Of a DNA stretch of 64,000 bases, positions 1 to 64,000 are shown piece after piece. Positions within the stretch are counted from its first letter, which is position 1; each line of letters begins with the position of its first letter. A model generated the notes under the pieces. The model worked only from the letters and a program-made list of their open reading frames with translations. It was not told where the DNA came from and searched no databases. The position numbers and the translations under genes were made by a program. Location: IMG/VR virus record IMGVR_UViG_3300002161_000764, positions 3,514-67,513 of that record. One strand, given 5' to 3'. The DNA is from a virus.

Positions 1-1038
1 TGATCTAGAAAAAATTGGACCACCGTATACCGTTGGAGGAACAGCAGTTGGATATATCCAGGCTTCTACCGTAAAATCGCCTGAAAGTGAAAATGCCGTT
101 GTTCCTCCAACCGTTAAGTAATCTCCAGTTCCATCAAAATATACGCTGCCAGTAGGTATACTTTGAATCTCAGTAGATGTAAATGGGCTGTACCTGAATG
201 TTATTGGGTTGCCAGTTACTGTCAGCGCATTTCGAACACCGCTCGAGTCATCAAGAATTGACCTGTTGCAAATCAATAAGGATGTTTCAGGGGTTGATGA
301 CAGTGCTGACGTTGATGGCGTAAATGCTGATGTATAAAGAGCAACGCCCTTTACTATTCTTAGATTGGAAATATAGCCAATGAAAGGTCTAAAGTCGCCA
401 GACACAGCAGCAAATCTACCGGCAATTACTGCTGAGGTCGCGCTATAATTATTGGTGTCAGCATAATCAACACCTTCTTTTACACCATTGATATAAAGGC
501 GAGTTACGCCTGCTTGACGAACTAGGGCAAAATGAACCCAAGTTCCAGTATCAAGAGTGGTTGAACTTATTATACGACTTGAGCCATTTACCCACAACTC
601 CAGCTGAGTGGAACTAGATGCTTTTTCAATTAAAATTTGTGCGCTTGGCTCTGCAGTTCTAAAATCTAGAACTGTAGAGCCATAAGTACTGTCGACTGCA
701 TTTAAACCTGTTCTGTTCAACCAAGCTTCAATTGTAAAATCACCAGTTCCTAGAGATAATGACTGGTTTGAAACAGATATGTAAGATATGGGATTTCCAC
801 TCCTATTGAAAAACCAACTCCAATCACTTCCAAATGGATTATCAGTTCCCTGCGTAACATCGCCATTTCGTGTAATCAAACCACGATAGTCTATCGATTC
901 ATCCAAGAATGAGGTATTAACATCCTTGTTGCTTGTTGATGTTGCTAGTTTTAGTGAAACGGTTTTTGCTACCGCGGCGGCAACTGCCTGTGCCACCTGA
1001 TAAACCTTCGTTATAGAGATGCTTCTAAATCCAAACAT
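1..1038 (-). CDS. LamG-repeat tail/adhesin protein, 3' part missing (window edge)
   Basis: The frame is open from an ATG at 1038 to the left edge of the window, so the C-terminus lies outside. The translated part (346 residues) starts MFGFRSISITKVYQ and contains two LamG-like (concanavalin-type jellyroll) repeats. The first is around the segment ISYISVSNQSLSLGTGDFTI, the second around VYFDGTGDYLTV. The repeat hallmarks FTIEAWL, WVHFALVR, YINGV and GYISNLRIVKG are the same as in the larger neighbour at 2647-7485, so the two are paralogues. Likely a virion surface protein that binds glycans, in the fibre/adhesin cluster. The function is inferred from the domain; receptor unknown. Confidence 0.85.
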   Translation of the reverse strand, partial: MFGFRSISITKVYQVAQAVAAAVAKTVSLKLATSTSNKDVNTSFLDESIDYRGLITRNGDVTQGTDNPFGSDWSWFFNRSGNPISYISVSNQSLSLGTGDFTIEAWLNRTGLNAVDSTYGSTVLDFRTAEPSAQILIEKASSSTQLELWVNGSSRIISSTTLDTGTWVHFALVRQAGVTRLYINGVKEGVDYADTNNYSATSAVIAGRFAAVSGDFRPFIGYISNLRIVKGVALYTSAFTPSTSALSSTPETSLLICNRSILDDSSGVRNALTVTGNPITFRYSPFTSTEIQSIPTGSVYFDGTGDYLTVGGTTAFSLSGDFTVEAWIYPTAVPPTVYGGPIFSRS

Positions 1039-1064
1039 TTTGACCCCGCTTTACTTCAGTTAGA

Positions 1065-2522
1065 TTAATAGTTTTGACCAGCAACAAAGCCAAACCAGTT
1101 TGTACCGCCATCGTACGTCATAAGTGTAATGATGTCATATTTTCCAGATGTTGAAGTAAGCGCTGGAGCACCACCGCTTGGCCACTTTACGGAACCTGGC
1201 CAATTAATTGTAAATGATCCAGCCCCGCTCTGAAGAATTACCAGCGACATATTATAGACCCTACCTGAAGTAGGAACGTTTGAGAACGTCAGCGTGGTAA
1301 TGCTGGTACCAAGAGTAATTGCAAAGTTGTTTCCTGTTGCGCAGTTAAGCGTTGTGGATGCAGTAGCAGTTACGTTGGTGTTTGTTTCGGTGTATGCTGT
1401 ACCAAAAATGAGTGATGATGATAGAGTTACTGAACTTGAGAAGGTTGTAGCATTTGCAACTGTACCACCAGTGAATGTCGCTGGAGCATTTTGCCAGGAA
1501 GGGGGAGCATCGCCATTAGAAGTAAGTATCTGTCCAGCGGTGCCGTATGCTGTACCTGATGTACCAAATGACAGAGCACCAGACCCAGTCATTCTCATAC
1601 GCTCAATCCAGGTGATTGGTACAGCACCAATGTTGTGTGTTTGAAATACGATAGAACCTGGATATGGAATGTCTCCACCACCAGAACCGCTGCGTAGATA
1701 AAGCGTTGGGCCGGCATTGTTTCCGCCCTGACCAACGTTTAGGCTGTCTCCACCCTGCACGTACAGGTCGCCGCCAGCAACTGAACCGCCAGATCTACCG
1801 CCCTTGATCATTAGGTGACCACCTCCTTCAGCGCCCGAAACAGTCAGCATGCCGCCGCTACCGATCACGGTAGAAGCACCACCTGCCAGCGTTAGAACAC
1901 GTGAGGTATTATTCCAGGTTAGGTTGCTAGATCCAGTCAGCAAGTTTGACCCACTTCCATAACCAACATATGAAGCAGTTAAACTGGCTGGCGCAGAACC
2001 AGTAAATTGCGCAAAGGTAAGTGCAGTTGTTCCAACTGTAATTGTACCATTTGTGGTAAGTACCCAGCCAGTGTCAGCGTAGGTAGTACCTTCGGTGACG
2101 AACACGAAGTCACCAGCCTTTACCTCTGTAGATGGAGCACCATCAAAGTCAGTCGCACGGGTCCAGGAACTTGAAGCAACAACATAGATACCGTTCTGAG
2201 AACCAGTGTTTTGGTTCTTAACCAGTACTCTGTCACCAACTGTTAGAGAAACTCCATCAACTGTCTGTGTTCCAGAAAGAGTGATGTTTGCTGTTGTTGC
2301 TGCTCTTACCGCTGGCTTTACATTCAGCGCATCAAAACTTACATTTCCAGAGCCAACTGCCTGCCACTCAGCGCCAGAATAGACGTACAGCCCTTCATTG
2401 GGGCTGTCTGTTCGATAAAATAACTCACCTGTTGAAGGAGATGTAGGATTTGAGGTACCGCTTGCAATTGTCAAATTTGAAACTGCAGTACCTTCTGCAA
2501 GTGAAAGTCCATCGTAAAGCAT
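1065..2522 (-). CDS. Tail fibre-like structural protein (paralogue 1 of 3)
   Basis: 485 residues. The first ~205 residues (MLYDGLSLAEGTAVSNLTIA onward, then ELFYRTDSPNEGLYVYSG) are nearly identical to the starts of the genes at 7510-9810 and 9949-12135, which suggests a common virion attachment or trimerisation part. The middle is rich in Gly/Ser/Thr with GGxLxVxGG-type short repeats typical of beta-helical fibres, followed by a GTAGQILTSNGDAPPSWQ module. The C-terminal ~100 residues (TLTFSNVPTSGRVY, then FGFVAGQNY) match the end of the 7510-9810 product. A strong RBS (TAGGAGAACACT) precedes the ATG and a late-promoter-like CATAAATA lies ~32 bases upstream. Role as fibre or adhesin is inferred. 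Confidence 0.85.
   Translation of the reverse strand: MLYDGLSLAEGTAVSNLTIASGTSNPTSPSTGELFYRTDSPNEGLYVYSGAEWQAVGSGNVSFDALNVKPAVRAATTANITLSGTQTVDGVSLTVGDRVLVKNQNTGSQNGIYVVASSSWTRATDFDGAPSTEVKAGDFVFVTEGTTYADTGWVLTTNGTITVGTTALTFAQFTGSAPASLTASYVGYGSGSNLLTGSSNLTWNNTSRVLTLAGGASTVIGSGGMLTVSGAEGGGHLMIKGGRSGGSVAGGDLYVQGGDSLNVGQGGNNAGPTLYLRSGSGGGDIPYPGSIVFQTHNIGAVPITWIERMRMTGSGALSFGTSGTAYGTAGQILTSNGDAPPSWQNAPATFTGGTVANATTFSSSVTLSSSLIFGTAYTETNTNVTATASTTLNCATGNNFAITLGTSITTLTFSNVPTSGRVYNMSLVILQSGAGSFTINWPGSVKWPSGGAPALTSTSGKYDIITLMTYDGGTNWFGFVAGQNY
1912..2522 (-). repeat. Fibre N-terminal cassette, copy 1
   Basis: About 600 bp that is nearly identical at the protein level to 9207-9810 and 11529-12135, and highly similar in DNA. 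It encodes the first ~205 residues of the three fibre paralogues. Edges are approximate. Confidence 0.7.
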
Positions 2523-2553
2523 AGTGTTCTCCTAGACAATAGTCGTTGTACAG

Positions 2554-2561
2554 TATTTATG
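2554..2561 (-). promoter_or_regulatory. Late promoter-like CATAAATA
   Basis: Minus-strand CATAAATA about 32 bases before the ATG of the fibre gene at 1065-2522. It matches the T4 late consensus TATAAATA in 7 of 8 positions. Confidence 0.6.
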
Positions 2562-2575
2562 AAAAACGTATATGG

Positions 2576-2602
2576 GCAGGGGAAATATTATATTTCCCCT
2601 GC
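2576..2602 (-). terminator. Hairpin downstream of the LamG/Gly-rich adhesin gene
   Basis: Perfect 12-bp inverted repeat GCAGGGGAAATA / TATTTCCCCTGC with a 3-base loop, 45 bases beyond the stop of the 2647-7485 gene. There is no long T-run, so it may be a terminator or an RNA-stabilising 3' hairpin. Confidence 0.55.
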
Positions 2603-2646
2603 GTGTTATATGACTATCGTTTTAGATATCAGGAAGCGCGTTCTGC

Positions 2647-5600
2647 TTATAATTTGTAGCGAATGATGACGATTCCTGAACCACCATTTCCAGCGGCAAC
2701 TGCATTTCCACCGCCACCACCGCCACCATTTCCGGTATTTGCCGCTCCTGATGCTCCAACACCAGTATTTGCACCAGCGCCATTACCACCAGTTGAGTAT
2801 GTAGTTGCGGTACCATTTATTCTAGAAATTCTTCCATTACCGCCAGAACCGCCAGTCCCCTGGCCTGGTCCAGTTGAACCATTAGCACCAGCACCACCCC
2901 CGCCTCCACCACTACAGAAGGTAGTACCATATGTTCCTACACCTGTAGCACCAGAATTTCCTTGTCGAGGAGGTCCAGAAATTCCAGTCCCTGCGGTGCC
3001 GCTACCTGCCACTCCACCACCCGAGCCGCCGCCAGTTGCGTAGGTGACGTTACTGTTGCTACCACCAGCACCGCCTACGGCTCGAATTGAAATTTCACTG
3101 CTGGATATAAGTGAATCAACACCCTTTGCACCTGGATTTCCACCAGCACCACCAGTGCCAACATTGATGTTTAGAGCGCCTGTTTGCGTTATAGTTGCAG
3201 TTCCTTGAAGAAATCCTCCTGCCCCCCCGCCGCCACCTCCAACGTTGAGACCACCTCCACCACCCCCACCTCCACCTCCAACCAGTAGGTACTCAAATTC
3301 TCCAGGTGATGTGACTATGAGCGTTCCATTAGAGGTAAAACTGTGTATCTTGTACCCATCAGCAGTTGTTTCAGTGCCTCCTGTTGCCACCATTGCAGAG
3401 ATTGGAGTTGCAACTCTAGAGACGTAGAAGTTGCTTGAGTACTTTCCATAACCCCTATGCACCTTAATGTCATCAAGCACACCAGTAAGTTCAGTGCCAG
3501 TAGCAAATGAATTTTCGCCAATTAGAGGACGAAGCGCTGGTGTAGTATAGTTGTTGGTGTCTGCATAAATTCCCTGCAGGTTTCCATTTACGAACAACCT
3601 TGTAGTACCACTTATTCTAGAAAGAGCGATGTGGTACCAAGCACCTGCAGTGCAAGCGGTAGTGCCAGTTATTCCCTGCGTTGTATTCACCACGAATACA
3701 ATTTGATTGGAAGCATTTCGGTGCAAACTTACATACTGTCCGTTAGTTTCACTTGGTCTCCAATCTATAAAGGTATATAACGAGTTGCTGATTGTTGGGT
3801 AGTGCCAGAACTCTACCGTGAAGTCACCAGTACCAAAGGCAGTATTTGCGTTCTGTGTGCCAAAGTAGTCACCAGTACCATCAAAGAAAATTGCTGTCTT
3901 TCCAGTCTTTGGATAAGCACCAGAAGATGGTAGATAAGAGGCAGCAGCATTTCCAACTTTTCTCAAAACTGAATTACCAGTAGTATCAAATACACCAGGT
4001 GATGAGAAGTTTAGAAGCAGACTGGTGTTTGCAATCTTTCCAACTGGAGTAGTAGGAGGAGTAAAGGCAGCAGTATAAACTGCCGTTCCTCTTACGAAGC
4101 GTAGATTTGATATATGTCCGCTGAAATATTCAGTTGCATTATTGTCCCAACGCCTTCCAATATACCAATTGTCTCCATTTGCACCAGTTACACCCCAAGT
4201 AGTAGCAGGTGTTGGTGAGCCAGCAGTTACATCTACGCCGTTTATGAATATCTTTGTTGTTGAGCCAGTAAACACTGCAGCAACGTGATTCCACTGGTTA
4301 AGTGATATTGCTGTCGTAGATACTGCTGCTGTTACCCAAGAAGTACCATTATAGTATCCAAGCGCAGGAATTAAACCAGTCGTATTGTTTGCTCCAGTTC
4401 CATTTGAAAGCGATAGAGTTATTGGGACCGTATTTGTTCCAGTTGTAAATTGGTCACTGAAAATAGCACCGCCAGAAGCGGTAGGATAAACCCATGCCTC
4501 TATTGTAAATGGAGTAGTTGAGGTTGTAATTGCAAAGGCTGAAGAGCCTGCAACTGAAAGATAATCTGTGTTACTTGCAGCAAAGAGTCCGCTGCCAACT
4601 TGAATGTCTGTTTCGCGCAGCGGGAATGGGCTAACTTTTCTAACTGCTGCGTTTCCATTTGCTGTAACTGTGAAGTTGTTTGGACTTCCATCTGCTATCT
4701 CAGTTCCTTGACAGGTTAGCAGTGATACTGTAGAAGGAACTAAAGTAACATCTAATGGTGCTACAGGAGGAACAAAGTTTGCAGTATATACTGCTACACC
4801 CTTTATAACTCTAAAGTTAGAAATGTATGAACTGTTGATTGCGGTTGAACCATCTGCCGCCCCCGCCCCGATAGCAAATGCTGCAGTGTTGTTAGGAACA
4901 GTGCCGCCAAGAGTTGTAGAAACACCAGATACACCGTTTACGTATAACTGCCACCCGCCTCCGTTTCTCACCGCAGCAATATGATTCCAGCTATTCAACG
5001 CCACTGCAACAGTACTTGCTATGTTGATACTCCATGAAGTACCATTTACGGTTGCTAATAGACTTGGAAATAGTGTATTAGCACCAAAACCTACTTGCAC
5101 GCCACCAAACGCTGCATTAGATGCTCTCTTTGAAAAAAGTGTTTGCGAGTTTGGCGTAGTAAGAGGATAGAACCAGCACTCAATCGTGAAGGAAGCCGCC
5201 TCCATATCCAAAGCCGTATTATCTGCAACTGTAAGATAGTCCCCTGTTCCATCAAAGTAAACAGAGTGTGCAGGTAAAGTCGTCTTTTCACCTGTACTAA
5301 AGAACGCATTTCCATTAAATGGTAACACCGTTCCAGTTGTTGAAATAGAATGTGCATTCGTGCTGTTATCAACTATAGTAGAGTTCTGCAGCGCCAGCAG
5401 TGAAGTGCCTGCAACTGCCGATAGGTTTGAGGTCGATGGTGTAAAGGCAGCAGTATAAACGGCTGAGCCCTTTACAACACGTAGATTTGAGATATACCCA
5501 TTGAACGGCGTAAAGTATGCTTCACCACCATATCCAAGGTATGTTGCCTGGTTTGTAAATGTTATAACGGTATCATTTGAACCAGTACCACTTGCAACAC

Positions 5601-7485
5601 CATTTATATACCAAGTCCAGGTAGTTGAGTTTCTAACAAACGCAATATGCGTCCATTCATTTGCAGAAACTGCTGAAGATGCAGTGGTGTAAATGTCAGC
5701 ACCATTTGTAAGACCGTTGTAATGAATGCTTGGAACACCAGCATTTAGGTGAACAACAAATTTTGGAACGGCACCCGGTCCACCTGAAGTTCCATAAATT
5801 CCTTCAATTCCACTTATGTTTGTTGCATAAATCCAGCACTCAAATGTGAATGAACCAGAGTTCATATCCAGAGTGCTGCTATAAGGAATGCTTAGGTAGT
5901 TGTTATTTCCGCTGAAGTACCAACTCCAATTTACACCCTCCGTAGAACCTGAAAATGGGTTTGTGCTGCTTGTAGTAGGAGTTCCATTCTTTGTTACCGT
6001 AAGTGAATATGGTCCATTGTCCTGCAGCACCTTGTCCTGCAGTGAAAGGAAAACTGTACCACCTATCAGCCGCGTCTTTGTAGTTTCTGGCGTAAAGGCA
6101 GTAGTATAAACCGCTGAGCCCTTCACAATGCGCAGATTTGAGATATAACCATTGAAGTAATTCGATCCGCCCGTACGTCTTCCAATGCTTAGACTTAGGT
6201 TGCTGTTGTTTACTACATTGGTGCTTATCGCGGTACTTGTCGCTTCAGCCTTACCATTTAGGTACAGCGTAAGTGACGTTCCATTTCTTACGAGCGCAGC
6301 GTGGTACCACAAATTAGAAGTAATAGTGGTTGTTGAAACCAGATTTACTTGAGAGGTACTGTTGTTATGTGCTACAATTGCCTGTAGTTTGTTTGCTGCG
6401 GTAAACAAAAAGGTGAATGCTGAGTTTGTATCATCTCCACCACCACTTTCAAATTGACTTACAATCCAAGAAGTATCTACAGCACGAGGGTTGAACCAGA
6501 ACTCAACCGCAAAGTTATCATTGCGGAAGTTAAATGCATCATTGTCAGCAACAGTAATGTAGTCTGTTGAGCCATCAAAGTCATATGACCAATTTTCCTG
6601 CTTTACTACCTTGAATGGAGAGAAAGAAGTTGCTGCAACGTCGCCATTGACGGTAAGTGCAAAGTTATTGGTGCTGTTGTCCTTTAGGTAAGGATTTTGA
6701 AGTGTCAGTAGCGATGTGTTTGCAACAGCAGTGAATGGAGAAGTTGATGGAGTAAAGGAAGAGGTATAAACACTGCTTCCATTTACTATTCTTAAATTTG
6801 AAACTAATCCTTGTAAAAAATACTCAGTTGGTGCAGGAACAGTTGGATCAGTTCTACTAATAGTAGTTCTTGGTGCTGCTGCAGGTGGGGCGTATGATGA
6901 CATACTGGCAGCATTAATATCGATCACTCCATTTACATATGTGGTGATAGTTTTTGCACTTCCATTATAAACAAAAGCAATGTGTGACCAAGAGTTTAAA
7001 GGAACTGTATTTGTTCCAGTTGTAAATTGTGGCGTTACTGATCCAGTTGACCATTCTACAACTAGACGTCTAGAAGAATCTATGTAAAATGCGGTATTAT
7101 GACTTACGTTCCAACCACCACCAGAACCATTAGAAGAGAAAAGCAAACAGGATGCTGCAGCAGGTGTAACTGCAGGATTCAACCACAGTTCAATCGTCCA
7201 GTCAGCGTTGCTGTTAAGAAGTAAATTAGCAGATGTAGCAGTTGTTAAGTAGTCACCATTCCCATCAAACTTATATGACCAATAAGGGCTGAAAGGTGAG
7301 AACGTGCCTTGGCTAGAGGAGGTATTTGTTACTGCAAATAAATTATTCGACTCATCAAAGTACCTATCATTCGTGCTTTTTGCAAAACTATCTCCTGCAA
7401 CTTTCATTACAAGATTTTCTGGCTTGTCCTCAACTGTTGAGAGACTTGTTGGTCCAGTTCCCGCGGTGCTTCTTACTGAAAACAT
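2647..7485 (-). CDS. Giant LamG-repeat adhesin with glycine-rich C-terminus
   Basis: 1612 residues. Six LamG-like jellyroll repeats spaced ~225 residues begin near residues 68, 298, 520, 742, 968 and 1198. Each has an (Y/F)FDGxxDYL opening, an FTIExW(F/I)YP strand, a WNHIAAVR strand, an (Y/F)(V/I)NG turn and a closing YISNLR(V/I)VKG(S/V)AVYT. From ~1400 on there is a glycine-rich region with uninterrupted Gly runs that ends SGIVIIRYKL, the signature of phage glycine-rich tail/adhesin tips. LamG folds commonly bind carbohydrates, and glycine-rich tips form host-range determinants in some T4-like adhesins. Together this suggests a receptor-binding virion protein. It lies between two fibre paralogues. 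Proline-rich frames on the opposite strand are composition artefacts. Confidence 0.88.
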   Translation of the reverse strand: MFSVRSTAGTGPTSLSTVEDKPENLVMKVAGDSFAKSTNDRYFDESNNLFAVTNTSSSQGTFSPFSPYWSYKFDGNGDYLTTATSANLLLNSNADWTIELWLNPAVTPAAASCLLFSSNGSGGGWNVSHNTAFYIDSSRRLVVEWSTGSVTPQFTTGTNTVPLNSWSHIAFVYNGSAKTITTYVNGVIDINAASMSSYAPPAAAPRTTISRTDPTVPAPTEYFLQGLVSNLRIVNGSSVYTSSFTPSTSPFTAVANTSLLTLQNPYLKDNSTNNFALTVNGDVAATSFSPFKVVKQENWSYDFDGSTDYITVADNDAFNFRNDNFAVEFWFNPRAVDTSWIVSQFESGGGDDTNSAFTFLFTAANKLQAIVAHNNSTSQVNLVSTTTITSNLWYHAALVRNGTSLTLYLNGKAEATSTAISTNVVNNSNLSLSIGRRTGGSNYFNGYISNLRIVKGSAVYTTAFTPETTKTRLIGGTVFLSLQDKVLQDNGPYSLTVTKNGTPTTSSTNPFSGSTEGVNWSWYFSGNNNYLSIPYSSTLDMNSGSFTFECWIYATNISGIEGIYGTSGGPGAVPKFVVHLNAGVPSIHYNGLTNGADIYTTASSAVSANEWTHIAFVRNSTTWTWYINGVASGTGSNDTVITFTNQATYLGYGGEAYFTPFNGYISNLRVVKGSAVYTAAFTPSTSNLSAVAGTSLLALQNSTIVDNSTNAHSISTTGTVLPFNGNAFFSTGEKTTLPAHSVYFDGTGDYLTVADNTALDMEAASFTIECWFYPLTTPNSQTLFSKRASNAAFGGVQVGFGANTLFPSLLATVNGTSWSINIASTVAVALNSWNHIAAVRNGGGWQLYVNGVSGVSTTLGGTVPNNTAAFAIGAGAADGSTAINSSYISNFRVIKGVAVYTANFVPPVAPLDVTLVPSTVSLLTCQGTEIADGSPNNFTVTANGNAAVRKVSPFPLRETDIQVGSGLFAASNTDYLSVAGSSAFAITTSTTPFTIEAWVYPTASGGAIFSDQFTTGTNTVPITLSLSNGTGANNTTGLIPALGYYNGTSWVTAAVSTTAISLNQWNHVAAVFTGSTTKIFINGVDVTAGSPTPATTWGVTGANGDNWYIGRRWDNNATEYFSGHISNLRFVRGTAVYTAAFTPPTTPVGKIANTSLLLNFSSPGVFDTTGNSVLRKVGNAAASYLPSSGAYPKTGKTAIFFDGTGDYFGTQNANTAFGTGDFTVEFWHYPTISNSLYTFIDWRPSETNGQYVSLHRNASNQIVFVVNTTQGITGTTACTAGAWYHIALSRISGTTRLFVNGNLQGIYADTNNYTTPALRPLIGENSFATGTELTGVLDDIKVHRGYGKYSSNFYVSRVATPISAMVATGGTETTADGYKIHSFTSNGTLIVTSPGEFEYLLVGGGGGGGGGGLNVGGGGGGAGGFLQGTATITQTGALNINVGTGGAGGNPGAKGVDSLISSSEISIRAVGGAGGSNSNVTYATGGGSGGGVAGSGTAGTGISGPPRQGNSGATGVGTYGTTFCSGGGGGGAGANGSTGPGQGTGGSGGNGRISRINGTATTYSTGGNGAGANTGVGASGAANTGNGGGGGGGNAVAAGNGGSGIVIIRYKL

Positions 7486-7509
7486 AGTTGATCCTTATCA
7501 GTTAGGCAA

Positions 7510-9810
7510 TTACATATTCTGTGCGGCTACGAAACCTAGCCAAGAAGTGCCGGCATTATAGGTAACCAGCGTAATAACGTCTATCTTAGTTGCAGTTGCT
7601 GTGAGTGAAGGTGCTGTACCATTTGGCCACTTCACCGCTGCGGGCCACACAATTTCTCTACCACCTGTTGCATCCTGCGTTATATACAGCGTCATAGAAT
7701 AGTTTCTTCCACTTGCAGGAATGTTTGAGAAGGTAAGCGTTGTGATGTTAGCAGACATCGTCACCGTAAAGTTGTTTGCTGTGGAGCAATCAATGTTGGT
7801 GGTGGCAGAAGCAGTAACTGAACCTTGGAACTCGTCGTACTTAGTAAATGATGAAGGTACAGATACTGTTTGCCAGGTAGGTGCTGCATTTCCATTGGAC
7901 GTTAATACCTGTCCAGATGTACCATATGCAGTGCCAGTACTACCAACTGACCAAGCGCCAGTAGCTAGGATACGGAAGCGTTCTGTTAGTGCCGTAACGC
8001 CAGTTTTAAATGATACATAACCATTGGTGATTGGACCCGTATTTGCATTTGCAATGCCACCCGAAATAATCACTGAGCCAACACTCTGAGTAGCGGCTTG
8101 AGCGTTTGCAGATGAAATGTTACCACCAGTAATGTTAACATTGCCACCATACACATCCATAAAAGCAGCAGAAGCAACGTTACCACCGTTGACATTAACA
8201 TCTGGTATAAAAGTTGCACTGTTTGGCCCTGTTGAATTTCCGGCTCGCAATGTTAACCTGCCAGGCGCGCCGCCAGTAGTGTCACCACCTCGGACAACTA
8301 CATCACCTGCATAGTTGCTTGTTGTGTCTGAACCACGAACTGTTGTAACTTGCCGTGTTGATGAGTTACCTTGCGTTCCACCGGCAATGGTGATATTACC
8401 TGCAGGTGCGCTCGAGACAGCATTACCAGATGTAATATTTACGTCGCCTCCTGGTCCAAAAGTGTTAGCATTTCCGCCCTTCAATGTAAGTGAGCCACCA
8501 GCACCTGTAGCTGCAAGTGCACCCGCTTGGACAGTTAGTCGTGCACCGACTTCAGAAGCAGATTGATTGCCTTGAAGTGTTACTGCCGCTGTTCCATCAC
8601 CAAATGTGGTAGTATTACCAAATGAAGATGATCCTGCTGCAGTCTGCCAAGTAGGTGCAGAACCAGAGCCATTGGAAGTTAGTACCTGACCTGATGTGCC
8701 AGTTGCTATGAAACTAGTTGCGCCAGCACCCGTTTGATATGGGATTTGATTAGCAGAACCGCCTGCCAGGTTTGTGGCAGTTGTAGTACTTGATACATTC
8801 TGCCAAGTAGGTGCTGCATTTCCATTTGATGTTAACACCTGACCTGATGTGCCATAAGCAGTACCAGTACTACCAACTGACCAAGCACCATTCTGAAGAA
8901 TACGAAAACGTTCAGTTGAAGTTGTTCCAGTTGTAAAGGATATCATACCTCCACCAGCACCAGTTCCTGTTGCGCCGGCCGCCAGCATAATAGAACCGGC
9001 TAGATTAGTGCCAGTTCCAGCACCAGCATTAATCCAAATCATACCACCTTGCCCGCTTGGCGCAGCAGCTGCATCGATTGATATTCCCAAACCATTATTT
9101 GCATTTGCACTTGAAGCTATATTCAGTTGTTTACCACCACTAGTTTTAACAGTTGCGGTGCTTCCACTGCTTGGTGTCAGCGATAGTGTTCCAGTACTAT
9201 TGTCCCACGTAAATGAAGCGCTACCCGTCAGCAAGTTTGACCCACTTCCGTAGCCAATGTACGTAGAGGTCAGAGCAGAAGAACCTGAACTAAACTGAGC
9301 AAATGTAAGGGCAGTTGTTCCAATTGTAATAGTACCATTATTTGTAAGTACCCAGCCGGTATCTGCCTGTGTAGTTCCCTCTGTCACAAAGGTGAAATCA
9401 CCTGCCTTTACCTCTGTTGTTGGCGCGCCATCAAAATCAGTTGAGCGTGTCCAAGAACCAGAAGCAACGACATAGATACCGTTTTGGGAACCAGTGTTTT
9501 GGTTCTTTACAAGTACTCTGTCTCCTGCTACCAGCACCACTCCGTCAATCGTTTGCGCTCCAGATAGCGTAATGTTGGCTGTAGTTGCGGCTCTTACTGC
9601 CGGCTTAACGTTTAGACTATCAAAACTTACGTTTCCTGAGCCTACTGCCTGCCATTCAGTGCCAGTATAAACATATAGCCCTTCATTGGGGCTATCTGTG
9701 CGGTAAAACAGTTCTCCGGTAGTTGGTGATCCTGGGTTTGAAGTTCCACTTGCAATTGTCAAATTTGAAACTGCAGTGCCTTCAGCAAGTGAAAGTCCAT
9801 CGTAAAGCAT
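7510..9810 (-). CDS. Tail fibre-like structural protein (paralogue 2 of 3)
   Basis: 766 residues. The N-terminal ~205 residues are almost the same as in the fibre genes ending at 1065 and 9949. The middle is a long array of short GGxVxIxGG-type repeats (for example GGDVNITSGN, GNITIAGGTQ, GGNVNITGGN), compatible with a beta-helix or collagen-like shaft. Three copies of the SGQVLTSNG.APTWQ module interrupt it, at roughly residues 335, 382 and 640. The C-terminus (ITTLTFSNIPASGRNYSM, then LGFVAAQNM) is shared with the 1065-2522 product. The RBS (TAGGAGAACACT) before the ATG is identical to that gene. Presumed distal tail component; receptor unknown. Confidence 0.85.
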   Translation of the reverse strand: MLYDGLSLAEGTAVSNLTIASGTSNPGSPTTGELFYRTDSPNEGLYVYTGTEWQAVGSGNVSFDSLNVKPAVRAATTANITLSGAQTIDGVVLVAGDRVLVKNQNTGSQNGIYVVASGSWTRSTDFDGAPTTEVKAGDFTFVTEGTTQADTGWVLTNNGTITIGTTALTFAQFSSGSSALTSTYIGYGSGSNLLTGSASFTWDNSTGTLSLTPSSGSTATVKTSGGKQLNIASSANANNGLGISIDAAAAPSGQGGMIWINAGAGTGTNLAGSIMLAAGATGTGAGGGMISFTTGTTSTERFRILQNGAWSVGSTGTAYGTSGQVLTSNGNAAPTWQNVSSTTTATNLAGGSANQIPYQTGAGATSFIATGTSGQVLTSNGSGSAPTWQTAAGSSSFGNTTTFGDGTAAVTLQGNQSASEVGARLTVQAGALAATGAGGSLTLKGGNANTFGPGGDVNITSGNAVSSAPAGNITIAGGTQGNSSTRQVTTVRGSDTTSNYAGDVVVRGGDTTGGAPGRLTLRAGNSTGPNSATFIPDVNVNGGNVASAAFMDVYGGNVNITGGNISSANAQAATQSVGSVIISGGIANANTGPITNGYVSFKTGVTALTERFRILATGAWSVGSTGTAYGTSGQVLTSNGNAAPTWQTVSVPSSFTKYDEFQGSVTASATTNIDCSTANNFTVTMSANITTLTFSNIPASGRNYSMTLYITQDATGGREIVWPAAVKWPNGTAPSLTATATKIDVITLVTYNAGTSWLGFVAAQNM
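9207..9810 (-). repeat. Fibre N-terminal cassette, copy 2
   Basis: Second copy of the ~600-bp cassette (see 1912-2522). Stretches such as the one encoding GSGSNLLTGSASFTW are almost unchanged in DNA between copies 2 and 3. Confidence 0.7.
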
Positions 9811-9837
9811 AGTGTTCTCCTAGAAATGGATACTGTA

Positions 9838-9845
9838 TATTTACG
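9838..9845 (-). promoter_or_regulatory. Late promoter-like CGTAAATA
   Basis: Minus-strand CGTAAATA 28 bases before the ATG of the 7510-9810 fibre gene. The same octamer precedes the sheath gene (30911-30918). Confidence 0.5.
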
Positions 9846-9880
9846 ACATTTTTGAGGTTTATCTTGATATTTGCATAATG

Positions 9881-9908
9881 CACATTGGCCGCTTTAGCGG
9901 CCAATGTG
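9881..9908 (-). terminator. Strong hairpin between two fibre genes
   Basis: Perfect 12-bp stem CACATTGGCCGC / GCGGCCAATGTG with a TTTA loop, 40 bases past the stop of the 9949-12135 fibre gene. A second small hairpin (GTACTAAAATAGTAC on the minus strand) lies between. No T-run follows, so termination is inferred from position and stem strength only. Confidence 0.55.
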
Positions 9909-9948
9909 CTGGAACATAACGTACTATTTTAGTACGGGTTTTACTAGT

Positions 9949-12135
9949 TTAGAATAGATCATTCCAGATCGTTCCATTGTAGCAACGCAGCTTGTTGGAT
10001 GTGCTATCATAATAAACATCTCCTGCTTCAGCAGATGCTGGCTCAGCCATTGGAACGTAACGCACGGCGCCATTTTCCTTAACTCGTACTCGCTCAGTAA
10101 CTGTTGTTGTAGCAGCAGTGCTTAGCGAGATATAACCTCCTGCTGCAGCAGAACGTCCGCCCCTAATGTTAACATTACCACCATTTGATGCAATGCCAGA
10201 CAGTGATGCATTACCTGCAGTAATAGAAACAGAACCGCCAAGGCCGTTGGTATTAGTTGCAGAAAGTGAGCCACCGTTGATGAAAACGGCACCACCTCCA
10301 CCATCAATTGTATTAGCGCCACCAGAGATTGTGACGCTGCCGCCGTTTGACCCACCTGAAATAGATGATGTACCACCAGTAATATTGATTGGCCCACCAC
10401 CAGCGCCGGCGGCGGAGGTATTGGTGCCACCAGTAATGTTAACTGCACCACCAAGGAAGCCGCCGCCCGTTGAATTGCCTGCGGTAAGTGTGACTGCACC
10501 GCCATTAGCATTTGAAGAGTTACCGCCAACGGCTGAGACTGCAGTTCCAGTTGTTCCGCTTGTGCCTGCAAGGCTAGTGACTGAAAAAGTCTGCCAAGTA
10601 GGTGCTGCATTTCCATTGGAAGTTAGTACCTGACCAGGTGTGCCATATGCAGTACCAGTACTACCAACTGACCAGGCGCCATTTGCTAGAATGCGGAAGC
10701 GTTCTGCTGATGCTGTTGTTAATACTATATAACCAGCTGTTCCAGTACTCGTACCGCCTGCAATAGTAACGTTTCCACCTGCTAGTGCACCAGAAGAAAT
10801 ATTGCCACCTTGTATTTTAACATGTCCTGCACTACCTATGGAGTTAGTAGCACTACCTAGAATTGTTAGCGTTCCTCCACCAACTACTCCACTTAGTGTT
10901 GTGCTTGCACCAGTGCCTGATGCACCAAGTTGAAGTGTATTTGCTGCTGATTCCCACGTAAAGTTGTTTGTTCCAGTTAATTGGTTAAACCCATTGCCAT
11001 ATCCGATATATGTGACAGTTAATGAAGGTGCTACTGCAGACACCGCCTGCCAAGTAGGTGCTGCATTTCCATTTGATGTTAACACCTGACCTGATGTACC
11101 GTATGCTGTGCCTCCTGTGCCAACTGACCAAGCACCAGTAGCTAGGATACGGAAGCGTTCAACACCGGCTGCGGCTGCAACTTTACCAGTGGTGAATGAG
11201 ACATAGCCGCTGTTCGCGAGCGTGTCCGAGCCACCAGTCGCAAACAAGATATTTCCAGCAGAACCAGTCGCTGAATGTTGTCCAGTGGTGATGGTAATGT
11301 TACCAGCAGGATAAGCGTTCGAGCCCGAGCTACCACCAGTAATTGTGACATCACCGCCACCTTGCGAAGCATTTGCACCCTGAATAGCCAACACGCCTGG
11401 TTTGGTATTCGCTGGTGAACTTGTGATAATAGTTAAACCACCGCTTCCAGCAGTAGTGCCAGTTGTGCTGCCAGCAATTACGCCTGCTGTTGCTGTTGTG
11501 CCGACACTTAATTTTGCTGCTGTATTGTCCCACGTAAATGAAGCGCTACCCGTTAGCAAGTTTGACTCACTTCCGTAGCCAATGTACGTAGAGGTTAGCG
11601 CAGATGAGCCAGAACTAAACTGAGCAAATGTAAGGGCAGTTGTTCCAATTGTAATAGTACCATTATTTGTAAGTACCCAGCCAGTATCTGCAAAAGTAGT
11701 ACCTTCGGTAACAAACACGAAGTCACCTGCCTTTACCTCTGTTGTTGGCGCGCCATCAAAATCTGCAGCGCGGGCCCAAGAACCAGAAGCAGCTACATAG
11801 ATGCCATTTTGTGAGCCTGTAGATTGGTTCTTTACGAGAACTCTATCACCAGCAATAATAGAAACGCCATCAATTGTCTGTGTTCCAGAAAGAGTGATGT
11901 TTGCTGTTGTTGCTGCTCTTACTGCTGGCTTTACATTTAGGCTGTCAAAACTTACGTCTCCTGAGCCTACTGCGTCCCACGATGCTCCAGAATAGACGTA
12001 CAGCCCTTCATTGGGGCTATCTGTTCGATAGAATAACTCACCAGTAGTTGGTGATGTAGGATTTGACGTGCCGCTCGCAATTGTCAAATTTGAAACTGAA
12101 GTGCCTTCAGCAAGTGATAGACCATCGTACAACAT
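9949..12135 (-). CDS. Tail fibre-like structural protein (paralogue 3 of 3)
   Basis: 728 residues. It shares the N-terminal cassette (MLYDGLSLAEGTSVSNLTIA and the next ~190 residues) with two other fibre genes. The body has many GGxVTIxGG repeats in blocks separated by two copies of AYGTxGQVLTSNGNAAPTWQ. The C-terminus differs from the other two paralogues. It ends GDVYYDSTSNKLRCYNGTIW plus four residues, a short Y..D...L..YNG..W module also seen in gp13 and in the proteins at 38666-39556 and at the fibre N-termini. Presumed fibre or fibre-accessory virion protein. Confidence 0.85.
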   Translation of the reverse strand: MLYDGLSLAEGTSVSNLTIASGTSNPTSPTTGELFYRTDSPNEGLYVYSGASWDAVGSGDVSFDSLNVKPAVRAATTANITLSGTQTIDGVSIIAGDRVLVKNQSTGSQNGIYVAASGSWARAADFDGAPTTEVKAGDFVFVTEGTTFADTGWVLTNNGTITIGTTALTFAQFSSGSSALTSTYIGYGSESNLLTGSASFTWDNTAAKLSVGTTATAGVIAGSTTGTTAGSGGLTIITSSPANTKPGVLAIQGANASQGGGDVTITGGSSGSNAYPAGNITITTGQHSATGSAGNILFATGGSDTLANSGYVSFTTGKVAAAAGVERFRILATGAWSVGTGGTAYGTSGQVLTSNGNAAPTWQAVSAVAPSLTVTYIGYGNGFNQLTGTNNFTWESAANTLQLGASGTGASTTLSGVVGGGTLTILGSATNSIGSAGHVKIQGGNISSGALAGGNVTIAGGTSTGTAGYIVLTTASAERFRILANGAWSVGSTGTAYGTPGQVLTSNGNAAPTWQTFSVTSLAGTSGTTGTAVSAVGGNSSNANGGAVTLTAGNSTGGGFLGGAVNITGGTNTSAAGAGGGPINITGGTSSISGGSNGGSVTISGGANTIDGGGGAVFINGGSLSATNTNGLGGSVSITAGNASLSGIASNGGNVNIRGGRSAAAGGYISLSTAATTTVTERVRVKENGAVRYVPMAEPASAEAGDVYYDSTSNKLRCYNGTIWNDLF
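11529..12135 (-). repeat. Fibre N-terminal cassette, copy 3
   Basis: Third copy of the ~600-bp cassette. The gene body downstream differs from the other two, as expected for domain swapping beyond a conserved attachment part. Confidence 0.7.
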
Positions 12136-12187
12136 AAGCTACTCCTAGAAATGGATAAAGCAATGGATAAAGCAATAGATAATATTC

Positions 12188-12195
12188 TATTTACT
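12188..12195 (-). promoter_or_regulatory. Late promoter-like AGTAAATA
   Basis: Minus-strand AGTAAATA ~53 bases before the ATG of the 9949-12135 fibre gene, in the gap after gp17. Confidence 0.4.
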
Positions 12196-12215
12196 TGTCC
12201 GCGTGTAATACCCGT

Positions 12216-12237
12216 GTAAAATACCCTGTTATTTTAC
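12216..12237 (-). terminator. Weak AT-rich hairpin at the end of gp17
   Basis: Stem GTAAAATA / TATTTTAC with a 6-base loop that overlaps the terminase stop codon. GC-poor, so termination is doubtful. Confidence 0.25.
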
Positions 12238-13766
12238 AATATTGCAAATGGCATAGGCTCATCTTCAGCGCCATCTGCATCTTCACTTGGGTCTACATAT
12301 TCATTTACTCTCTTGAATGCCTCATCATTCCACTCTGACAGGCGCTTAAGTAGCCGTACTATGCCAATAGTTGCCATCACCGCATCATCAGTAGCACCTA
12401 TTTTTGCTTCATAGGTACCACCTTTTGCAGTAAAGTTCTTCAGTTCAAATAGCAGGTGCTCAGACTTTACGTTTAATCCACCAGCAGTTTTTTCAATAAG
12501 TTGCTTCAATTGAAGACAGGATAATATTTTTGTCTTACCAGTGGTATAAATTCCAAATTTGCCAGGAGCATCAGAAAAAAGTTCAGCATGCTCTGGCTGA
12601 TTCTCATCGTTCTGATAAAGCGCTGATACTGCCTCACCAATTCCATTGCGCTCAAACGTCCATAAAACCTCTGCCCGCCCTTTACCAGAATTCGTGCTCA
12701 ACTTGTTGATAATCCACTTTAACTTTGCGTAGAACAACGGGATATTCACGTCATTTGTACGGTACTCAGCAACTTGGTTAAGTGAAGGAAATTCAAATAC
12801 CTCAATGACGCTAAAGTCATTTCCACTTCCAGTTGCAGGGTCGCAGGAAACAAGGTATGTTTTTCCAATACCACCAATTTCTTCAGGTTTAACCCAAAAC
12901 TTGAAGCCCATATCGCTATGACTTGGCTGACAGTGCGCAATTTGCTGCAGCCGCATTGAGTTGATTAATAGCGCATCTGACGAAAGGAATTCGACGCCGA
13001 CCTCTTGTCTAGTTTTAAGTATACCCAGTTGACCCACCATAAGGTCCCAGTATTCATTACCTCTATCTGGGTGCTCTCTCCAATGAACCTCAAATGGAAT
13101 ATATCCATTTGTTCCGGCTCTTGCGCCTCTCCACAGTTGTGCAAATAGTTCAGTATCTCCATTTGGCGTTGAACTGATAATTGCAGAACCACCAGTAGAA
13201 AGGGTGGGTGAAAGTGATGCCCACATTTCTTGCTGTATGCGCGCATTTACATAGGCAAGTTCGTCTAGATACAGCTTTGATACTGATAGACCACGACCAG
13301 TCTTTTCAGTTGTTGCTTCAGATATAATTCTTGAGCCATTGTCCATCTCAAGGTTATGACGGTTGTAGTACTTAACACCAGGCTTCAGCCAATTTGGAAG
13401 TTGCTCATATGCAAATCTAATTCTTGCCGCAATTTCCAAGGCGTGTGATTGGTTCTTTGAAGCAATGAGCACTGTCACGTCATTGGTGAATGATGCGTAC
13501 CATAGAAGATACATTGCAGTCGTAATCGTCTTTCCCATTTGGCGTGGCTGAAGTGTAAGCACGAAGCGATTTTCGTGCAGGTGACGCACGTATCTTTCTT
13601 GATATTCGTAGAGATCAAAACTGACGGTGCCACGAGTTGGGTGCTGAATTCTAACATACTTTTGCATAAAGTAGACAGGGTCTTTCTTGCACTTCATCAA
13701 CTCCATCACCATATCTGGTGTGTATTCATCTTCAGCAAATGCTCTTTTGATCTGAGTGTTTTTCAT
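12234..13766 (-). CDS. 17: Terminase large subunit (gp17), DNA-packaging ATPase/nuclease
   Basis: 510 residues (T4 gp17 is about 610). The N-terminal ATPase has a Walker A-type PRQMGKT (residues 74-80), Walker B LYLDE (165-169) and a coupling motif SSTPNG (198-203). The C-terminal RNase H-like nuclease starts at VSCDPATGSGNDFSV with Asp309 and has later acidic residues, including the TDD at 459-461. The enzyme docks on the portal (gp20), cuts concatemers and pumps DNA into the prohead. Its start overlaps the stop of the upstream alpha/beta hydrolase gene by 4 bases (ATGA), so the two are probably translationally coupled. No small terminase (gp16) is recognisable nearby. Confidence 0.97.
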   Translation of the reverse strand: MKNTQIKRAFAEDEYTPDMVMELMKCKKDPVYFMQKYVRIQHPTRGTVSFDLYEYQERYVRHLHENRFVLTLQPRQMGKTITTAMYLLWYASFTNDVTVLIASKNQSHALEIAARIRFAYEQLPNWLKPGVKYYNRHNLEMDNGSRIISEATTEKTGRGLSVSKLYLDELAYVNARIQQEMWASLSPTLSTGGSAIISSTPNGDTELFAQLWRGARAGTNGYIPFEVHWREHPDRGNEYWDLMVGQLGILKTRQEVGVEFLSSDALLINSMRLQQIAHCQPSHSDMGFKFWVKPEEIGGIGKTYLVSCDPATGSGNDFSVIEVFEFPSLNQVAEYRTNDVNIPLFYAKLKWIINKLSTNSGKGRAEVLWTFERNGIGEAVSALYQNDENQPEHAELFSDAPGKFGIYTTGKTKILSCLQLKQLIEKTAGGLNVKSEHLLFELKNFTAKGGTYEAKIGATDDAVMATIGIVRLLKRLSEWNDEAFKRVNEYVDPSEDADGAEDEPMPFAIL

Positions 13767-14341
13767 ACTTCTCTCTCAAAAAGAAAGTCTTCTATAAGCG
13801 AAATAGTTTTTTCGTGCATTACGACCTCAAAGTGGTTGGCTTTGACCTCTACCTTTTTTCCATATGGCAGCGCCTTTTGGCTGGCAATAGTTACAACGCT
13901 GTCATTTTGTTCAGAAGTGGTTGGCAAATTACCGCCAACAGAAATAATTGATAGTAGTGGTGCCTTAATTTTCAGGGTGGTGAGACGGGAAATTGTTGCA
14001 GACCCAGGAGTAATGTCTTCAAAAACCTTCGGGTAACCAGGAACCCAGCGAAGGGCAATTGCTGCTTTTGAACCACCGAATGGTGCTGAAATGGAAACTA
14101 TAGCCTTTACACGGTTTTGCAACTTCTCAGCAAGATAAACCGCTGCGAGCCCACCAAGTGAATGTGTCACAAATGAGAAGGGCGTTTTTGGTAACTGTTT
14201 CTCGATGTCAACAAGGCTCAGCGCAAATGGCTGATGACTGTCGAAGTTTATGGGAATAATTTCGTGTGCAGGAAGTTTGTTCTGAATATAATTAAACGAC
14301 CTATGACTAGAATTAAAACCGTGAAGATAGCAGACTTGCAT
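13763..14341 (-). CDS. Alpha/beta-hydrolase (esterase/lipase-like)
   Basis: 192 residues, starting at the ATG MQVCYLHGFNSS. All catalytic elements of a small alpha/beta-hydrolase are visible: oxyanion-type HGF near residue 8, nucleophile elbow THSLGG with Ser61, a late acid in EQNDSVV (Asp147) and His170 in ANHFEV. The substrate is not apparent. It could act on an ester in the host envelope, cleave a thioester or lipid, or be a metabolic enzyme. It has no signal peptide and no capsid-targeting leader. The 4-base overlap with gp17 places it in the same transcript as the packaging motor. Confidence 0.85.
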   Translation of the reverse strand: MQVCYLHGFNSSHRSFNYIQNKLPAHEIIPINFDSHQPFALSLVDIEKQLPKTPFSFVTHSLGGLAAVYLAEKLQNRVKAIVSISAPFGGSKAAIALRWVPGYPKVFEDITPGSATISRLTTLKIKAPLLSIISVGGNLPTTSEQNDSVVTIASQKALPYGKKVEVKANHFEVVMHEKTISLIEDFLFEREV

Positions 14342-14375
14342 TGAAAGTAGATAATAGTTTATCTACTATTTACTG

Positions 14376-15116
14376 TCATTTTTCAGCAAGTTTCTTTAGT
14401 TGCTCAAATTCAACAAGCGGTTTTTTACCAGTGCTTTTGCTCTCAGCCTTAATACCACCGGCATCTAGCCACATCTGCTTTATGAAGCGGCGCATTTCTG
14501 GAGAAGCATTCTTTCCGGTATCTACCCATTTTTTCCAAAGTTCAGACATTTTCTGCGTTACTTGAGCAGCATTAATGCCACTTGACACGGGTGGTGCGAC
14601 TTCCTTTTCCTTGTCACCTTCAGCAGGCTTTTCGCCTTCCTTCTCAGCAGGCTTTTCGCCTTCCTTCTCAGCAGGCTTTTCGCCTTCCTTCTCAGCAGGC
14701 TTTTCAGCAGGCTTTTCAGCAGGCTTTTCAGCAGGCTTCTTGTCAAATGCGGGGTTATAGAGCATTGACCCCTTTGGTGCAAAAGTCAGACCTGCTTCAA
14801 TATATGTTACAACTGGAGAGTCTTCTCTGAATTTAACGTTTGTTTTGGTGTTTACCCAGCCGTCTGCTTTTTTCTCAAATGGCTTTCCATTAAAAGTTGC
14901 TGTATCACCAGTTTTAAATGACTTCTTTTCACCGTGCTTTGTGGCATAATCTTCAGCAAATTCTTTTTCCTTTTGATACTCTTCTGGAGTAGCAGGTGCT
15001 TCAAACAGTTTTTGAAGAGATGTGCCCTCTGCAGTTTCCCTCCAGAAATCAAAAAAGGCTTCAATGTCTTCTTGAACTCTGTCTTCTAGTAGTTGAGAAA
15101 GGTGGCTAAGTTTCAT
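14376..15116 (-). CDS. Leader-bearing protein with KPAE low-complexity linker, putative internal head protein
   Basis: 246 residues. Starts MKLSHLSQLLEDRVQED, a capsid-targeting-like amphipathic leader with an LLE site for the prohead protease. Residues ~125-170 are a charged linker of KPAE and KPAEKEGE repeats encoded by 12- and 24-bp DNA repeats. The C-terminal ~70 residues (AAQVTQKMSELWKKW onward) look helical and basic. No enzymatic domain recognised. A perfect late promoter octamer TATAAATA lies ~22 bases upstream. Packaging in the head is an inference from the leader. Confidence 0.8.
   Translation of the reverse strand: MKLSHLSQLLEDRVQEDIEAFFDFWRETAEGTSLQKLFEAPATPEEYQKEKEFAEDYATKHGEKKSFKTGDTATFNGKPFEKKADGWVNTKTNVKFREDSPVVTYIEAGLTFAPKGSMLYNPAFDKKPAEKPAEKPAEKPAEKEGEKPAEKEGEKPAEKEGEKPAEGDKEKEVAPPVSSGINAAQVTQKMSELWKKWVDTGKNASPEMRRFIKQMWLDAGGIKAESKSTGKKPLVEFEQLKKLAEK
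14621..14740 (-). repeat. Tandem 24-bp and 12-bp coding repeats (KPAEKEGE / KPAE)
   Basis: Three 24-bp units followed by about four 12-bp units, in frame within the 14376-15116 gene and nearly identical at DNA level. The pattern suggests slippage or unequal recombination in a linker. Confidence 0.85.
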
Positions 15117-15137
15117 TGTATCCTCAGAACTTTTGTT

Positions 15138-15145
15138 TATTTATA
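15138..15145 (-). promoter_or_regulatory. Late promoter TATAAATA (perfect T4 consensus)
   Basis: Minus-strand TATAAATA 22 bases before the ATG of the 14376-15116 gene, overlapping the end of the next gene upstream. Confidence 0.65.
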
Positions 15146-15491
15146 ATGCTACACCCTTGCCGTTAATACTGGTTAGTAGCCAGTATCCTTCAGGCATTTT
15201 CTTTAAAGTTAAGTTCTCATCATCGTTTTTAATGAGTTCAAACCACTGTCCTGGTGAGGTGTTATAAATTCTGAATTCATTATTTCCTAATGACGTATGA
15301 ATTTCAACCTTTGTGATGTCCCATATCTGGTATGGGGGTGATGACTTAATTGATAAGGAAGCATTTCCAACTGCATATCCATCTTTTATTGCAACCTTCA
15401 GCGGCTTATGTGCTTGGTACAACTTAAGCAGCATTTTTCCGATAAAAACATCCGGAATGCTGTCTTCCTCGAAGAGTTCAAACATCTTCAT
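15141..15491 (-). CDS. Small leader-bearing protein, putative internal head protein
   Basis: 116 residues. Leader MKMFELFEEDS with an LFE cleavage motif, then GKMLLKLYQAHKPLKVAI and a C-terminal LTLKKMPEGYWLL. The same layout (leader, KxxKxxKP helix-strand, closing nG..xLxV strand) appears in the genes at 16133, 16459, 26943, 27861, 28225 and 28547, suggesting distant paralogues. No known function. It overlaps the upstream gene by 4 bases. Confidence 0.75.
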   Translation of the reverse strand: MKMFELFEEDSIPDVFIGKMLLKLYQAHKPLKVAIKDGYAVGNASLSIKSSPPYQIWDITKVEIHTSLGNNEFRIYNTSPGQWFELIKNDDENLTLKKMPEGYWLLTSINGKGVAL

Positions 15492-15898
15492 CGTGGGCTA
15501 TGCCCCCATACCTTTAGAGAAAGTAACTTTCTGGTTGGCTCACCATTTTCGTCATACAGTGGTCCAGCCGCACCCTTCATTCTGCTAATGAAACTTACCT
15601 GCTTACCGGCCCATCGCCAGTCATTTGCGTCCCAGTCTTTTACTGGTCGCTTCTTCATGCTGATTATGTGTTTGGCTGACTGGCGACCAGTGCTAATTCC
15701 AAGTTTTGATGCCACTGATTGCTTTAGCCCAGGATGCTTCTTCGGATCAGACTTGGCTAACTCAAGTTGGCGATCTAACCATTTTTCCAGGCTTTCAGCA
15801 GACATATTGACAAGAGTTTTCCAGCGAGAATACAAATCCTGTCGGCGCTTCTTTTCGCTGTCAGAAACTTCTTCAGTTAAAATTTCAGAAACTCTCAT
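15488..15898 (-). CDS. Leader-bearing conserved phage protein, basic
   Basis: 136 residues. Leader MRVSEILTEEVSD with LTE motif, followed by a basic region and a well-preserved C-terminal segment rich in Trp (DWDANDWRWAGKQVSF, then RMKGAAGPLYDENG and LLSLKVWGHSPR). This C-terminal module looks like a conserved phage protein family, but I cannot name a function. Overlaps both neighbours by 4 bases, so it belongs to one translational chain. Confidence 0.75.
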   Translation of the reverse strand: MRVSEILTEEVSDSEKKRRQDLYSRWKTLVNMSAESLEKWLDRQLELAKSDPKKHPGLKQSVASKLGISTGRQSAKHIISMKKRPVKDWDANDWRWAGKQVSFISRMKGAAGPLYDENGEPTRKLLSLKVWGHSPR

Positions 15899-16146
15899 TT
15901 TTTATCCTTTGCCTTTTTCCAAAGGTCCTTATCAGCTTTTCTAGCTGGCCCGTTTGTTAAAAACGATGAAACTCTTGCATGTGCCCATTGGTGCTGACTT
16001 ACACCAGGCCTATGACCAGTTCTCCACGCTGCTGCACCTCTGTTCCAAACCTTCCTAAGGATTGATACCGAAATACCTGTCTTCTCAGCCTTATTCTTCA
16101 GAGCGGTATCAACGCTTCCTTCAGTAAGGAGTTCAGTTAGCTTCAT
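15895..16146 (-). CDS. Leader-bearing DUF5824-like small protein
   Basis: 83 residues if it starts at MKLTELLTEGSVD (ATG at 16146), which gives the expected leader with an LTE site. An in-frame ATG at 16170 has the better RBS (AAAGGTTCTA), so a product 8 residues longer is possible. The body has ILRKVWNRGAAAWRTGHRPG and QWAHARVSSFLTNG, motifs I associate with the phage family DUF5824 (function unknown). It overlaps the upstream gene by 14 bases. Confidence 0.75.
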   Translation of the reverse strand: MKLTELLTEGSVDTALKNKAEKTGISVSILRKVWNRGAAAWRTGHRPGVSQHQWAHARVSSFLTNGPARKADKDLWKKAKDKK

Positions 16147-16462
16147 TTGAATACACCAGTAGGCGCCCATTAGAACCTTTTTGGAAGTGCAGTCGTCCGT
16201 CGTCCAGCATATCCTTCGTATAGACGATGTAACGGTGTCCAGTTACCTGAGCAATCACCGAGAGCTCGAGCGAACCATCAGGACGAAGTTGGTAGCCGCT
16301 GATCTTCATCGGTTCATTCTCAATCTCCTTGTCCAGCAGCTTTACCGGCTGTCCTTTATTCTTGACGTGATCGGCAATAGTGCGCTTCAGCATTGATACT
16401 AGAATTGGTAAGTCTGCGCTTTCAGCCACGCTTACTTCAGTAAGGAGTTCAATAACCTTCAT
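16133..16462 (-). CDS. Small leader-bearing protein, putative internal head protein
   Basis: 109 residues. Leader MKVIELLTEVSVAE with LTE motif, then SMLKRTIADHVKNKGQPVKL and a closing strand GRLLVYSNE. Same layout as the small paralogues at 15141 and 26943. No known domain. Slightly higher GC than its neighbours, which may hint at separate acquisition. Confidence 0.72.
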   Translation of the reverse strand: MKVIELLTEVSVAESADLPILVSMLKRTIADHVKNKGQPVKLLDKEIENEPMKISGYQLRPDGSLELSVIAQVTGHRYIVYTKDMLDDGRLHFQKGSNGRLLVYSNEAN

Positions 16463-17082
16463 TTGCCAAATCTCCGTTCAAACTTCTTGGTGTGTTCTGA
16501 CTTAGGAAGGTTTTTGCCCTTCTTCTTCAACTCAGCCTTGTACTTTTGGTCTGCTGTCCAATCATCGGGGTAGGCGGCTGGGTCAGTGTGTTCCATATCT
16601 TTAAAGCGCTTTATTTCACGTGTCATCTCAGCCTTCAGTTCTTTTTTCCTTGATGACCCTTTAAAGTTAAGATAACTCTTCTTTATTTTTTCTTCATTAG
16701 TTACCTGTTCTCTATCAATAATTGTCCAAACGCCATTTATCTTCTTAATGGTATAATTGTCATCAATGGGTCTTTCAAATTCGAAGAGCATAGTGCTCGT
16801 AGCACCACGGCCATACAACGCAAACTCCTTATAAGGGCTAATGTGCAGTTGATCGTTGTTTATGGCACGTCTAAGTATGTCGACTGGATCAACGAGCATA
16901 TACTCTGCCTGCACTACCCATCCTTCCTTAGTGCTGCGCATCGCCTGATATCCACGCTGTGTATTACCAGACAGGAAGGTACGTCCCTTCGCATTGACAT
17001 AGATGGGCTTTTTAGCCTTTACTAGTTTGAGCAGCATAGTAGCTAATATGCTTTCATTCTCGAATAACTGAGCGAGCTTCAT
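16459..17082 (-). CDS. Leader-bearing protein with basic C-terminus
   Basis: 207 residues. Leader MKLAQLFENES (LFE motif), then MLLKLVKAKKPIYVNAKG and a VDPVDILRRAI segment, with a closing strand YTIKKINGVWTIID. The last ~70 residues are highly charged and lysine/arginine-rich, compatible with binding to packaged DNA. Possibly a fusion of a small paralogue (compare 15141) with a basic tail. Function unknown. Confidence 0.72.
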   Translation of the reverse strand: MKLAQLFENESILATMLLKLVKAKKPIYVNAKGRTFLSGNTQRGYQAMRSTKEGWVVQAEYMLVDPVDILRRAINNDQLHISPYKEFALYGRGATSTMLFEFERPIDDNYTIKKINGVWTIIDREQVTNEEKIKKSYLNFKGSSRKKELKAEMTREIKRFKDMEHTDPAAYPDDWTADQKYKAELKKKGKNLPKSEHTKKFERRFGK

Positions 17083-17381
17083 TCGTTTGGTGCAATCTGT
17101 GCGTCATAGTACTTGTGCTGGGAGTGGTCAATCTTTCCAGTCTTCTGGTCAATCTTTCCACCATAGTGTGCTGCCTGGCGCTCAATTCTTTTGAAAAGTT
17201 CAGCCATTGCCTTCATAATAACTTCGTGGCTATATGGCTTTTCTGGATTGGTTGCATCTAACATCTTAAAGTCAGGATTAATCTCTGCGTGTCTTTCAGC
17301 GTCTGGTGCAATAGGAACTTCAGGAGCAGAATTTCCTGCAGCAATAATGTGTTTAGCTTTTATTAATTCACTTACCTTCAT
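17079..17381 (-). CDS. Small leader-bearing protein of unknown function
   Basis: 100 residues. Starts MKVSELIKAKH. The leader lacks the final Glu of the (L/I)xE site, so processing is less certain. The middle contains PDAERHAEINPDFKML and the C-terminus KYYDAQIAPNE. No recognised family. It overlaps the downstream gene by 4 bases. Confidence 0.65.
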   Translation of the reverse strand: MKVSELIKAKHIIAAGNSAPEVPIAPDAERHAEINPDFKMLDATNPEKPYSHEVIMKAMAELFKRIERQAAHYGGKIDQKTGKIDHSQHKYYDAQIAPNE

Positions 17382-17383
17382 AG

Positions 17384-17839
17384 TTATTCTTCTTTGTTCT
17401 TAGGTACAAATTTTTCAGATAGTTCTTTTATCCACTCTAGCGCTACTGGAAGAGCGTCTTTTGGTGAAGCAAAGCGCTTGGAGTTTTTTGCTTTTAAAAC
17501 TTGAGTTAGGCTTTGACCATCACTCATTGAAACATACCAGCCACTCTCATTCTTAACACCATGCTTTTCTGGTGCAAAGGTGTAAATTACTGCTACCCAC
17601 CCAACATTTGCTTTACCATTTTTTGCAGGTCTAATTAGTTTTGCACGCAAAATTCTTTGCTTTGGAATTCCAAACTTCCCACCCGATTTAATTGTACTCT
17701 GTTCAATTTTATCAGCGTATGGCTTAAGCGCCCTTGAAAAAAGGTTAAACATAAAATCTACTTCTTCATCGGTTTGTTGTTCAACCTCCAACTTTTCCTT
17801 AGATTTTTTTGCTGCTTCTACCAGGTTATGAAGTTTCAT
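17384..17839 (-). CDS. Leader-bearing protein of unknown function
   Basis: 151 residues. Leader MKLHNLVEAAKK with an LVE motif, then an acidic QTDEEVDFMFNLFSRAL segment that recurs as ETQEEIDFINKMFLKSL in the 18392-18889 product. The two are probably paralogues. C-terminus SGWYVSMSDGQSLTQVLKAK resembles DGEWYAQLTIG of that gene. RBS AGGAACTAGC precedes the ATG. Function unknown. Confidence 0.72.
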   Translation of the reverse strand: MKLHNLVEAAKKSKEKLEVEQQTDEEVDFMFNLFSRALKPYADKIEQSTIKSGGKFGIPKQRILRAKLIRPAKNGKANVGWVAVIYTFAPEKHGVKNESGWYVSMSDGQSLTQVLKAKNSKRFASPKDALPVALEWIKELSEKFVPKNKEE

Positions 17840-17870
17840 TGCTAGTTCCTACCTTACTTTTTTGTGCTGT

Positions 17871-18377
17871 TCAACTGAACTTCACAATTCCCTGCGAAAC
17901 TGTGGGTAGAATAATGGTAATTGAAACATTAGGTGTAGGATAAACTACGCTCAATGGAGTAACTTCGGAAAGAACAGTTTGCGTTACATCCCACGTATAG
18001 ACCTTTATTTCGGGGTCATATCCAAGGTTATGCGTTACTGCCCAAGTGTTAGAATCTGATGTTTGGTAATGAGTGAAGTTAAGCCCCTGTAGAGCAAGTG
18101 CATTCTTCATTCTGTACCTGAAACTCGTAGTGCCAAGATTAGTTTCTGCTTGAACTGCAGATAGAAGAGAGTTAGCCATAGAATACCAAGCAGCATCAAA
18201 TGCAGCATCATCTAGATATACAGTTCCTACGAGGGCAACTCTATCTTGTTCAAGTTGCTCTACCCAGTTTGAAAGTTGATTTACAACGCTCTTTAAAACA
18301 GCAACTTCAGTTCTTAACTCATTTCTTCTGTCATGAAGAGAATTTACTATTGGTACACCTGATGGAAATGCTGACAT
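17871..18377 (-). CDS. Virion/fibre-like protein with coiled-coil N-terminus
   Basis: 168 residues. Residues ~15-45 (RRNELRTEVAVLKSVVNQLS) form a likely coiled coil suited to trimerisation. The C-terminal ~60 residues begin NTWAVTHNLGYDPEIKVYTW and end SQGIVKFS, a compact beta domain that also closes the 38666-39556 protein (NTWTFNHGLN ... GYALISL). It has no leader, in contrast with its neighbours. Probably a small fibre or baseplate appendage. Confidence 0.72.
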   Translation of the reverse strand: MSAFPSGVPIVNSLHDRRNELRTEVAVLKSVVNQLSNWVEQLEQDRVALVGTVYLDDAAFDAAWYSMANSLLSAVQAETNLGTTSFRYRMKNALALQGLNFTHYQTSDSNTWAVTHNLGYDPEIKVYTWDVTQTVLSEVTPLSVVYPTPNVSITIILPTVSQGIVKFS

Positions 18378-18391
18378 GCTTCGCCTTTGTA

Positions 18392-18889
18392 TTATTTCTT
18401 CTTACGTGATTTTAGATTCTTTTCAACTTCTCTTTCTTCTATCTCTTTTAATCCGTGTTCTACAGATATATGCGCCTTGGCAACATATTGTTTTATTGCC
18501 TTAAGCAACTCGGTGGGAGTTCCCTTCATTGTTTTTGGGCGACGCATTCCGATTGTTAGTTGTGCGTACCACTCTCCATCCCTGTAGTATATGAAATATT
18601 GAACTTTTCCTCTCGATGCGATGTCTATAACATCAAAAGCATAGCCAGGAATTACAAGGTATTTTTCTCTAAACTTCTGTACTTGAGGAATTTTCAACAA
18701 ACCAAATATTGTGCTGACACCATAAGAAGCAGGCACTACAAGAAAAGGATGTGAGTCTGGTGGAAGTGACTTCAGAAACATCTTATTAATAAAGTCAATT
18801 TCCTCCTGAGTTTCATGATCAACGGTCGGGGCTGCTTTATAGCCACGATTGCGATGATTAGCAGCCTCAACTAATTGAGAAAGAATCAT
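18392..18889 (-). CDS. Leader-bearing protein of unknown function
   Basis: 165 residues. Leader MILSQLVEAANH with LVE motif. An EEIDFINKMF segment and a GEWYAQLTIG strand relate it to the 17384-17839 product. The C-terminus is very basic (EREVEKNLKSRKKK), consistent with nucleic-acid contact. Overlaps the upstream Dps-like gene by 4 bases. Confidence 0.72.
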   Translation of the reverse strand: MILSQLVEAANHRNRGYKAAPTVDHETQEEIDFINKMFLKSLPPDSHPFLVVPASYGVSTIFGLLKIPQVQKFREKYLVIPGYAFDVIDIASRGKVQYFIYYRDGEWYAQLTIGMRRPKTMKGTPTELLKAIKQYVAKAHISVEHGLKEIEEREVEKNLKSRKKK

Positions 18890-19278
18890 GCAAGATTTTC
18901 CATCTTATATTTAATTCTAGCAACAATGGCTTGAAGTTCCTCAAACTTATTCACCAAGAAGCCATCTTGCGGAATTATCTCGTGTTGCATTTCAAGGAAA
19001 TGATACAACTGCGCAACAAATTCTTGTGGTGTATTTTCACTAAAAATATTCGGTTCGCTTATTTCAATCCAAGTTTCAGTACCATATCCACCCATGTAGA
19101 TTTCCATAAGATCATCTATTAGTTCATTCATGCCATCGTACAGCTCGCCGAGCGCCATGTGCTGTGAAAAGGATTTAACCTTCCAATGCCACATTCTAGC
19201 GGTGTTTTGAGCAGCTAGTAGGTGTGATACTAATTCACCAATAGCTTCATCGTTTTTCTTATTGTTGTTATTATCCAT
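18886..19278 (-). CDS. Dps/ferritin-like protein (DUF5856-type)
   Basis: 130 residues, all-helical pattern. The helix ARMWHWKVKSFSQHMALG followed by ELYDGMNELIDDLMEIYMGG strongly resembles the Dps/ferritin ferroxidase helix pair (HWxVK ... H ... LxD ... E), and the family is the one I know as DUF5856 of tailed phages. It could bind iron or DNA, but the His-His spacing (9) is shorter than in classical Dps, so activity is uncertain. It starts MDNNNNKK and has no capsid-targeting leader. It lies within the internal-protein array and is coupled to the next gene by 4 bases. Confidence 0.75.
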   Translation of the reverse strand: MDNNNNKKNDEAIGELVSHLLAAQNTARMWHWKVKSFSQHMALGELYDGMNELIDDLMEIYMGGYGTETWIEISEPNIFSENTPQEFVAQLYHFLEMQHEIIPQDGFLVNKFEELQAIVARIKYKMENLA

Positions 19279-19391
19279 TATTTCCTCTTAAAGAAGTTAA
19301 TTACTGTCCATTGGTACAAAACATAGATGCGTTTTTGCTTATTTCAACAATGATTTATACCATGTTTTATTTACTTTTCCGGGTAGAATTG

Positions 19392-19631
19392 TTATCTATT
19401 TTTCATACTTTTCGTAAAAATATGCTCTAAAAGCATAAAATCAGAAAAGGTTAGTGCTGTATTTTCACCCATCATCTTCTTGAAGATGCCAGTGGTATAG
19501 GCCCAAAATCGTTTTGTCCCATGCTTGAATTTTTCTTCAGCAGATTTTTTAGCAGATTCCCAACGCTCCTCTGCCTTACTCATTGAGACACCATGTTTTT
19601 CAGCGTATTTTTTAACTAAAGTTGCTGGCAT
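19392..19631 (-). CDS. Small conserved phage protein (basic, Trp-containing)
   Basis: 79 residues from the ATG at 19631 (MPATLVKKYAEKHGVSMSKA). A TTG 18 bases upstream is a poorer start. The motif EERWESAKKSAEEKF followed by RFWAYTTGIFKKMMGE resembles small conserved phage proteins of unknown role. The gap of ~110 bases downstream holds TAAATA-type sequences but no gene. Confidence 0.7.
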   Translation of the reverse strand: MPATLVKKYAEKHGVSMSKAEERWESAKKSAEEKFKHGTKRFWAYTTGIFKKMMGENTALTFSDFMLLEHIFTKSMKNR

Positions 19632-19645
19632 ATTATTCTCACAGT

Positions 19646-20038
19646 TCAAATTTTAGTAGGTGCAGTTTGTGGTTCCGCACTGCCAGGATATTCTTTGGCT
19701 TCGCCTGAAAGCTGTTCTAGAAAAACTGGTTTTAAAATCTTATCGCGCACAAGTTCCTTGAAGTTTGGCTTAACATCTGCGCGAACCTTTACCACAACCC
19801 TGTTGCTGTTGCCCATAAGAGGTCTAGACCCAAAAATTCCAGCAGTTGCGCTAATTGACCATTTATTTTCGCCAAAAGTACGATCAAAAATGCCCGCAGT
19901 AATTGGCCAAACTGGCCAGGCAACAATCGGCCTGACTACATAGTCCTTGTACTCAATCTGCTGTTCTGGTTCCCATTCGCCCTCCCAGTCATCATCTTGA
20001 GATAGCTTTGCAGTTTCAAAAAGTTCTGTCAGTTTCAT
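19646..20038 (-). CDS. Leader-bearing protein of unknown function
   Basis: 130 residues from the ATG at 20038 (MKLTELFETAKLSQ). The longer frame upstream of this Met only overlaps the neighbouring gene. The LFE motif fits prohead-protease processing. The body is tryptophan- and proline-rich (DYVVRPIVAWPVWPITAGIF) and ends with VKPNFKELVRDKILKPVF. No known family. One base separates it from the stop of the upstream gene. Confidence 0.72.
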   Translation of the reverse strand: MKLTELFETAKLSQDDDWEGEWEPEQQIEYKDYVVRPIVAWPVWPITAGIFDRTFGENKWSISATAGIFGSRPLMGNSNRVVVKVRADVKPNFKELVRDKILKPVFLEQLSGEAKEYPGSAEPQTAPTKI

Positions 20039-20039
20039 T

Positions 20040-20585
20040 TTAACCAAACTTTTTCTTGAGGGCGGCTCTAAGAGCATCTGCCTTCGCTGCACTAATAAGT
20101 TTTGAAGTATTTTGCTGCTGTGAAATTGCTCCATAGGCAGACTTAAGCTTTTCATCCTTTGTTTTTTTATGAACACGTGAATTATACAGCCAAGCTGCCA
20201 TTGCCAAAACACCAATATCTCCGTCGCGATACCTTGCCCAACGTCCTTCTGCATCAGATGCGCCGCTGTCATTCCATTTTTCTAAAATACGCGCTTCATT
20301 TGCTGGAGATTTTGATTTAAACATTACTCTGCTAATAATTTTTTTCCCATCAGAAGTTTCTATACGAACAAATACACCACGAAGTGCATTAAAGACTCTG
20401 ATTAAAATATTTCCAAGACCCATTTTGATTCGTTCAGATTTTACTTCTTTTCCAACCTTCAGTACCTTTTCTGCAGTATCATCATCAACGACGACTAATT
20501 CATTTGGTTGGGTGTCAAGAAATGATGCAGCTTTATTCATGGCAAGCTGATTAGCATTTTCATTTAATAGCTCATGGATTTTCAT
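20040..20585 (-). CDS. Leader-bearing basic protein of unknown function
   Basis: 181 residues. Leader MKIHELLNENANQ with LNE motif. The core has GRWARYRDGDIGVLAMAAWL and the last ~45 residues are Lys/Ala-rich helices (KADALRAALKKKFG). No recognised enzyme motif. It overlaps the upstream gene by 4 bases (ATGA). Confidence 0.72.
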   Translation of the reverse strand: MKIHELLNENANQLAMNKAASFLDTQPNELVVVDDDTAEKVLKVGKEVKSERIKMGLGNILIRVFNALRGVFVRIETSDGKKIISRVMFKSKSPANEARILEKWNDSGASDAEGRWARYRDGDIGVLAMAAWLYNSRVHKKTKDEKLKSAYGAISQQQNTSKLISAAKADALRAALKKKFG

Positions 20586-21388
20586 TTTTGCACAGATATT
20601 TGCTTAATCAGAGTTGGTAAATGTGTCTCAAGCCATTGCACATATTGCTGACTTGAGTACTTGTTTGCATTTTTTGTGATTGTGGCAATAAATTGAGTTC
20701 CAACATGATCTGCAATAAGTTGCCCAAATGATGATTTTGCACCCTGCCCTGAGACCGTCTTATCAACGCCAAATTCATGTGTTCGTTGGCCCGTCTTAAT
20801 TCCACTATCTGCTAACCACTTCTTTACGACTGCAACTAGGTCCTTTTCAACACTGGGGTCATAGTAGTAGAACTTCAATGAGTCATTGTGTGACATAAAA
20901 TAATCCAAATGACGGTGTGTCTTGAAGCTAATCGGCGTCTGCTTATCATTTGAAAAATCGCGTATCTTTGAAATGAGCGTGTTGAATGATTTTAGAAACT
21001 TTGCGATATTTTCTTTTGTACGCTCAACCGTGATATAGTAGTTCAATGTGCGGTCTTGGCCTGTTTTTCTTGGTATGTTAGCATTTATATCAACTTGTGC
21101 CCACGGTCCGCCGCCGCCAGTATTGAAGAATTTTCCGCTAAAGTAAGTCTTCCACGCGTTTACAGCGGTGTCATCAAAGCCAACCTGCTTTGCCTTTCCT
21201 ATTTTGGCAATATCAACATCATTTACAACGATGTCATATATAATTGACTTTATTTCTTTTTGAAGAGTAGAATTACTGGTATCAACTACTAGATCTGAAA
21301 TAAGTTTTTCTAATTTTGCTTTTACGGGAGCAAAGTTAAACTGCTGAGCTTCAGCCAAAACCTGTAGATAAATGTCAGCCAGTTTCAT
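20582..21388 (-). CDS. Largest leader-bearing protein of block A, function unknown
   Basis: 268 residues. Leader MKLADIYLQVLAEAQQ with LAE motif. It is predicted mixed alpha/beta, with a segment of aromatic residues (DYFMSHNDSLKFYYYDPSVE) and a C-terminal helical region starting SSFGQLIADHVGTQFIATI. No known domain or catalytic signature was recognised. At this size it could be an effector enzyme of an unrecognised family. Confidence 0.72.
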   Translation of the reverse strand: MKLADIYLQVLAEAQQFNFAPVKAKLEKLISDLVVDTSNSTLQKEIKSIIYDIVVNDVDIAKIGKAKQVGFDDTAVNAWKTYFSGKFFNTGGGGPWAQVDINANIPRKTGQDRTLNYYITVERTKENIAKFLKSFNTLISKIRDFSNDKQTPISFKTHRHLDYFMSHNDSLKFYYYDPSVEKDLVAVVKKWLADSGIKTGQRTHEFGVDKTVSGQGAKSSFGQLIADHVGTQFIATITKNANKYSSQQYVQWLETHLPTLIKQISVQK

Positions 21389-21395
21389 TTTACAC

Positions 21396-21599
21396 TCATC
21401 TAATATTAAGTTTAGCCTTAAGCTCCTCTAGACCTTCTGTTCCGCTGATATTCTCTTTCTCAGCCGCTTTAGGGTCAGTAAGCGTTAGTTTCCAATTACC
21501 ACCATTACCTGCTTTAGCCTTACGAAGGTATGCTGGTGTTTTAACACGAGTTGATGCCTTTGGGGCAGCAGCTGTTTCTAGTAGTTGACTAACTTTCAT
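21396..21599 (-). CDS. Very small leader-bearing basic protein
   Basis: 67 residues. Leader MKVSQLLETAAAPK with LLE motif. The remaining ~55 residues are basic (VKTPAYLRKAKAGNGGNWKL). If cut after Glu8, a ~59-residue cationic peptide would remain, similar in size to small T4 internal proteins. Overlaps the next gene by 4 bases. Confidence 0.7.
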   Translation of the reverse strand: MKVSQLLETAAAPKASTRVKTPAYLRKAKAGNGGNWKLTLTDPKAAEKENISGTEGLEELKAKLNIR

Positions 21600-21838
21600 T
21601 TTTGATATTGTCCTTTCAGTACCACTTTAAATGTTCCTAAGTCTGTCGATACATAAAGATTGTGCGCTATTTCCTTTGAAGGATTTGCAGTGACCATATG
21701 GTTGTGTGCGTCAATTGCTTCCCTCTTGCTTTGGAAATACTTTACTGCATCGTTCATCTTACTTTCAACGCCATTATTATTTAGGCGGTGCAGCCAAATA
21801 TTAGTGCGTTTTTTAGACCACATTTCATCAATCTTCAC
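21596..21838 (-). CDS. Small protein of unknown function (GTG start)
   Basis: 80 residues, starting at a GTG that overlaps the upstream stop (GTGA). N-terminus MKIDEMWSKKRTNIWLHRLN only partly resembles the leader (no LxE site). A KYFQSKREAIDAHNHMV helix and a DLGTFKVVLKGQY strand follow. Unknown. Confidence 0.65.
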   Translation of the reverse strand: MKIDEMWSKKRTNIWLHRLNNNGVESKMNDAVKYFQSKREAIDAHNHMVTANPSKEIAHNLYVSTDLGTFKVVLKGQYQK

Positions 21839-22299
21839 TTTGTTTCCTTCGTTTCAGCGTCAATTGACATCATTTTCAGTATTTCCTCTCGGCTTGCAAC
21901 AACTAGACCATTTGGATTTTTTGAAGCGTATGGAACAAATGCTGACGCCTTCTTTCTATCGCCGCGCACCTTAGCCTTTGTTGCTGCTGCATTCAGCGCA
22001 ATATTGAGGTAGTTAGCAGCAACCTCAGCATTGCGGGCGGCATATCTTGGCTCAGTTATTTCAGCAAACTGCATCTGCTGCTGGAACGTGTCATATGCAG
22101 CATCATAGACTTGGTCAATCTTTTTGTCAATCTCAACATCCTCTGGCTCAACTTCAGTAGAAGGAGCAGGTGCTTGAAAAGATGCAAGAGTTGCTTCAGT
22201 CATTATACTGTACTCAGTGACATCTCTGACAGGCTCCTCAGTTTGGAATAAATCATCAAGTGGATGAATATACTTGCTGTCAGGTTGAAGCGTTTTCAT
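21835..22299 (-). CDS. Protein of unknown function at head of the small-gene array
   Basis: 154 residues from the ATG at 22299, which has a good RBS (GGGGAACAAA). A GTG at 22311 is an alternative. Acidic N-terminal half without a leader, then VAANYLNIALNAAATKAKVR and a basic tail. Not recognised. It is the first gene of the array in the direction of transcription. Confidence 0.7.
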   Translation of the reverse strand: MKTLQPDSKYIHPLDDLFQTEEPVRDVTEYSIMTEATLASFQAPAPSTEVEPEDVEIDKKIDQVYDAAYDTFQQQMQFAEITEPRYAARNAEVAANYLNIALNAAATKAKVRGDRKKASAFVPYASKNPNGLVVASREEILKMMSIDAETKETK

Positions 22300-22395
22300 T
22301 TTGTTCCCCACTGCTAAAATAATAAAAGAGCACCTTTTGCCCCTAGATTATCCGTTACTGGTTGATAAAGAGTTTTTATCTTTCTTGCCAGCACT

Positions 22396-22869
22396 TTAGA
22401 CAGCATTACCGGGCGCTGGTGGCTTTCTTTTATTTATGCCTCCCCACAGCGTTTTCTCTGTTACAACACGGAAATGCGCGCCCATTTGATTGGCATATGC
22501 TGATGCCGCTGCCCATTTTGCTTGATTTACCACAAGCGCCATCTTGTCTCTGTCAGTCATCTTGGGAGTTGGCACTGTTTGTGAGTAGGGCTTTATCTCA
22601 ACTATTTCTTTTCGAACACTACCATCTTTGTGCTTATACAAAACAATAATATCGGGGAAATAGCGATGAACTCGGTTGTCGAGTGGGCTTACATATGGAA
22701 TAATGAGTTCTTCTGAACCAAATTTTAGAACTGCAGGATTTTGGTCAAGCCATTTCATAAAAGCAAATTCCCATGAGGATCTAAAAAAAATATTATTCGC
22801 ATTCCCAAGATACTTCTGTGGATTTTGGCAGATAAACCTGCCACGCATCGTAGAATTTGCGCCCTTCAT
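22396..22869 (-). CDS. 4: Head completion protein gp4 (nuclease-like)
   Basis: 157 residues, close to T4 gp4 (~150). Hallmarks: NPQKYLGNANNIFFRSSWEF, NPAVLKFGSEELIIPYVSP, HRYFPDIIVLY and EIVEIKPYSQ. The last two supply the Asp and ExK of a PD-(D/E)XK-type fold. The protein acts after DNA packaging to make heads competent for tail joining. It starts with ATGA overlap to the upstream gene; the internal Met8 (MRGRFICQNP) is an alternative start. Confidence 0.9.
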   Translation of the reverse strand: MKGANSTMRGRFICQNPQKYLGNANNIFFRSSWEFAFMKWLDQNPAVLKFGSEELIIPYVSPLDNRVHRYFPDIIVLYKHKDGSVRKEIVEIKPYSQTVPTPKMTDRDKMALVVNQAKWAAASAYANQMGAHFRVVTEKTLWGGINKRKPPAPGNAV

Positions 22870-24299
22870 GGACCACCTGGACCGCTTGCTGGGTCAAGCC
22901 CGGGATTTTGTGGGCTATAGAAATTTGATGAAGATTGTGTAGAAACTGCTGGAGTTGTTTGACCTGTTCTGTCTGATAGAATCCCCGACATTGGACGCGC
23001 CGTTGCTTGATTCACCTTGCTGAATAGCCCAGCAGCCTGATCTGCAACTGCTGACTGCACTAAACCACCAGCCGCACTGCTTAGACCGCTCACTGCAGAC
23101 CCTGCTGCTTGGCGAAGGATTGAGCCCATGATTCCATTTCCACCGATCTGCTGTACTGCCTTGTTCACAAGGCTAGAGGTAAGTTGCTGTGCTGCTTTTC
23201 CAGCCACACCACCCAAGATATTTGCAAATGGGTTTGCCCTGCCTGCACTATTTCCTGCACTTGCTGCTTGTGCCCTGGCGGCTGGTGCAGCAGTGCTATT
23301 TCCTTGTAGTATATCTGTGGGTGCTCCAGAGCCAGTTACTCCTTGCTGACCAACAAGTCCTGCCACCGGGAAGTTTAGTGGTGGACCACCATCTCCAGTT
23401 ACGAGTAACTTATCATGTTTAGTCATCTCCATCCAATCATAGTCAAACTGCATGGTCAGAAGGTTAGGATCAGATGATTCGTGCGATAAGTCGTCAAGGT
23501 CAAATGATACAAGCCGAGGATTAACATAATCATAGAATACCGCTTTTACTGCATTATCTTTTGATCCTGGTGTAGTAGTTGGGTCAATGAAAATCTGTTT
23601 GACGCGAATAATGTCAATTGCATTTCCCGCATTTGCGTTGAACACCGCACGGTGGGCGATGTCTCCACCACCAGGAAAATTGTTAAAGTCGGAGAATGCC
23701 ATTCCGTTGCCTTTTTGCCATCCTTCAGGATCTGGCTTAGCATTTACATTACCATCCCGCTGCATAGATGCGCGAGTAATTGGTGAATAAACCATCAGTA
23801 ATATTCTAAAGAAATCAAATACATTGTTTCCTACGTCATCAAGAAACGTTATAGTGAGTTCGCGGTGCTTTACTTTCTTTAGCGCCTTCGTTCTGAAGTT
23901 ATACATGTTAACGTCATCTTCATACTCGAAGTCTACCTTTGGGCGGTCTACCTGCTTTATCATGAAGGTAAAGTCGCTTCTATCCAGCCAAGGTGCGATA
24001 TCCCTAAGTTGAGGACTAAAGAAAAACTGTACCTTGAAAAGAAACTTTAGTTTTGGTCTTGCAGGTGTTCCACCTGCTAAAGATGCAGCATATGACGTTG
24101 CATCCCAACTTGAACTTTTTGGCTGTTGTTCTGGACGAAGCGCTACGCCCGCCGCAGAAGATGTAGGTATCTTTAGTTTACCGCGTACGAAGTCTTCAAC
24201 TGCACCGCTGAGTTGCTTTTGTGCTTCATTTTGAAGAGCACCGCTTGCTTGCTTTGCGAGTGATATCCCAGAAGACTTAAGAATATTATCTATTTTCAT
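22866..24299 (-). CDS. 54: Baseplate tail-tube initiator-like protein (gp54-like)
   Basis: 477 residues. Residues ~80-320 contain a tail-tube-type core (FLFKVQFFFSPQLRDIAPWL, DRPKVDFEYEDDVNMYNF, LTITFLDDVGNNVFDFFRIL). That is the fold shared by gp19 and the baseplate tube proteins gp48 and gp54. The C-terminal ~150 residues are Ala/Gly/Ser-rich and low in complexity. Likely the platform on which tube polymerises. The numbering (54 rather than 48) is inferred because a separate gp48-like gene lies at 61449. Next to gp4 and one gene from gp19. Confidence 0.8.
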   Translation of the reverse strand: MKIDNILKSSGISLAKQASGALQNEAQKQLSGAVEDFVRGKLKIPTSSAAGVALRPEQQPKSSSWDATSYAASLAGGTPARPKLKFLFKVQFFFSPQLRDIAPWLDRSDFTFMIKQVDRPKVDFEYEDDVNMYNFRTKALKKVKHRELTITFLDDVGNNVFDFFRILLMVYSPITRASMQRDGNVNAKPDPEGWQKGNGMAFSDFNNFPGGGDIAHRAVFNANAGNAIDIIRVKQIFIDPTTTPGSKDNAVKAVFYDYVNPRLVSFDLDDLSHESSDPNLLTMQFDYDWMEMTKHDKLLVTGDGGPPLNFPVAGLVGQQGVTGSGAPTDILQGNSTAAPAARAQAASAGNSAGRANPFANILGGVAGKAAQQLTSSLVNKAVQQIGGNGIMGSILRQAAGSAVSGLSSAAGGLVQSAVADQAAGLFSKVNQATARPMSGILSDRTGQTTPAVSTQSSSNFYSPQNPGLDPASGPGGP

Positions 24300-24326
24300 T
24301 TAGCAGAGAAACCCAGCAATATGTCT

Positions 24327-24334
24327 TATTTATG
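24327..24334 (-). promoter_or_regulatory. Late promoter-like CATAAATA
   Basis: Minus-strand CATAAATA 28 bases before the ATG of the gp54-like gene. Confidence 0.6.
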
Positions 24335-24357
24335 ATATTTCTGAGTTCAAGGAGTTG

Positions 24358-24471
24358 TCAAATTAAACACATACCTCCAAGACCCTGCTGTATGGCTCTG
24401 ATGCTTTCAACTAGTGATGTAGTCTCAAATGGTGGCTTGTTGTCTTCTAAAAAGCTTGAGCCTCCTTCCAC
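24358..24471 (-). CDS. Possible small protein (37 residues, GTG start)
   Basis: An open frame starting GTG gives VEGGSSFLEDNKPPFETTSL followed by VESIRAIQQGLGGMCLI. Composition is protein-like and the frame overlaps the small frame at 24447-24566. It fills the only gene-free gap above 300 bases in the window. No homologue recognised and no strong RBS. Tentative. Confidence 0.35.
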   Translation of the reverse strand: MEGGSSFLEDNKPPFETTSLVESIRAIQQGLGGMCLI

Positions 24472-24566
24472 TTTTCATTCGAGGGCTTTGTCAATAGGCG
24501 GGCGGCCATTCTGTTGATGTGCCCATCAGGCTTGATTACCAGTTGCAAGAAGGTGCTTTTGTCCAT
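24447..24566 (-). CDS. Possible small protein (39 residues)
   Basis: ATG frame MDKSTFLQLVIKPDGHINRM continuing AARLLTKPSNEKWKEAQAF. It lies just past the gp19 terminator, with a weak GGAATAGGTT before the ATG. Protein-like composition but unsupported by any known family. Confidence 0.35.
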   Translation of the reverse strand: MDKSTFLQLVIKPDGHINRMAARLLTKPSNEKWKEAQAF

Positions 24567-24610
24567 AACCTATTCCATAGTCTATAGTTTTATATATCCC
24601 TCTGTGAAAA

Positions 24611-24633
24611 AAAGGGGCTCAATGAGCCCCTTT
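24611..24633 (-). terminator. Rho-independent terminator of the tail tube gene
   Basis: Stem AAAGGGGCT / AGCCCCTTT, followed on the minus strand by a run of seven T. 20 bases past the gp19 stop. Canonical intrinsic terminator. Confidence 0.9.
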
Positions 24634-24652
24634 GCCAGATTAGCTTGGAAAA

Positions 24653-25252
24653 TTAGGCGACGGCACCGCCTAATGCAGTTCCGTAACCAGCGCCACTCTC
24701 GATATGACGTGCATGATCATATCTGATGTTCATCGTGATTGTTGCTGCTTCAGAGGCTGAGTAGTCACGGTCTCCGAAGTCGGCTGATGTTAGCATGCAG
24801 CCCTCAAGAATCCATGTCTGTACAATGCCTTCATCACCATCAAGTTGCTCAATCTTTGAGCCGAACTTGTAGTTAGAACCAGTTGCTGCGGTATTCAGCC
24901 AACGTCCGTCAAGGTCAACACCAATTAGGCGCTGCTGTGTCTCAAGTTGCCCCTTGACTACAGTTGCTGCTAGCCCAGTAATATCGTCTTCAACTGTTAC
25001 GCTGATTGGTTCCCAAGTGTGCTTACCTGCAACGTACGCTACTGAGTTGTAGCGGTGCAATGCAACTTCTTCAAATGATAAGTTTGGAAGAGTGATGTTG
25101 GTTACCTGCATTGACAGGTTCTTTGCGCTGTTTGCGATGCCTGGAACAAGTTGTCCCATGTTCAGGAAAGTGATACGGAATTTGTTCTTTAAGCGAGGAT
25201 GGAGAATACCTGCGCCCACGCCAGGAATTCCAAAGTTTGATAGCGTTGCCAT
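24653..25252 (-). CDS. 19: Tail tube protein gp19
   Basis: 199 residues (T4 gp19 163). Starts MATLSNFGIPGVGAGILHPR followed by LKNKFRITFLN, the conserved tube start; NLSMQVTNITLPNLSFEEVA and the C-terminal ATITMNIRYDHARH are also typical. It polymerises into the inner tube through which DNA passes. RBS CTAAAAGGAG is optimal. A late promoter lies ~42 bases upstream and a strong terminator follows, so the gene forms a monocistronic late unit, as expected for a highly expressed structural protein. Confidence 0.95.
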   Translation of the reverse strand: MATLSNFGIPGVGAGILHPRLKNKFRITFLNMGQLVPGIANSAKNLSMQVTNITLPNLSFEEVALHRYNSVAYVAGKHTWEPISVTVEDDITGLAATVVKGQLETQQRLIGVDLDGRWLNTAATGSNYKFGSKIEQLDGDEGIVQTWILEGCMLTSADFGDRDYSASEAATITMNIRYDHARHIESGAGYGTALGGAVA

Positions 25253-25293
25253 ATTATACTCCTTTTAGAAGGGTGTTCAATCTTTATCCTAGA

Positions 25294-25301
25294 TATTTAT
25301 G
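25294..25301 (-). promoter_or_regulatory. Late promoter-like CATAAATA for gp19
   Basis: Minus-strand CATAAATA 42 bases before the ATG of gp19, inside a TAGACATAAATATCTAG-like context. Confidence 0.65.
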
Positions 25302-25337
25302 TCTAGACAAGTTTTTATGTAATAAAATAAATACTGG

Positions 25338-25345
25338 TATAAATA
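25338..25345 (+). promoter_or_regulatory. Late promoter TATAAATA on the plus strand
   Basis: Plus-strand TATAAATA followed by TT, 20 bases before the ATG of the homing endonuclease at 25365. Perfect match to the T4 late consensus, so this inserted gene carries its own promoter. Confidence 0.65.
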
Positions 25346-25364
25346 TTAAATTCATTATCCTATT

Positions 25365-26951
25365 ATGACAAAAAATAGAACTTTAGATGATCACATCAAA
25401 CTTGGGCACGTTCGGTACATTTCAAAAGATGCTGAACAGGAACTTATAGAAAGAACGCCTGGTTGTAGTGGTGACAATGCAGAAAGATTATTTTGGCTTT
25501 TGAATGGATTGTCTTCATATCCTAAATGTCAATCGTGTTCTAACACTTTAACATCTAAACAGTGGCAGCCTTTCTTAAAGAAACTTCACCGTACTGATGA
25601 AAACAAAAAGAGTGGTTATCTTCCATTTTGCGGAAAAAGTTGCGCTTATCTTAATGGGTCAAAAAAGGAAACCTATAAAAAAACCTGTATTGAGCGCTAC
25701 GGGGTTGAACACCCAATGCTGACAGACGATGTTGTTGCCAAGATAAAAGCAACTAACATTGACCGCTATGGAGAACCAGCACCTATGCGCTGGTCTGGTC
25801 AAAAATTCAAAGATGCTATTAGGCAAAAATACAATGTAGAAAATGTGCGGGCAATACCACGGGTGCATGAAGCAACAATTTACGCGAAAGCAAAAACAAC
25901 TACTGAACTGCTACCTCTAAAAATTATTGAATTAGAAAAATTGTTTAACGTAGAATGTCAAACAGATTTATCACAATTTGTTCTTATTCATCGCATGTAT
26001 GATATTTCATTTTCTTGGAAACACAAGTGTGGAAGGGTTTATGAAAGCAATATATCTGAGCGTGGAATTCGCCAGTGCCCAAGTTGCTCATCAGGAACAT
26101 CTAAAGGTGAGCAGGCAGTCATGGACTTTATTAAGTCTCTTGGCATAGAGGTTGAGCATCGAAACAAGTCAGTGATTGCACCAAAAGAAATTGACATCTG
26201 GATACCTGAGCATAAACTCGGTATTGAGTTTGACGGTACCTACTGGCACAGCGCTAAGTTCCAAAATGAAAAGCAGAGTTTAGAAAAACTGACCATGATG
26301 GAGCAGATTGGCTGTCGTCTAATTACGCTGCAGGAGCACCTGTGGGTCAATAAGCCTGAGCACGTCAAGAACCGGTTGGCGTCAATTCTAGGTAGAAATA
26401 AACGAGTGCAGGGTAGAAAAACAGAGGTACGCGAGATTGACAAGGAAGCGGCGCGGGAGTTCCTAACTGAGAACCACCTTCAGGGCTATGCACGTTCAAC
26501 TGTGCAACTTGGTCTGTTTTACAAGGATGAACTCATCTCAGTTGCTACCTTCTCAAAGCCAAGGTGGGCAAAAAAGCATGACTGGGAATTAATTCGCATG
26601 GCTTCAAAGGCTGGATTAATGGTGCAGGGTGGACCATCAAAACTTATATCTGAGTTTAGGAAAAATTATTCTGGAAGTTTAATAAGTTACGCTGATCGGT
26701 GCTGGAGCACAGGCAACGTTTATAATCAAGTTGGTTTTAAGTTTAGCCACTTTACGACTCCCTCCTATTGGTGGATCCACCATATGTTGGGAACATATGC
26801 CAGGTACCAGACACAGAAGAAAAAACTTCCAAGGCTCCTCACAGATCTTAATAAGACGTTTTCTCCAGAACTTTCTGAGGAAGACAATATGCGAATTGCT
26901 GGGTTTTTGCCGCTGTATGACCGAGGAAATAGCGTTTGGATTTTAGCCTAA
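25365..26951 (+). CDS. Vsr-like homing endonuclease with zinc-finger and RYG repeats
   Basis: 528 residues on the strand opposite to its neighbours. The N-terminal part has CQSC ... FCGKSC zinc-binding pairs and repeated ERYGVEHPM / DRYGEPAPM motifs found in phage homing nucleases. A second Cys cluster is CGRVYES ... CPSC. Around residue 275-310 lies the nuclease core KEIDIWIPEHKLGIEFDGTY followed by WHS and an MEQIGCRLITLQEHLW segment. This resembles the Vsr/PD-(D/E)XK-like I-Bth0305I class. The C-terminal third may bind DNA. The first half is more AT-rich than its neighbours, as in recent insertions. It has its own late promoter and overlaps the convergent gene by 9 bases. Related to the gene at 59039-60199. 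Confidence 0.85.
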   Translation: MTKNRTLDDHIKLGHVRYISKDAEQELIERTPGCSGDNAERLFWLLNGLSSYPKCQSCSNTLTSKQWQPFLKKLHRTDENKKSGYLPFCGKSCAYLNGSKKETYKKTCIERYGVEHPMLTDDVVAKIKATNIDRYGEPAPMRWSGQKFKDAIRQKYNVENVRAIPRVHEATIYAKAKTTTELLPLKIIELEKLFNVECQTDLSQFVLIHRMYDISFSWKHKCGRVYESNISERGIRQCPSCSSGTSKGEQAVMDFIKSLGIEVEHRNKSVIAPKEIDIWIPEHKLGIEFDGTYWHSAKFQNEKQSLEKLTMMEQIGCRLITLQEHLWVNKPEHVKNRLASILGRNKRVQGRKTEVREIDKEAAREFLTENHLQGYARSTVQLGLFYKDELISVATFSKPRWAKKHDWELIRMASKAGLMVQGGPSKLISEFRKNYSGSLISYADRCWSTGNVYNQVGFKFSHFTTPSYWWIHHMLGTYARYQTQKKKLPRLLTDLNKTFSPELSEEDNMRIAGFLPLYDRGNSVWILA

Positions 26952-27260
26952 TTCGTTGCTGACGACAAGCGTCTTGACGCCATCTCGCTCTTCTACCTTT
27001 AGACGGAGCGTATCTAGTTGCTCATCCGATAGGTAACTATTCATGCCCCATCTTTTTCCATGCTTCGTGGAAAATAGCCAGTCATTATACTTGTATTCTA
27101 CTGACGACAACTCACCGTCTTTTATTTGCGTGTATTTTCCAATAAGTTCAGCAACGTGCACTGGCTTACCAGCATCGAGCCACTTTTTGATTGTTTCGAC
27201 GGCAAGCCTACCTCGCATGGATACCTTATCGCTGAAGTCCAGTATTTCCGTCAGAAGCAT
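26943..27260 (-). CDS. Small leader-bearing protein (block B)
   Basis: 105 residues. N-terminus MLLTEILDFSDKV is leader-like but ends ILD instead of LxE. Then AVETIKKWLDAGKPVHVAEL and a closing LKVEERDGVKTLVVSNE. The ending matches LKVKTIDGVKTLILTKDE of the 28547-28900 product, so the two are paralogues. Function unknown. Confidence 0.72.
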   Translation of the reverse strand: MLLTEILDFSDKVSMRGRLAVETIKKWLDAGKPVHVAELIGKYTQIKDGELSSVEYKYNDWLFSTKHGKRWGMNSYLSDEQLDTLRLKVEERDGVKTLVVSNELG

Positions 27261-27857
27261 TTAAACCTCTTTTTGATTTACCCAAATAGTTTCAAGAGGT
27301 TTCTTTACTATGCTTTTTCCTTCAGAAATAATTCCAATTTTCATCTGCTTAATCATTTGGGGAGTTATGTCTCTTGAGCGAAGACCACCTCTTAAGAAGA
27401 AATGAACAGGTACAGGTGCATCGCCAAGCATGCGGCGAATAGTACGCATTCTTCCTCTTCCCTCGTGTCCCCTTATTTTTGGCAGTGAAAACAGATCATC
27501 TTCATCTTCTGAAAATTGTATTGATAAGAAAGGAATTCCAACCGCATATCCCTCTTTTATCAGACGTTCAAGTTCTATAGATGTAGGTTCCTGTGCGCCA
27601 TCATCAGAAAGAGCCAGGCTTAAAAACACTGAAGGCTTAACCATTGCCACAAAGCCCTCATACCAAACATTTTGATTACTTGGTACTGAACCTAGCCCAT
27701 CAGAAGCGCTAAAGGTTATATCACCTATTCTGTAATTTTTTTCCGCGTGGGCTGGTGACCAGGCAGGAGCATCAACAATTTTCTTGGCATAGACCTTTCG
27801 GTCTTCTTTATTTTCTCTTACGGATGTAATTCCAAGAAACTGCTTAAACGTCTTCAT
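27261..27857 (-). CDS. Leader-bearing protein with ParB/sulfiredoxin-like motif
   Basis: 198 residues. N-terminus MKTFKQFLGITSVRENKEDR is very close to the T4 internal-protein targeting sequence MKTYQEFIAE. The centre contains KIRGHEGRGRMRTIRRMLGD followed by APVPVHFFLRGG. This layout (GHxGRxR, helix, GD.PVPV strand) recalls the ParB/sulfiredoxin nucleotide-binding fold. The assignment is by eye. If right, this is a candidate enzyme carried in the head. Next to four similar leader genes. Confidence 0.75.
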   Translation of the reverse strand: MKTFKQFLGITSVRENKEDRKVYAKKIVDAPAWSPAHAEKNYRIGDITFSASDGLGSVPSNQNVWYEGFVAMVKPSVFLSLALSDDGAQEPTSIELERLIKEGYAVGIPFLSIQFSEDEDDLFSLPKIRGHEGRGRMRTIRRMLGDAPVPVHFFLRGGLRSRDITPQMIKQMKIGIISEGKSIVKKPLETIWVNQKEV

Positions 27858-27860
27858 AAC

Positions 27861-28223
27861 TTATTTTTCCTTATGACCAGTAAAAATAAGTTTATTGTGC
27901 CCTTTACCATTAACATTAAACAGTATTTTAAACTTGTCCACGTCTTCTTCTTTAATTTCCATCTCTCTTTGGCCCGTAAAGTCACCAAAATCCTCGTTCC
28001 AGTGATCGTAATAGATAACAACAGGTGTTTGTATTTTTCCAGAAGAGTCCGTATATGGATGCCCAACTTCCGCACCACCGACCACTCCGACATAATAGCC
28101 ATCATCATAGTTGTCAATAAAGATATTCAAACCATTGTGCGTATCACTAACACGGTTTATCATTTTTATAAAAAATGCCGCGTCTATCATCTCAGTAATA
28201 AACTGTTTAAAGGTTTTTTGCAT
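27861..28223 (-). CDS. Leader-bearing small protein (block B)
   Basis: 120 residues. Leader MQKTFKQFITEMIDAAFF with ITE cleavage motif, then FIKMINRV, an acidic GLNIFIDNYDDGYYVGVVGG, and EEDVDKFKILFNVNGKGHNK near the end. It aligns by eye with the 28225 and 28547 products (leader, FxxKxIxK helix, acidic middle, DIDKLxF closing). Function unknown. Confidence 0.75.
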   Translation of the reverse strand: MQKTFKQFITEMIDAAFFIKMINRVSDTHNGLNIFIDNYDDGYYVGVVGGAEVGHPYTDSSGKIQTPVVIYYDHWNEDFGDFTGQREMEIKEEDVDKFKILFNVNGKGHNKLIFTGHKEK

Positions 28224-28224
28224 T

Positions 28225-28560
28225 TTAATCTTTCATCAGCAGCGCATTTCTCTTCTTGCCGGTGGGAGATAGTACAGTGCCAAAATAAAGTTTATCAATA
28301 TCATCTTTGTGAATGGATAAAACCGCTGGAACAAATGTGTGTTCATACTCGCTCCACGCTTTGAACTCAATATCTATACCACCGCCAGAATTAACACTAA
28401 CACCATCATATTCTGGTGATTCAATTTCACCTTCTTCATAGTTACCATCATTGTAGTAGCCTTGAAGATAAAGAGGGGAAATAGCCTGCTTTTTCCTAAT
28501 TAACTTTACAAGAAACTCTGAATCCATAAATTCAAGAAGGAAGTGCTTAAATGTTTTCAT
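28225..28560 (-). CDS. Leader-bearing small protein (block B)
   Basis: 111 residues. Leader MKTFKHFLLEFMDSEFLVKL with LLE motif. The acidic middle (YYNDGNYEEGEIESPEYDGV) and the closing HKDDIDKLYFGTVLSPTGKK parallel the 27861 product. It overlaps the upstream gene by 14 bases. Function unknown. Confidence 0.75.
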   Translation of the reverse strand: MKTFKHFLLEFMDSEFLVKLIRKKQAISPLYLQGYYNDGNYEEGEIESPEYDGVSVNSGGGIDIEFKAWSEYEHTFVPAVLSIHKDDIDKLYFGTVLSPTGKKRNALLMKD

Positions 28561-28900
28561 CTTTAGTAAGTATTAAGGTTTTGACGCCATCAATTGTTTT
28601 TACTTTGAGGTTTGGAATTAGGCTTCTGTGAATATGGATAATTGGATTATTTTTATCAAAATCATCATCAAAATTCTTCCTATATTCAACAAACAGACCT
28701 TCCAAACTTCCCACCCAGACCTTGTTAATAAAACCTTTTGCTTGCATAGAAGAATCGTTTGGCAAGTCATATTGAACAAGTGGAAAGTCTTCTGGTGCTA
28801 TTTTAATGGCAAATTTGCCGCCGGCATCAACTGACTTCTTTATCATCTTGACAATGAATTCTTTATCGAACTCTAATAGAAATTGCTTGAATGTCATCAT
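28547..28900 (-). CDS. Leader-bearing small protein (block B, first gene)
   Basis: 117 residues. Leader MMTFKQFLLEFDKEFIVKMI with LLE motif, then KKSVDAGGKFAIKI and a closing LKVKTIDGVKTLILTKDE shared with the 26943 product. Either of the two adjacent Met codons could start translation. A TAAATA-type promoter lies ~20 bases upstream. Confidence 0.75.
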   Translation of the reverse strand: MMTFKQFLLEFDKEFIVKMIKKSVDAGGKFAIKIAPEDFPLVQYDLPNDSSMQAKGFINKVWVGSLEGLFVEYRKNFDDDFDKNNPIIHIHRSLIPNLKVKTIDGVKTLILTKDENI

Positions 28901-28921
28901 TTTTGAAAGTAAAGTACAATA

Positions 28922-28929
28922 TATTTACT
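28922..28929 (-). promoter_or_regulatory. Late promoter-like AGTAAATA
   Basis: Minus-strand AGTAAATA 22 bases before the first gene of leader block B. Confidence 0.45.
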
Positions 28930-28969
28930 GAGAATAGAGACTATTATAACAATTATTCAAGACAAAACG

Positions 28970-28989
28970 AAAGGGCCCGAAGGCCCTTT
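28970..28989 (-). terminator. Terminator after the sheath gene
   Basis: Stem AAAGGGCC / GGCCCTTT with a TTCG tetraloop on the minus strand, followed by CGTTTTGTC. 21 bases past the gp18 stop. It insulates the sheath from leader block B. Confidence 0.85.
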
Positions 28990-29010
28990 CTTAATTAGGT
29001 TAGAAATTTA

Positions 29011-30858
29011 TTAGATTTCTGCGCCAGTGTTTACAACACGAATTGGGATGTAGATAAATTCTGCTGCCTTTGTTGGTTTGATTGCAACATCTAGATATAG
29101 TTCGTTGCGATCAATACGGTCTGGCGTGTTATTGCTCTCATCACAGTATGAAGCATAATCCATAAGACCACGCTTGATAAGGATGTCATTCATGATACCA
29201 TCGGCTGCTGCCTTCAGGTTGTCACGAGTGATTTGGTCATTTGGCTCGAACACGAAAGGTAGAGCACCCTTACGAAGGGCTCTGCGTAGGAACATGACCA
29301 GCCGTACAACGTTGATGCGGTCCAGAGCAGATGCTGCCGGTGCTGACGTCTTCTGACCCCATACAATTAGACCACGACCTGGGAAGAATACGATTGGATT
29401 GATGTTCTTGTCGTACTCATACAGGTTGTCGCGTTGACCTTCATTCAGATTTGACTCGATGAAAGTGGTTGCTGTGCCTGGGGTGCCAGTAAAGTAACCT
29501 ACCTGTGAAACACCTGTTACGATACCACGCTGGATACCGGCTGGAGCAAACCATACATATGAAGCGTTATCGCTATATGCAAGTGTCTTAAGTGCTGTTC
29601 CTGATGGTGCGCCTAGAACGTTACGTCCATCTAGGTTAGACATCAGGCACCATGGGTAGTAGTAAGCAGCATTATTGCTGGAGAAGCGGGCTGATGAAAG
29701 CGCCCATTGAGCGGCTTGCTCAGGTGTCTTGTCGCCTGGAACATCAGCAATTACCATTGCCTCTTCTTTGACTGAAGTGCTAAGAGCAAGAAGTTCATCA
29801 ACTACTTCTGGATAGCCTGGGCAAAGGATTAGATTATACTCATACAGTGGTGAGCGAACTTCGGTATTGCTGTTGATTGCAGCCTGAAGAGCAGTTGTAA
29901 TTGCAACCCGCTTAGCAGCATCATTTGCGCCTAGAGGAGCAGAGATTGTTACTGGGTTAACATCAATAGTAAATTCATCACCTGCTACGAATGGTGTAGT
30001 TCCAGCGATTGCAGTAAAGTTGATTCTATTGTTGTCAAATGGAGAACCTACAACACCAGAACCTGCAACACCAGAAACTGTACCAGTTACGGAATAGGCT
30101 GTTGGCGTTGTGAATGTTACAGTAAAGGTTTCATCAATTGCTAGGGTATCAGGGACTAGAGCAACTAGTGTTCCATTTCCCGTGTTTGCAACACCTGGTA
30201 CTGCAACATATACTAGCGAGAACATGAACTTATCACCAATTGCAAAAGGTGTAGAACCATCGTTAACAGTCAAATCAACTACTGTTGAGGTGAATGGAAT
30301 TCCAACAGCGCCTGCACCAACATAACCAGACAGTGAGCCTGTTACGGTGAAGGTAGATGGTGATGTGAATGTTACAGAAATTGTCTGTGGCTCAACCACA
30401 GAACTTGCACCAGAGATTGAACTAATTGTTCCATTTCCAATTCCATTGAATACGATGGAACTAGACTGTGCCTCTGGAGTTCCTAGGCTCATGAATGAAC
30501 GTGGCTCATCAGACAAGTCAATATTTGCGCGTACGACAAATGCACGATTTCCAATGTCAAGGAACTGATTGAGTGCCAATAGACCATACTCATTACGAGC
30601 ATCACCGTGGAATTCATTATTTGAGGAATCCTTCCGGAAATGTGGAATACCATACAGTTCAAGTGCTTGTGCTCTTGAGGTAACTGTGCGTACTACTCCA
30701 GATTCCAGAGTGCCGGCTGCAGGGGTGACACCATTTGGTTGGGTCTTTCCTGCTCTTGTTGCCACGAAGAACAGTGGCAGCGTTGGAGCAGAAACAGGGA
30801 TAAAAAAGCTCTCATTAACTACTGAGACTGAGACGCCTGGTGATACTAGTGTTGGCAT
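29011..30858 (-). CDS. 18: Contractile tail sheath protein gp18 with two extra Ig-like modules
   Basis: 615 residues. N-terminus MPTLVSPGVSVSVVNESFFI and the C-terminal half (GRGLIVWGQKTS, INVVRLVMFLRRALRKGALP, FEPNDQITRDNLK) are typical of T4-like sheath proteins. Residues ~139-213 and ~222-303 are two tandem modules of ~75 residues with the pattern TxTVTGxxSGxxGxGxVGxPF ... GxTPFxxGDxF. They are probably surface-exposed on the assembled sheath. The same module occurs once in gp14. RBS GATAGGAGAAAAAT is strong; late promoter upstream and terminator downstream make it a single-gene unit. Confidence 0.93.
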   Translation of the reverse strand: MPTLVSPGVSVSVVNESFFIPVSAPTLPLFFVATRAGKTQPNGVTPAAGTLESGVVRTVTSRAQALELYGIPHFRKDSSNNEFHGDARNEYGLLALNQFLDIGNRAFVVRANIDLSDEPRSFMSLGTPEAQSSSIVFNGIGNGTISSISGASSVVEPQTISVTFTSPSTFTVTGSLSGYVGAGAVGIPFTSTVVDLTVNDGSTPFAIGDKFMFSLVYVAVPGVANTGNGTLVALVPDTLAIDETFTVTFTTPTAYSVTGTVSGVAGSGVVGSPFDNNRINFTAIAGTTPFVAGDEFTIDVNPVTISAPLGANDAAKRVAITTALQAAINSNTEVRSPLYEYNLILCPGYPEVVDELLALSTSVKEEAMVIADVPGDKTPEQAAQWALSSARFSSNNAAYYYPWCLMSNLDGRNVLGAPSGTALKTLAYSDNASYVWFAPAGIQRGIVTGVSQVGYFTGTPGTATTFIESNLNEGQRDNLYEYDKNINPIVFFPGRGLIVWGQKTSAPAASALDRINVVRLVMFLRRALRKGALPFVFEPNDQITRDNLKAAADGIMNDILIKRGLMDYASYCDESNNTPDRIDRNELYLDVAIKPTKAAEFIYIPIRVVNTGAEI

Positions 30859-30910
30859 ATTTTTCTCCTATCAACGCGTTGAATGCGTTTTGTTTATTTT
30901 CTAACAGAGG

Positions 30911-30918
30911 TATTTACG
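30911..30918 (-). promoter_or_regulatory. Late promoter-like CGTAAATA for gp18
   Basis: Minus-strand CGTAAATA ~53 bases before the sheath ATG. The rest of the 213-base gap to gp15 shows no gene. Confidence 0.5.
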
Positions 30919-31071
30919 GGTTTAACCGGTTTTTCCTTTGGTTTTTAAGTTACTTTGCAACATTCCACTAGGCTAAGACTTTTAATTTTAGCAACAATTT
31001 CATCTACTTATGATTTGTGTAAAGTTGCTCTTAGACCAAACCAATATGCACCCTTATGAAACCATTTTGCT

Positions 31072-31890
31072 TTATACAACTGGTTCTGGTTCTGGTGGAA
31101 CTGGTCCAATTGGCGGCTTCTGTTCGTAGTTAGGGCTGCTTGGGTCTGTTGTGTCAATAATCTCCTCAGCCAGCGGTGTATCAAACCTCACAATAGCACC
31201 GTCAGCATCCACTTCATTTACTTCCATACTTCCTAGGTCACCAATTCTAATGAAGATTTTTCTGACAAGGTCATCCTTTACGCCCATTGGAATGCTTAGA
31301 TAGATGGGCATTTCAAAGGTTAGCGTCCATTGTACAATTCTTCTATCAGTTGAAGATGGATAATTTTCCTCATTAGCAATATCAGTAAGTTCAACTCGCG
31401 TCAATTTTGTCCAGTCAAATGGTCCATCTGACTTTTGAATTTGAATATCAGGGTTGAACAGTACTAATACCTGTTCAAGTATCTGGTGCATCTGGTCCAT
31501 ATTTGATGAATAGATGCTTAGTTCAATTGTCGTATTGTATGGAATAGGCATTGCTCTTTTTACAACAGTCAAGTCATCAGGAAACACGCCGCCTACCGGC
31601 ATAGTAACTCGCTGGTCTAATAGGCCTGGTGTTCTTCTTCTCTCTGGTGCTAGTGTAATGCTCTGCATATGAACTGCCATGACTGGCAGGCTGAACGTTC
31701 TATTTTGTGTATTGCCTGCCATAACTGCAGAAACTACTCGGTCTCGGTGTCCAATCACAATTGGTACTGATATCAACTGCTGTTCATCACAAGAACCTTT
31801 ACCTGTTTTAACGCACAGCCCATAGAATATGCTGCAGAACTGCAGCATATATGCTCGTATTTGACTGTTATAGAAGTAATGGTTTATCAT
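31072..31890 (-). CDS. 15: Tail sheath stabiliser/completion protein gp15
   Basis: 272 residues, equal to the usual size. Signature segments: MINHYFYNSQIRAYMLQF, VIGHRDRVVSAVMAGNTQNR, LAPERRRTPG, GGVFPDDLTVVKRAMPIPYN and FDWTKLTRVELTDIANEENY. Gp15 caps the tail after sheath assembly and joins it to the neck (gp13/gp14). Weak RBS. It lies 32 bases after gp14, probably in one transcript with gp13 and gp14. Confidence 0.93.
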   Translation of the reverse strand: MINHYFYNSQIRAYMLQFCSIFYGLCVKTGKGSCDEQQLISVPIVIGHRDRVVSAVMAGNTQNRTFSLPVMAVHMQSITLAPERRRTPGLLDQRVTMPVGGVFPDDLTVVKRAMPIPYNTTIELSIYSSNMDQMHQILEQVLVLFNPDIQIQKSDGPFDWTKLTRVELTDIANEENYPSSTDRRIVQWTLTFEMPIYLSIPMGVKDDLVRKIFIRIGDLGSMEVNEVDADGAIVRFDTPLAEEIIDTTDPSSPNYEQKPPIGPVPPEPEPVV

Positions 31891-31921
31891 ACGTATTATT
31901 TAAACTGGGTTAGTTGAAACT

Positions 31922-33769
31922 TTACAACTTGCTTGTCAATGATTTCTTTTCTTCAAGGTTCAAAATCGCCAACTGTGATGGCTTGTGTGCAGAGCGTTCA
32001 TTTCGCCTGTCAGTTTCAACGAAAATCCAGCGGTTCTTGACCGTGCTGAACTTATAAAGACGGGATGCAATCCTCATTTCTGGAGGATAGTTTAGTCTAA
32101 AGAACGAACCATCTGTTTGGCCTGCAACATCAGGTAGTTTAAAGCCCTCAGTGTAAGGCTGTCCATCTGGTGGCAGACCGTCTTCAACATAAAGACCTCT
32201 GCCATCATAACTACCAGGTCGATTAAACCTGTCCATACCAGATGCATTTTCACGAACGTTTGTTCCCTTCTCGGGAACAGCCTGTTCTGCTTCAGCCTGA
32301 TTATTCTCTGTAACAGTTAGAGGTGCAGTTTGAATTTGCTCAATGCCATCAAAGAATGTTGCATCGTCAATTGAATATTTTTGCGTATTGATGGTGCCAA
32401 GAATGTCTCGGTGTTCCTGTCCTGGAATTAACTGCTGTGCAGTGAATCGATAGAGGATAGGCTTCCACCCAGTGCTATAGCCCTCTGCTGACCAGCCCAC
32501 ATCAGTTATCTCCAGAAATTTGCGTACTGGCTTTAGGTTGTGGTCATACTGAATTTCTGCTGGAAGGTCAAGAACGTCACCTACGACAATTGGGCGCCCA
32601 AGTGCTCTTACCATTTCAGCAAATGAAAGAGTAAAGGTGTAAACATCTGCAATCTGGAAGCCAAACTTAGACATATCATTCATACCATCAAATGGCTGAT
32701 ACGATGCCTTAAGTTGAATACTGGATGTTGCGTAGTCTCTGTCTCTATTCTCCATCCAAAGTGTGTCTTGTATGTTATCAAGACTTGTAGCAGTATAGTC
32801 AAACAGTTCAAGTTTATCTACAGACCATGCTTCCCCAATACCACCAAGAAAAACAGTTGGCACAATTCTCCAGTACCTTGACGCTGATGACTGTTTGATG
32901 CTGATTGTTGCCGCTGTTGGAATATCAGGAAGGTTAACTACATCTACTCTAAACCAGTCAAGTTCTATAGGCACGGTAAAAAAATCACCTAGTGCAAATG
33001 GAATTGTTCCTGCTGTAATAGTGAATGAGCCTTCTTCACAGTTGAAGCGTTGGTTAACCGTCGCAACACCTACTACAGAAATTCCAGTGCTTTCCATAAA
33101 CGTCACTGAGAATGTTGTGGCTGAGAGGGCTGAAAGCATAAACAAACCAGGTCTAGATGAAAGACCAGATCTAAATGCTTCAAATACTCCATTTCCAGTG
33201 CCGGTATATTCAACTTTGGTATAGTCGACCTTATAGCCACCATTTGAGCGGTCAATTCTAACCTGTCTTGCCCTTACTGGCCCTGGCTGTGTAATCTTAA
33301 ATGATGTTATGTGTTGTGCTGCAGAAACCCCTGGCGCATTTTCATCTTGTCCATAACTTGTTTGCCGCACACCAAAATCATAGCCTATCCATGCTGGTGT
33401 TAATAGTACGTCTGTGCTAGTTTCATCGCTTACCCATGACGGAGCAAGAGAGTCAAATGCATTTGATGCATCTCCACTGGATGAAATTGCGCTTCCATTT
33501 CCAGTCAAGTCAATTAATTTTCCCTGTTCGTGAATTCCCAGCAGTTTGAAAACATTGATTGGCACACCAGAAATATTGAGTGCCTCTGCTGCTAGTTGCT
33601 CCTGGAAGTTGTTCTCTGGAACAGCACAGTCGCCTTGAGTGATAGTGAAGTCACCCTTACACAGATCGGGTGGGATATAAGGGCCTGGGCTAGGCAACGG
33701 AGAATTTGCAGGGTTATTGATTGACCCTGCACCGTCTGGGCACTCAGTAATTGGAAGTTTGGATGTCAT
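31922..33769 (-). CDS. 14: Neck protein gp14 with nested discoidin-like and Ig-like insertions
   Basis: 615 residues against 256 in T4. The gp14-type core lies at ~335-470 (DMSKFGFQIADVYTFTLSFA, LGRPIVVGDVLDLPAEIQYD, VGWSAEGYSTGWKPILYRFT). Before it, residues ~125-320 resemble an F5/8C (discoidin) galactose-binding jellyroll (WIGYDFG ... ITSFKI ... SRYWRIVP ... DKLELFDY). That domain is itself interrupted at ~186-266 by an Ig-like module also found twice in the sheath. The C-terminus is a flexible tail. Probably a neck ring with surface decorations. Overlaps the GIY-YIG gene upstream by 4 bases. Confidence 0.82.
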   Translation of the reverse strand: MTSKLPITECPDGAGSINNPANSPLPSPGPYIPPDLCKGDFTITQGDCAVPENNFQEQLAAEALNISGVPINVFKLLGIHEQGKLIDLTGNGSAISSSGDASNAFDSLAPSWVSDETSTDVLLTPAWIGYDFGVRQTSYGQDENAPGVSAAQHITSFKITQPGPVRARQVRIDRSNGGYKVDYTKVEYTGTGNGVFEAFRSGLSSRPGLFMLSALSATTFSVTFMESTGISVVGVATVNQRFNCEEGSFTITAGTIPFALGDFFTVPIELDWFRVDVVNLPDIPTAATISIKQSSASRYWRIVPTVFLGGIGEAWSVDKLELFDYTATSLDNIQDTLWMENRDRDYATSSIQLKASYQPFDGMNDMSKFGFQIADVYTFTLSFAEMVRALGRPIVVGDVLDLPAEIQYDHNLKPVRKFLEITDVGWSAEGYSTGWKPILYRFTAQQLIPGQEHRDILGTINTQKYSIDDATFFDGIEQIQTAPLTVTENNQAEAEQAVPEKGTNVRENASGMDRFNRPGSYDGRGLYVEDGLPPDGQPYTEGFKLPDVAGQTDGSFFRLNYPPEMRIASRLYKFSTVKNRWIFVETDRRNERSAHKPSQLAILNLEEKKSLTSKL

Positions 33770-34542
33770 AGGTTCACTTGAGGTGGCTCACAGGAAATAT
33801 GATATCTATTTAGGGCAACCAGTGTAGTTTCCTTGCGACACCGACAACACGAGGCTCTTGGCACAAATTGTCTTCCTTTATTAACTACTGACAGATGTGC
33901 ACGTTGTGCTTCTGTCATAGGAATTCCCTTTGGGCGGCCTCCCTTGTTGGTACCAAGTTTCATGCGAGTTACTGCCGCCTTTTGACCGCGCTGTTTGAGA
34001 ACTTCTTGAGGTGCTGAGGAATAGTAGCGCTCTTGACCAGCTTTGAGATTTTGCTTTTGGCCGCCGGTGCGCTTCTTGCCGGTATTGGCCTTGGCACGCT
34101 TGGCCACAATCTCAGGAGTAGCGATCTTCTTGATGTGTTCAGCCATGGCGACAGCGTCAGCCTTGCGCTTTGCCCACATCAAATCTGCTGCCTCCTTGCA
34201 CTTCCGCCGTGCTTCTTCACGCAAGGTCTTGATTTCTTCCTGATTTGCATTTCCACCCTTGATGATGTTCATGCACATAGGATTTGATAGCATTTCATCA
34301 GTTACAATTTCACCTTCCCGTCTAATGAGCGTTGCACGATCTTCACAATGCTCCAGAATTTGAACAATGTGGGCATTTTTGCCATGCTTTTTAATACTCT
34401 TCCAAAGGCGTGATCCACTTCCTTGATACCCGTCGTTTAGATCATCGGTGCTGTGTAGTCCTATGTACCACTTGCCGGTGAGCGTGCAGGTAGTCTTGTA
34501 GATGATGTGATACTTGCGGTGTTTCGGTCTAGTGACTTCCAT
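33766..34542 (-). CDS. GIY-YIG homing endonuclease between gp13 and gp14
   Basis: 258 residues. GIY-YIG core HIIYKTTCTLTGKWYIGLHS (Tyr15, YIG 26-28), a GSGSRLWKSIKKHG helix, RREGEIVTDE and a PMCMNIIKGG motif, then a lysine/arginine-rich linker. Residues ~190-235 form NUMOD-like repeats (KGIPMTEAQRAHLS) and a C-terminal CCRCRKE ... SC zinc finger. Free-standing homing endonucleases of this type cut sites in related phages and spread by repair. The gene has its own perfect late promoter and its stop overlaps the start of gp14. Confidence 0.9.
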   Translation of the reverse strand: MEVTRPKHRKYHIIYKTTCTLTGKWYIGLHSTDDLNDGYQGSGSRLWKSIKKHGKNAHIVQILEHCEDRATLIRREGEIVTDEMLSNPMCMNIIKGGNANQEEIKTLREEARRKCKEAADLMWAKRKADAVAMAEHIKKIATPEIVAKRAKANTGKKRTGGQKQNLKAGQERYYSSAPQEVLKQRGQKAAVTRMKLGTNKGGRPKGIPMTEAQRAHLSVVNKGRQFVPRASCCRCRKETTLVALNRYHISCEPPQVNL

Positions 34543-34564
34543 AGGTGCTCCTTGCTGAAGTACC

Positions 34565-34572
34565 TATTTATA
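34565..34572 (-). promoter_or_regulatory. Late promoter TATAAATA
   Basis: Perfect consensus on the minus strand, 23 bases before the GIY-YIG gene at 33766-34542. It may also drive gp14 and gp15. Confidence 0.65.
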
Positions 34573-34597
34573 TCATTAGGCCCAAACATTCCACAGT

Positions 34598-36478
34598 TCA
34601 TCCACAGAGGAACGACGCGTTACCCTTGCCCACTAGACCACCAAATTCATAGTTTAGAAGTTGCTCGCGAAGTTCGGTAAGGTCCTGCCGTGCTTCAGAT
34701 ACTAGCAGTTCTCCATTGAGGTTGATCGGCCCTTGGGCGCCAGGAGTTCCAGAACTAAATTTAGTTCTTATCATTCCTAACTGCATCTTGCATTCAGCAA
34801 TCGCAAAGTTCTGGATAAACTGCTTGCAATAGCGGTCAAGGATAAGTTCCTGTTCAGTTCTTTCCATTGTGCATTCTAGCACTACCTTCTCGGCGCGTGA
34901 GATGCGTCTTGCAATCACCATTTGGCGACTTGCTTCATCCCACACAAATGGAACATCACCAGCAAAAATTCTTTGGAAATCTTCAGATAGCGAATGAACA
35001 AGGTGGATTGACAGGGTATCAGTATAGCCTGCACTGTAGTATTGGTTTAGGAAAGTTTGAAAGTAAATGTTGCTGTCCCAGTTCAATGAATTTGAGCCAA
35101 GGATATTGAGGCGGTGTATTTTGCTTACATTCACAACCTTATCAAGTCCTGCAACTGGGTCGTTCATATAGTAAATCTGTTGGTCAGGCAGCAGAGTAAA
35201 AAGAACATACTGCATCTTATATGCATGGTCACATAGTTGACGATATGTTTCAAGCGCATTATCAATAGCAATGTTGAAATGTTCTTCCTTTAACTCTACA
35301 CATACTGTTGGCCAGCCCAGTTCACCCTTTATAATTTGAATAAGGCGTACTCTTTCATCATATGAGCCATCGGTTCCGATTGCAATTTTGTCAGTTGATG
35401 GTGTGCCTGGTTGATCAGTGTTGGCTTTCACCCAAGTTGAGCCATTCCAAACATTCAGCACTCGCTGAGTTGTGTTGTAGAAGAGTTGACCCAGATATGG
35501 TGGAAGAATTTCTACTGGCTCTGCAACAATTGTGTTGATACAAGCAGGTGATGTTGGTCCACCCACATACAACGTATTCGTAGAATTTGGATAAATCCAA
35601 GAAGCACTATCCCAATACTGTGCTCTTCCGAGAGTAAAATCAAAGAAAAAATCGCCAGCGGCTGGGCTTTCTGGAAGTTTAATTCCGCTGCTTACATTAC
35701 CAAGTGGTAGCCAAGTTGCCCCATTTCTTACCTGGAAATTTGCAGCAGATGCAGTAACCCATTTAGTACCGTCAAAAACCTTTAAGATAGAACCTGCTGT
35801 TAGAAAGTAAGTTTGTCCTAGCGTGCCTGGGTTGTATGTCCCAGACATAATTGCGTCTGAGCGTGTTGGTATCCAAGTTGTTCCAGTCCAAAATTGAACT
35901 ACGCCAAGCCCAGTGTCATAGTACACCATACTGGGTGTTGGGGCAGTGGGCACAGTTGAGAAACTGGGAATATTTCCAGTATATGTACTGCTGTCCTTCT
36001 CAATCCGAGACCCTTCAAGTGGGTAAGATTGAACGCCAAATAGATAATACTGCAGGATATTAGAAGAAGGATAAACTCCTGCATAGTAGAGTTGATTTGA
36101 TACTGTGTTTGTGACAGTAATCTGAAATGAACTTCTACCTGTAATTGGATCTGCAACTCCAGTGAGAGGAGCATTTAATGCAGCCGAGTAGAAGGCAATG
36201 ACCTGCGCGCTGCCAGGTTCCTGGATGTAATCTACTGGAGTTGAAAAATCAGTGCTTCCTGAATATTGCCTTCCATCTTCTGGATGGTCTTCATACGATA
36301 GCGGAATGGTCTTTAGTATTATAACTGCGCCATCAACTACAGAAATATCAGATGGGTAGGATATGTCAAGTTGAATAGTAGTTGGGGTGGGTCTCGAAAT
36401 GCCCACCTGAAATTTTCTTGATTCAACCCATAGATCATGGGTATTTTTTGCTGACAGTGATGATATTCCGTTTGCCAT
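34598..36478 (-). CDS. 13: Neck protein gp13 fused to fibre-like N-terminal modules
   Basis: 626 residues, twice the T4 size (~309). The C-terminal ~260 residues are the gp13 part: VRLIQIIKGELGWPTVCVEL, FNIAIDNALETYRQLCDHAY, LDRYCKQFIQNFAIAECKMQ and DLTELREQLLNYEFGG. The N-terminal part carries several short modules of the form YYDTGLGVVQFWTGTTWIP, FQVRNGATWLP, FFFDFTLGRAQYWDSASW and LGQLFYNTTQRVLNVWNG. They resemble modules in the fibre proteins. The neck may therefore bear extra projections. Good RBS and a late promoter ~30 bases upstream. Confidence 0.85.
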   Translation of the reverse strand: MANGISSLSAKNTHDLWVESRKFQVGISRPTPTTIQLDISYPSDISVVDGAVIILKTIPLSYEDHPEDGRQYSGSTDFSTPVDYIQEPGSAQVIAFYSAALNAPLTGVADPITGRSSFQITVTNTVSNQLYYAGVYPSSNILQYYLFGVQSYPLEGSRIEKDSSTYTGNIPSFSTVPTAPTPSMVYYDTGLGVVQFWTGTTWIPTRSDAIMSGTYNPGTLGQTYFLTAGSILKVFDGTKWVTASAANFQVRNGATWLPLGNVSSGIKLPESPAAGDFFFDFTLGRAQYWDSASWIYPNSTNTLYVGGPTSPACINTIVAEPVEILPPYLGQLFYNTTQRVLNVWNGSTWVKANTDQPGTPSTDKIAIGTDGSYDERVRLIQIIKGELGWPTVCVELKEEHFNIAIDNALETYRQLCDHAYKMQYVLFTLLPDQQIYYMNDPVAGLDKVVNVSKIHRLNILGSNSLNWDSNIYFQTFLNQYYSAGYTDTLSIHLVHSLSEDFQRIFAGDVPFVWDEASRQMVIARRISRAEKVVLECTMERTEQELILDRYCKQFIQNFAIAECKMQLGMIRTKFSSGTPGAQGPINLNGELLVSEARQDLTELREQLLNYEFGGLVGKGNASFLCG

Positions 36479-36507
36479 AGATTTTCCAGGCTAAAAGTGA
36501 TTACTAC

Positions 36508-36515
36508 TATTTATG
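36508..36515 (-). promoter_or_regulatory. Late promoter-like CATAAATA for gp13
   Basis: Minus-strand CATAAATA 30 bases before the gp13 ATG. Confidence 0.6.
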
Positions 36516-36550
36516 GAATACCTGTGACTTTTTTAATGATAAATAGAAGC

Positions 36551-36838
36551 ATGAAATATAGACATGTACTTCACGCTTTTAGACCAACCGAGACGATTGA
36601 GGCAGTAATGCGCCTCATGGGAAGGCACAACCTCACAAAAGAGCAGTTGCGCCACCTAATGGTAGCATTTGATGAACTGAATGGAAAAATTGTCCCACGA
36701 GTGGGGATGACCTACAAGATCCCTCTACCGTTTGAAACTGTAGATGACTTTGGAAATATTGTCTATCTACCAGAGCCTGCACTTCCTGAAGAAGCTAATC
36801 TTCAGGAAGAAAATAATGGGAGAATTGAAGAGGTTTGA
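36551..36838 (+). CDS. Small LysM-like protein
   Basis: 95 residues from MKYRHVLHAFRPTETIEAVM. In-frame alternatives are an ATG at 36536 and a GTG at 36497; none has a strong RBS. The order PTETIEAVMRLMGRHNLTKE ... FDELNG ... VGMTYKIPL is reminiscent of a LysM fold, in which an xIP strand closes the motif. The function is unknown, possibly a baseplate or tail-associated peptide. It is the only plus-strand gene in this part and overlaps the convergent gene by 37 bases. Confidence 0.6.
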   Translation: MKYRHVLHAFRPTETIEAVMRLMGRHNLTKEQLRHLMVAFDELNGKIVPRVGMTYKIPLPFETVDDFGNIVYLPEPALPEEANLQEENNGRIEEV

Positions 36839-37224
36839 GAGGCTCTCTTGATTGCCTCGATAATAATTCTTGAAGGCAGTTCGCGATTTATCTGCTTGCC
36901 CTGAAGAATGTCTAATGCTACCTTGTCTATAAGCGTAGTATCTTCGGATTTTACTGGTGGAACTACTTCCATCTTTATTCCTAGCAATGAAAACTGCTGT
37001 GAAATTTCATCAAAGTTTAGTGATGACTGGACTGTAGTGAACTTTACACCTACAGTTTTCAAGTCCTTTAAAATTCTAATTGCTGCAACTTTATTACAGT
37101 TTTGTTGCATTAGTAAAGACACAAATGCCTTCTCGTCTTTTGGAACTCCAGACAATTTTAGCCCAACTCCCTTATCATCTTCCCAAGGCCACTCTCCTTG
37201 CCAGTGCTTCTTTATGTTCTTCAT
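36802..37224 (-). CDS. Unknown protein
   Basis: 140 residues starting MKNIKKHWQGEWPWEDDKGV. Mixed alpha/beta composition with CNKVAAIRILKDLKTVGVKF, no recognised motif. It overlaps the upstream exonuclease gene by 4 bases, so it is probably translated with it. Confidence 0.65.
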   Translation of the reverse strand: MKNIKKHWQGEWPWEDDKGVGLKLSGVPKDEKAFVSLLMQQNCNKVAAIRILKDLKTVGVKFTTVQSSLNFDEISQQFSLLGIKMEVVPPVKSEDTTLIDKVALDILQGKQINRELPSRIIIEAIKRASQTSSILPLFSS

Positions 37225-37799
37225 GTGAGCACCGCGCTCACAATTCTGGCAACATTTATGGCATCATCCTTCCCACGATGATGTGTTCCTTCAAATTTCA
37301 ACTGAAGATGGTCAAGCATTGACATGAGGTCCTTCTCTTTGAACAACTTGTGTTTAAGAGCAAACAACGTCTTTACATTGAAGTGACTTCTCATCATAGC
37401 AAATGGGTTATCCCACTTCTGTATGCCATATAACTGTTGAACACCACCTTTACCATCACTAGCAAGTTTTGTTCTATCAAACTCGCCGCATGAAAACCAA
37501 ACGTGTTCCTTCAATATTCCATAGTCTTGCTTAATTGATTTAAGGACAACCTCAATGTCATGTCCCTTATCTACCTCTTCCTGCGTCCAACTTGTCAATT
37601 GAGTGCAGAATGGAGAAACAGAAGAAAATCGAGGCTTAACGACGTAACTCTCTGGGTAGATAATTTCGCCAGTATGAGGTAAAAGCCCGCATATGCCTAT
37701 TTCAATAATTTCGCTGGGTCTATCTGCTTGTTCCTGTCTAGTTTCCCAGCAGGTGCATTCAACATCAACTACCCAAACTAAGTCAGTTACTGCTACCAT
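37221..37799 (-). CDS. DEDDh 3'-5' exonuclease
   Basis: 192 residues from the ATG at 37799 (a TTG 21 bases upstream would add 7 residues). Exonuclease motifs: Exo I VVDVECTCW (Asp12, Glu14), a central GEFDRTK with Asp, and Exo III HHRGKDDAINVARI (His and Asp). The pattern fits the ERI-1/KapD-like branch of DnaQ exonucleases acting on RNA or DNA ends. The role in the phage is unknown; nucleotide scavenging or RNA turnover is possible. In a chain of overlapping genes (37221-38617). Confidence 0.85.
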   Translation of the reverse strand: MVAVTDLVWVVDVECTCWETRQEQADRPSEIIEIGICGLLPHTGEIIYPESYVVKPRFSSVSPFCTQLTSWTQEEVDKGHDIEVVLKSIKQDYGILKEHVWFSCGEFDRTKLASDGKGGVQQLYGIQKWDNPFAMMRSHFNVKTLFALKHKLFKEKDLMSMLDHLQLKFEGTHHRGKDDAINVARIVSAVLT

Positions 37800-38022
37800 T
37801 TTCTTTGAAATAGTCTTCAATTACCTTGCGCTCAGCAATAAGAGAAATGCGCTCAACATTTATCTGATGAAGGGCGTGATGGATAGATGTGTATGGATCT
37901 GAAACGTGATTTAGGCGCGCAGCGAATGAATTACCTCTTGCCACAAGTTCGCCCGCCATTCTTGATAGTACGTAAAGCCGTGCTTCAATCCACTCAGCGC
38001 GTTCTTTGGAAATCGGCTGCAT
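37783..38022 (-). CDS. Small helical protein, function unknown
   Basis: 79 residues from the ATG at 38022 (MQPISKERAEWIEARLYVLS). Upstream codons overlap the neighbouring gene in another frame. Predicted two long helices. It overlaps the gene before it by 29 bases and the exonuclease by 17, which argues for a coupled operon. Confidence 0.65.
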   Translation of the reverse strand: MQPISKERAEWIEARLYVLSRMAGELVARGNSFAARLNHVSDPYTSIHHALHQINVERISLIAERKVIEDYFKENGSSN

Positions 38023-38617
38023 TTTTCCCTTCCATAGCGTTGACGAACCACTTTGGTACTTCTGTATTTGTCCACTTAGCAAACCTTGACTTAGACTTAA
38101 TATAGAACGTACGATACGCTTGAATAGCATCTTCATGTTTAAAATCTTCTGGCATCGCCTGTGCAAACGGTGTTTGCTGCCCCCTTGGTAGATTACTAGG
38201 TGCAATTGAAAGAAATGGTTTAAGCCGCTCAGCAGAATGTTGCTTTTGGTAGCGCGCTGAATATTCCCTCAAACACCCATCAAATAGTTGAAATAGCCAG
38301 TGGTAATTGGCATCCGTCTCTCTTGCCCAAACAGAGCAGGGGTGGTTAGCATGAGCCACCATGTAGCACTTTGAATTTTCAACTATGATTTTTTCTGGTA
38401 AAAACCCATCTGAATCAATTTGAGTTTTTTCTCCATGGAGAAGATGCACCCGCTTTGTCTTCCCAGACTTCAACTGCACTGCCCGCATTTCACCATCTAG
38501 AAGTCGATGAGTTGTTGATAGCATTTGTGCATATTCCAAAATCATTTTTACCACATGCTTGTCGCAGTGGAAACGTGCTGCCTCATACGGCAATGGTGAG
38601 AGTGCAAAAATATTCAT
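37994..38617 (-). CDS. Conserved phage protein with CDKHVVKMILE motif
   Basis: 207 residues. Well-preserved features are MNIFALSPLPYEAARFHCDK, HVVKMILEYAQMLSTTH, ANHPCSVWARETDANYHWLF and TPFAQAMPEDFKHEDAIQAY RTFY (conserved His, Cys, Trp). This is a widespread phage protein of unknown function; similarity to pyrimidine-dimer glycosylase-like proteins is possible but unverified. A TATAAT box ends 8 bases before the ATG, which would imply a nearly leaderless message. Confidence 0.8.
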   Translation of the reverse strand: MNIFALSPLPYEAARFHCDKHVVKMILEYAQMLSTTHRLLDGEMRAVQLKSGKTKRVHLLHGEKTQIDSDGFLPEKIIVENSKCYMVAHANHPCSVWARETDANYHWLFQLFDGCLREYSARYQKQHSAERLKPFLSIAPSNLPRGQQTPFAQAMPEDFKHEDAIQAYRTFYIKSKSRFAKWTNTEVPKWFVNAMEGKNAADFQRTR

Positions 38618-38665
38618 ATCTACAATTATATGTAGAAGTTGAAAAGGATAGTAAAAAATTACAGG

Positions 38666-39556
38666 TTAAAGGCTAATTAGCGCGTAACCAGCATATGCTG
38701 TTGAGAACGAGACAGACAGTTCATTTGGAGAAAGATAAGTAACATCTTGCGGTAGAATTGGCTTATAAACACCACTACCAGTATCTACAATAAAAGTAGA
38801 ATGGACAAATCCGTTGGAAGCATTTAAACCATGATTAAAAGTCCATGTATTAGATGCACTTGCTTGCGTGTGGGTATACTTTCCTAAACTTGAAATGTAG
38901 GAAGCATTTATAATCTCCCATAATGTTCCATTATGAATTTTTACAACACCAGCGCTTGTATCGTACCAAAGTTGCCCTAGATATGGTAGTGCCGGAGCAG
39001 TTGTTCCAGCATATTGCTGAGTTGACTTCAGCATGTTTTGCTGAAGTACTTCACCCCATCCAGAAAAATTACGGCCAATTAGTTCAAGTGGTCTGCCCTC
39101 AATGGTGACCCCAGGAGGTACTACAATTGGACTTTCGCCGCTTACTATTAGATAGTATGTTGATACATTGTAAATTTTACCAGTGCCAGCCATGTGGCTA
39201 GGTGTTGATGCTGTTAGTACTGGCTCTACTACATTGATTGTTGTTTGAGAAGAAGCAAATGAAGATGGTGAATGATCGCCGGAATTCAACTGCGTATAAA
39301 CTGTGTATTTCCCATTATAAGTTGGATTGTCCTTTACAAAAAACGTAGTAGCAACAACCAACTCATAACCAGCAGGTGCGGCAAGCGGAGATGTGTAGAA
39401 CTGTACGACGGAACCCATCGTATCACGATAGTACTTACCATGAAAAACACTCGTCCAATTTCCAGACATATTATCAGGTGTAATCCCAATAACAAACTTT
39501 CCAGGAGAAGAGGGTGTTCCAGCAATTACGCTTTCAATTTGAATTTCACGAGCCAT
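38666..39556 (-). CDS. Fibre-like virion protein
   Basis: 296 residues. The N-terminal half is beta-rich (REIQIESVIAGTPSSPGKFV), the middle has GRNFSGWGEVLQQNMLKSTQ and the module LGQLWYDTSAGVVKIHNGTL shared with gp13. The C-terminal domain NTWTFNHGLNASNGFVHSTF ... GYALISL is related to the end of the 17871-18377 protein. Probably a fibre or baseplate appendage. Late promoter ~22 bases upstream. Confidence 0.75.
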   Translation of the reverse strand: MAREIQIESVIAGTPSSPGKFVIGITPDNMSGNWTSVFHGKYYRDTMGSVVQFYTSPLAAPAGYELVVATTFFVKDNPTYNGKYTVYTQLNSGDHSPSSFASSQTTINVVEPVLTASTPSHMAGTGKIYNVSTYYLIVSGESPIVVPPGVTIEGRPLELIGRNFSGWGEVLQQNMLKSTQQYAGTTAPALPYLGQLWYDTSAGVVKIHNGTLWEIINASYISSLGKYTHTQASASNTWTFNHGLNASNGFVHSTFIVDTGSGVYKPILPQDVTYLSPNELSVSFSTAYAGYALISL

Positions 39557-39578
39557 ATCGCATCCAGAATATTTTTAC

Positions 39579-39586
39579 TATTTATG
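39579..39586 (-). promoter_or_regulatory. Late promoter-like CATAAATA
   Basis: Minus-strand CATAAATA 22 bases before the fibre-like gene at 38666-39556. Confidence 0.6.
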
Positions 39587-39615
39587 CAATGGTCAAACCT
39601 TTTACCATGCTATTT

Positions 39616-40059
39616 TCAAAATGCCTTCTCAAGAAGACCTACATTGTCTGCGTGAGTTGGCGCAGTCCACCCAGCCGGCTTAATTAAATCTGGTAGTCCC
39701 AGTGGGTTGGGCCGCTCGGGTTTGATACCTGGATTTTTTTCCATATTCTTCTCATGCACACGCGCCCAAGCCTCGTAAGCATCAACTTGAAACGCATCAA
39801 GAGTTCCAATTGCAACAACGCAAAGGTCAATCATAGCATCCACGACATCTTCTGCATCCTCAGGCTTTCCACTAGAAAAGGCTTTCTTTGCCTCATCGAG
39901 TTCTTCCTGCAGGAAGTTCAACCTGAACTCTAGAAACTTTCGGAGTTTCTCTCGATCAAATGCACTAACTACTTCTCGAACACCAAACTTAGTGTGCATA
40001 TCATTAATGTCTGCTACCCAATCGCCCTCAAGCGTAAAACCTAGATCTTCAGTATTCAT
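39616..40059 (-). CDS. MazG-like nucleotide pyrophosphohydrolase
   Basis: 147 residues, all-alpha NTP-PPase pattern. The metal-binding elements are FLQEELDEAKKAF (EExxE-type) and EDVVDAMIDLCVVAIGTLDA (ExxxD). DAYEAWARVHEKNMEKNPGI followed by KPERPNPLGLPDLIKPAGW is the conserved phage C-terminus. Likely hydrolyses (d)NTPs or (p)ppGpp-like alarmones. The substrate cannot be told from sequence. Nine bases after the 40069-40569 gene, in the same transcript. Confidence 0.85.
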   Translation of the reverse strand: MNTEDLGFTLEGDWVADINDMHTKFGVREVVSAFDREKLRKFLEFRLNFLQEELDEAKKAFSSGKPEDAEDVVDAMIDLCVVAIGTLDAFQVDAYEAWARVHEKNMEKNPGIKPERPNPLGLPDLIKPAGWTAPTHADNVGLLEKAF

Positions 40060-40068
40060 TTTATTTTC

Positions 40069-40569
40069 CTATAAAAAATTTGCCTTAGCATCCTCAAGTG
40101 TCCAGTACCAGCCTTGCTCATTCTCCCAAGATCCATCCTCTTGCTTCTGCGGGTTTGCATATTTGGACCTTCTAACAAGCTTTCGTTCTAGCATATGTGC
40201 AAAACTGTTATAGCCTAGAAACTCGTACTCATGATAACCATGTTGTTGGAATATATCATAGATAATATCGCGCCCTGCATCAATTTCCTGAATGGCAAAG
40301 CGATATTCATTGTTAGAAAGCGAGATATATTTTCCGTCGCTACTCTTTATTTCATGAAATAGACCGTTTAGACGATAGTCATTTGGTGCAAAATCACTTG
40401 AAATTTCAGCGCCAATCTGCTTAACCTTCTCCTTCTCTGCCGTATCAATCGCAAGACCAATTGTTTGGATGTGCGTCTTGCCTTGATGGACAAAGTACCT
40501 TTCCTCAAGGAGACACCAACCGGCTTTTCTTTCGGCAGAAAAAAGTAAGGTCATATTACCTGCTTCCAT
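40069..40569 (-). CDS. Unknown protein upstream of MazG-like gene
   Basis: 166 residues starting MEAGNMTLLFSAERKAGWCL (Met6 is an alternative start). Mixed alpha/beta, with YDIFQQHGYHEYEFLGYNSF and a tryptophan-rich C-terminus (NEQGWYWTLEDAKANFL). No family recognised. A sigma70-type extended -10 (TGGTATAAT) ends 18 bases before the ATG, suggesting early rather than late expression. Confidence 0.7.
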   Translation of the reverse strand: MEAGNMTLLFSAERKAGWCLLEERYFVHQGKTHIQTIGLAIDTAEKEKVKQIGAEISSDFAPNDYRLNGLFHEIKSSDGKYISLSNNEYRFAIQEIDAGRDIIYDIFQQHGYHEYEFLGYNSFAHMLERKLVRRSKYANPQKQEDGSWENEQGWYWTLEDAKANFL

Positions 40570-40586
40570 ATTACACTGTATATTAA

Positions 40587-40592
40587 ATTATA
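40587..40592 (-). promoter_or_regulatory. Sigma70-type -10 box (TGGTATAAT)
   Basis: Minus-strand TATAAT with a TGG extension. A TTTACA lies 19 bases upstream as a suboptimal -35. It fits host-polymerase (early) transcription of the 40069 and MazG-like genes, in contrast with the TAAATA promoters of the structural genes. The remainder of 40570-40843 shows no gene. Confidence 0.5.
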
Positions 40593-40794
40593 CCACAGAA
40601 TGCAACCTGGGTGTAAATTTAAAAAGGTTGACTGCTTGACTTGCTGCAGAGAAGGGCTATCAACTTATTCATATTTGGGACTTTGAGGTTCGAGAAAGCT
40701 GGGAAAAATTACAAAGCATTTTACGCTCTAAGTTGGGCGCAACACAAAAAGTTTATGCACGAAATTATTCTTTATACACACAAAAACAGGTCGT

Positions 40795-40821
40795 AAAAAA
40801 GCCGCCCGAAGGCGGCTTTTT
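40795..40821 (-). terminator. Strong terminator after the major capsid gene
   Basis: GCCGCC / GGCGGC stem with a TTCG loop (minus strand), flanked by six A and five T, so it can act in both directions. 23 bases past the gp23 stop. Confidence 0.93.
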
Positions 40822-40843
40822 GCATTGAAATTAGCTAAACGGA

Positions 40844-42124
40844 TTAGCTAAATGCCACATTTTGTACTAGAACGCGAGCGTAGTAATCTGCGCTGTTGCC
40901 CAGTGATGTGCCTGTGCTTGTGAAAGTTGCCTTACCATAACGTGTCATCAGGCTGACTGCTGGCATGAAGGTGTTGGCATCAACAACTACGCCAGAAGAC
41001 ATTAGAGGAACGTATGGGCAGTAGAAGTAACCGCTGTCGAGTTCAGAGGCACCGCCCTTGAAGCCGATCAGGATGTCTTCGCCTGTTGCGCCGGCAGCAT
41101 TTACTGCACCGCCGCTGATTGACCATGCGTCATTTACACCCCAATTGTATGAGTAAACCTTCATCTGACCATTCATTGTGCCAACCATACGGTTGCCAAC
41201 TGGTGCATCGAAGGAACCTGATACTGCTGGTGCAAATACTGACTTAGCGGCTGACTGGAGCATAGAAGTGATCAGGTGACCACCGACTAGCCAGTTGCCA
41301 GGACCACGACGGGTCTTAGCACCGATTTCGTTAGCCATCTTGTTGATCAGTACGCCGAGGTGGGCATAGCGATCGCCTAGATAGTTAGGTGCAAAACCTG
41401 GTGTGGCTGATGCAAAGTCGAACGTTGCCGTTGTGTTTGCCAGAGCCAGTAGGTCTGTCAGGATTTCATTGTCGATTTCGTGAGCGATTTGTGCTGATAG
41501 AGCAGCAGTTAGTTCGCTCTCGAGGTCCAGACCGTGCTGTGCATTCAGGTCTTGAGCAGCTTCCATTGACCAGCGAGCTTGCAGCTTACGTGAGCCAGCT
41601 GTGATGGTCTGCTTCAGAACTGATAGACGCATTGCCTTACCACCAAAGCCTTCGAAGTTGCCAGTCGTGGCGGCGAAGCCGTCAGATGTAGCAGCTGTTA
41701 CAGCTGGTGGGTAGCCGGCGGTACCGACGTTTGCAGAAGAGTAGAAACGCTTCATCTTGCTGTTATTGCCGAAGGCTTCGTCGCCAGCAGCAATATCGTT
41801 TCCAGCAACTACTGAGGCGCCAGTGGCGTCAGCAGCTTCGCTGAAAGCAAAACGCAGTGAGTATACTAGTCCTACTGGACCAGACATTGGCTGAACGCCA
41901 ACTAGGTCAGAGGAAATCGTACCTGGAAGGATACGACGGATCATTGGAATTACAATCTTCTGGAAGTTTGCAATATCACCAGCGCCTTGAGCGCCAGCTG
42001 GTGCTGTTTCCATTAGATGCTTTTTTTGGTTTTCTAGAAGAGTCTCGACGACCTGCTTCTTTGAACCCTGGAGGCCTTCAAGAAGAGCCTCTTTGGTCTC
42101 TTGCCAGTTTTCAAACAGTTGCAT
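40844..42124 (-). CDS. 23: Major capsid protein gp23
   Basis: 426 residues (T4 gp23 521). HK97-fold family. N-terminal prosequence MQLFENWQETKEALLEGLQG is followed by KKHLMETAPAG, where LME (Glu39) fits the prohead-protease rule (L/I)xE. Typical segments: IVIPMIRRILPGTISSDLVG, QPMSGPVGLVYSLRF, LNAQHGLDLESELTAALSAQ and MTRYGKATFTSTGTSLGNSA. It forms the hexamers of the head shell, and no separate vertex protein gene is present here. RBS CAAAAGGAGATCACT is optimal; a strong terminator follows. Confidence 0.96.
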   Translation of the reverse strand: MQLFENWQETKEALLEGLQGSKKQVVETLLENQKKHLMETAPAGAQGAGDIANFQKIVIPMIRRILPGTISSDLVGVQPMSGPVGLVYSLRFAFSEAADATGASVVAGNDIAAGDEAFGNNSKMKRFYSSANVGTAGYPPAVTAATSDGFAATTGNFEGFGGKAMRLSVLKQTITAGSRKLQARWSMEAAQDLNAQHGLDLESELTAALSAQIAHEIDNEILTDLLALANTTATFDFASATPGFAPNYLGDRYAHLGVLINKMANEIGAKTRRGPGNWLVGGHLITSMLQSAAKSVFAPAVSGSFDAPVGNRMVGTMNGQMKVYSYNWGVNDAWSISGGAVNAAGATGEDILIGFKGGASELDSGYFYCPYVPLMSSGVVVDANTFMPAVSLMTRYGKATFTSTGTSLGNSADYYARVLVQNVAFS

Positions 42125-42153
42125 AGTGATCTCCTTTTGGGATGTTGGCAGAT

Positions 42154-43047
42154 TTACTTGATACCTGCGAGGCGCTTCAGGTGTGCAAGTCCTTCATTGA
42201 CTGGCACAGCCTTTTGCTGGGTAGTTGCTACTGACTCTTCGCCAGTTACAACCTTCGTTTGTGTTTCAACAGCTTTTTCTTCAGTCAGTGCCTGTGCAAC
42301 TTCTGCTGCCTGCTCACCTTCCTTTAGAATTCTGCCAATGAAAAATTTGTATGATTCTTCAAGACGAGCAGTGTCAACGTTCTTTAGGACCATTGCCATT
42401 TGCTCACGCTTCTTGCCAGTCAGAGAAGATAGAACCTGCTCCATCTTGGCTTCGCGAATCATCTTGTTGATTTCTTCTTCGCTATCAGCAAGACGCTTTT
42501 CAGCATCTGATAGCTTTTGTTCTGCTACGTTCAGTTTAGACTGAATTGCCTCTTCATCAACATAGCTTTGTGAGTACTCGTTGACGAAGGCTTCAAAAAT
42601 GCGACGACCGAATTCATTCTGCTTGACGACTTCAAGATCTTCTTTGAGTTCGTCCATTTCAGAAGTCAGGCGCATTTCGAAGAAAGCGTCGATTTTGTCG
42701 ACTAGAGAGTCTAGCTCTGTTGCAACTTCAGTTGCGAGCTTATGCTTCTCTTCAACTAGCTTTTCAGCGTATTCTGCCTCTAGATCACGGAAGCGCTCGA
42801 TGTCTCCCTTGAGCTCAGAAATTTCCTTTGTTAGGGCTTCTGCAACGAAACCATCTACTTTAGAGATGAGTTCGTCTCTTTCAGAAATCCACTGTTCAGC
42901 TAGTTCATTACGAACTTCCATTGAAACGTCTTCACGGACTTTCGTCTTGAAGGCTTCAACAGATGCTGTCCATTGCTCAGAAATCTCTGTTTTGGTTTCT
43001 TCGCTGAGAAGCTCGGACTGTAGAAGCTTGTTCAGAATCTCATCCAT
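42154..43047 (-). CDS. 22: Prohead core scaffold gp22
   Basis: 297 residues, highly charged and almost wholly alpha-helical, with long heptad regions (residues ~20-215). Position directly before gp23 and composition identify the scaffold. Possible protease sites (for example LSE near the N-terminus) fit its degradation to peptides by gp21 during maturation. RBS AAAAGGAGAACGCA. Late promoter ~82 bases upstream. Confidence 0.9.
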   Translation of the reverse strand: MDEILNKLLQSELLSEETKTEISEQWTASVEAFKTKVREDVSMEVRNELAEQWISERDELISKVDGFVAEALTKEISELKGDIERFRDLEAEYAEKLVEEKHKLATEVATELDSLVDKIDAFFEMRLTSEMDELKEDLEVVKQNEFGRRIFEAFVNEYSQSYVDEEAIQSKLNVAEQKLSDAEKRLADSEEEINKMIREAKMEQVLSSLTGKKREQMAMVLKNVDTARLEESYKFFIGRILKEGEQAAEVAQALTEEKAVETQTKVVTGEESVATTQQKAVPVNEGLAHLKRLAGIK

Positions 43048-43128
43048 TGCGTTCTCCTTTTACGTTCACAGCTCGCGCTGTATCTTTTTAAAAAGGTTTC
43101 ATATAATGAAAACCTTGGCGCGTGTTCC

Positions 43129-43136
43129 TATTTATA
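43129..43136 (-). promoter_or_regulatory. Late promoter TATAAATA for gp22-gp23
   Basis: Perfect consensus on the minus strand, just past the terminator of the preceding gene, so gp22-gp23 form their own late unit. Confidence 0.65.
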
Positions 43137-43153
43137 CAGAAACGTTAAAAAAT

Positions 43154-43178
43154 GCCGTAAAAACGGTGTTTTTACGGC
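43154..43178 (-). terminator. Terminator between core protein and gp22
   Basis: Stem GCCGTAAAAA / TTTTTACGGC with a 5-base loop, followed on the minus strand by ATTTTTT. 16 bases past the stop of the 43194-43403 gene. Confidence 0.88.
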
Positions 43179-43193
43179 TTTAAACTTAAAAAT

Positions 43194-43403
43194 TTATTCG
43201 TCTGAAGTTTCTTCTTCAGAGTCAAACTCAGGCATTTCTGCGCTATTCAAACGTTCTTCATTTTCTAAACTTGCTGCTTGTGCTAGACCAGCAACTTCTC
43301 GTGTCTTAGATACGAAATAATCGTGCATTGAAACGGCAGCTTGTTCTTCCTTGCCGTTAATGATGTCCTGAAGCATTCCTTTTAGAAGTTCTCTGTTATC
43401 CAT
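43194..43403 (-). CDS. Small prohead core protein (gp68-like, copy 2)
   Basis: 69 residues. MDNRELLKGMLQDIINGKEE followed by VSMHDYFVSKTREVAGL and a strongly acidic tail (FDSEEETSDE). The first ~42 residues are almost the same as in the 43936-44340 product. Small acidic core proteins (gp67/gp68) occupy this part of T4-like head modules; which T4 gene it equals is uncertain. RBS AAAGGAATATT and late-promoter-like TGTAAATA upstream. Confidence 0.8.
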   Translation of the reverse strand: MDNRELLKGMLQDIINGKEEQAAVSMHDYFVSKTREVAGLAQAASLENEERLNSAEMPEFDSEEETSDE

Positions 43404-43432
43404 AATATTCCTTTATGCAGTTTGAGACAATT

Positions 43433-43440
43433 TATTTACA
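43433..43440 (-). promoter_or_regulatory. Late promoter-like TGTAAATA
   Basis: Minus-strand TGTAAATA 30 bases before the small core protein gene at 43194-43403. Confidence 0.45.
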
Positions 43441-43452
43441 GAGCTGCGGAGG

Positions 43453-43884
43453 TCATTTTGCAATCTCCTCTAAGGATTTTGCTAGACTTGACATCGCATC
43501 CATATAGTCTTGTGAGGATGAAGAGAATTTTCCTTCTAACTCCTTCTTTAGTAGATCACAAACTTCGCCAGCAAATTGCTTCCATTCCTTGATTTTTCTG
43601 AACTCCTTATGCTTTTCATTTATTACCATTGCAACATTCAACGTGCCGTGAGTATTGTATGCATTGCCTTTATCACGAAGACCTTCACGCAGGGCGCTGA
43701 TTGCCACCTTACAAAGTTCACGATCTATCACTACCTTTGGAGCAATCGACCCGTACTTATCATCCAACCTACTCTTGGCAATCAAGAGAGCGTCTTTAAC
43801 ATCAAGAGAAAGGTCAAATGCTGAATCGGATTTACTAACAGTGAATCCGGCAAACCCTTCAACAATAATTTCAGAAAGCTTCAC
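43453..43884 (-). CDS. Leader-bearing protein inside the head module
   Basis: 143 residues with a GTG start. Leader MKLSEIIVEGFAGFTV has the IVE cleavage motif. The body is alpha/beta with a helical C-terminus (DYMDAMSSLAKSLEEIAK). It lies between the two gp68-like genes, a location that directly supports the idea that such leaders belong to prohead-core cargo. Function unknown. Confidence 0.75.
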   Translation of the reverse strand: MKLSEIIVEGFAGFTVSKSDSAFDLSLDVKDALLIAKSRLDDKYGSIAPKVVIDRELCKVAISALREGLRDKGNAYNTHGTLNVAMVINEKHKEFRKIKEWKQFAGEVCDLLKKELEGKFSSSSQDYMDAMSSLAKSLEEIAK

Positions 43885-43935
43885 GTAATTCTCTCTATTT
43901 TATAATTGCGCGTCTGTCAGACCTGCAGAAATTAA

Positions 43936-44340
43936 TTACTTATCTCCAAGTTGATATGGCTTGTCACCAGCAGAAACTCCGCCAACTTTGCCTTTGATTA
44001 CTTGCTTCTTCTTCCAACCTGCCTTTTCAAGGGCACGATGAGTAGCAGCCAAAGATGTACGATTTCCAACGGTAACTGTGTTATCGTCAGGATCTACTTC
44101 TGCACCATTAAGGTCTTCATAATCCATCGCATCTTTTCCACCTGGGTGATGGTAAACGATCTTGTCATGGACAGTTGCTTCTGCTTCCGAAAGATCAAGT
44201 TCTTCGAATGCGGTCTGTGAAAGACCAGCAACTTCACGGGTTTTTGAAACGAAGTAGTCGTGCATAGATACTGCAGCCTCTTCTTCCTTGCCATTGATAA
44301 TGCTCTGTAGCATTTCCTTGAGTTTTTCTTGATTGCTCAT
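43936..44340 (-). CDS. Prohead core protein (gp68-like, copy 1) with C-terminal extension
   Basis: 134 residues from the ATG at 44340 (MSNQEKLKEMLQSIINGKEE), chosen for its RBS AAAGGGCAATT; a longer frame exists. Residues 1-42 are shared with the 43194-43403 product (SMHDYFVSKTREVAGL). The rest is different: KIVYHHPGGKDAMDYEDLNG and a basic end. Probably a scaffold-core component that is cut by gp21. Confidence 0.78.
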   Translation of the reverse strand: MSNQEKLKEMLQSIINGKEEEAAVSMHDYFVSKTREVAGLSQTAFEELDLSEAEATVHDKIVYHHPGGKDAMDYEDLNGAEVDPDDNTVTVGNRTSLAATHRALEKAGWKKKQVIKGKVGGVSAGDKPYQLGDK

Positions 44341-44410
44341 AATTGCCCTTTTTAATATGGTTGTATGCATTTAAATAAATTTAAACTGCACAGTGGTAAT
44401 TTATCGTAGA

Positions 44411-45022
44411 TTATTTTGAGCCCTTGCGAATTGCTTCAAGAAGACATAAAATTTCCTTTTTCAAATAAGCTTGTGCATTCTTATCATGTACTACTGTTTC
44501 AGCAAGAGACATAATCTTCTTGCTTCCAAGTGCTTCCATAACTGCAGATGGGTAGGCATCAGGAGCAGATGGCTGTGACACGATGTCTACGGTAACGAAT
44601 GAGAAGTCAGAAACTTCTCCACTCTCATTTACGTTTCCAGTTCCGCGTGATGATACTCCTAGTCTTACTCCACCCTCAATTAGACCGCGTGCAATATTTC
44701 CGCAGGGGGTGTTAAGAAGTTTCATCTTGCCAACAACGTTATTTCCATCCATTGTCATTTCAGAAATGACGTGTGATACTCTTCCAAGGTCAATTGACAG
44801 GGTGTCAGGGTGATTTAGTTCGCCGCAAATGCTAAAGCCTTCGCTGATTTTCTTCTGTGCAGACTCAACTACCTTTGACATTTCTGCGGAGCGGTACTTT
44901 CTTCCATTTCCATTTACACACTCTGCCTGCATCAGAATACCCTTTAGGTATAGGTCTTGGCCCTTGCGCATTTCGCAGAGGCTAGCAGTAGATGGTGAAA
45001 GCTGTTCTGTTAAGATTTTCAT
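44411..45022 (-). CDS. 21: Prohead protease gp21
   Basis: 203 residues. Serine protease of the herpesvirus/T4 prohead type: catalytic His71 in GELNHPDTLSIDLGRVSH and the Ser of LGVSSRG (124/125). N-terminal MKILTEQLSPS includes an LTE self-cleavage site. It sits in the prohead core and cleaves gp23, scaffold and internal proteins after (L/I)xE before packaging. RBS TTAAGGGGAAAAA. The preceding interval holds a GATAAATA late-promoter-like octamer. Confidence 0.95.
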   Translation of the reverse strand: MKILTEQLSPSTASLCEMRKGQDLYLKGILMQAECVNGNGRKYRSAEMSKVVESAQKKISEGFSICGELNHPDTLSIDLGRVSHVISEMTMDGNNVVGKMKLLNTPCGNIARGLIEGGVRLGVSSRGTGNVNESGEVSDFSFVTVDIVSQPSAPDAYPSAVMEALGSKKIMSLAETVVHDKNAQAYLKKEILCLLEAIRKGSK

Positions 45023-45062
45023 TTTTTCCCCTTAAGCATGGGTAAAAGTGTAATTACGTTTA

Positions 45063-45070
45063 TTTATCTG
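45063..45070 (-). promoter_or_regulatory. Late promoter-like GATAAATA for gp21
   Basis: Minus-strand GATAAATA 40 bases before the gp21 ATG, next to a hairpin at 45073-45094. Confidence 0.5.
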
Positions 45071-45072
45071 AT

Positions 45073-45094
45073 ATAAGCACATTTGCTTATATAT
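45073..45094 (-). terminator. Hairpin after the GIY-YIG gene
   Basis: Stem ATATAAGCA / TGCTTATAT with a 4-base loop, at the end of the inserted endonuclease. AT-rich and without a T-run, so only a weak candidate. Confidence 0.3.
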
Positions 45095-45096
45095 TT

Positions 45097-45927
45097 TCAT
45101 GCGCAGCATGTGCTTATAACCTTTGATATCCAAGCATTCACTGTACTTTCAGGAATGCCCGTTTGCTTCGAAATATCTACTCTGAGTATTCCAACTTTTG
45201 CAAGCGATATAACGTGAAGTTGAGTCTCTCTAGAGTGTCTTTTCATAAAGATGAATCCCGGTATCTTTGCAGCATCAATTGACTGCAGTAACGAAGAATG
45301 TTCAATGTTTTTTCTGTACGATGGATTTTTTATACCAGATATGGATGAAGACTGTTTTTTACGATACTCAGAGTTGTTTTTGTTTTTTCCACGGTGAAGA
45401 ATGCTTATTTTTTTAGCCATTCTGGCAAGAGCATCTGAAGTTTGCTTTGTGCGCCCTCTCAGTTTATCTGATATTTGCGCGATATAGGCATGTGTATGTT
45501 TTGTTCTACCACTCAGTGCCGCAGACATTCTCTTCAACCCCAAATCAGTATCTTTAGTTTTGCCTCTACGTTTTTCTGCAGTTTTTGCTACAGCAGTCTT
45601 TAGTTTTTCTTTATCTCTTTGCCAGCGCTTGCACAACGGAACAGTATCCAAATATCCTCCTCGGCCACCAAGCACTAAATTGAGACACTTTGGGTCAAGA
45701 AGCGTTTCGTAATTTACAAGTTTGCTTTCAAGAAGATATGCCTCATGCTTAGTTAGATGCTGCGCAAGAACTTGTTTTTTAGGCACGGCCGTCCTAAGCG
45801 CGCGCTTTAACGCCTTTCCTGATCCCCAATAAACATCGGTGCGTATAGTTTTGTTTCCCGGCAACTTTCTAACACCGATGTAGTACTCACCGGTGTCAAA
45901 AGTTGTTTTATACGCATAATGCGTCAT
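45097..45927 (-). CDS. GIY-YIG homing endonuclease between gp20 and gp21
   Basis: 276 residues from MTHYAYKTTFDTGEYYIGVR (ATG at 45927); a longer frame would only run into gp20 coding sequence. GIY-YIG core with YIG at 16-18, helix HEAYLLESKLVNYE and PKCLNLVLGG. Several NUMOD3-like repeats (SGRTKHTHAYIAQISDKLRG, GRTKQTSDAL, RGKNKNN) and a C-terminal helix-turn-helix (RVDISKQTGIPESTVNAWIS) provide DNA binding. It starts one base after the gp20 stop, in the normally tight portal-protease interval. Confidence 0.92.
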   Translation of the reverse strand: MTHYAYKTTFDTGEYYIGVRKLPGNKTIRTDVYWGSGKALKRALRTAVPKKQVLAQHLTKHEAYLLESKLVNYETLLDPKCLNLVLGGRGGYLDTVPLCKRWQRDKEKLKTAVAKTAEKRRGKTKDTDLGLKRMSAALSGRTKHTHAYIAQISDKLRGRTKQTSDALARMAKKISILHRGKNKNNSEYRKKQSSSISGIKNPSYRKNIEHSSLLQSIDAAKIPGFIFMKRHSRETQLHVISLAKVGILRVDISKQTGIPESTVNAWISKVISTCCA

Positions 45928-45928
45928 T

Positions 45929-47593
45929 TTATGCTGCTGGAGGTGTAGTTTCTGCTGCTGGCGCTTCAGCCGGCGCTTCTGCCGGCGCTTCAGCAGGCGC
46001 CTCTCCGCCAAAGAAGCCACCACCTAATTCGCCACCTGCTCCAAGTTCGGCGCCTGGCATACCAGCACCTGCTTCAGGGGTTACTGCTTCTCTATTCTCA
46101 TAAACGGCGGGGTCATAAATTTGCTGCATAGATGGGATATTAGTATTCTCAGTAATCCCACGCTCTTCCTTAACCATCACCTCGTTCATCTGGATCTCAT
46201 CATCGGTCAGACCTAGGTATCTCTTCAGAACGAAGCGCTTTGAGAGTGTCTTTTCAGCAGAGATATTGTTGAACGAACTAATGAGATCTGCATCAAGAGC
46301 CGCTTGGCGATAAAGGGCAAAGTTTGCTGGTTCTGGGAGTTTAAGGCTGAACAGTTCGTCATCAATCTTTAGACCACACACCTTTAAGTAAATCTTAAAC
46401 TCATTGTCAAGAATATCTTCAAGACGATCTTGAAGGCGCTTGACGAAGTTAGCAAAACGCAGTTCCTCAATATAAGCGATACCCACTTTTCCATCATTGT
46501 ATTGAGACCCACCAGCATCAGAGCCAGAAAGGTACGATGATGGTACTCTGAGCCCTCGGAACAATTTATCTCTAAAGTACTTTAGTAGATTTGTACCGAA
46601 GTCCTCAGTTCCACCTGCTAGAGTTTCTACCTTCGATCCTCGACCAGTTGCAGTGACTGGGAAGAAGTAGTCTTCTTGAAGGCTTGTTGGGTCATATTGT
46701 CCGTCAATGATGTCCTTCTGACCGCTGCTTGTTTGACCAGGAACTCTCTTTTGGCGAATTTCATTCTTTACCTGCTCGAGGTACTGCTTTACCCGCTGTG
46801 CTGGCATATTGCCGACGTCGACGTAGAACACACGCCGCTCTGGAGCACGTACGATTCTATAAATGACAACTGCATCTTCAATCATTGACAGTTGTCTGAA
46901 TATTCTAAAGATTGGGCGAAGAACTGACTGACCAAATGGTGCGCTGTCTCCCATCTCATCTGACATTGAGAAGTGAATCATCGCCGCTGCAGGAATAACA
47001 TCCATCTCCTCATTTCTCACGCCATAGTTAGATGTGCTGCCTGATGGCTTTCCTGGTTGCTTAAGATGGTAGTTGATTTTATTTCCCTGTTGGTCAATTT
47101 CAATACCATGCACTAAAGATGGATCAACCCACACCCAGCGCTTCGTATCAGATGTCTTTCTGAAGAAGCAGTCACCATATTTGATGAGATCACGGCAAAT
47201 CTTGAACATTCGACGGTTGAGTTCCTGCATCTGCGACCATTGTCTAACAGCCTGACGAAGGGTAACTGCTGTTGTATCTGAAACGTCTTGATTTTCTTCT
47301 TTGTTATATTCAATAATAAATGGAAGCTTTGTCTTGCTATCTTTATTGCTCATCTCTTCTGCAATAACGTCAAGTGCTCTGGAAATATCAATGTCTGCGT
47401 CCATTGAGTCATATTGTTTGTAATTTGCCATTCTTGACCCTGGGCCTCTCAGAATTTGAGAGTACCACGTGATTGCCGCCATTGACGTTAGGTCAGTTGT
47501 CCTTGGGTCATAGGCATCTGTAGAAATGGTAGTATAAAGTTGCTTTCTTGACGCTGGAGTTATAATTTTCCAATATGATGAAAATTGTGCCAT
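45929..47593 (-). CDS. 20: Portal vertex protein gp20
   Basis: 554 residues (T4 gp20 524). Marker segments: DADIDISRALDVIAEEMSNK, DCFFRKTSDTKRWVWVDPSL, RIVRAPERRVFYVDVGNMPA, KYFRDKLFRGLRVPSSYLSG. It forms the dodecameric ring through which DNA enters and onto which gp17 and then the neck dock. The C-terminus has an Ala/Pro-rich tail (EAPAEAPAEAPA). RBS AATAGGAAAAATAA. Confidence 0.96.
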   Translation of the reverse strand: MAQFSSYWKIITPASRKQLYTTISTDAYDPRTTDLTSMAAITWYSQILRGPGSRMANYKQYDSMDADIDISRALDVIAEEMSNKDSKTKLPFIIEYNKEENQDVSDTTAVTLRQAVRQWSQMQELNRRMFKICRDLIKYGDCFFRKTSDTKRWVWVDPSLVHGIEIDQQGNKINYHLKQPGKPSGSTSNYGVRNEEMDVIPAAAMIHFSMSDEMGDSAPFGQSVLRPIFRIFRQLSMIEDAVVIYRIVRAPERRVFYVDVGNMPAQRVKQYLEQVKNEIRQKRVPGQTSSGQKDIIDGQYDPTSLQEDYFFPVTATGRGSKVETLAGGTEDFGTNLLKYFRDKLFRGLRVPSSYLSGSDAGGSQYNDGKVGIAYIEELRFANFVKRLQDRLEDILDNEFKIYLKVCGLKIDDELFSLKLPEPANFALYRQAALDADLISSFNNISAEKTLSKRFVLKRYLGLTDDEIQMNEVMVKEERGITENTNIPSMQQIYDPAVYENREAVTPEAGAGMPGAELGAGGELGGGFFGGEAPAEAPAEAPAEAPAAETTPPAA

Positions 47594-47605
47594 TTATTTT
47601 TCCTA

Positions 47606-50600
47606 TTACGCTGTGCCTGTTGTAATAAAGCCCCAAAGTTTTTCAGCAGAAGTCATCTCTGGTCGATTTAGCGATTTGAGCATGTTCTCTGTTGGGTCAC
47701 CTTGAGAAGTTAAGAATGCAAGTGTCTGCTTCAAAACTTCAAGTTGCTGCTGCGCTACAGTCAAAAGTTCTGCTTGACTTAGCCCCTCTTTAGTTGCTGC
47801 TACCGCTGTTCCTTCTGCTGGAGTTGTTTCTGTTGTTGCTGGAGTTTCATTTTTATTTAGACCTGGCTCAACCACAGTTGGCTGTTTAGCAGGTTGAGGT
47901 GTTGCTACTTGTGGTGGTTGCTGCTGTGCTGGGGCTGCCTGAACTGCTTCTTTCTTTACTGGCTCTGCCTGCACGGTCTGTTTTGCAGGTTCTGCTTGAA
48001 TATTCTCCTTCTTTGCAGGTTCTGCCTTTACAGGTTCTTCCTTCTTCTTTTCTTCCTTCTTTTTCTTTTCTTCTTCCTTTCTAGCCGCTTCAGCATTAAC
48101 GTTTCTAACTGATTGAACGGTGCGAGAAGCAGATGCAGCGAGGTCATCGAGAGTTGTCACTCTATCGTTAACTAGAACTTCTGTCTTCTTCTTTGATTTC
48201 TCTAACGCCTTTTGGTTTTCCTCACCGATGGAGCGCAGGGTTGCTCCTTCTTTTTTCCATAAGTCTTCACGCAGTTTTGCACCTTCTGCGATGCCTTGGT
48301 CAAGTTCATCTGCCTGTGCTCGCAGACCCTTTACCCACTTGTTATCCTTGCCCACGAATGGAAGAGACTCAATAATTAACGCGAGGCCCTTCAGAATCCC
48401 GGCGCCTAGCATCTTCCAAAAGTCCACGAATGCAGAGGTACCGTAATCAATAATTTTTGTGGTGTTGACCTTGAAACTAATACCAAGTGCTTCAAATACT
48501 GAGTTTACGCCCCAGTCAAAAATCCTTGTAAATCCAGTAAACAAACCATTTAACCCCGCAATTAACATTCCCCCTAATTTTCCAAACAATCCTTCGCCAA
48601 AGCCAAGTGCAGCGCCCATTTCACCAGTGAATAATTCCTCAATAGCACTTATGATTCCACCAAGAAGAGCACTTCCTTTAAAGAAACCACTAATTGATGA
48701 AAATATTCCCTTGACTGCAGCAACTGCACCGTTAAACATACCAGATACTGAACCTACCGCCTTTGCCGCCAAACCAGAAATTGATGAAAATATTCCCTTG
48801 ACTGCAGCAATTGCACCGTTAAACATACCAGATACTGAACCTACCGCCTTTGCCGCCAAACCAGAAATTGATGAAAATGCGCTGGAAAACATACCAGTGA
48901 CTGATGAAAAAATTCCCTTAAAAATTCCTGTTATAGGGGTAAGTACTTTTCCAGCAGTTGTTGCAATTGTTGAAAATACACCTGAAACTTTTGAACCAAA
49001 ATCTTTTAAGAATTTCATTGCACCAGTAGCAGCGCCAATTCCTTTGCCCTGTATGGCTGCAAGTATTTTGGCATACCACATTGACTGTATTGCAGTTTGT
49101 GCCACAAGGCCTGTCACCTCAATTGCAGCCTCTCCTAAAGGGTTCTTTGCAAAGCCGGAAAATACTGTCATTCCCTTTCCAATTGTCTGCAGAATTCCAC
49201 CAGTCTCCTTTCCAATCTCTTCATTTTGTACTGGCCCTGCATCTGTCTGAAGTTTTGCTTTAGCTGCTGCCTTTTGTGCTTCTCCATACGGAGTTCCAGC
49301 AAGTTTTTCACTTAACTGTTCACCGATAAATTCTGCCTGAATATTTCCAGTATTTTGCATTGCCTGCAGACGAGATTCCATCTGACCAGATAATTCAACG
49401 AATCTCTTTTCTTCTTCTGGGGTTTTCCTTTTCTTTTGTGATAGCCTTGCTAGTTCTTCGGTTTCGCCAGCAGACATGCCAGTAATTGCGCCAGCCTGAC
49501 GTATTAGTCCTGCTGCCTGCATTCGTTGCTGGGCAGTTGCCTTGCGCTGGGCAAGCAGCGCATTAGTAAGCCCTGCCGATGCCTCTTTGGTCAAGCCCAT
49601 CTGCTGACCTAAAGTAGCAGTATCCATCAATTGCGCCATCCGGGCCTGGCGTTCAGCAGGTGCAAGTCCTATTAAATCCTCCTGTACGTTTTCATTACTA
49701 GCAATGTCCTTCATCAATTCTTGGAAGGCAGTTGAAGTCATCATCGTAGTTTTACGAAGCTTCTCAAACTGCTTTACCTGCGCATTAGTAGCATCTGCCT
49801 GCTTTTCCATTGGAATGCCAAGCATTACAGAATTAGTCTGCATTGATGCTGCTAACCTTTCTGCTGCTGGGCCAAATGTGCCTAGTCGTGCAAGGTCATG
49901 TGTTGTCTTATCAACTCTATCGCCGAAGTCATCAAAACTTCTTGCTCTTACAACCGCTGCCTGGTTGTCCTCCATCATCTCTGTGTATTCCTGCAGACTC
50001 ATACCTGCAGTAATTGCATCACCATAAAGACCGGCTAGACTACTTGCTGCGCTAACACCGCGGGCCTGAAGATAAAAAATATCTTTGCCTAAACCAACAA
50101 ATGCATCACCTAATATTCTAAGCGCATTTCTTAGCTCTATTTTGAATTTTTCAGTCTCTTCTCCCGCTTCTTCAACTTTGCCAGAAAAGTCATCTACATC
50201 TCTGCCTGCCGACTCAAGTTCTCCAGCAAAGTCATCGACATCACGTGCAGAACTGCGAATAGTTGCTGTAGATTCGGCAACGGCTTCTCCGAGGTCACCA
50301 GCAAAGTCATCTATATCCCTAACAGTTGCCTTTACGGTTTCTACAGACCCAGCAAAGTCGTCTACTGAGCGTACAAGGGCATCACTACCTTCAGCCGGCC
50401 CCTTAACCTCTGCAACACTGTCAATCTTTGAAACTGCGCCCGTAAAGGAAGAGCCAAGGGCTCTAATTCCCTTTCTCATTCCAAGAAGGTCGCCTCTTAC
50501 ACCCCTAAAAGATTTGCCTAATTTTTCTGCTTCAAATGTCAGATCTTTTAACCCACGGGTGGCAACAATAATCGTCTTATCAAGAGATTCTGAATCTTGA

Positions 50601-50731
50601 CTTTGCTTACCTCCCTTGCCACCAGGCAGCCTTCTTTGCTCAGACGGAGCAGCGCCCTTGTTAGCAAGTAGCGACTGCTCAAGCAGTTTCTCTATTCGTT
50701 GCAGGGTTTTTAATGCTTGGGTTTCATCCAT
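47606..50731 (-). CDS. Tail tape measure protein (gp29 position)
   Basis: 1041 residues (T4 gp29 590). N-terminal coiled coil, then four DDF(A/S)G repeats (~residues 125-190: VDDFAGSVE, IDDFAGDLGE, VDDFAGELE, VDDFSGKVE). A helical middle is followed by hydrophobic Gly/Ala/Ser/Phe-rich segments (~600-780) typical of tape measures. These include an exact 29-residue duplication starting GIFSSISGLAAKAVGSVSGM. A Lys/Glu/Pro-rich linker and a helical C-terminus close the protein. It sets tail length and is ejected ahead of DNA. Divergent from gp26, with facing late promoters in the 64-base gap. Confidence 0.88.
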   Translation of the reverse strand: MDETQALKTLQRIEKLLEQSLLANKGAAPSEQRRLPGGKGGKQSQDSESLDKTIIVATRGLKDLTFEAEKLGKSFRGVRGDLLGMRKGIRALGSSFTGAVSKIDSVAEVKGPAEGSDALVRSVDDFAGSVETVKATVRDIDDFAGDLGEAVAESTATIRSSARDVDDFAGELESAGRDVDDFSGKVEEAGEETEKFKIELRNALRILGDAFVGLGKDIFYLQARGVSAASSLAGLYGDAITAGMSLQEYTEMMEDNQAAVVRARSFDDFGDRVDKTTHDLARLGTFGPAAERLAASMQTNSVMLGIPMEKQADATNAQVKQFEKLRKTTMMTSTAFQELMKDIASNENVQEDLIGLAPAERQARMAQLMDTATLGQQMGLTKEASAGLTNALLAQRKATAQQRMQAAGLIRQAGAITGMSAGETEELARLSQKKRKTPEEEKRFVELSGQMESRLQAMQNTGNIQAEFIGEQLSEKLAGTPYGEAQKAAAKAKLQTDAGPVQNEEIGKETGGILQTIGKGMTVFSGFAKNPLGEAAIEVTGLVAQTAIQSMWYAKILAAIQGKGIGAATGAMKFLKDFGSKVSGVFSTIATTAGKVLTPITGIFKGIFSSVTGMFSSAFSSISGLAAKAVGSVSGMFNGAIAAVKGIFSSISGLAAKAVGSVSGMFNGAVAAVKGIFSSISGFFKGSALLGGIISAIEELFTGEMGAALGFGEGLFGKLGGMLIAGLNGLFTGFTRIFDWGVNSVFEALGISFKVNTTKIIDYGTSAFVDFWKMLGAGILKGLALIIESLPFVGKDNKWVKGLRAQADELDQGIAEGAKLREDLWKKEGATLRSIGEENQKALEKSKKKTEVLVNDRVTTLDDLAASASRTVQSVRNVNAEAARKEEEKKKKEEKKKEEPVKAEPAKKENIQAEPAKQTVQAEPVKKEAVQAAPAQQQPPQVATPQPAKQPTVVEPGLNKNETPATTETTPAEGTAVAATKEGLSQAELLTVAQQQLEVLKQTLAFLTSQGDPTENMLKSLNRPEMTSAEKLWGFITTGTA
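48693..48866 (-). repeat. Tandem 87-bp duplication inside the tape measure gene
   Basis: Two adjacent 87-bp units (48693-48779, 48780-48866) differ at one base seen (Ala/Val change) and add exactly 29 residues each. A third unit begins and stops after ~15 bases. Very recent duplication. Confidence 0.92.
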
Positions 50732-50761
50732 TGTTTAGCCTGGAAGTGACGCTCTTTCGAG

Positions 50762-50769
50762 CGTAAATA
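50762..50769 (+). promoter_or_regulatory. Late promoter-like CGTAAATA (plus strand)
   Basis: CGTAAATA 32 bases before the gp26 ATG at 50802. Confidence 0.5.
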
Positions 50770-50779
50770 TATCATAGCA

Positions 50780-50787
50780 TATTTATC
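50780..50787 (-). promoter_or_regulatory. Late promoter-like GATAAATA for the tape measure
   Basis: Minus-strand GATAAATA 48 bases before the tape measure ATG. With 50762-50769 it forms a divergent late-promoter pair. Confidence 0.5.
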
Positions 50788-50801
50788 ATACGGGGATGTA
50801 T

Positions 50802-51575
50802 ATGGAAAATGCGCAAAATCCACTTTTGCAGAAACTAAAACTTCCGGGCCGAGTATTTCAACTACCATCGCGCGGCGCACTTTACAGAAATGGTGAAGTT
50901 AATTGCATGGAAGGTGAAATTCATGTGCACGCGATGTCAGCATTAACCGAAATTAACCTAAAAAACCCAGACCTGTTGTTCAATGGAAAGGCTCTCGAAG
51001 AGGTATGCAGGGAATGCATTCCAGAAATTAAGAAGCCCACTGAACTTTTTGGCAGAGATGTAGATGCACTAATGTTTTTCCTTCGTGTAGTAACATACGG
51101 GCCTCAGTTTGAAATCAATGTAAAGCACACCTGCGACGAAGCAAAGAATCATTCCTATGTGGTTGATTTGGAGAAGATGATTCAGGAAATGCGCCCACTT
51201 GACCCAACAACAAAGTTTGAGGTAGTTCTCCAGAATGGGCAAAAAGTAACCCTTCACCCAGTCAAGTTTGAGCATATGATTAAACTTTTCCAGATGAATA
51301 CTGGAAAACAAGAGTTGAATTCAGATGACGTCAAAGCCAATATCATCTTTAACCTAGTCAATTTGGTTGAGAGCGTAGATGGTATTACAGACCGTGCAAT
51401 GATTGAAGAATGGGCTAAGTTGCTTACCACTCCAATGCAGAATAAAATAACTGAAGTCATCGAGAAGATGAATCAGTGGGGCCCAAACCAAACTATTCAA
51501 CTGAAGTGCAAGGACTGCAGCGAGATGATGAATGTTGAACTGCCTCTGAACCCAATAAGTTTTTTCACCGAATGA
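50802..51575 (+). CDS. 26: Baseplate hub subunit gp26
   Basis: 257 residues from the ATG at 50802 (RBS ACGGGG 6 bases upstream; the ATG at 50796 is too close to it). Diagnostic: LKLPGRVFQLPSRGALYRNG, EIHVHAMSALTEINLKNPDL, VCRECIPEIKKPTELFGRDV, DALMFFLRVVTYGPQFEI. A C-terminal zinc-like CKDCSEMM follows. Family PF12322 (T4 baseplate). The last codons contain T TTT TTC, a canonical -1 slippery heptamer, just before the stop and the start of the next frame. By position next to the tape measure it may play a tail-assembly chaperone role. That is inference. Confidence 0.9.
   Translation: MENAQNPLLQKLKLPGRVFQLPSRGALYRNGEVNCMEGEIHVHAMSALTEINLKNPDLLFNGKALEEVCRECIPEIKKPTELFGRDVDALMFFLRVVTYGPQFEINVKHTCDEAKNHSYVVDLEKMIQEMRPLDPTTKFEVVLQNGQKVTLHPVKFEHMIKLFQMNTGKQELNSDDVKANIIFNLVNLVESVDGITDRAMIEEWAKLLTTPMQNKITEVIEKMNQWGPNQTIQLKCKDCSEMMNVELPLNPISFFTE
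51560..51566 (+). promoter_or_regulatory. Possible -1 ribosomal frameshift site T TTT TTC
   Basis: The heptamer is in phase with gp26 (AGT TTT TTC). A -1 slip would read CAC CGA ATG and continue in the frame of the 51572-51796 gene, giving a 74-residue extension. A downstream stimulatory structure was not established. Confidence 0.4.
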
Positions 51576-51796
51576 TCATTTCTGGTGAGGCGAGCAGGAT
51601 CGCCGAGATGATCAATTCAATGGGTATAGAAGTAAGAAACCTGCTCAAGTCAGCAATTGAGATTGCTTACTTTTCAAGAGGCTCCATTCAATATGAATCA
51701 GTACTGCATATGACCCCGCTTGAGCGGGATATTGCAGTTGAATTTATCAATAGGAGACTTGAGTTAGCCTCCAAGATGTCATTCCCTGTATTCTGA
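51572..51796 (+). CDS. Small helical protein overlapping gp26 (possible frameshift extension)
   Basis: 74 residues: MIISGEASRIAEMINSMGIE and PLERDIAVEFINRRLELASK. The ATG overlaps the gp26 stop (ATGA) and lies in the -1 frame. Its size, helical content and proximity to the tape measure resemble the T part of lambda-type G/GT tail chaperones. It could be made by re-initiation, by frameshifting, or both. Confidence 0.75.
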   Translation: MIISGEASRIAEMINSMGIEVRNLLKSAIEIAYFSRGSIQYESVLHMTPLERDIAVEFINRRLELASKMSFPVF

Positions 51797-51799
51797 TAA

Positions 51800-53035
51800 C
51801 TACGTAGTCAGTTTGATGCCAATGGTGTTGATGATGCGTGGCAGTTCATCAATATACTGCCGCGGCACCCCATCAATTCCATCGTGCATCATAATGCCGT
51901 GACGGTCAATCTCATTCCAAATTAGGTAGCGCGCCCCTCTCTCCCACTCAAAGTAGTTTGAGAATACGCGTTTTTGGTTCTTGAGCGATGGGTTAAGTTT
52001 CAAGTTTGCTGCACACACCGCCTTCTTTGCACGTGAGTACTGCCTCGAAATAGTTTGAAGCCGAGCGCCAATCTTCTCAAGACGACTTTGACTTACATCT
52101 CCTGACGCTTGAATGATAAGTTGAGCGGTAACTGAAAAAGAATTGCCTCCTGACATAATTGCTGGTGAAATTCTTGACCCATTTGCAAGGCTCATACATA
52201 CCTTCTTTACAACAGAAATTCCTTCTTCATTCCACTCAAGCCCGAGAGTGTTTTCACAGAGGTCCTTTCGCCACTTCTGCTTATCGTCGATTAGTTGTTT
52301 AAGGTCTGGGTAAAGCATCTTCACGAGACGTTGCTTAGTACTATAAATTTCACTAATGTGTGACATTAAATATTGCGTATATGCACTATCAATATCAATT
52401 GATGCACCAAACAATTTTTCACGCAACCAAGATGGCCACGTCTCAATTGCAGCAATTGGCCAAATTGAGGTATCACGCTGCTTCAATTTACCAGCAGGTT
52501 GAAAAACAAAATTTACTTCGTCTTGCTGAAGAAGCCACTTGACAGGCGCAATTAAATCAACACGACCCTCACTATAAAGTTGGTCAAGTATATTTGACGA
52601 GTTGCTTCTGATGATATAGACCTTTGATATAACTCCATCTGGGCGTTCAGCAGGCACAAACTGAAGATCAAGTTCTGTTGTCTGAGCCTCAATATTATTT
52701 TCTAACTTTTTTGGAATAAGCAGTGATATCTGCTTGTCATCATTTGCAATATTGTAGCCTAGTTGCTGTACGTCAAAAAAATAATCTAGGGCACGCCTAT
52801 AGTCATATACCCAATCCCTAAGAGCAACGAGCCGCAGTTTAATTGGATAGAATGCTCTGCACGCAGCGTTGCGCATTGAATGCGAGTGCAGATTTGCAAG
52901 AAAAAGAATTAAGTCTTGCCTATCTTGCTGCCTCTGTCGATGAATTCTACTCTTGTCGTTGTAGAAGCGACTGACGTGAAGAGGATCTGCAGGGCTGATC
53001 ACCCGGCTTGCCTTCACCCTGTAGATTGCGCTCAC
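51800..53035 (-). CDS. Unknown protein with polymerase-palm-like motif order
   Basis: 411 residues, no recognised family. In order it contains ETWPSWLREKLFGASIDIDS followed by AYTQYL (~215), VVKKVCMSLANGSRISPAI (~285) and RHGIMMHDGIDGVPRQ (~385). The order and spacing recall polymerase motifs A (Asp), B (Lys/Asn-Gly) and C (HD), as in family A-type enzymes. This is only a pattern seen by eye and may be coincidental. A basic N-terminal third (SRIHRQRQQDRQDLILFL) could bind nucleic acid. The start overlaps the small basic protein gene upstream by 4 bases. Confidence 0.75.
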   Translation of the reverse strand: MSAIYRVKASRVISPADPLHVSRFYNDKSRIHRQRQQDRQDLILFLANLHSHSMRNAACRAFYPIKLRLVALRDWVYDYRRALDYFFDVQQLGYNIANDDKQISLLIPKKLENNIEAQTTELDLQFVPAERPDGVISKVYIIRSNSSNILDQLYSEGRVDLIAPVKWLLQQDEVNFVFQPAGKLKQRDTSIWPIAAIETWPSWLREKLFGASIDIDSAYTQYLMSHISEIYSTKQRLVKMLYPDLKQLIDDKQKWRKDLCENTLGLEWNEEGISVVKKVCMSLANGSRISPAIMSGGNSFSVTAQLIIQASGDVSQSRLEKIGARLQTISRQYSRAKKAVCAANLKLNPSLKNQKRVFSNYFEWERGARYLIWNEIDRHGIMMHDGIDGVPRQYIDELPRIINTIGIKLTT

Positions 53036-53259
53036 ACGCGCCCGGTCTTCAACTTCTTATAAATTGACTTTACGCTATCTGGTCGAACAAGCAGTTGATA
53101 GCGTGGTGCTGAAGGCTGACTATTTTCCGATTTTGCAAATCTATTTTCGTACGTCTTAACGACGTATCCATCTTTCTTAATATCCTTACCTGCCTCTGAT
53201 AAGGTAGTAGCGAGACCCAGCGCCGCCCGCCGCATCCTCTTTGCTTGTTTTCCGTTCAT
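53032..53259 (-). CDS. Small basic protein coupled to the 51800 gene
   Basis: 75 residues, very basic: MNGKQAKRMRRAALGLATTL and LLVRPDSVKSIYKKLKTGRV. Possible nucleic-acid-binding partner of the next gene, with which it overlaps by 4 bases. Good RBS (TAGGAGAATATAT). Function unknown. Confidence 0.7.
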   Translation of the reverse strand: MNGKQAKRMRRAALGLATTLSEAGKDIKKDGYVVKTYENRFAKSENSQPSAPRYQLLVRPDSVKSIYKKLKTGRV

Positions 53260-53280
53260 ATATATTCTCCTATAAAAAGG

Positions 53281-53883
53281 TCACCAGATCCCAGCGTACT
53301 TGGGATTTAAAACAGTATCTGCCCAGTCAGGGATATATCCAAAATTTTGCTTAAAAAATAACACTTCCCAGTTTTTGGATGATGCTGTGCCAAGCTTAGA
53401 GAGCCTAGGTCTTACGATTATAAATCGTATATCCTGCGGCTGCCTTAATCCCTTCACAAGGAGAGGTTCTTTAACACCCATCATTTGAATGATTGTATCA
53501 CTTGGGCTGATCTGTTCCAAATGAAACGCAGGTATTGGGAGTTGAATTGAGTGAATGACTGAAGGATGTGGAGTTGGCAGTGCCCTAAGACCCTTGCTTG
53601 ATTCACAAAATCTAACGATTGAATTTAAAAATGACTGATACGTAAAGTCATTCACACCGCCTCGCTTAACGTGCGCTTTCACCATATCACGGTCGGGTGG
53701 GAAATAAGTTGTTTTTACATCGCCTCTCTGCTTGGCATTGTACGGCCCAAGGAACTCTGCGGCCTGCACATGCAGGTTGTAGTGGTTTGAAAGAACTGGA
53801 ATAAGGTCTGAAAAGTCTTGAATTTTTCCTTGACGTGAAGCATCAAGCCGGGCATTCCACCTAGGCAGTGTAGTAGTTTCCAT
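53281..53883 (-). CDS. Unknown protein
   Basis: 200 residues starting METTTLPRWNARLDASRQGK. Beta-rich second half (SIQLPIPAFHLEQISPSDTI, QDIRFIIVRPRLSKLG). No recognised domain. Six bases after the nuclease gene, so probably in one transcript with it. Confidence 0.7.
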   Translation of the reverse strand: METTTLPRWNARLDASRQGKIQDFSDLIPVLSNHYNLHVQAAEFLGPYNAKQRGDVKTTYFPPDRDMVKAHVKRGGVNDFTYQSFLNSIVRFCESSKGLRALPTPHPSVIHSIQLPIPAFHLEQISPSDTIIQMMGVKEPLLVKGLRQPQDIRFIIVRPRLSKLGTASSKNWEVLFFKQNFGYIPDWADTVLNPKYAGIW

Positions 53884-53889
53884 AATAGT

Positions 53890-54468
53890 TTAAACTTTAG
53901 AATACCAAAATTCAATAATTGGTAATAGGTCATCAAGATAATAGACGTCAATGCTCTTGCTTATTCCAGCAGCTAAAAGAGTTAGGCGCGGCTTAACACC
54001 ATTCTCTGTAAGTACACGATAATCAGCTCGGACGTCTAAAGTATCCACTGCAACAAAAATAGCAGTTCTATTCCACTTAAAGATAAGCATAGGAGACTTA
54101 TCAATTTTGCAAGCGTCAACTGCTGCTTCATCGAACCATTTAAACACATTCGCAGTATTTGAAACAAGCGATGTGAAATTATCTGGAGTAGAGTATGATT
54201 TACATTCTATAGAATGTTTAAAATTAAAGCCCTCTTTTCTCTCATTTACTGGAACAACGTCGCCAACAAAGATCTTAAGTGCTTCCTCGCCGAACATTTG
54301 ACCTATAGTTTCAAAGTTCTTTCCGCCCACACGAGCGCCCGACCCGGGTGTACGGATAAAATTAAGTGGTGCAAGTGCAGCGGTAAGCTTTTTTGCAACG
54401 GTGCCTTCGAAGCCGTTGCCTTTTCCCTTGGAATTAAATCGCTTTTTCTTGTCTTTTGGCTGTTCCAT
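53890..54468 (-). CDS. PD-(D/E)XK nuclease, Holliday-resolvase-like
   Basis: 192 residues. Basic N-terminus, then GNGFEGTVAKKLTAALAP with Glu21, RTPGSGARVGG, IFVGDVVPVNE with Asp70 and the SIECKSY pair Glu88-Lys90. That is the E ... GD ... ExK order of Hjc/RecU-like and related nucleases. Could cut branched or recombination intermediates. Its first 35 bases lie within the end of the GIY-YIG gene upstream. Confidence 0.8.
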   Translation of the reverse strand: MEQPKDKKKRFNSKGKGNGFEGTVAKKLTAALAPLNFIRTPGSGARVGGKNFETIGQMFGEEALKIFVGDVVPVNERKEGFNFKHSIECKSYSTPDNFTSLVSNTANVFKWFDEAAVDACKIDKSPMLIFKWNRTAIFVAVDTLDVRADYRVLTENGVKPRLTLLAAGISKSIDVYYLDDLLPIIEFWYSKV

Positions 54469-55162
54469 TTTTTACCATCTTTGCTAATTGTTTGGATGTT
54501 ATTCCAAGTTGACGAAGTGCTGCACACCCAGATTTATATGTGATACCATTCACGGTATACTGCACTGCATTTACTGGGGTTCTACCTACATTCATTTTCC
54601 CGACCTCAGCCATTGCAGTGCGCCGCTTGGGATCTTCAAGCATAATTTTTTGTGCTGCCGCCATCTTTGCACGAGTTTCTGCAGAGCGTGTTATTCCTTT
54701 AAGCCCATCAGAGGTCTTCCTCTTCTCTTCGGCGGTTCGCGGAATACCCAGCTTGGCATTCCTCATCTTCTTCTTTACTTCTGGGTTTGCTAATGCAACC
54801 TTGACCCCGGCACTGATCTTTTCTATGATCTCGCTCCTACGCAGCATAGTATCTTCGCCCCATCCTCCCTCCGCACGCGCTATGTTAAAGAGTATTATCC
54901 CCTCAGATCTAAGGCGATCTATGTGCTCGTTTTCAATTGCAAAGTAGAATGCCTTGTCATAAGGACCAAGCAATTCGGTGATCTCATAGCTAAACGCTTC
55001 AGCCCCATACTTCTGCCAAGCATGCTGCAGATGCCTGTTGAAATGTTTATTGTTTAGTAACAATCCAACGTGCACGCCCCACCGCTTGTCTATGTTCTTG
55101 GCTGAGCCCAAGTAGACCTTTTGATTAGCTGAACATGTAATAGTGTAGATGCCTCCGCGCAT
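54434..55162 (-). CDS. GIY-YIG homing endonuclease overlapping a nuclease gene
   Basis: 242 residues. Core GGIYTITCSANQKVYLGSAK (GIY 4-6, YLG 17-19 in place of YIG), then NIDKRWGVH, RHLQHAWQKYGAEAFSYEIT and ENEHIDRL. NUMOD-like repeats (KLGIPRTAEEKRKTSDGLKG, ITRSAETRAKMAAA) and a NUMOD1-like C-terminus (TYKSGCAALRQLGITSKQLA) follow. The stop lies 35 bases inside the next gene. Late-promoter-like octamer just upstream. Confidence 0.92.
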   Translation of the reverse strand: MRGGIYTITCSANQKVYLGSAKNIDKRWGVHVGLLLNNKHFNRHLQHAWQKYGAEAFSYEITELLGPYDKAFYFAIENEHIDRLRSEGIILFNIARAEGGWGEDTMLRRSEIIEKISAGVKVALANPEVKKKMRNAKLGIPRTAEEKRKTSDGLKGITRSAETRAKMAAAQKIMLEDPKRRTAMAEVGKMNVGRTPVNAVQYTVNGITYKSGCAALRQLGITSKQLAKMVKNGTAKRQEKAI

Positions 55163-55176
55163 ACCCTATTTATGCG

Positions 55177-55184
55177 TAGTGGGA
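55177..55184 (-). promoter_or_regulatory. Late promoter-like CATAAATA
   Basis: Minus-strand CATAAATA 15 bases before the GIY-YIG ATG; the leader would be very short. Confidence 0.5.
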
Positions 55185-55212
55185 AAGCAAAAGGGTCAGG
55201 TCGACCTGATGT

Positions 55213-55290
55213 TTACTCGATGTCCTTAAGCTTTCGCTTCTGTGGCGGCTCGGGAGATACGTCTATAGCGGCGATATTTTGTTTTTGCAT
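55213..55290 (-). CDS. Possible 25-residue peptide gene
   Basis: ATG frame MQKQNIAAIDVSPEPPQKRK then LKDIE and stop, with a GATAAATA octamer 29 bases upstream. It fills most of the ~200-base gap. It may be a true mini-gene or a remnant left by insertion of the GIY-YIG gene. Confidence 0.35.
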   Translation of the reverse strand: MQKQNIAAIDVSPEPPQKRKLKDIE

Positions 55291-55318
55291 AATAGTTAAA
55301 ATAGGTATGGGATAAAAA

Positions 55319-55326
55319 TATTTATC
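55319..55326 (-). promoter_or_regulatory. Late promoter-like GATAAATA
   Basis: Minus-strand GATAAATA upstream of the 25-residue frame and of the GIY-YIG gene. Confidence 0.4.
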
Positions 55327-55360
55327 GCCCCCGTTTCAACCTTTTTTATGCAATCAACAT

Positions 55361-55828
55361 TTATTTCTTTTCAGTGAAGTTGTCTTCGAAGTACTTTGCC
55401 TTTTGCACCGTGTAGGTGAACTCATCTTCATCAGTCTGGCGGATTAGATAGTCGCCCTTCTTAATGGTTTCAGTGTTACCCTCAAGGTCAATTTTTGAAG
55501 TATCACCTTCATACTTAAACGCTTCTACTTCTTCAGCATCTCGATAGACAATAAATCCCTCAGCATCTTCTTTTTGGTTTGCTCTTACAGGAACATAGTT
55601 ATCCTCTAGTTCCTCTGAATCCATAGTGGAAACAAGTTTGCGCTTGCCTGAAGTATCAGAGAACACCTCATATTCTGTTGGGACGCTATCTGGTACTTTT
55701 TTGACCATATAGACAGCATTAGGCACATAGTTAAGTGCGCTGTCTTTATTTTCCTTCCAGATATCAGCAGCCTTGATTGTTTCAAGGGCTTCTTCACTGA
55801 TAGACAAAAGTTCCTGGAGAAGTTTCAT
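55361..55828 (-). CDS. Leader-bearing acidic protein
   Basis: 155 residues. N-terminus MKLLQELLSISEEALETIKA resembles the small-gene leaders (ISE motif). The remainder is acidic: KKVPDSVPTEYEVFSDTSGK and KKGDYLIRQTDEDEFTYTVQ, the latter like a small beta fold. Isolated from the two main leader blocks. RBS AGGACCGAAT. Function unknown. Confidence 0.72.
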   Translation of the reverse strand: MKLLQELLSISEEALETIKAADIWKENKDSALNYVPNAVYMVKKVPDSVPTEYEVFSDTSGKRKLVSTMDSEELEDNYVPVRANQKEDAEGFIVYRDAEEVEAFKYEGDTSKIDLEGNTETIKKGDYLIRQTDEDEFTYTVQKAKYFEDNFTEKK

Positions 55829-56207
55829 ATTCGGTCCTGAATTGCAAGTTAGTTATAGAGAGCAGCGCGGCATCTGCGCTTTTTATAATGTTATTTAGTT
55901 GATTTTCGTACTCAATAATTTTTTTTTCTGGAATAGACATAAAATTCAGCATTACTGCAATGTGTTCTACAATCTTACAGTTACCCATTAATTCAAAGTC
56001 CTTAAGTAAAGGTTCTTCTTCTACCTCTTCTACGCTCAAGATGTAGTGCTCGTATGGGAATTCCAGTCTTCGCCGTAAAAACAGTTGACCAAATAATTTT
56101 GATTTTGCCGTTCCAACGTCACATATCTTATTTAATGCAGCAGTAACAACCTGTTGCATCTTATCACGTGAGGCGAGTGCGGCTTCTAGTCTGTCAATAT
56201 TAGTCAT
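55794..56207 (-). CDS. Unknown helical protein
   Basis: 137 residues from the ATG at 56207 (MTNIDRLEAALASRDKMQQV) with RBS TTGGGGTCAGT. A longer frame upstream lacks support. Helical with an RLEFPYEHYILSVEEVEEEP segment. It overlaps the next gene by 35 bases. A TGTAAATA octamer lies 22 bases upstream. Not recognised. Confidence 0.7.
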   Translation of the reverse strand: MTNIDRLEAALASRDKMQQVVTAALNKICDVGTAKSKLFGQLFLRRRLEFPYEHYILSVEEVEEEPLLKDFELMGNCKIVEHIAVMLNFMSIPEKKIIEYENQLNNIIKSADAALLSITNLQFRTEYETSPGTFVYQ

Positions 56208-56228
56208 ACTGACCCCAATAATAAACAA

Positions 56229-56236
56229 TATTTACA
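56229..56236 (-). promoter_or_regulatory. Late promoter-like TGTAAATA
   Basis: Minus-strand TGTAAATA 22 bases before the ATG at 56207. Confidence 0.45.
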
Positions 56237-56258
56237 GAGCACTCGTGAAAATATATTC

Positions 56259-57998
56259 TTATTGAACTACAACTTCGGAAAATCCATTTATTTTTCTAAC
56301 AAGAAGGCTGTTGTCAAGTCTTCCGGCAATTGCTGGGTGATGACTAATTACAAAGATGCTCATTTCTTCATCTCGTGCCTTCTCTTTCAGAAGCCGGACA
56401 ATTGAATCGATTCCGTTTTGGTCCAGGGCGCCATCTAACTCATCAATTAACAGAACATTAGTACGAGCGTGTAGGTGGTGCAGTACGTCTCTAAATGCAA
56501 GCATTAGCGCAGTATTCACCCGCTTCTTTTCACCAGCGCTCAGATTTCCAAAGTCTAGTTCTCTCCCAAACTCAGAAACAGTACAACTCATATCTGCATC
56601 AAACTTTACTAGGTGCGGCAGACCAAGAGTACGAGTGTAGAGATTTACTCTGGAGTTTAGGAATGGAATTGTTTGATTGATAATTTTCCTGCGCAGGAAA
56701 GAATTTTTATCTGTAAGCAGTTTTACAAGAAAGTTTTGGTGGTCAAGCCTTTTACGAAGGACATCAACTTTAGAAAAGTCAATCGTATCTACCGCCTCAT
56801 TTAAAAGAGTATCTCGAGCCTCGACGTGCGGGTTTTCAGCCAACTTTAACTCTTCAATTTTGTTTCGAAGAGATGCAGCATTTTCTCGTGCTGTCAGCAG
56901 GTCAGCAAGGTCAGGGTGTTTGATTTCACTTTCGAGAGTGGCAAGTCGGTCCTTCTTTTGCTTTAACTCTACATCGAGAGTTGTTTCCTTCTCTTCAGTT
57001 TCAAGAAGTTTTGCACCTTTTTCTTCTAGCAATTGACGAAGGGCGCTGAGACGCTCTGGCGCACTTGCATATGTCTGCGAGCAGTATGGACACCTTTGGT
57101 CTACCAAGTGGCTCTCTTCACCTATTAACTTTTCTACTTCTTTTGAAAGGAACTGCTTGTCCTTCTTCAATGGCACTAGACGCGCAGAAAGGTATGCGCT
57201 CTCTTCCTTCAGTTTATCCTTCTCATCATGTAGAGACTTCTCAGAGACAAAATCGATTGTTGCAAGCGCCTCAAGCGTTGCCTCGATATTCGTAATATTT
57301 TCTGCTCTAGACGTTTCCCACCGACTAACGCGGTCTTCTGCTTCCTTCAGGTGCTTCTTGTGAAGGTCAACTGCAACCTGTTGCTGAGCACAAACGGCTT
57401 CTGCAATCTTAATATCACTTTCTGTTTGCCTGATTTTCTCCTTTAGCATCTGCGCCTTCTCAGAAAGCATTGTGATGTTGAATAACTCCTCAATCTGGTT
57501 GCGCTGCTGGGCAATTGGTAACTGCAAGAAGGCAGGAGAATTTCCAGAGAAAATTACTGTCTTTGTAAAAAGGTCGTATGAAATTCCGATGATGCTCTCA
57601 ATTAACTCGTCGCACTCTGTCACACCCTTGCCTGGAGTAATGTCCTCACCATCGCGCTTGATTTCAATCTTGTACTCTTCACCTCGCGCTCGATAAATCT
57701 CATATTCAATGCCACCTTTTTCAAAAATAAGACGAACTTCCATCAGCGTATTCTTAGTGGCATTGGTACTATTGATTAGACGCTGTAGGCTAATGCTATC
57801 AAATGGCTTATTGAAGATTGCGTAGCAAAGAGCATTAATGATTGATGACTTGCCGCTGCCATTGCTTCCACCATTGTCTAGGTTTTGTCCTTCAATCGAT
57901 ACCGTCTTCTGCTCAAAGAGGTCAAATACCTGTGTTTGGTTACCGTATGACAGAAAGTTTCTGACTTCGAGCGTCTTGAAGATAAGAGGGATTGACAT
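56259..57998 (-). CDS. 46: Recombination nuclease ATPase subunit gp46 (Rad50/SbcC-like)
   Basis: 579 residues (T4 560). Walker A GGSNGSGKSS (43-52), long coiled coils with a zinc hook CPYCSQTY near 303, a signature region FGNLSAGEKKRVNTALMLAF, Walker B VLLIDELDGALD near 516 and a final ISHHPAIAGRLDNS. With gp47 it resects double-strand ends for recombination-dependent replication and repair. The start overlaps the gp47 stop by one base (TAATG). Confidence 0.97.
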   Translation of the reverse strand: MSIPLIFKTLEVRNFLSYGNQTQVFDLFEQKTVSIEGQNLDNGGSNGSGKSSIINALCYAIFNKPFDSISLQRLINSTNATKNTLMEVRLIFEKGGIEYEIYRARGEEYKIEIKRDGEDITPGKGVTECDELIESIIGISYDLFTKTVIFSGNSPAFLQLPIAQQRNQIEELFNITMLSEKAQMLKEKIRQTESDIKIAEAVCAQQQVAVDLHKKHLKEAEDRVSRWETSRAENITNIEATLEALATIDFVSEKSLHDEKDKLKEESAYLSARLVPLKKDKQFLSKEVEKLIGEESHLVDQRCPYCSQTYASAPERLSALRQLLEEKGAKLLETEEKETTLDVELKQKKDRLATLESEIKHPDLADLLTARENAASLRNKIEELKLAENPHVEARDTLLNEAVDTIDFSKVDVLRKRLDHQNFLVKLLTDKNSFLRRKIINQTIPFLNSRVNLYTRTLGLPHLVKFDADMSCTVSEFGRELDFGNLSAGEKKRVNTALMLAFRDVLHHLHARTNVLLIDELDGALDQNGIDSIVRLLKEKARDEEMSIFVISHHPAIAGRLDNSLLVRKINGFSEVVVQ

Positions 57999-59038
57999 TA
58001 CTTCAACTCCTCATATAGGTCAACTAGCATCGAGGGGTCAATTGTCTGCGATGGCTGGACGCCCTCTGTTATCAACTTGCGCACCGTATTGTCAAGTGAT
58101 GTTAGGTCAATTTCACCTTCCATTTCTAATCCTTCTTCTAGTTGCTCTTTCCTTGCCATAAGGTCCTCTTCAACTGAAAATTCTCTTAGCCCCAGTGTCT
58201 TTATCATTTCTTCCTTAAGCGCCTGCACGTCGCTGTAGCCAATATCAACATCCAACATACAGCGTACGCGACTGTTTTCCGGAAAATATGCTTCACCATC
58301 TAACACGCGGCTCAACTTCGTCTTGAAGAAAAGTGGTGCTTTTTCCCAGTTATGAAACCAAATATCTTCATTTTCAACGTCAAACACCGCGCATCCTCTT
58401 TCACTGTCACCAGCATCCCCAAAATTAGTTGGAAATGTATTGCCAATGTAGATTATGTTTTTGAATGTTTGTCTCTTATGAAAGTGCCCACTGAAGATAA
58501 ACTGCGGTCCAGAAAAATCCTCAGGATCGGGTCCGTGCTCCATCCGCCTATCAGCACCAGTGACAATAAAGTTTCTAAATTCAAAGTGACCAATCACATA
58601 ACGACTTGAATTGATGTCAGGCACCTGTATTGGATATTCTTCCCTAAAGAGATAGGGAGCCGCATAGAATTTTTTAGTAAGTTTCTTTGGCTCACTTACA
58701 AGGTGAAAGTTGTTTAGGTCATTGAAGATATCAGTCGAAAATATCTCTCTGTTTGAGCGATGGTAGAGGTCGTGATTGCCGATAATAAAAATCACAGGTA
58801 AGCCGATAGCATTTAACCGCCTTGCACCCTCTTGAGAAAATTTCAGGGTCTTGACATTTATCTGATTTCTATTTTCAAACCAATCACCTAAAAATGCAAT
58901 ATGTGAAGGTTTTTCCTGCTTTGCTACTTCGATAAGCCAATCGATATACTGCAGATTATCAAGATTGTGCTGCTCAGAGTTATTGCGACACCCCCAGTGG
59001 ATGTCAGTAAACATTAGAAGTTTTTTGATTTCCTGCAT
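57998..59038 (-). CDS. 47: Recombination nuclease subunit gp47 (Mre11/SbcD-like)
   Basis: 346 residues (T4 339). Metallophosphoesterase motifs: FTDIHWGCRN (Asp, His), FLGDWFENRN (Asp), IIGNHDLYHR (Asn-His), VIGHFEF and FSGHFHKRQ. The nuclease partner of gp46. Upstream is the Vsr-like endonuclease gene whose stop directly abuts the ATG. Confidence 0.97.
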   Translation of the reverse strand: MQEIKKLLMFTDIHWGCRNNSEQHNLDNLQYIDWLIEVAKQEKPSHIAFLGDWFENRNQINVKTLKFSQEGARRLNAIGLPVIFIIGNHDLYHRSNREIFSTDIFNDLNNFHLVSEPKKLTKKFYAAPYLFREEYPIQVPDINSSRYVIGHFEFRNFIVTGADRRMEHGPDPEDFSGPQFIFSGHFHKRQTFKNIIYIGNTFPTNFGDAGDSERGCAVFDVENEDIWFHNWEKAPLFFKTKLSRVLDGEAYFPENSRVRCMLDVDIGYSDVQALKEEMIKTLGLREFSVEEDLMARKEQLEEGLEMEGEIDLTSLDNTVRKLITEGVQPSQTIDPSMLVDLYEELK

Positions 59039-60199
59039 TTATTTTTCCACGTAAAAAATTTCACCACAATCCCATACAGGGCTTTTCAACCCGTGCTTAA
59101 ATTGTGGATGAATTTTATATTCCTTTGGTTCATCAAACCCAATTATGTTTAGATTAAACTGCTGTGGAAGTGGCCAAGCACCACTAACCTTTAAACACTT
59201 ACCGTCAAGTAAAAGTTGTTCATCTTTTGAAATATTAATGTAGTTTTCAAACAGCCTATCCTTTACTTCATTTGGCATTATATCAATTTCATCTTCAAAC
59301 AGCGATATAAGCGTAATTGACTTTCTTAGGCAGGATATTAATTTTTCTTGGTGATAGCCATTATAGGCACCTGCTGCTTCACTATGCCAGTATAAGCCGT
59401 TAATTTCAATTGCAAGGTTATGTTCAGGCAGATAGAAATCCAGTTCCCTCGGCTTTATAATTTTTCTATCATTTTCAACAAAATTGATGTTATTTTCTAA
59501 CAACCACGTTTTAACGCGTATGTGTTGAGTGCTAATCTGGTGTGGAAAACATTTCTTGCACCTTGGTATTTGAGAGCACCAAACACGTCGTGAAAAAATA
59601 TGACCACAAATATGCTGTAGTTTTACTTCTTGAGAACTAGTAGGATTTTCAACAAGTGATAGATTTTCTTTTTCAAGCAAGAAAGACAATCTTCTGGTGA
59701 ATGCCTGAGACTTAATTTCCTGGGATTGATCACGCAATTTGCCTAGATTAAAGGCGTTCTCTACACCATATTTTTTAAGCATTACTTTTTTAAAATAGGA
59801 ACCTCCAAAATAGTGCTCTGGTGTGGAGCCATATTTCTGAAGAACCGTTGCTGCTGCTTTATGTTTTGTTACTTCTAATTTTTGAGGATAGTCTATTCCA
59901 TATTTTTTAATGTTAGATTGCTTTCTAGCATACTGAGTTGTCTCAGCGTTAGCGCTGCATCTTGCAGAACAAAACTTTCTAAAAGTGCCTCTTGCGAATA
60001 TTGTAGATTGACCACAAATAGCACACCCCTCAGGTTGCCCGTTTTGATCTATCCAAGCAACCTCAGCAGGTGTTCTTCCATTTAGTAACTTTTTGATTTG
60101 CGGAGTTACTAACTTTTTCCAATTGGAATTTATTGAACCATCCTCTTTTATAATTGCTGATTTTTTAAGAATATCAGTTATCACTGCTGTTGCCACCAC
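59039..60199 (-). CDS. Vsr-like homing endonuclease between gp55 and gp47
   Basis: 386 residues from a GTG at 60199 (GTG codons at 60196 and 60184 are also possible). Zinc-finger-like CAICGQSTIFA ... FCSARCS, RYG-type repeats (IKKYGIDYPQKLEVTKHKA, LKKYGVENAFN), a second Cys group (CGHIFS ... CKKC) and the nuclease core RELDFYLPEHNLAIEINGLY followed by WHSE. Same family as the 25365-26951 gene. Markedly AT-rich. Overlaps gp55 by 26 bases and abuts gp47. Confidence 0.87.
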   Translation of the reverse strand: MVATAVITDILKKSAIIKEDGSINSNWKKLVTPQIKKLLNGRTPAEVAWIDQNGQPEGCAICGQSTIFARGTFRKFCSARCSANAETTQYARKQSNIKKYGIDYPQKLEVTKHKAAATVLQKYGSTPEHYFGGSYFKKVMLKKYGVENAFNLGKLRDQSQEIKSQAFTRRLSFLLEKENLSLVENPTSSQEVKLQHICGHIFSRRVWCSQIPRCKKCFPHQISTQHIRVKTWLLENNINFVENDRKIIKPRELDFYLPEHNLAIEINGLYWHSEAAGAYNGYHQEKLISCLRKSITLISLFEDEIDIMPNEVKDRLFENYINISKDEQLLLDGKCLKVSGAWPLPQQFNLNIIGFDEPKEYKIHPQFKHGLKSPVWDCGEIFYVEK

Positions 60200-60632
60200 T
60201 CATAAAAGCTGTTTCATCAGAAGTTTTTCCAGATGAACGCTCTTGAAATGAGAAGGAAGGATTAACGCCAGCATCCACAAGAAGTTCATCGCGTATGTCA
60301 CGTTGCTTCTTTTCATCTGCAAGGTATTGAAGAAAACTTCGATAAACAGCAGTAGTGTAGAAAGCGAATGGATTGTCTGACTTCTCAGGATCAAACTTGT
60401 GCCAGTTTGCACACAGATTAACAACGGCAAATGACACCATATCTTCTCTAAATGAATATCCGCCAAAGCTTGCGGAATAGGAATACCGCTCGGCAATCAT
60501 GTGGAGATATTTTGCGAGAATAGGTGACAACTTGCCCTTTTCTTTTGCCTCTTTAATGGATTCAAGCAATTGAGCATTAGTGACATAATGTCCCTTCGTA
60601 GTAGTAGATCTTGGTTTCTTGTAGGTAGGCAT
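60174..60632 (-). CDS. 55: Late transcription sigma factor gp55
   Basis: 152 residues (T4 185). Sigma region 2-like: SFREDMVSFAVVNLCANWHK, NPFAFYTTAVYRSFLQYLAD, EKKQRDIRDELLVDAG. It binds host RNA polymerase core and recognises the short TATAAATA late promoters. Many such octamers in this window form the likely regulon. RBS TAAAGGAAAATA. The C-terminus is short and Ser/Asn-rich. Confidence 0.93.
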   Translation of the reverse strand: MPTYKKPRSTTTKGHYVTNAQLLESIKEAKEKGKLSPILAKYLHMIAERYSYSASFGGYSFREDMVSFAVVNLCANWHKFDPEKSDNPFAFYTTAVYRSFLQYLADEKKQRDIRDELLVDAGVNPSFSFQERSSGKTSDETAFMSGGNSSDN

Positions 60633-60737
60633 TATTTTCCTTTACGGTCACGCATCTAAACGCAATATTTGTAATTGTAACATTTTCTTTACACGCCGTT
60701 TATCAAAATTTAGGTCCAGGACGATTAGACAAACGAG

Positions 60738-60745
60738 CATAAATA
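60738..60745 (+). promoter_or_regulatory. Late promoter-like CATAAATA (plus strand)
   Basis: CATAAATA 23 bases before the nucleotidyltransferase ATG at 60769. Probably drives the whole plus-strand baseplate unit. Confidence 0.6.
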
Positions 60746-60768
60746 CCTAAAGTCCCATGGAGATAAGT

Positions 60769-61452
60769 ATGGAATTCTTGTCAGAAGAAGAAAAGGCAGA
60801 GAAAATTGGTTATCAAGACAAGCGAGTTGTTGTCATGGTTGGTCGTTTTCAGCCTCCAACGCGTGGGCACTACAAGGTTATTGACGCGATGAAGTCATTC
60901 ATCAGGTCAAACCCAGACCTTGACCTTGATAGGATGCCAGTAGTTGTCATTGTAGCAGGAAGCAAGTCTGATTCAGATAAGAAAAGAAATCCACTCAGTG
61001 GCGATGACCGTAAGAAATTCATGGAAAGTTCTGGAAAAGCAAATGGGGTAACTTTTCTGATTGCACCCAATGCATTTGCTGCCTTCACAAAGGTAAGAGA
61101 AGAAGGAATGGAGCCCATCGCAGTTGCTTGTGGTGAGGACCGTGAAAAGGACTATCTAAAGATTCTAGATAAGCACTTCAGGGATGAGGATGATGAGCCA
61201 ATTGAACATCATGTAATCTCGCTGGACCGCGACTTTGATACTGAAAAAGATGATGGTGAAGACTATTTTAATATGGTCATTGACATGATAAACAATGGCG
61301 ATGAAATAGATGATAACCAAATAAGCGGATCATTAGCACGTCATGCAGTAAAGAATGATCAGTTAGATGCTTTTGCATACATTGTTGGGCTAGACGCAAA
61401 GAAGAAGTTGGCAGAAAAACTATTTGACAAAGTGAAGGAGGCTATTGAATGA
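60769..61452 (+). CDS. Nucleotidyltransferase (NMNAT/cytidylyltransferase-like)
   Basis: 227 residues from the ATG at 60769 (RBS GGAG 6 bases upstream; an ATG at 60757 is in frame). Signature GRFQPPTRGHYKVI (TxGH, residues 31-34) and NQISGSLAR (ISxxxxR, ~185-191) are the two nucleotide-binding motifs of the HIGH/ISSTxxR superfamily. Both are intact, so adenylyl or cytidylyl transfer is plausible; the substrate could be NMN. It overlaps gp48-like by 4 bases and has a late promoter, unusual for a metabolic enzyme. Confidence 0.87.
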   Translation: MEFLSEEEKAEKIGYQDKRVVVMVGRFQPPTRGHYKVIDAMKSFIRSNPDLDLDRMPVVVIVAGSKSDSDKKRNPLSGDDRKKFMESSGKANGVTFLIAPNAFAAFTKVREEGMEPIAVACGEDREKDYLKILDKHFRDEDDEPIEHHVISLDRDFDTEKDDGEDYFNMVIDMINNGDEIDDNQISGSLARHAVKNDQLDAFAYIVGLDAKKKLAEKLFDKVKEAIE

Positions 61453-62657
61453 TAAAGAGCCTCATTACGAGCGCAGTTTCTTCTGCTTTACCACTTGCCG
61501 TGAATAACACTGTTGGCGATGTAAAAACAAAAATTGCTGAACTAGGTAGCAAAGTCAAAAATGTTTTCAATAATTCTGGACCATTTACAAAACTTGGTGC
61601 CAATGCACCATCTCTTACAAGCACGGCGAAGGAGCAACTTTTAGCCAGAACAGACTTGAAGGCAATTGCGCCAAATATGACAACTCAGGATATAGATGAG
61701 AAGATTAGAGATATGGCAGGTAACCCGTGGCAGGGGACTGAACTTGACTCTGATGCTGCTACAAAATTGGTGCAAGATGCTGTTGACCAAGATGTCACCG
61801 CTGCACAGATGAAACAGGCTAAGAATGAGAATGCTCCAGTAGAACAGGATTTATCGCACATAATAAAACTTACTGAGGTATGGTCAAGTTTAGAGGTGCC
61901 ATTTAGAATTATGCCTGAAATTACTGAAAGTCGTTCAGTTGAATATGAAGCGGTGCAACCTCCCCAATCACCATCTGCATTTCAGAAATACAAAGGAACA
62001 ACAAATACCCAGTGGACAGTAAATGCCACGTTTATCTGTAGAACGTCTGCTGAAGCAACAAACAATTTGATTTTCTTGAACCGGCTTAGAGGGTGGACAA
62101 TGCCATTCTTCGGTTCTAAACTTTCAAGATATGGACAAGAGTGGGCTTCACGGCTTGGAGCACCTCCTCCAGTTCTAATTCTAGAAGGCTGGCGACAGAA
62201 TATGCTTGGGCCTACTTATGTTGTAATTACTTCCCTAAACTGGAACTTTCCGCGCGATGTTGACTATATTCCTGCATATGAAATTGATTCTGCTGATACT
62301 GGGGAAATAATGTACCGTGATGACACAACACCAAACATACCATTTCCAACGGTGATGCAACTGCAAATTCAACTTGTTGAAGCCTTCTCTACTGACCAAG
62401 TTAATGGATTTGACTTACCTAAGTTTAGGGCAGGAAAGTATAAAGAAGCATTTGAGCGACTTCCACGTGGACAAGCAGGCACTATTACTGAGTGGGCAGA
62501 AGATGTACAGCAAGAAGCACAGCAAGTTGGCAGCGGCCAAACAAACGTCACATCTGAGAGTACTTCTCCTCCATCTGAGCCTGAAGCAGTTCAGTACACA
62601 AGCCCAGAAGAACCTCTAACGAACCGTACTGGTGGCTATTATGGTGGAGGTGAATAA
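61449..62657 (+). CDS. 48: Baseplate tail tube cap-like protein (gp48)
   Basis: 402 residues (T4 364). Central region TEVWSSLEVPFRIMPEITES, SVEYEAVQPPQSPSAFQKYK and NATFICRTSAEATNNLIFLN followed by RLRGWTMPFFG, as I know it from gp48-type proteins of distant T4 relatives. The C-terminus is a Ser/Pro-rich tail. It should sit on the hub and contact the tape measure and gp54. Assignment by motif memory; gp54 is the alternative. Confidence 0.78.
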   Translation: MIKSLITSAVSSALPLAVNNTVGDVKTKIAELGSKVKNVFNNSGPFTKLGANAPSLTSTAKEQLLARTDLKAIAPNMTTQDIDEKIRDMAGNPWQGTELDSDAATKLVQDAVDQDVTAAQMKQAKNENAPVEQDLSHIIKLTEVWSSLEVPFRIMPEITESRSVEYEAVQPPQSPSAFQKYKGTTNTQWTVNATFICRTSAEATNNLIFLNRLRGWTMPFFGSKLSRYGQEWASRLGAPPPVLILEGWRQNMLGPTYVVITSLNWNFPRDVDYIPAYEIDSADTGEIMYRDDTTPNIPFPTVMQLQIQLVEAFSTDQVNGFDLPKFRAGKYKEAFERLPRGQAGTITEWAEDVQQEAQQVGSGQTNVTSESTSPPSEPEAVQYTSPEEPLTNRTGGYYGGGE

Positions 62658-63034
62658 TGGCTGAAAAAAATAGCACACTTGTAAAAACTTCAAGATACGT
62701 TGCTGGAGGCACCTCCGAAGTAAACAGGAATGCAATTGAATGGTGGGAAAAAAATACCATTAATCGTGATCCTTCAGACACATCCTATGTTGTAGAAAAG
62801 CGCTTTGAGGGGCGTTTAGATATGATAATTGCAGTCAATATAGGTGAACAATTTTCTAGATATTGGTGGGTTGTTGCTATGATGAATAGTGTTCTTGACC
62901 CATTCAATGAAGTGAAAGAAGGAAGAGTTCTATATCTTCCAACAAAAGAACGGCTGCAAAGTATGCTTACTGGAAAAATGGGTGGCATACCTTCAACTCG
63001 ACAAGTTCCAATATCAATATTACCAATAGTATAA
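62657..63034 (+). CDS. 53: Baseplate wedge subunit gp53-like
   Basis: 125 residues (T4 196). LysM-like core: RLDMIIAVNIGEQFSRYWWV followed by VAMMNSVLDPFNEVKEGRVL and YLPTKERL. It probably clamps neighbouring wedges. Coupled to gp48 by a TAATG overlap. Confidence 0.85.
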   Translation: MAEKNSTLVKTSRYVAGGTSEVNRNAIEWWEKNTINRDPSDTSYVVEKRFEGRLDMIIAVNIGEQFSRYWWVVAMMNSVLDPFNEVKEGRVLYLPTKERLQSMLTGKMGGIPSTRQVPISILPIV

Positions 63035-64000
63035 ATGACAGATCCAAAAACCACCACGTCGTACGAGTTGTTTAATCCACTCGACGCATTTTCAACATAT
63101 TCAACTCACTTCGTTATACTTGCGGCTCGTACCACAGAGAATGCAAGGCTGTTTACAGAAGTTGAAAGAAACGTTGAAACACTTGCTGCTATAGATGCGA
63201 CGCCTGCACTGGGGGACAAAGTAAACTACCCAGGAGCAAAGGGTGATGTATTTCTTGTGATTGATACCCGCAGATTCTCGCAGTATACTGTTGAGAATAT
63301 GAAATATGAGGTTTTGATAAATGGGCTGTCAAAGGGGCAATCACACGCAAACTTAGCGACTTTGGTCGAAATGACTGTGCTAGATAGCGTTGGAATTTCT
63401 TTCATCAACTACATGCAATGGCTGATGGATTCAAAAATGCAGACCAATTTTGACGGTATGATTTTCTTGATTCGCGTCATATTCGTCGGTCACCTAGAAG
63501 ATGGCACATCTCAAACTGTGCAGGATATTACTATTCCCGCCCACCTCTTTAAGATGGAGGTCAATCTTGATTATGCGAAGGGCATTTATAATTTAGAGTT
63601 TATGCCAAATACGAATTTCTCAATTAGCGAACATCGTAGGTGGCTAAACATTGGTACTGCATCGAGTTATTTTACTGGTGATGGAAACAAGACGCTTGGT
63701 GGACTTATTGATTCTTTTGAAGTTAGACTAAATGAAGAATCTTCAAAAAATTACAATGCACTACAACCACTGCTGAAGCAGGCTGGTAGGCCGCCGGCCC
63801 AGACAACGGGTAAATTTGGAAGACTTGTAAAGTATCAAATTACTGTTCCAGAAGATTGGAGAAAATTCACATTTACTGGAGCAAGTGTGAATGCGGCAGA
63901 GGAAAGAAACTTTGTTGATGAATTGAAAAAGCAAGAGTCTGCAAAGACAGAACAACAGAAAAAACAGTCTTCACCTAGCGATGGTACGTCTGCGCCCACA
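63035..64000 (+). CDS. Virion/baseplate protein, 3' end outside window
   Basis: 322 residues readable from an ATG directly after the gp53 stop (TAAATG): MTDPKTTTSYELFNPLDAFS, then FVILAARTTENARLF, FINYMQWLMDSKMQTNFDGM and VNLDYAKGIYNLEFMPNTNF. The readable end is Gln/Lys/Ser-rich. Operon position suggests a large baseplate or hub protein, but I do not recognise the family. Confidence 0.8.
   Translation, partial: MTDPKTTTSYELFNPLDAFSTYSTHFVILAARTTENARLFTEVERNVETLAAIDATPALGDKVNYPGAKGDVFLVIDTRRFSQYTVENMKYEVLINGLSKGQSHANLATLVEMTVLDSVGISFINYMQWLMDSKMQTNFDGMIFLIRVIFVGHLEDGTSQTVQDITIPAHLFKMEVNLDYAKGIYNLEFMPNTNFSISEHRRWLNIGTASSYFTGDGNKTLGGLIDSFEVRLNEESSKNYNALQPLLKQAGRPPAQTTGKFGRLVKYQITVPEDWRKFTFTGASVNAAEERNFVDELKKQESAKTEQQKKQSSPSDGTSAPT

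What the first reader, a model, noticed from the sequence alone, without database searches (positions are those of the whole stretch)
26943..28900. Diverging paralogue family within the leader proteins
Products at 28547, 28225, 27861 and 26943 (and more remotely 15141, 16133, 16459) share a layout: leader, FxxKxIxK helix, acidic middle, then D(I/V)DKLxF and a closing (D)GVKTLxxT or GKxxNxLxF strand. The ends LKVKTIDGVKTLILT and LKVEERDGVKTLVV are clearly related, while the middles differ strongly. This looks like tandem duplication followed by fast diversification, as in an effector family.
Basis: partly seen in the sequence, partly recalled or inferred. Interest (0 to 1): 0.6.

Follow-up and report, generated by a model that had tools for sequence, protein, structure and literature searches.

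The report
Jumbo-phage leader-tagged injected cargo genes
This giant phage appears to carry an array of small, fast-changing proteins that share a ten-residue address tag for being packed into its head and injected with the DNA; several are true gene duplicates, and related phages hang known host-takeover enzymes on the same tag.

Summary
Compared without the leader, 28225 and 27861 are certain paralogues; 28547 is probable; 26943 shares only a 17-residue C-terminus with 28547. 15141 and the N-terminal domain of 16459 form a second certain family, tandemly arrayed in a relative. 16133 is unproven. Profiles do not join the two families; their predicted folds show the same element order but only at medium confidence. 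So: at least two diversified families, not one demonstrated family. The leader is best read as a T4-type capsid-targeting sequence cut by prohead protease gp21 (F4, F/Y7, L/I8, E10). The phage encodes gp21, and its major capsid protein has LxE just before the mature domain. In relatives the same leader sits on an ADP-ribosyltransferase, a T7-type protein kinase and a zeta-type kinase. Between two phages with identical terminase, the family-A gene is swapped in place (41% identity) with the leader kept, so exchange adds to duplication. Four fused proteins keep LxE at the domain junction. Packaging, cleavage and injection are inferred, not shown.

The parts
28547..28900 (-). Leader protein, 117 aa: MMTFKQFLLE + body; probable relative of 28225, shares C-terminal LKVxxxDGVKTL with 26943
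   Evidence: ORF; similarity; no relatives in phages or IMG/VR
28225..28560 (-). Leader protein, 111 aa: MKTFKHFLLE + body; certain paralogue of 27861
   Evidence: model
27861..28223 (-). Leader protein, 120 aa: MQKTFKQFITE + body; certain paralogue of 28225
27261..27857 (-). Leader protein, 198 aa: MKTFKQF leader without the E, then a conserved domain (GHEGRGRM) seen behind an intact leader in relatives and fused to a 28225-type domain in L006
26943..27260 (-). Small protein, 105 aa: MLLTEILD start (D for E); link to 28547 limited to 17 C-terminal residues
15141..15491 (-). Leader protein of family A (MKMFELFEE + body)
   Evidence: model
16459..17082 (-). Leader protein, two domains: family-A domain (about 16666-17064) and a C-terminal domain that in L040 and L043 is fused to a 15895-type domain
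16133..16462 (-). Leader protein MKVIELLTE; similar layout, family unproven
15488..15898 (-). Leader protein MRVSEILTE with DUF3140/DUF6321-like body; fused behind a Nudix domain in L023
15895..16146 (-). Leader protein MKLTELLTE; body fused in L040 and L043 with LxE kept at the junction
17384..17839 (-). Leader protein MKLHNLVE; paralogue of 18392-18889
   Evidence: z 7.2
18392..18889 (-). Leader protein MILSQLVE; paralogue of 17384-17839
   Evidence: z 7.2
44411..45022 (-). gp21-type prohead protease, the presumed leader-cutting enzyme
   Evidence: PHROG 207, E 1.5e-57
40844..42124 (-). Major capsid protein gp23; LME|TA just before the mature domain
   Evidence: Pfam E 2.3e-88
42154..43047 (-). 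gp22-like scaffold, presumed docking core
   Evidence: position between gp21 and gp23; relatives

Best explanation
The genes are internal-head cargo of a T4-superfamily jumbo phage. Each protein carries an N-terminal capsid-targeting sequence (MxTFKxF(L/I)xE or the shorter MKhxxLhxE). The tag would dock it on the prohead core, gp21 would cut after the (L/I)xE glutamate, and the freed body would stay in the head and enter the host with the DNA, most likely acting early against host defence or host machinery. The bodies are modular and turn over fast: small alpha+beta families (28225/27861, with 28547 probable; 15141/16459-N) expand by tandem duplication, are fused to other domains, and are exchanged in place while the leader stays. 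SHOWN: paralogy, leader conservation, gp21 gene and LxE in gp23, enzyme cargo with the same leader in relatives, in-place replacement with the leader kept, LxE at fusion junctions. INFERRED: packaging, cleavage, injection, anti-host action.
For: Leader excess at gene starts: 16/86 against shuffle mean 5.2, max 12 of 1000. In 22 ten-residue leaders chosen by (T/S)FK and E10, position 7 is F/Y in all and 8 is L/I in all, unforced, matching the T4 IPIII positions for targeting (4, 7) and processing (8, 10) (PMC9026906). gp21 present. L(M/L)E before the mature gp23 domain in four readable relatives. Same leader on ART-PolyVal 2.3e-8, zeta/AAA_33 5e-8, T7-type kinase 9e-17. L032/L033 swap; four fusion junctions.
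Against: No virion proteomics for this lineage. 26943 and 27261 lack the cleavage E. No homology to T4 internal proteins or any known fold. RaK2, a distant cultured relative, shows no such array in the ORFs checked. The leader excess is only about 2.5-fold in G003 and G004.
Confidence: 0.75

Rival explanations
1. All seven proteins form one anciently duplicated family with one fold, the leader, helix and C-terminal hairpin being what remains.
For: Two models share the order of elements; the set has more low-p pairs than controls; a chain of weak links connects members.
Against: Profile-profile probability between the two proven families 0.6%, 0.4% with model-derived secondary structure; 0/30 links of the other members to family A/C in relatives; the set was chosen for likeness.
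Confidence: 0.35
2. The leader proteins are prohead core or scaffold helpers that act only in head assembly, not injected effectors.
For: gp21 also cuts core proteins in T4; IPIII affects T4 head assembly (PMC9026906).
Against: The same leader carries enzyme domains (ART-PolyVal, T7-type kinase, zeta-type kinase) in relatives; bodies are swapped between near-identical phages, unlike conserved assembly parts.
Confidence: 0.15
3. The leader is not a targeting tag: it is a chance or translational feature of short late genes.
For: The motif is short, and some [LI]xE gene starts occur by chance.
Against: Unforced invariance at positions 7 and 8, excess at gene starts, leader kept where bodies differ, LxE at fusion junctions.
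Confidence: 0.06

Closest known systems
T4 internal proteins IPI, IPII, IPIII with the capsid-targeting sequence
   Same: Ten-residue N-terminal tag with the same key positions (4, 7, 8, 10), gp21 protease in the genome, small diverse bodies behind a shared tag (PMC9026906).
   Different: Many more tagged genes, bodies unrelated to T4 proteins in the libraries searched, some fused with LxE between domains.
T4 Alt (packaged ADP-ribosyltransferase)
   Same: Packaged and gp21-processed enzyme in T4; relatives here have a leader-tagged ART-PolyVal protein.
   Different: Different ART family; no ART found in this window.
Paralogue families of SPN3US and phiKZ heads
   Same: Expanded families of head paralogues in giant phages, some ejected (PMC5694885).
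   Different: Those phages use a diverged protease; no sequence link was tested here.
Polyvalent proteins of phages and conjugative elements
   Same: Injected multi-domain effectors that include ART and other enzyme domains (PMC7824862; PMC5512222 listed).
   Different: Here cargo is mostly separate small proteins with individual tags; fused ones keep a prohead-protease motif between domains.

Membership tests
T4-type capsid-targeted internal proteins | N-terminal targeting sequence: hydrophobic/aromatic at 4 and 7, L/I at 8, E at 10 | tested here: met
   28547, 28225, 27861 (one residue longer) and 22 leaders across five contigs; not met by 26943 and 27261
T4-type capsid-targeted internal proteins | gp21-type prohead protease encoded | tested here: met
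   44411-45022, PHROG 207 E 1.5e-57
T4-type capsid-targeted internal proteins | Protease specificity L/I-x-E in this lineage | tested here: inconclusive
   LxE conserved before mature gp23 in four relatives; cleavage itself not shown
T4-type capsid-targeted internal proteins | Body homologous to a T4 internal protein | tested here: not met
   no Pfam or PHROG family; hence 'works like', not 'is an IP homologue'
T4-type capsid-targeted internal proteins | Present in virion, cleaved, injected | not testable with these tools
   needs virion proteomics
Single paralogue family (reader) | Sequence homology of all bodies | tested here: not met
   two proven groups, not joined
Single paralogue family (reader) | Same fold | tested here: inconclusive

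The most novel reading that the evidence does not exclude
These jumbo phages hold a leader-defined repertoire of a dozen or more injected effectors (ADP-ribosyltransferases, kinases, new small alpha+beta domains) built by swapping bodies behind a constant tag, and some are polyproteins that the prohead protease cuts at LxE sites placed between domains.
Probability: 0.5. Interest if true: 0.75.

Novelty: new variant of a known kind. Interest (0 to 1): 0.56.

Why it matters
If right, a ten-residue tag lets one read off candidate injected proteins of this jumbo-phage lineage from sequence alone, including many with no known relatives. T4 precedents (IPI blocks a restriction enzyme; IPIII is needed to infect a particular E. 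coli strain) suggest such proteins act against first-line host defences, so the list would be a ready set of counter-defence candidates. In-place exchange of bodies behind a fixed tag would explain how the set changes so fast.

Tried and rejected
Pfam and PHROGs on the members: nothing useful. Direct searches with 28547 in IMG/VR and phage records: none. Profile of 28225/27861 against 32 related records and all IMG/VR contigs: only L006. PDB by sequence: none. Foldseek on both models: nothing below E 0.001. Joining the two families with model-derived secondary structure: no gain. ParB-like reading of the 27261 domain (GHEGRGRM): not confirmed. T4 late-promoter word TATAAATA: chance level. RaK2: no such array in the ORFs checked. 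XacN1: sheath region fetched but its gene starts were not read. dN/dS: not attempted, since the only homologue of 28225/27861 is too diverged (31%). A first leader scan was too strict and missed known members; replaced.

Full report
SETTING. The window is bases 3514-67513 of a 104,408-base IMG/VR virus record. It carries a T4-type head and tail module on the minus strand: portal 45929-47593, gp21 protease 44411-45022 (PHROG 207, E 1.5e-57), gp22-like scaffold 42154-43047, major capsid protein gp23 40844-42124 (Pfam E 2.3e-88), tail sheath 29011-30858, tail tube 24653-25252 and large terminase 12234-13766 (the portal, tube and terminase names rest on sequence likeness and position). The nearest named phages by sheath are XacN1 and Stenotrophomonas CM1/RAS14 at about 50%; closer relatives are uncultured IMG/VR contigs.

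THE OBSERVATION. The five small genes between the sheath and the plus-strand gene 25365-26951 exist as described, closely packed or overlapping. Leaders: 28547 MMTFKQFLLE, 28225 MKTFKHFLLE, 27861 MQKTFKQFITE, 27261 MKTFKQFLGI, 26943 MLLTEILD. A second run of genes with shorter leaders (MKhxxLhxE) lies at 14376-21599.

ARE THEY PARALOGUES? Tested with leaders removed. 28225 and 27861 are homologous to each other and to the first domain of a fused protein in L006 (z 6.2, 24.6 and 8.9; profile E 1e-41 to 1e-48). 15141 and the first ~118 residues of 16459 belong to a second family with five loci in other phages (E 1e-22 to 1e-37); a subgroup (G020 57475, L032 9580, L033 1083) joins at 93% profile-profile probability and G020 59776 at 81%. 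In G020 this family is arrayed in tandem next to terminase genes. 28547 links weakly to 28225 (p 0.005) and, by 17 C-terminal residues, to 26943 (p 0.001; 14 of 18 bases identical over DGVKTL). The two families are not joined by profiles (0.6%), nor with model-derived secondary structure (0.4%). The seven members plus contig gene 73918 show more low-p pairs than controls (25% against 2-3%), but they were chosen for likeness; against family-A/C members elsewhere, 28547, 28225, 27861, 26943 and 16133 show none in 30.

FOLD. 28225 (four-row alignment) gave pLDDT 75, pTM 0.62, order alpha beta beta (beta) beta beta alpha beta beta. 15141 (eleven rows) gave pLDDT 67, pTM 0.63, order alpha beta beta beta beta alpha beta beta. 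The agreement is suggestive only. Neither has a PDB match below E 0.001, and the first has no viral match either.

THE LEADER. The pattern occurs at 16 of 86 gene starts of the contig, against a shuffle mean of 5.2 (maximum of 1000: 12) and an internal-position mean of 3.3; in G003 and G004 the excess is about 2.5-fold. Among 22 ten-residue leaders selected by (T/S)FK at 3-5 and E at 10, position 7 is F/Y in all and position 8 is L/I in all, neither imposed by the selection. In T4 IPIII targeting depends on residues 4 and 7 and processing on 8 and 10, the first ten residues suffice for packaging, and D at 10 blocks processing but not targeting (PMC9026906); 26943 would resemble that last case. 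T4 gp21 cuts after L/I-x-E (PMC9026906). Here gp23 keeps L(M/L)E just before its mature domain in the four sequences whose junction could be read.

WHAT ELSE CARRIES IT. In relatives the same leader precedes an ADP-ribosyltransferase of the ART-PolyVal type (L022, 2.3e-8), a zeta-toxin/AAA_33 kinase (G003, 5e-8) and a T7-type protein kinase whose PHROG is described as an inhibitor of host transcription (G020, 9e-17). Tandem leader proteins in G003 and G004 share an R...S...E layout reminiscent of ADP-ribosyltransferases, but no library confirmed it: a lead only.

HOW THE SET CHANGES. Window against L006: tube 91%, sheath 79%, 27261 body 52%, 28225 body 31%. L032 and L033 have identical terminase protein, a 98% identical upstream gene and a 94% identical downstream gene, yet the family-A gene between them has a 41% identical body and, in L033, an extra domain, with the leader MMTFKQFL(A/Q)E in both. 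After the sheath, L024 and L025 have nearly the same spacer and gene start but different bodies. Replacement and insertion at the leader therefore act beside duplication.

FUSIONS. Four fused proteins (L023, L033, L040, L043) have LxE where the stand-alone relative has its leader end: FLSE|, SLNE|, MLSE|, LILE|. In L043 the rest of the leader is gone. Background LxE density elsewhere in these proteins is 0-1.8% per residue, or a 0-10% chance per junction. L040 and L043 may be one event, and a relic of recent fusion is not excluded. L006 has VTE instead. L023 also contains a Nudix domain (E 3e-15).

CONCLUSION. The best reading is a set of capsid-targeted, gp21-processed, injected cargo proteins that work like T4 internal proteins and have modular bodies. 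Leader and protease support that class; homology of the bodies to known families was tested and not found; virion presence, cleavage, injection and function are untested. T4 precedent for function: IPI inhibits a type IV restriction system and IPIII is needed to infect ECOR17 (PMC9391042).

Noticed in passing
window 43936-44370 and 43194-43403; G028 37129 and 65226; L035 2980: A gp67-like N-terminal module of about 45 residues (LKxMLQ.IIN...MHxYFVxKTREVxGL) is reused as the start of other proteins with different C-termini; possibly a second way into the prohead core.
   Followed up: partly
G003 136448-143288 and G004 4557-10870 (IMG/VR relatives): Tandem arrays of leader-tagged proteins of about 210-310 aa; seven of them aligned share R, S and E positions reminiscent of ADP-ribosyltransferases, not confirmed by Pfam or PDB.
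   Followed up: partly
L023 15338-16609: One 424-residue protein joins a 17079-like domain, a Nudix hydrolase (Pfam E 3.2e-15) and a 15488-like domain, with LxE motifs at or near the junctions.
   Followed up: partly
window 25365-26951 (+) and 45097-46023 (-): Genes resembling homing endonucleases, one beside the leader cluster and one between portal and protease; named from sequence appearance only.
   Followed up: no
window 1065-2522, 7510-9810, 9949-12135: Three large proteins begin with nearly the same 60-70 residues (MLYDGLSLAEGT.VSNLTIASGTSNP), an N-terminal module shared by probable tail or fibre proteins.
   Followed up: no
L024 and L025, between sheath stop and first leader gene: A GGGAGAC-TTCG-GTCTCCC hairpin followed by a T-rich run, terminator-like, directly before the leader gene.
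   Followed up: no
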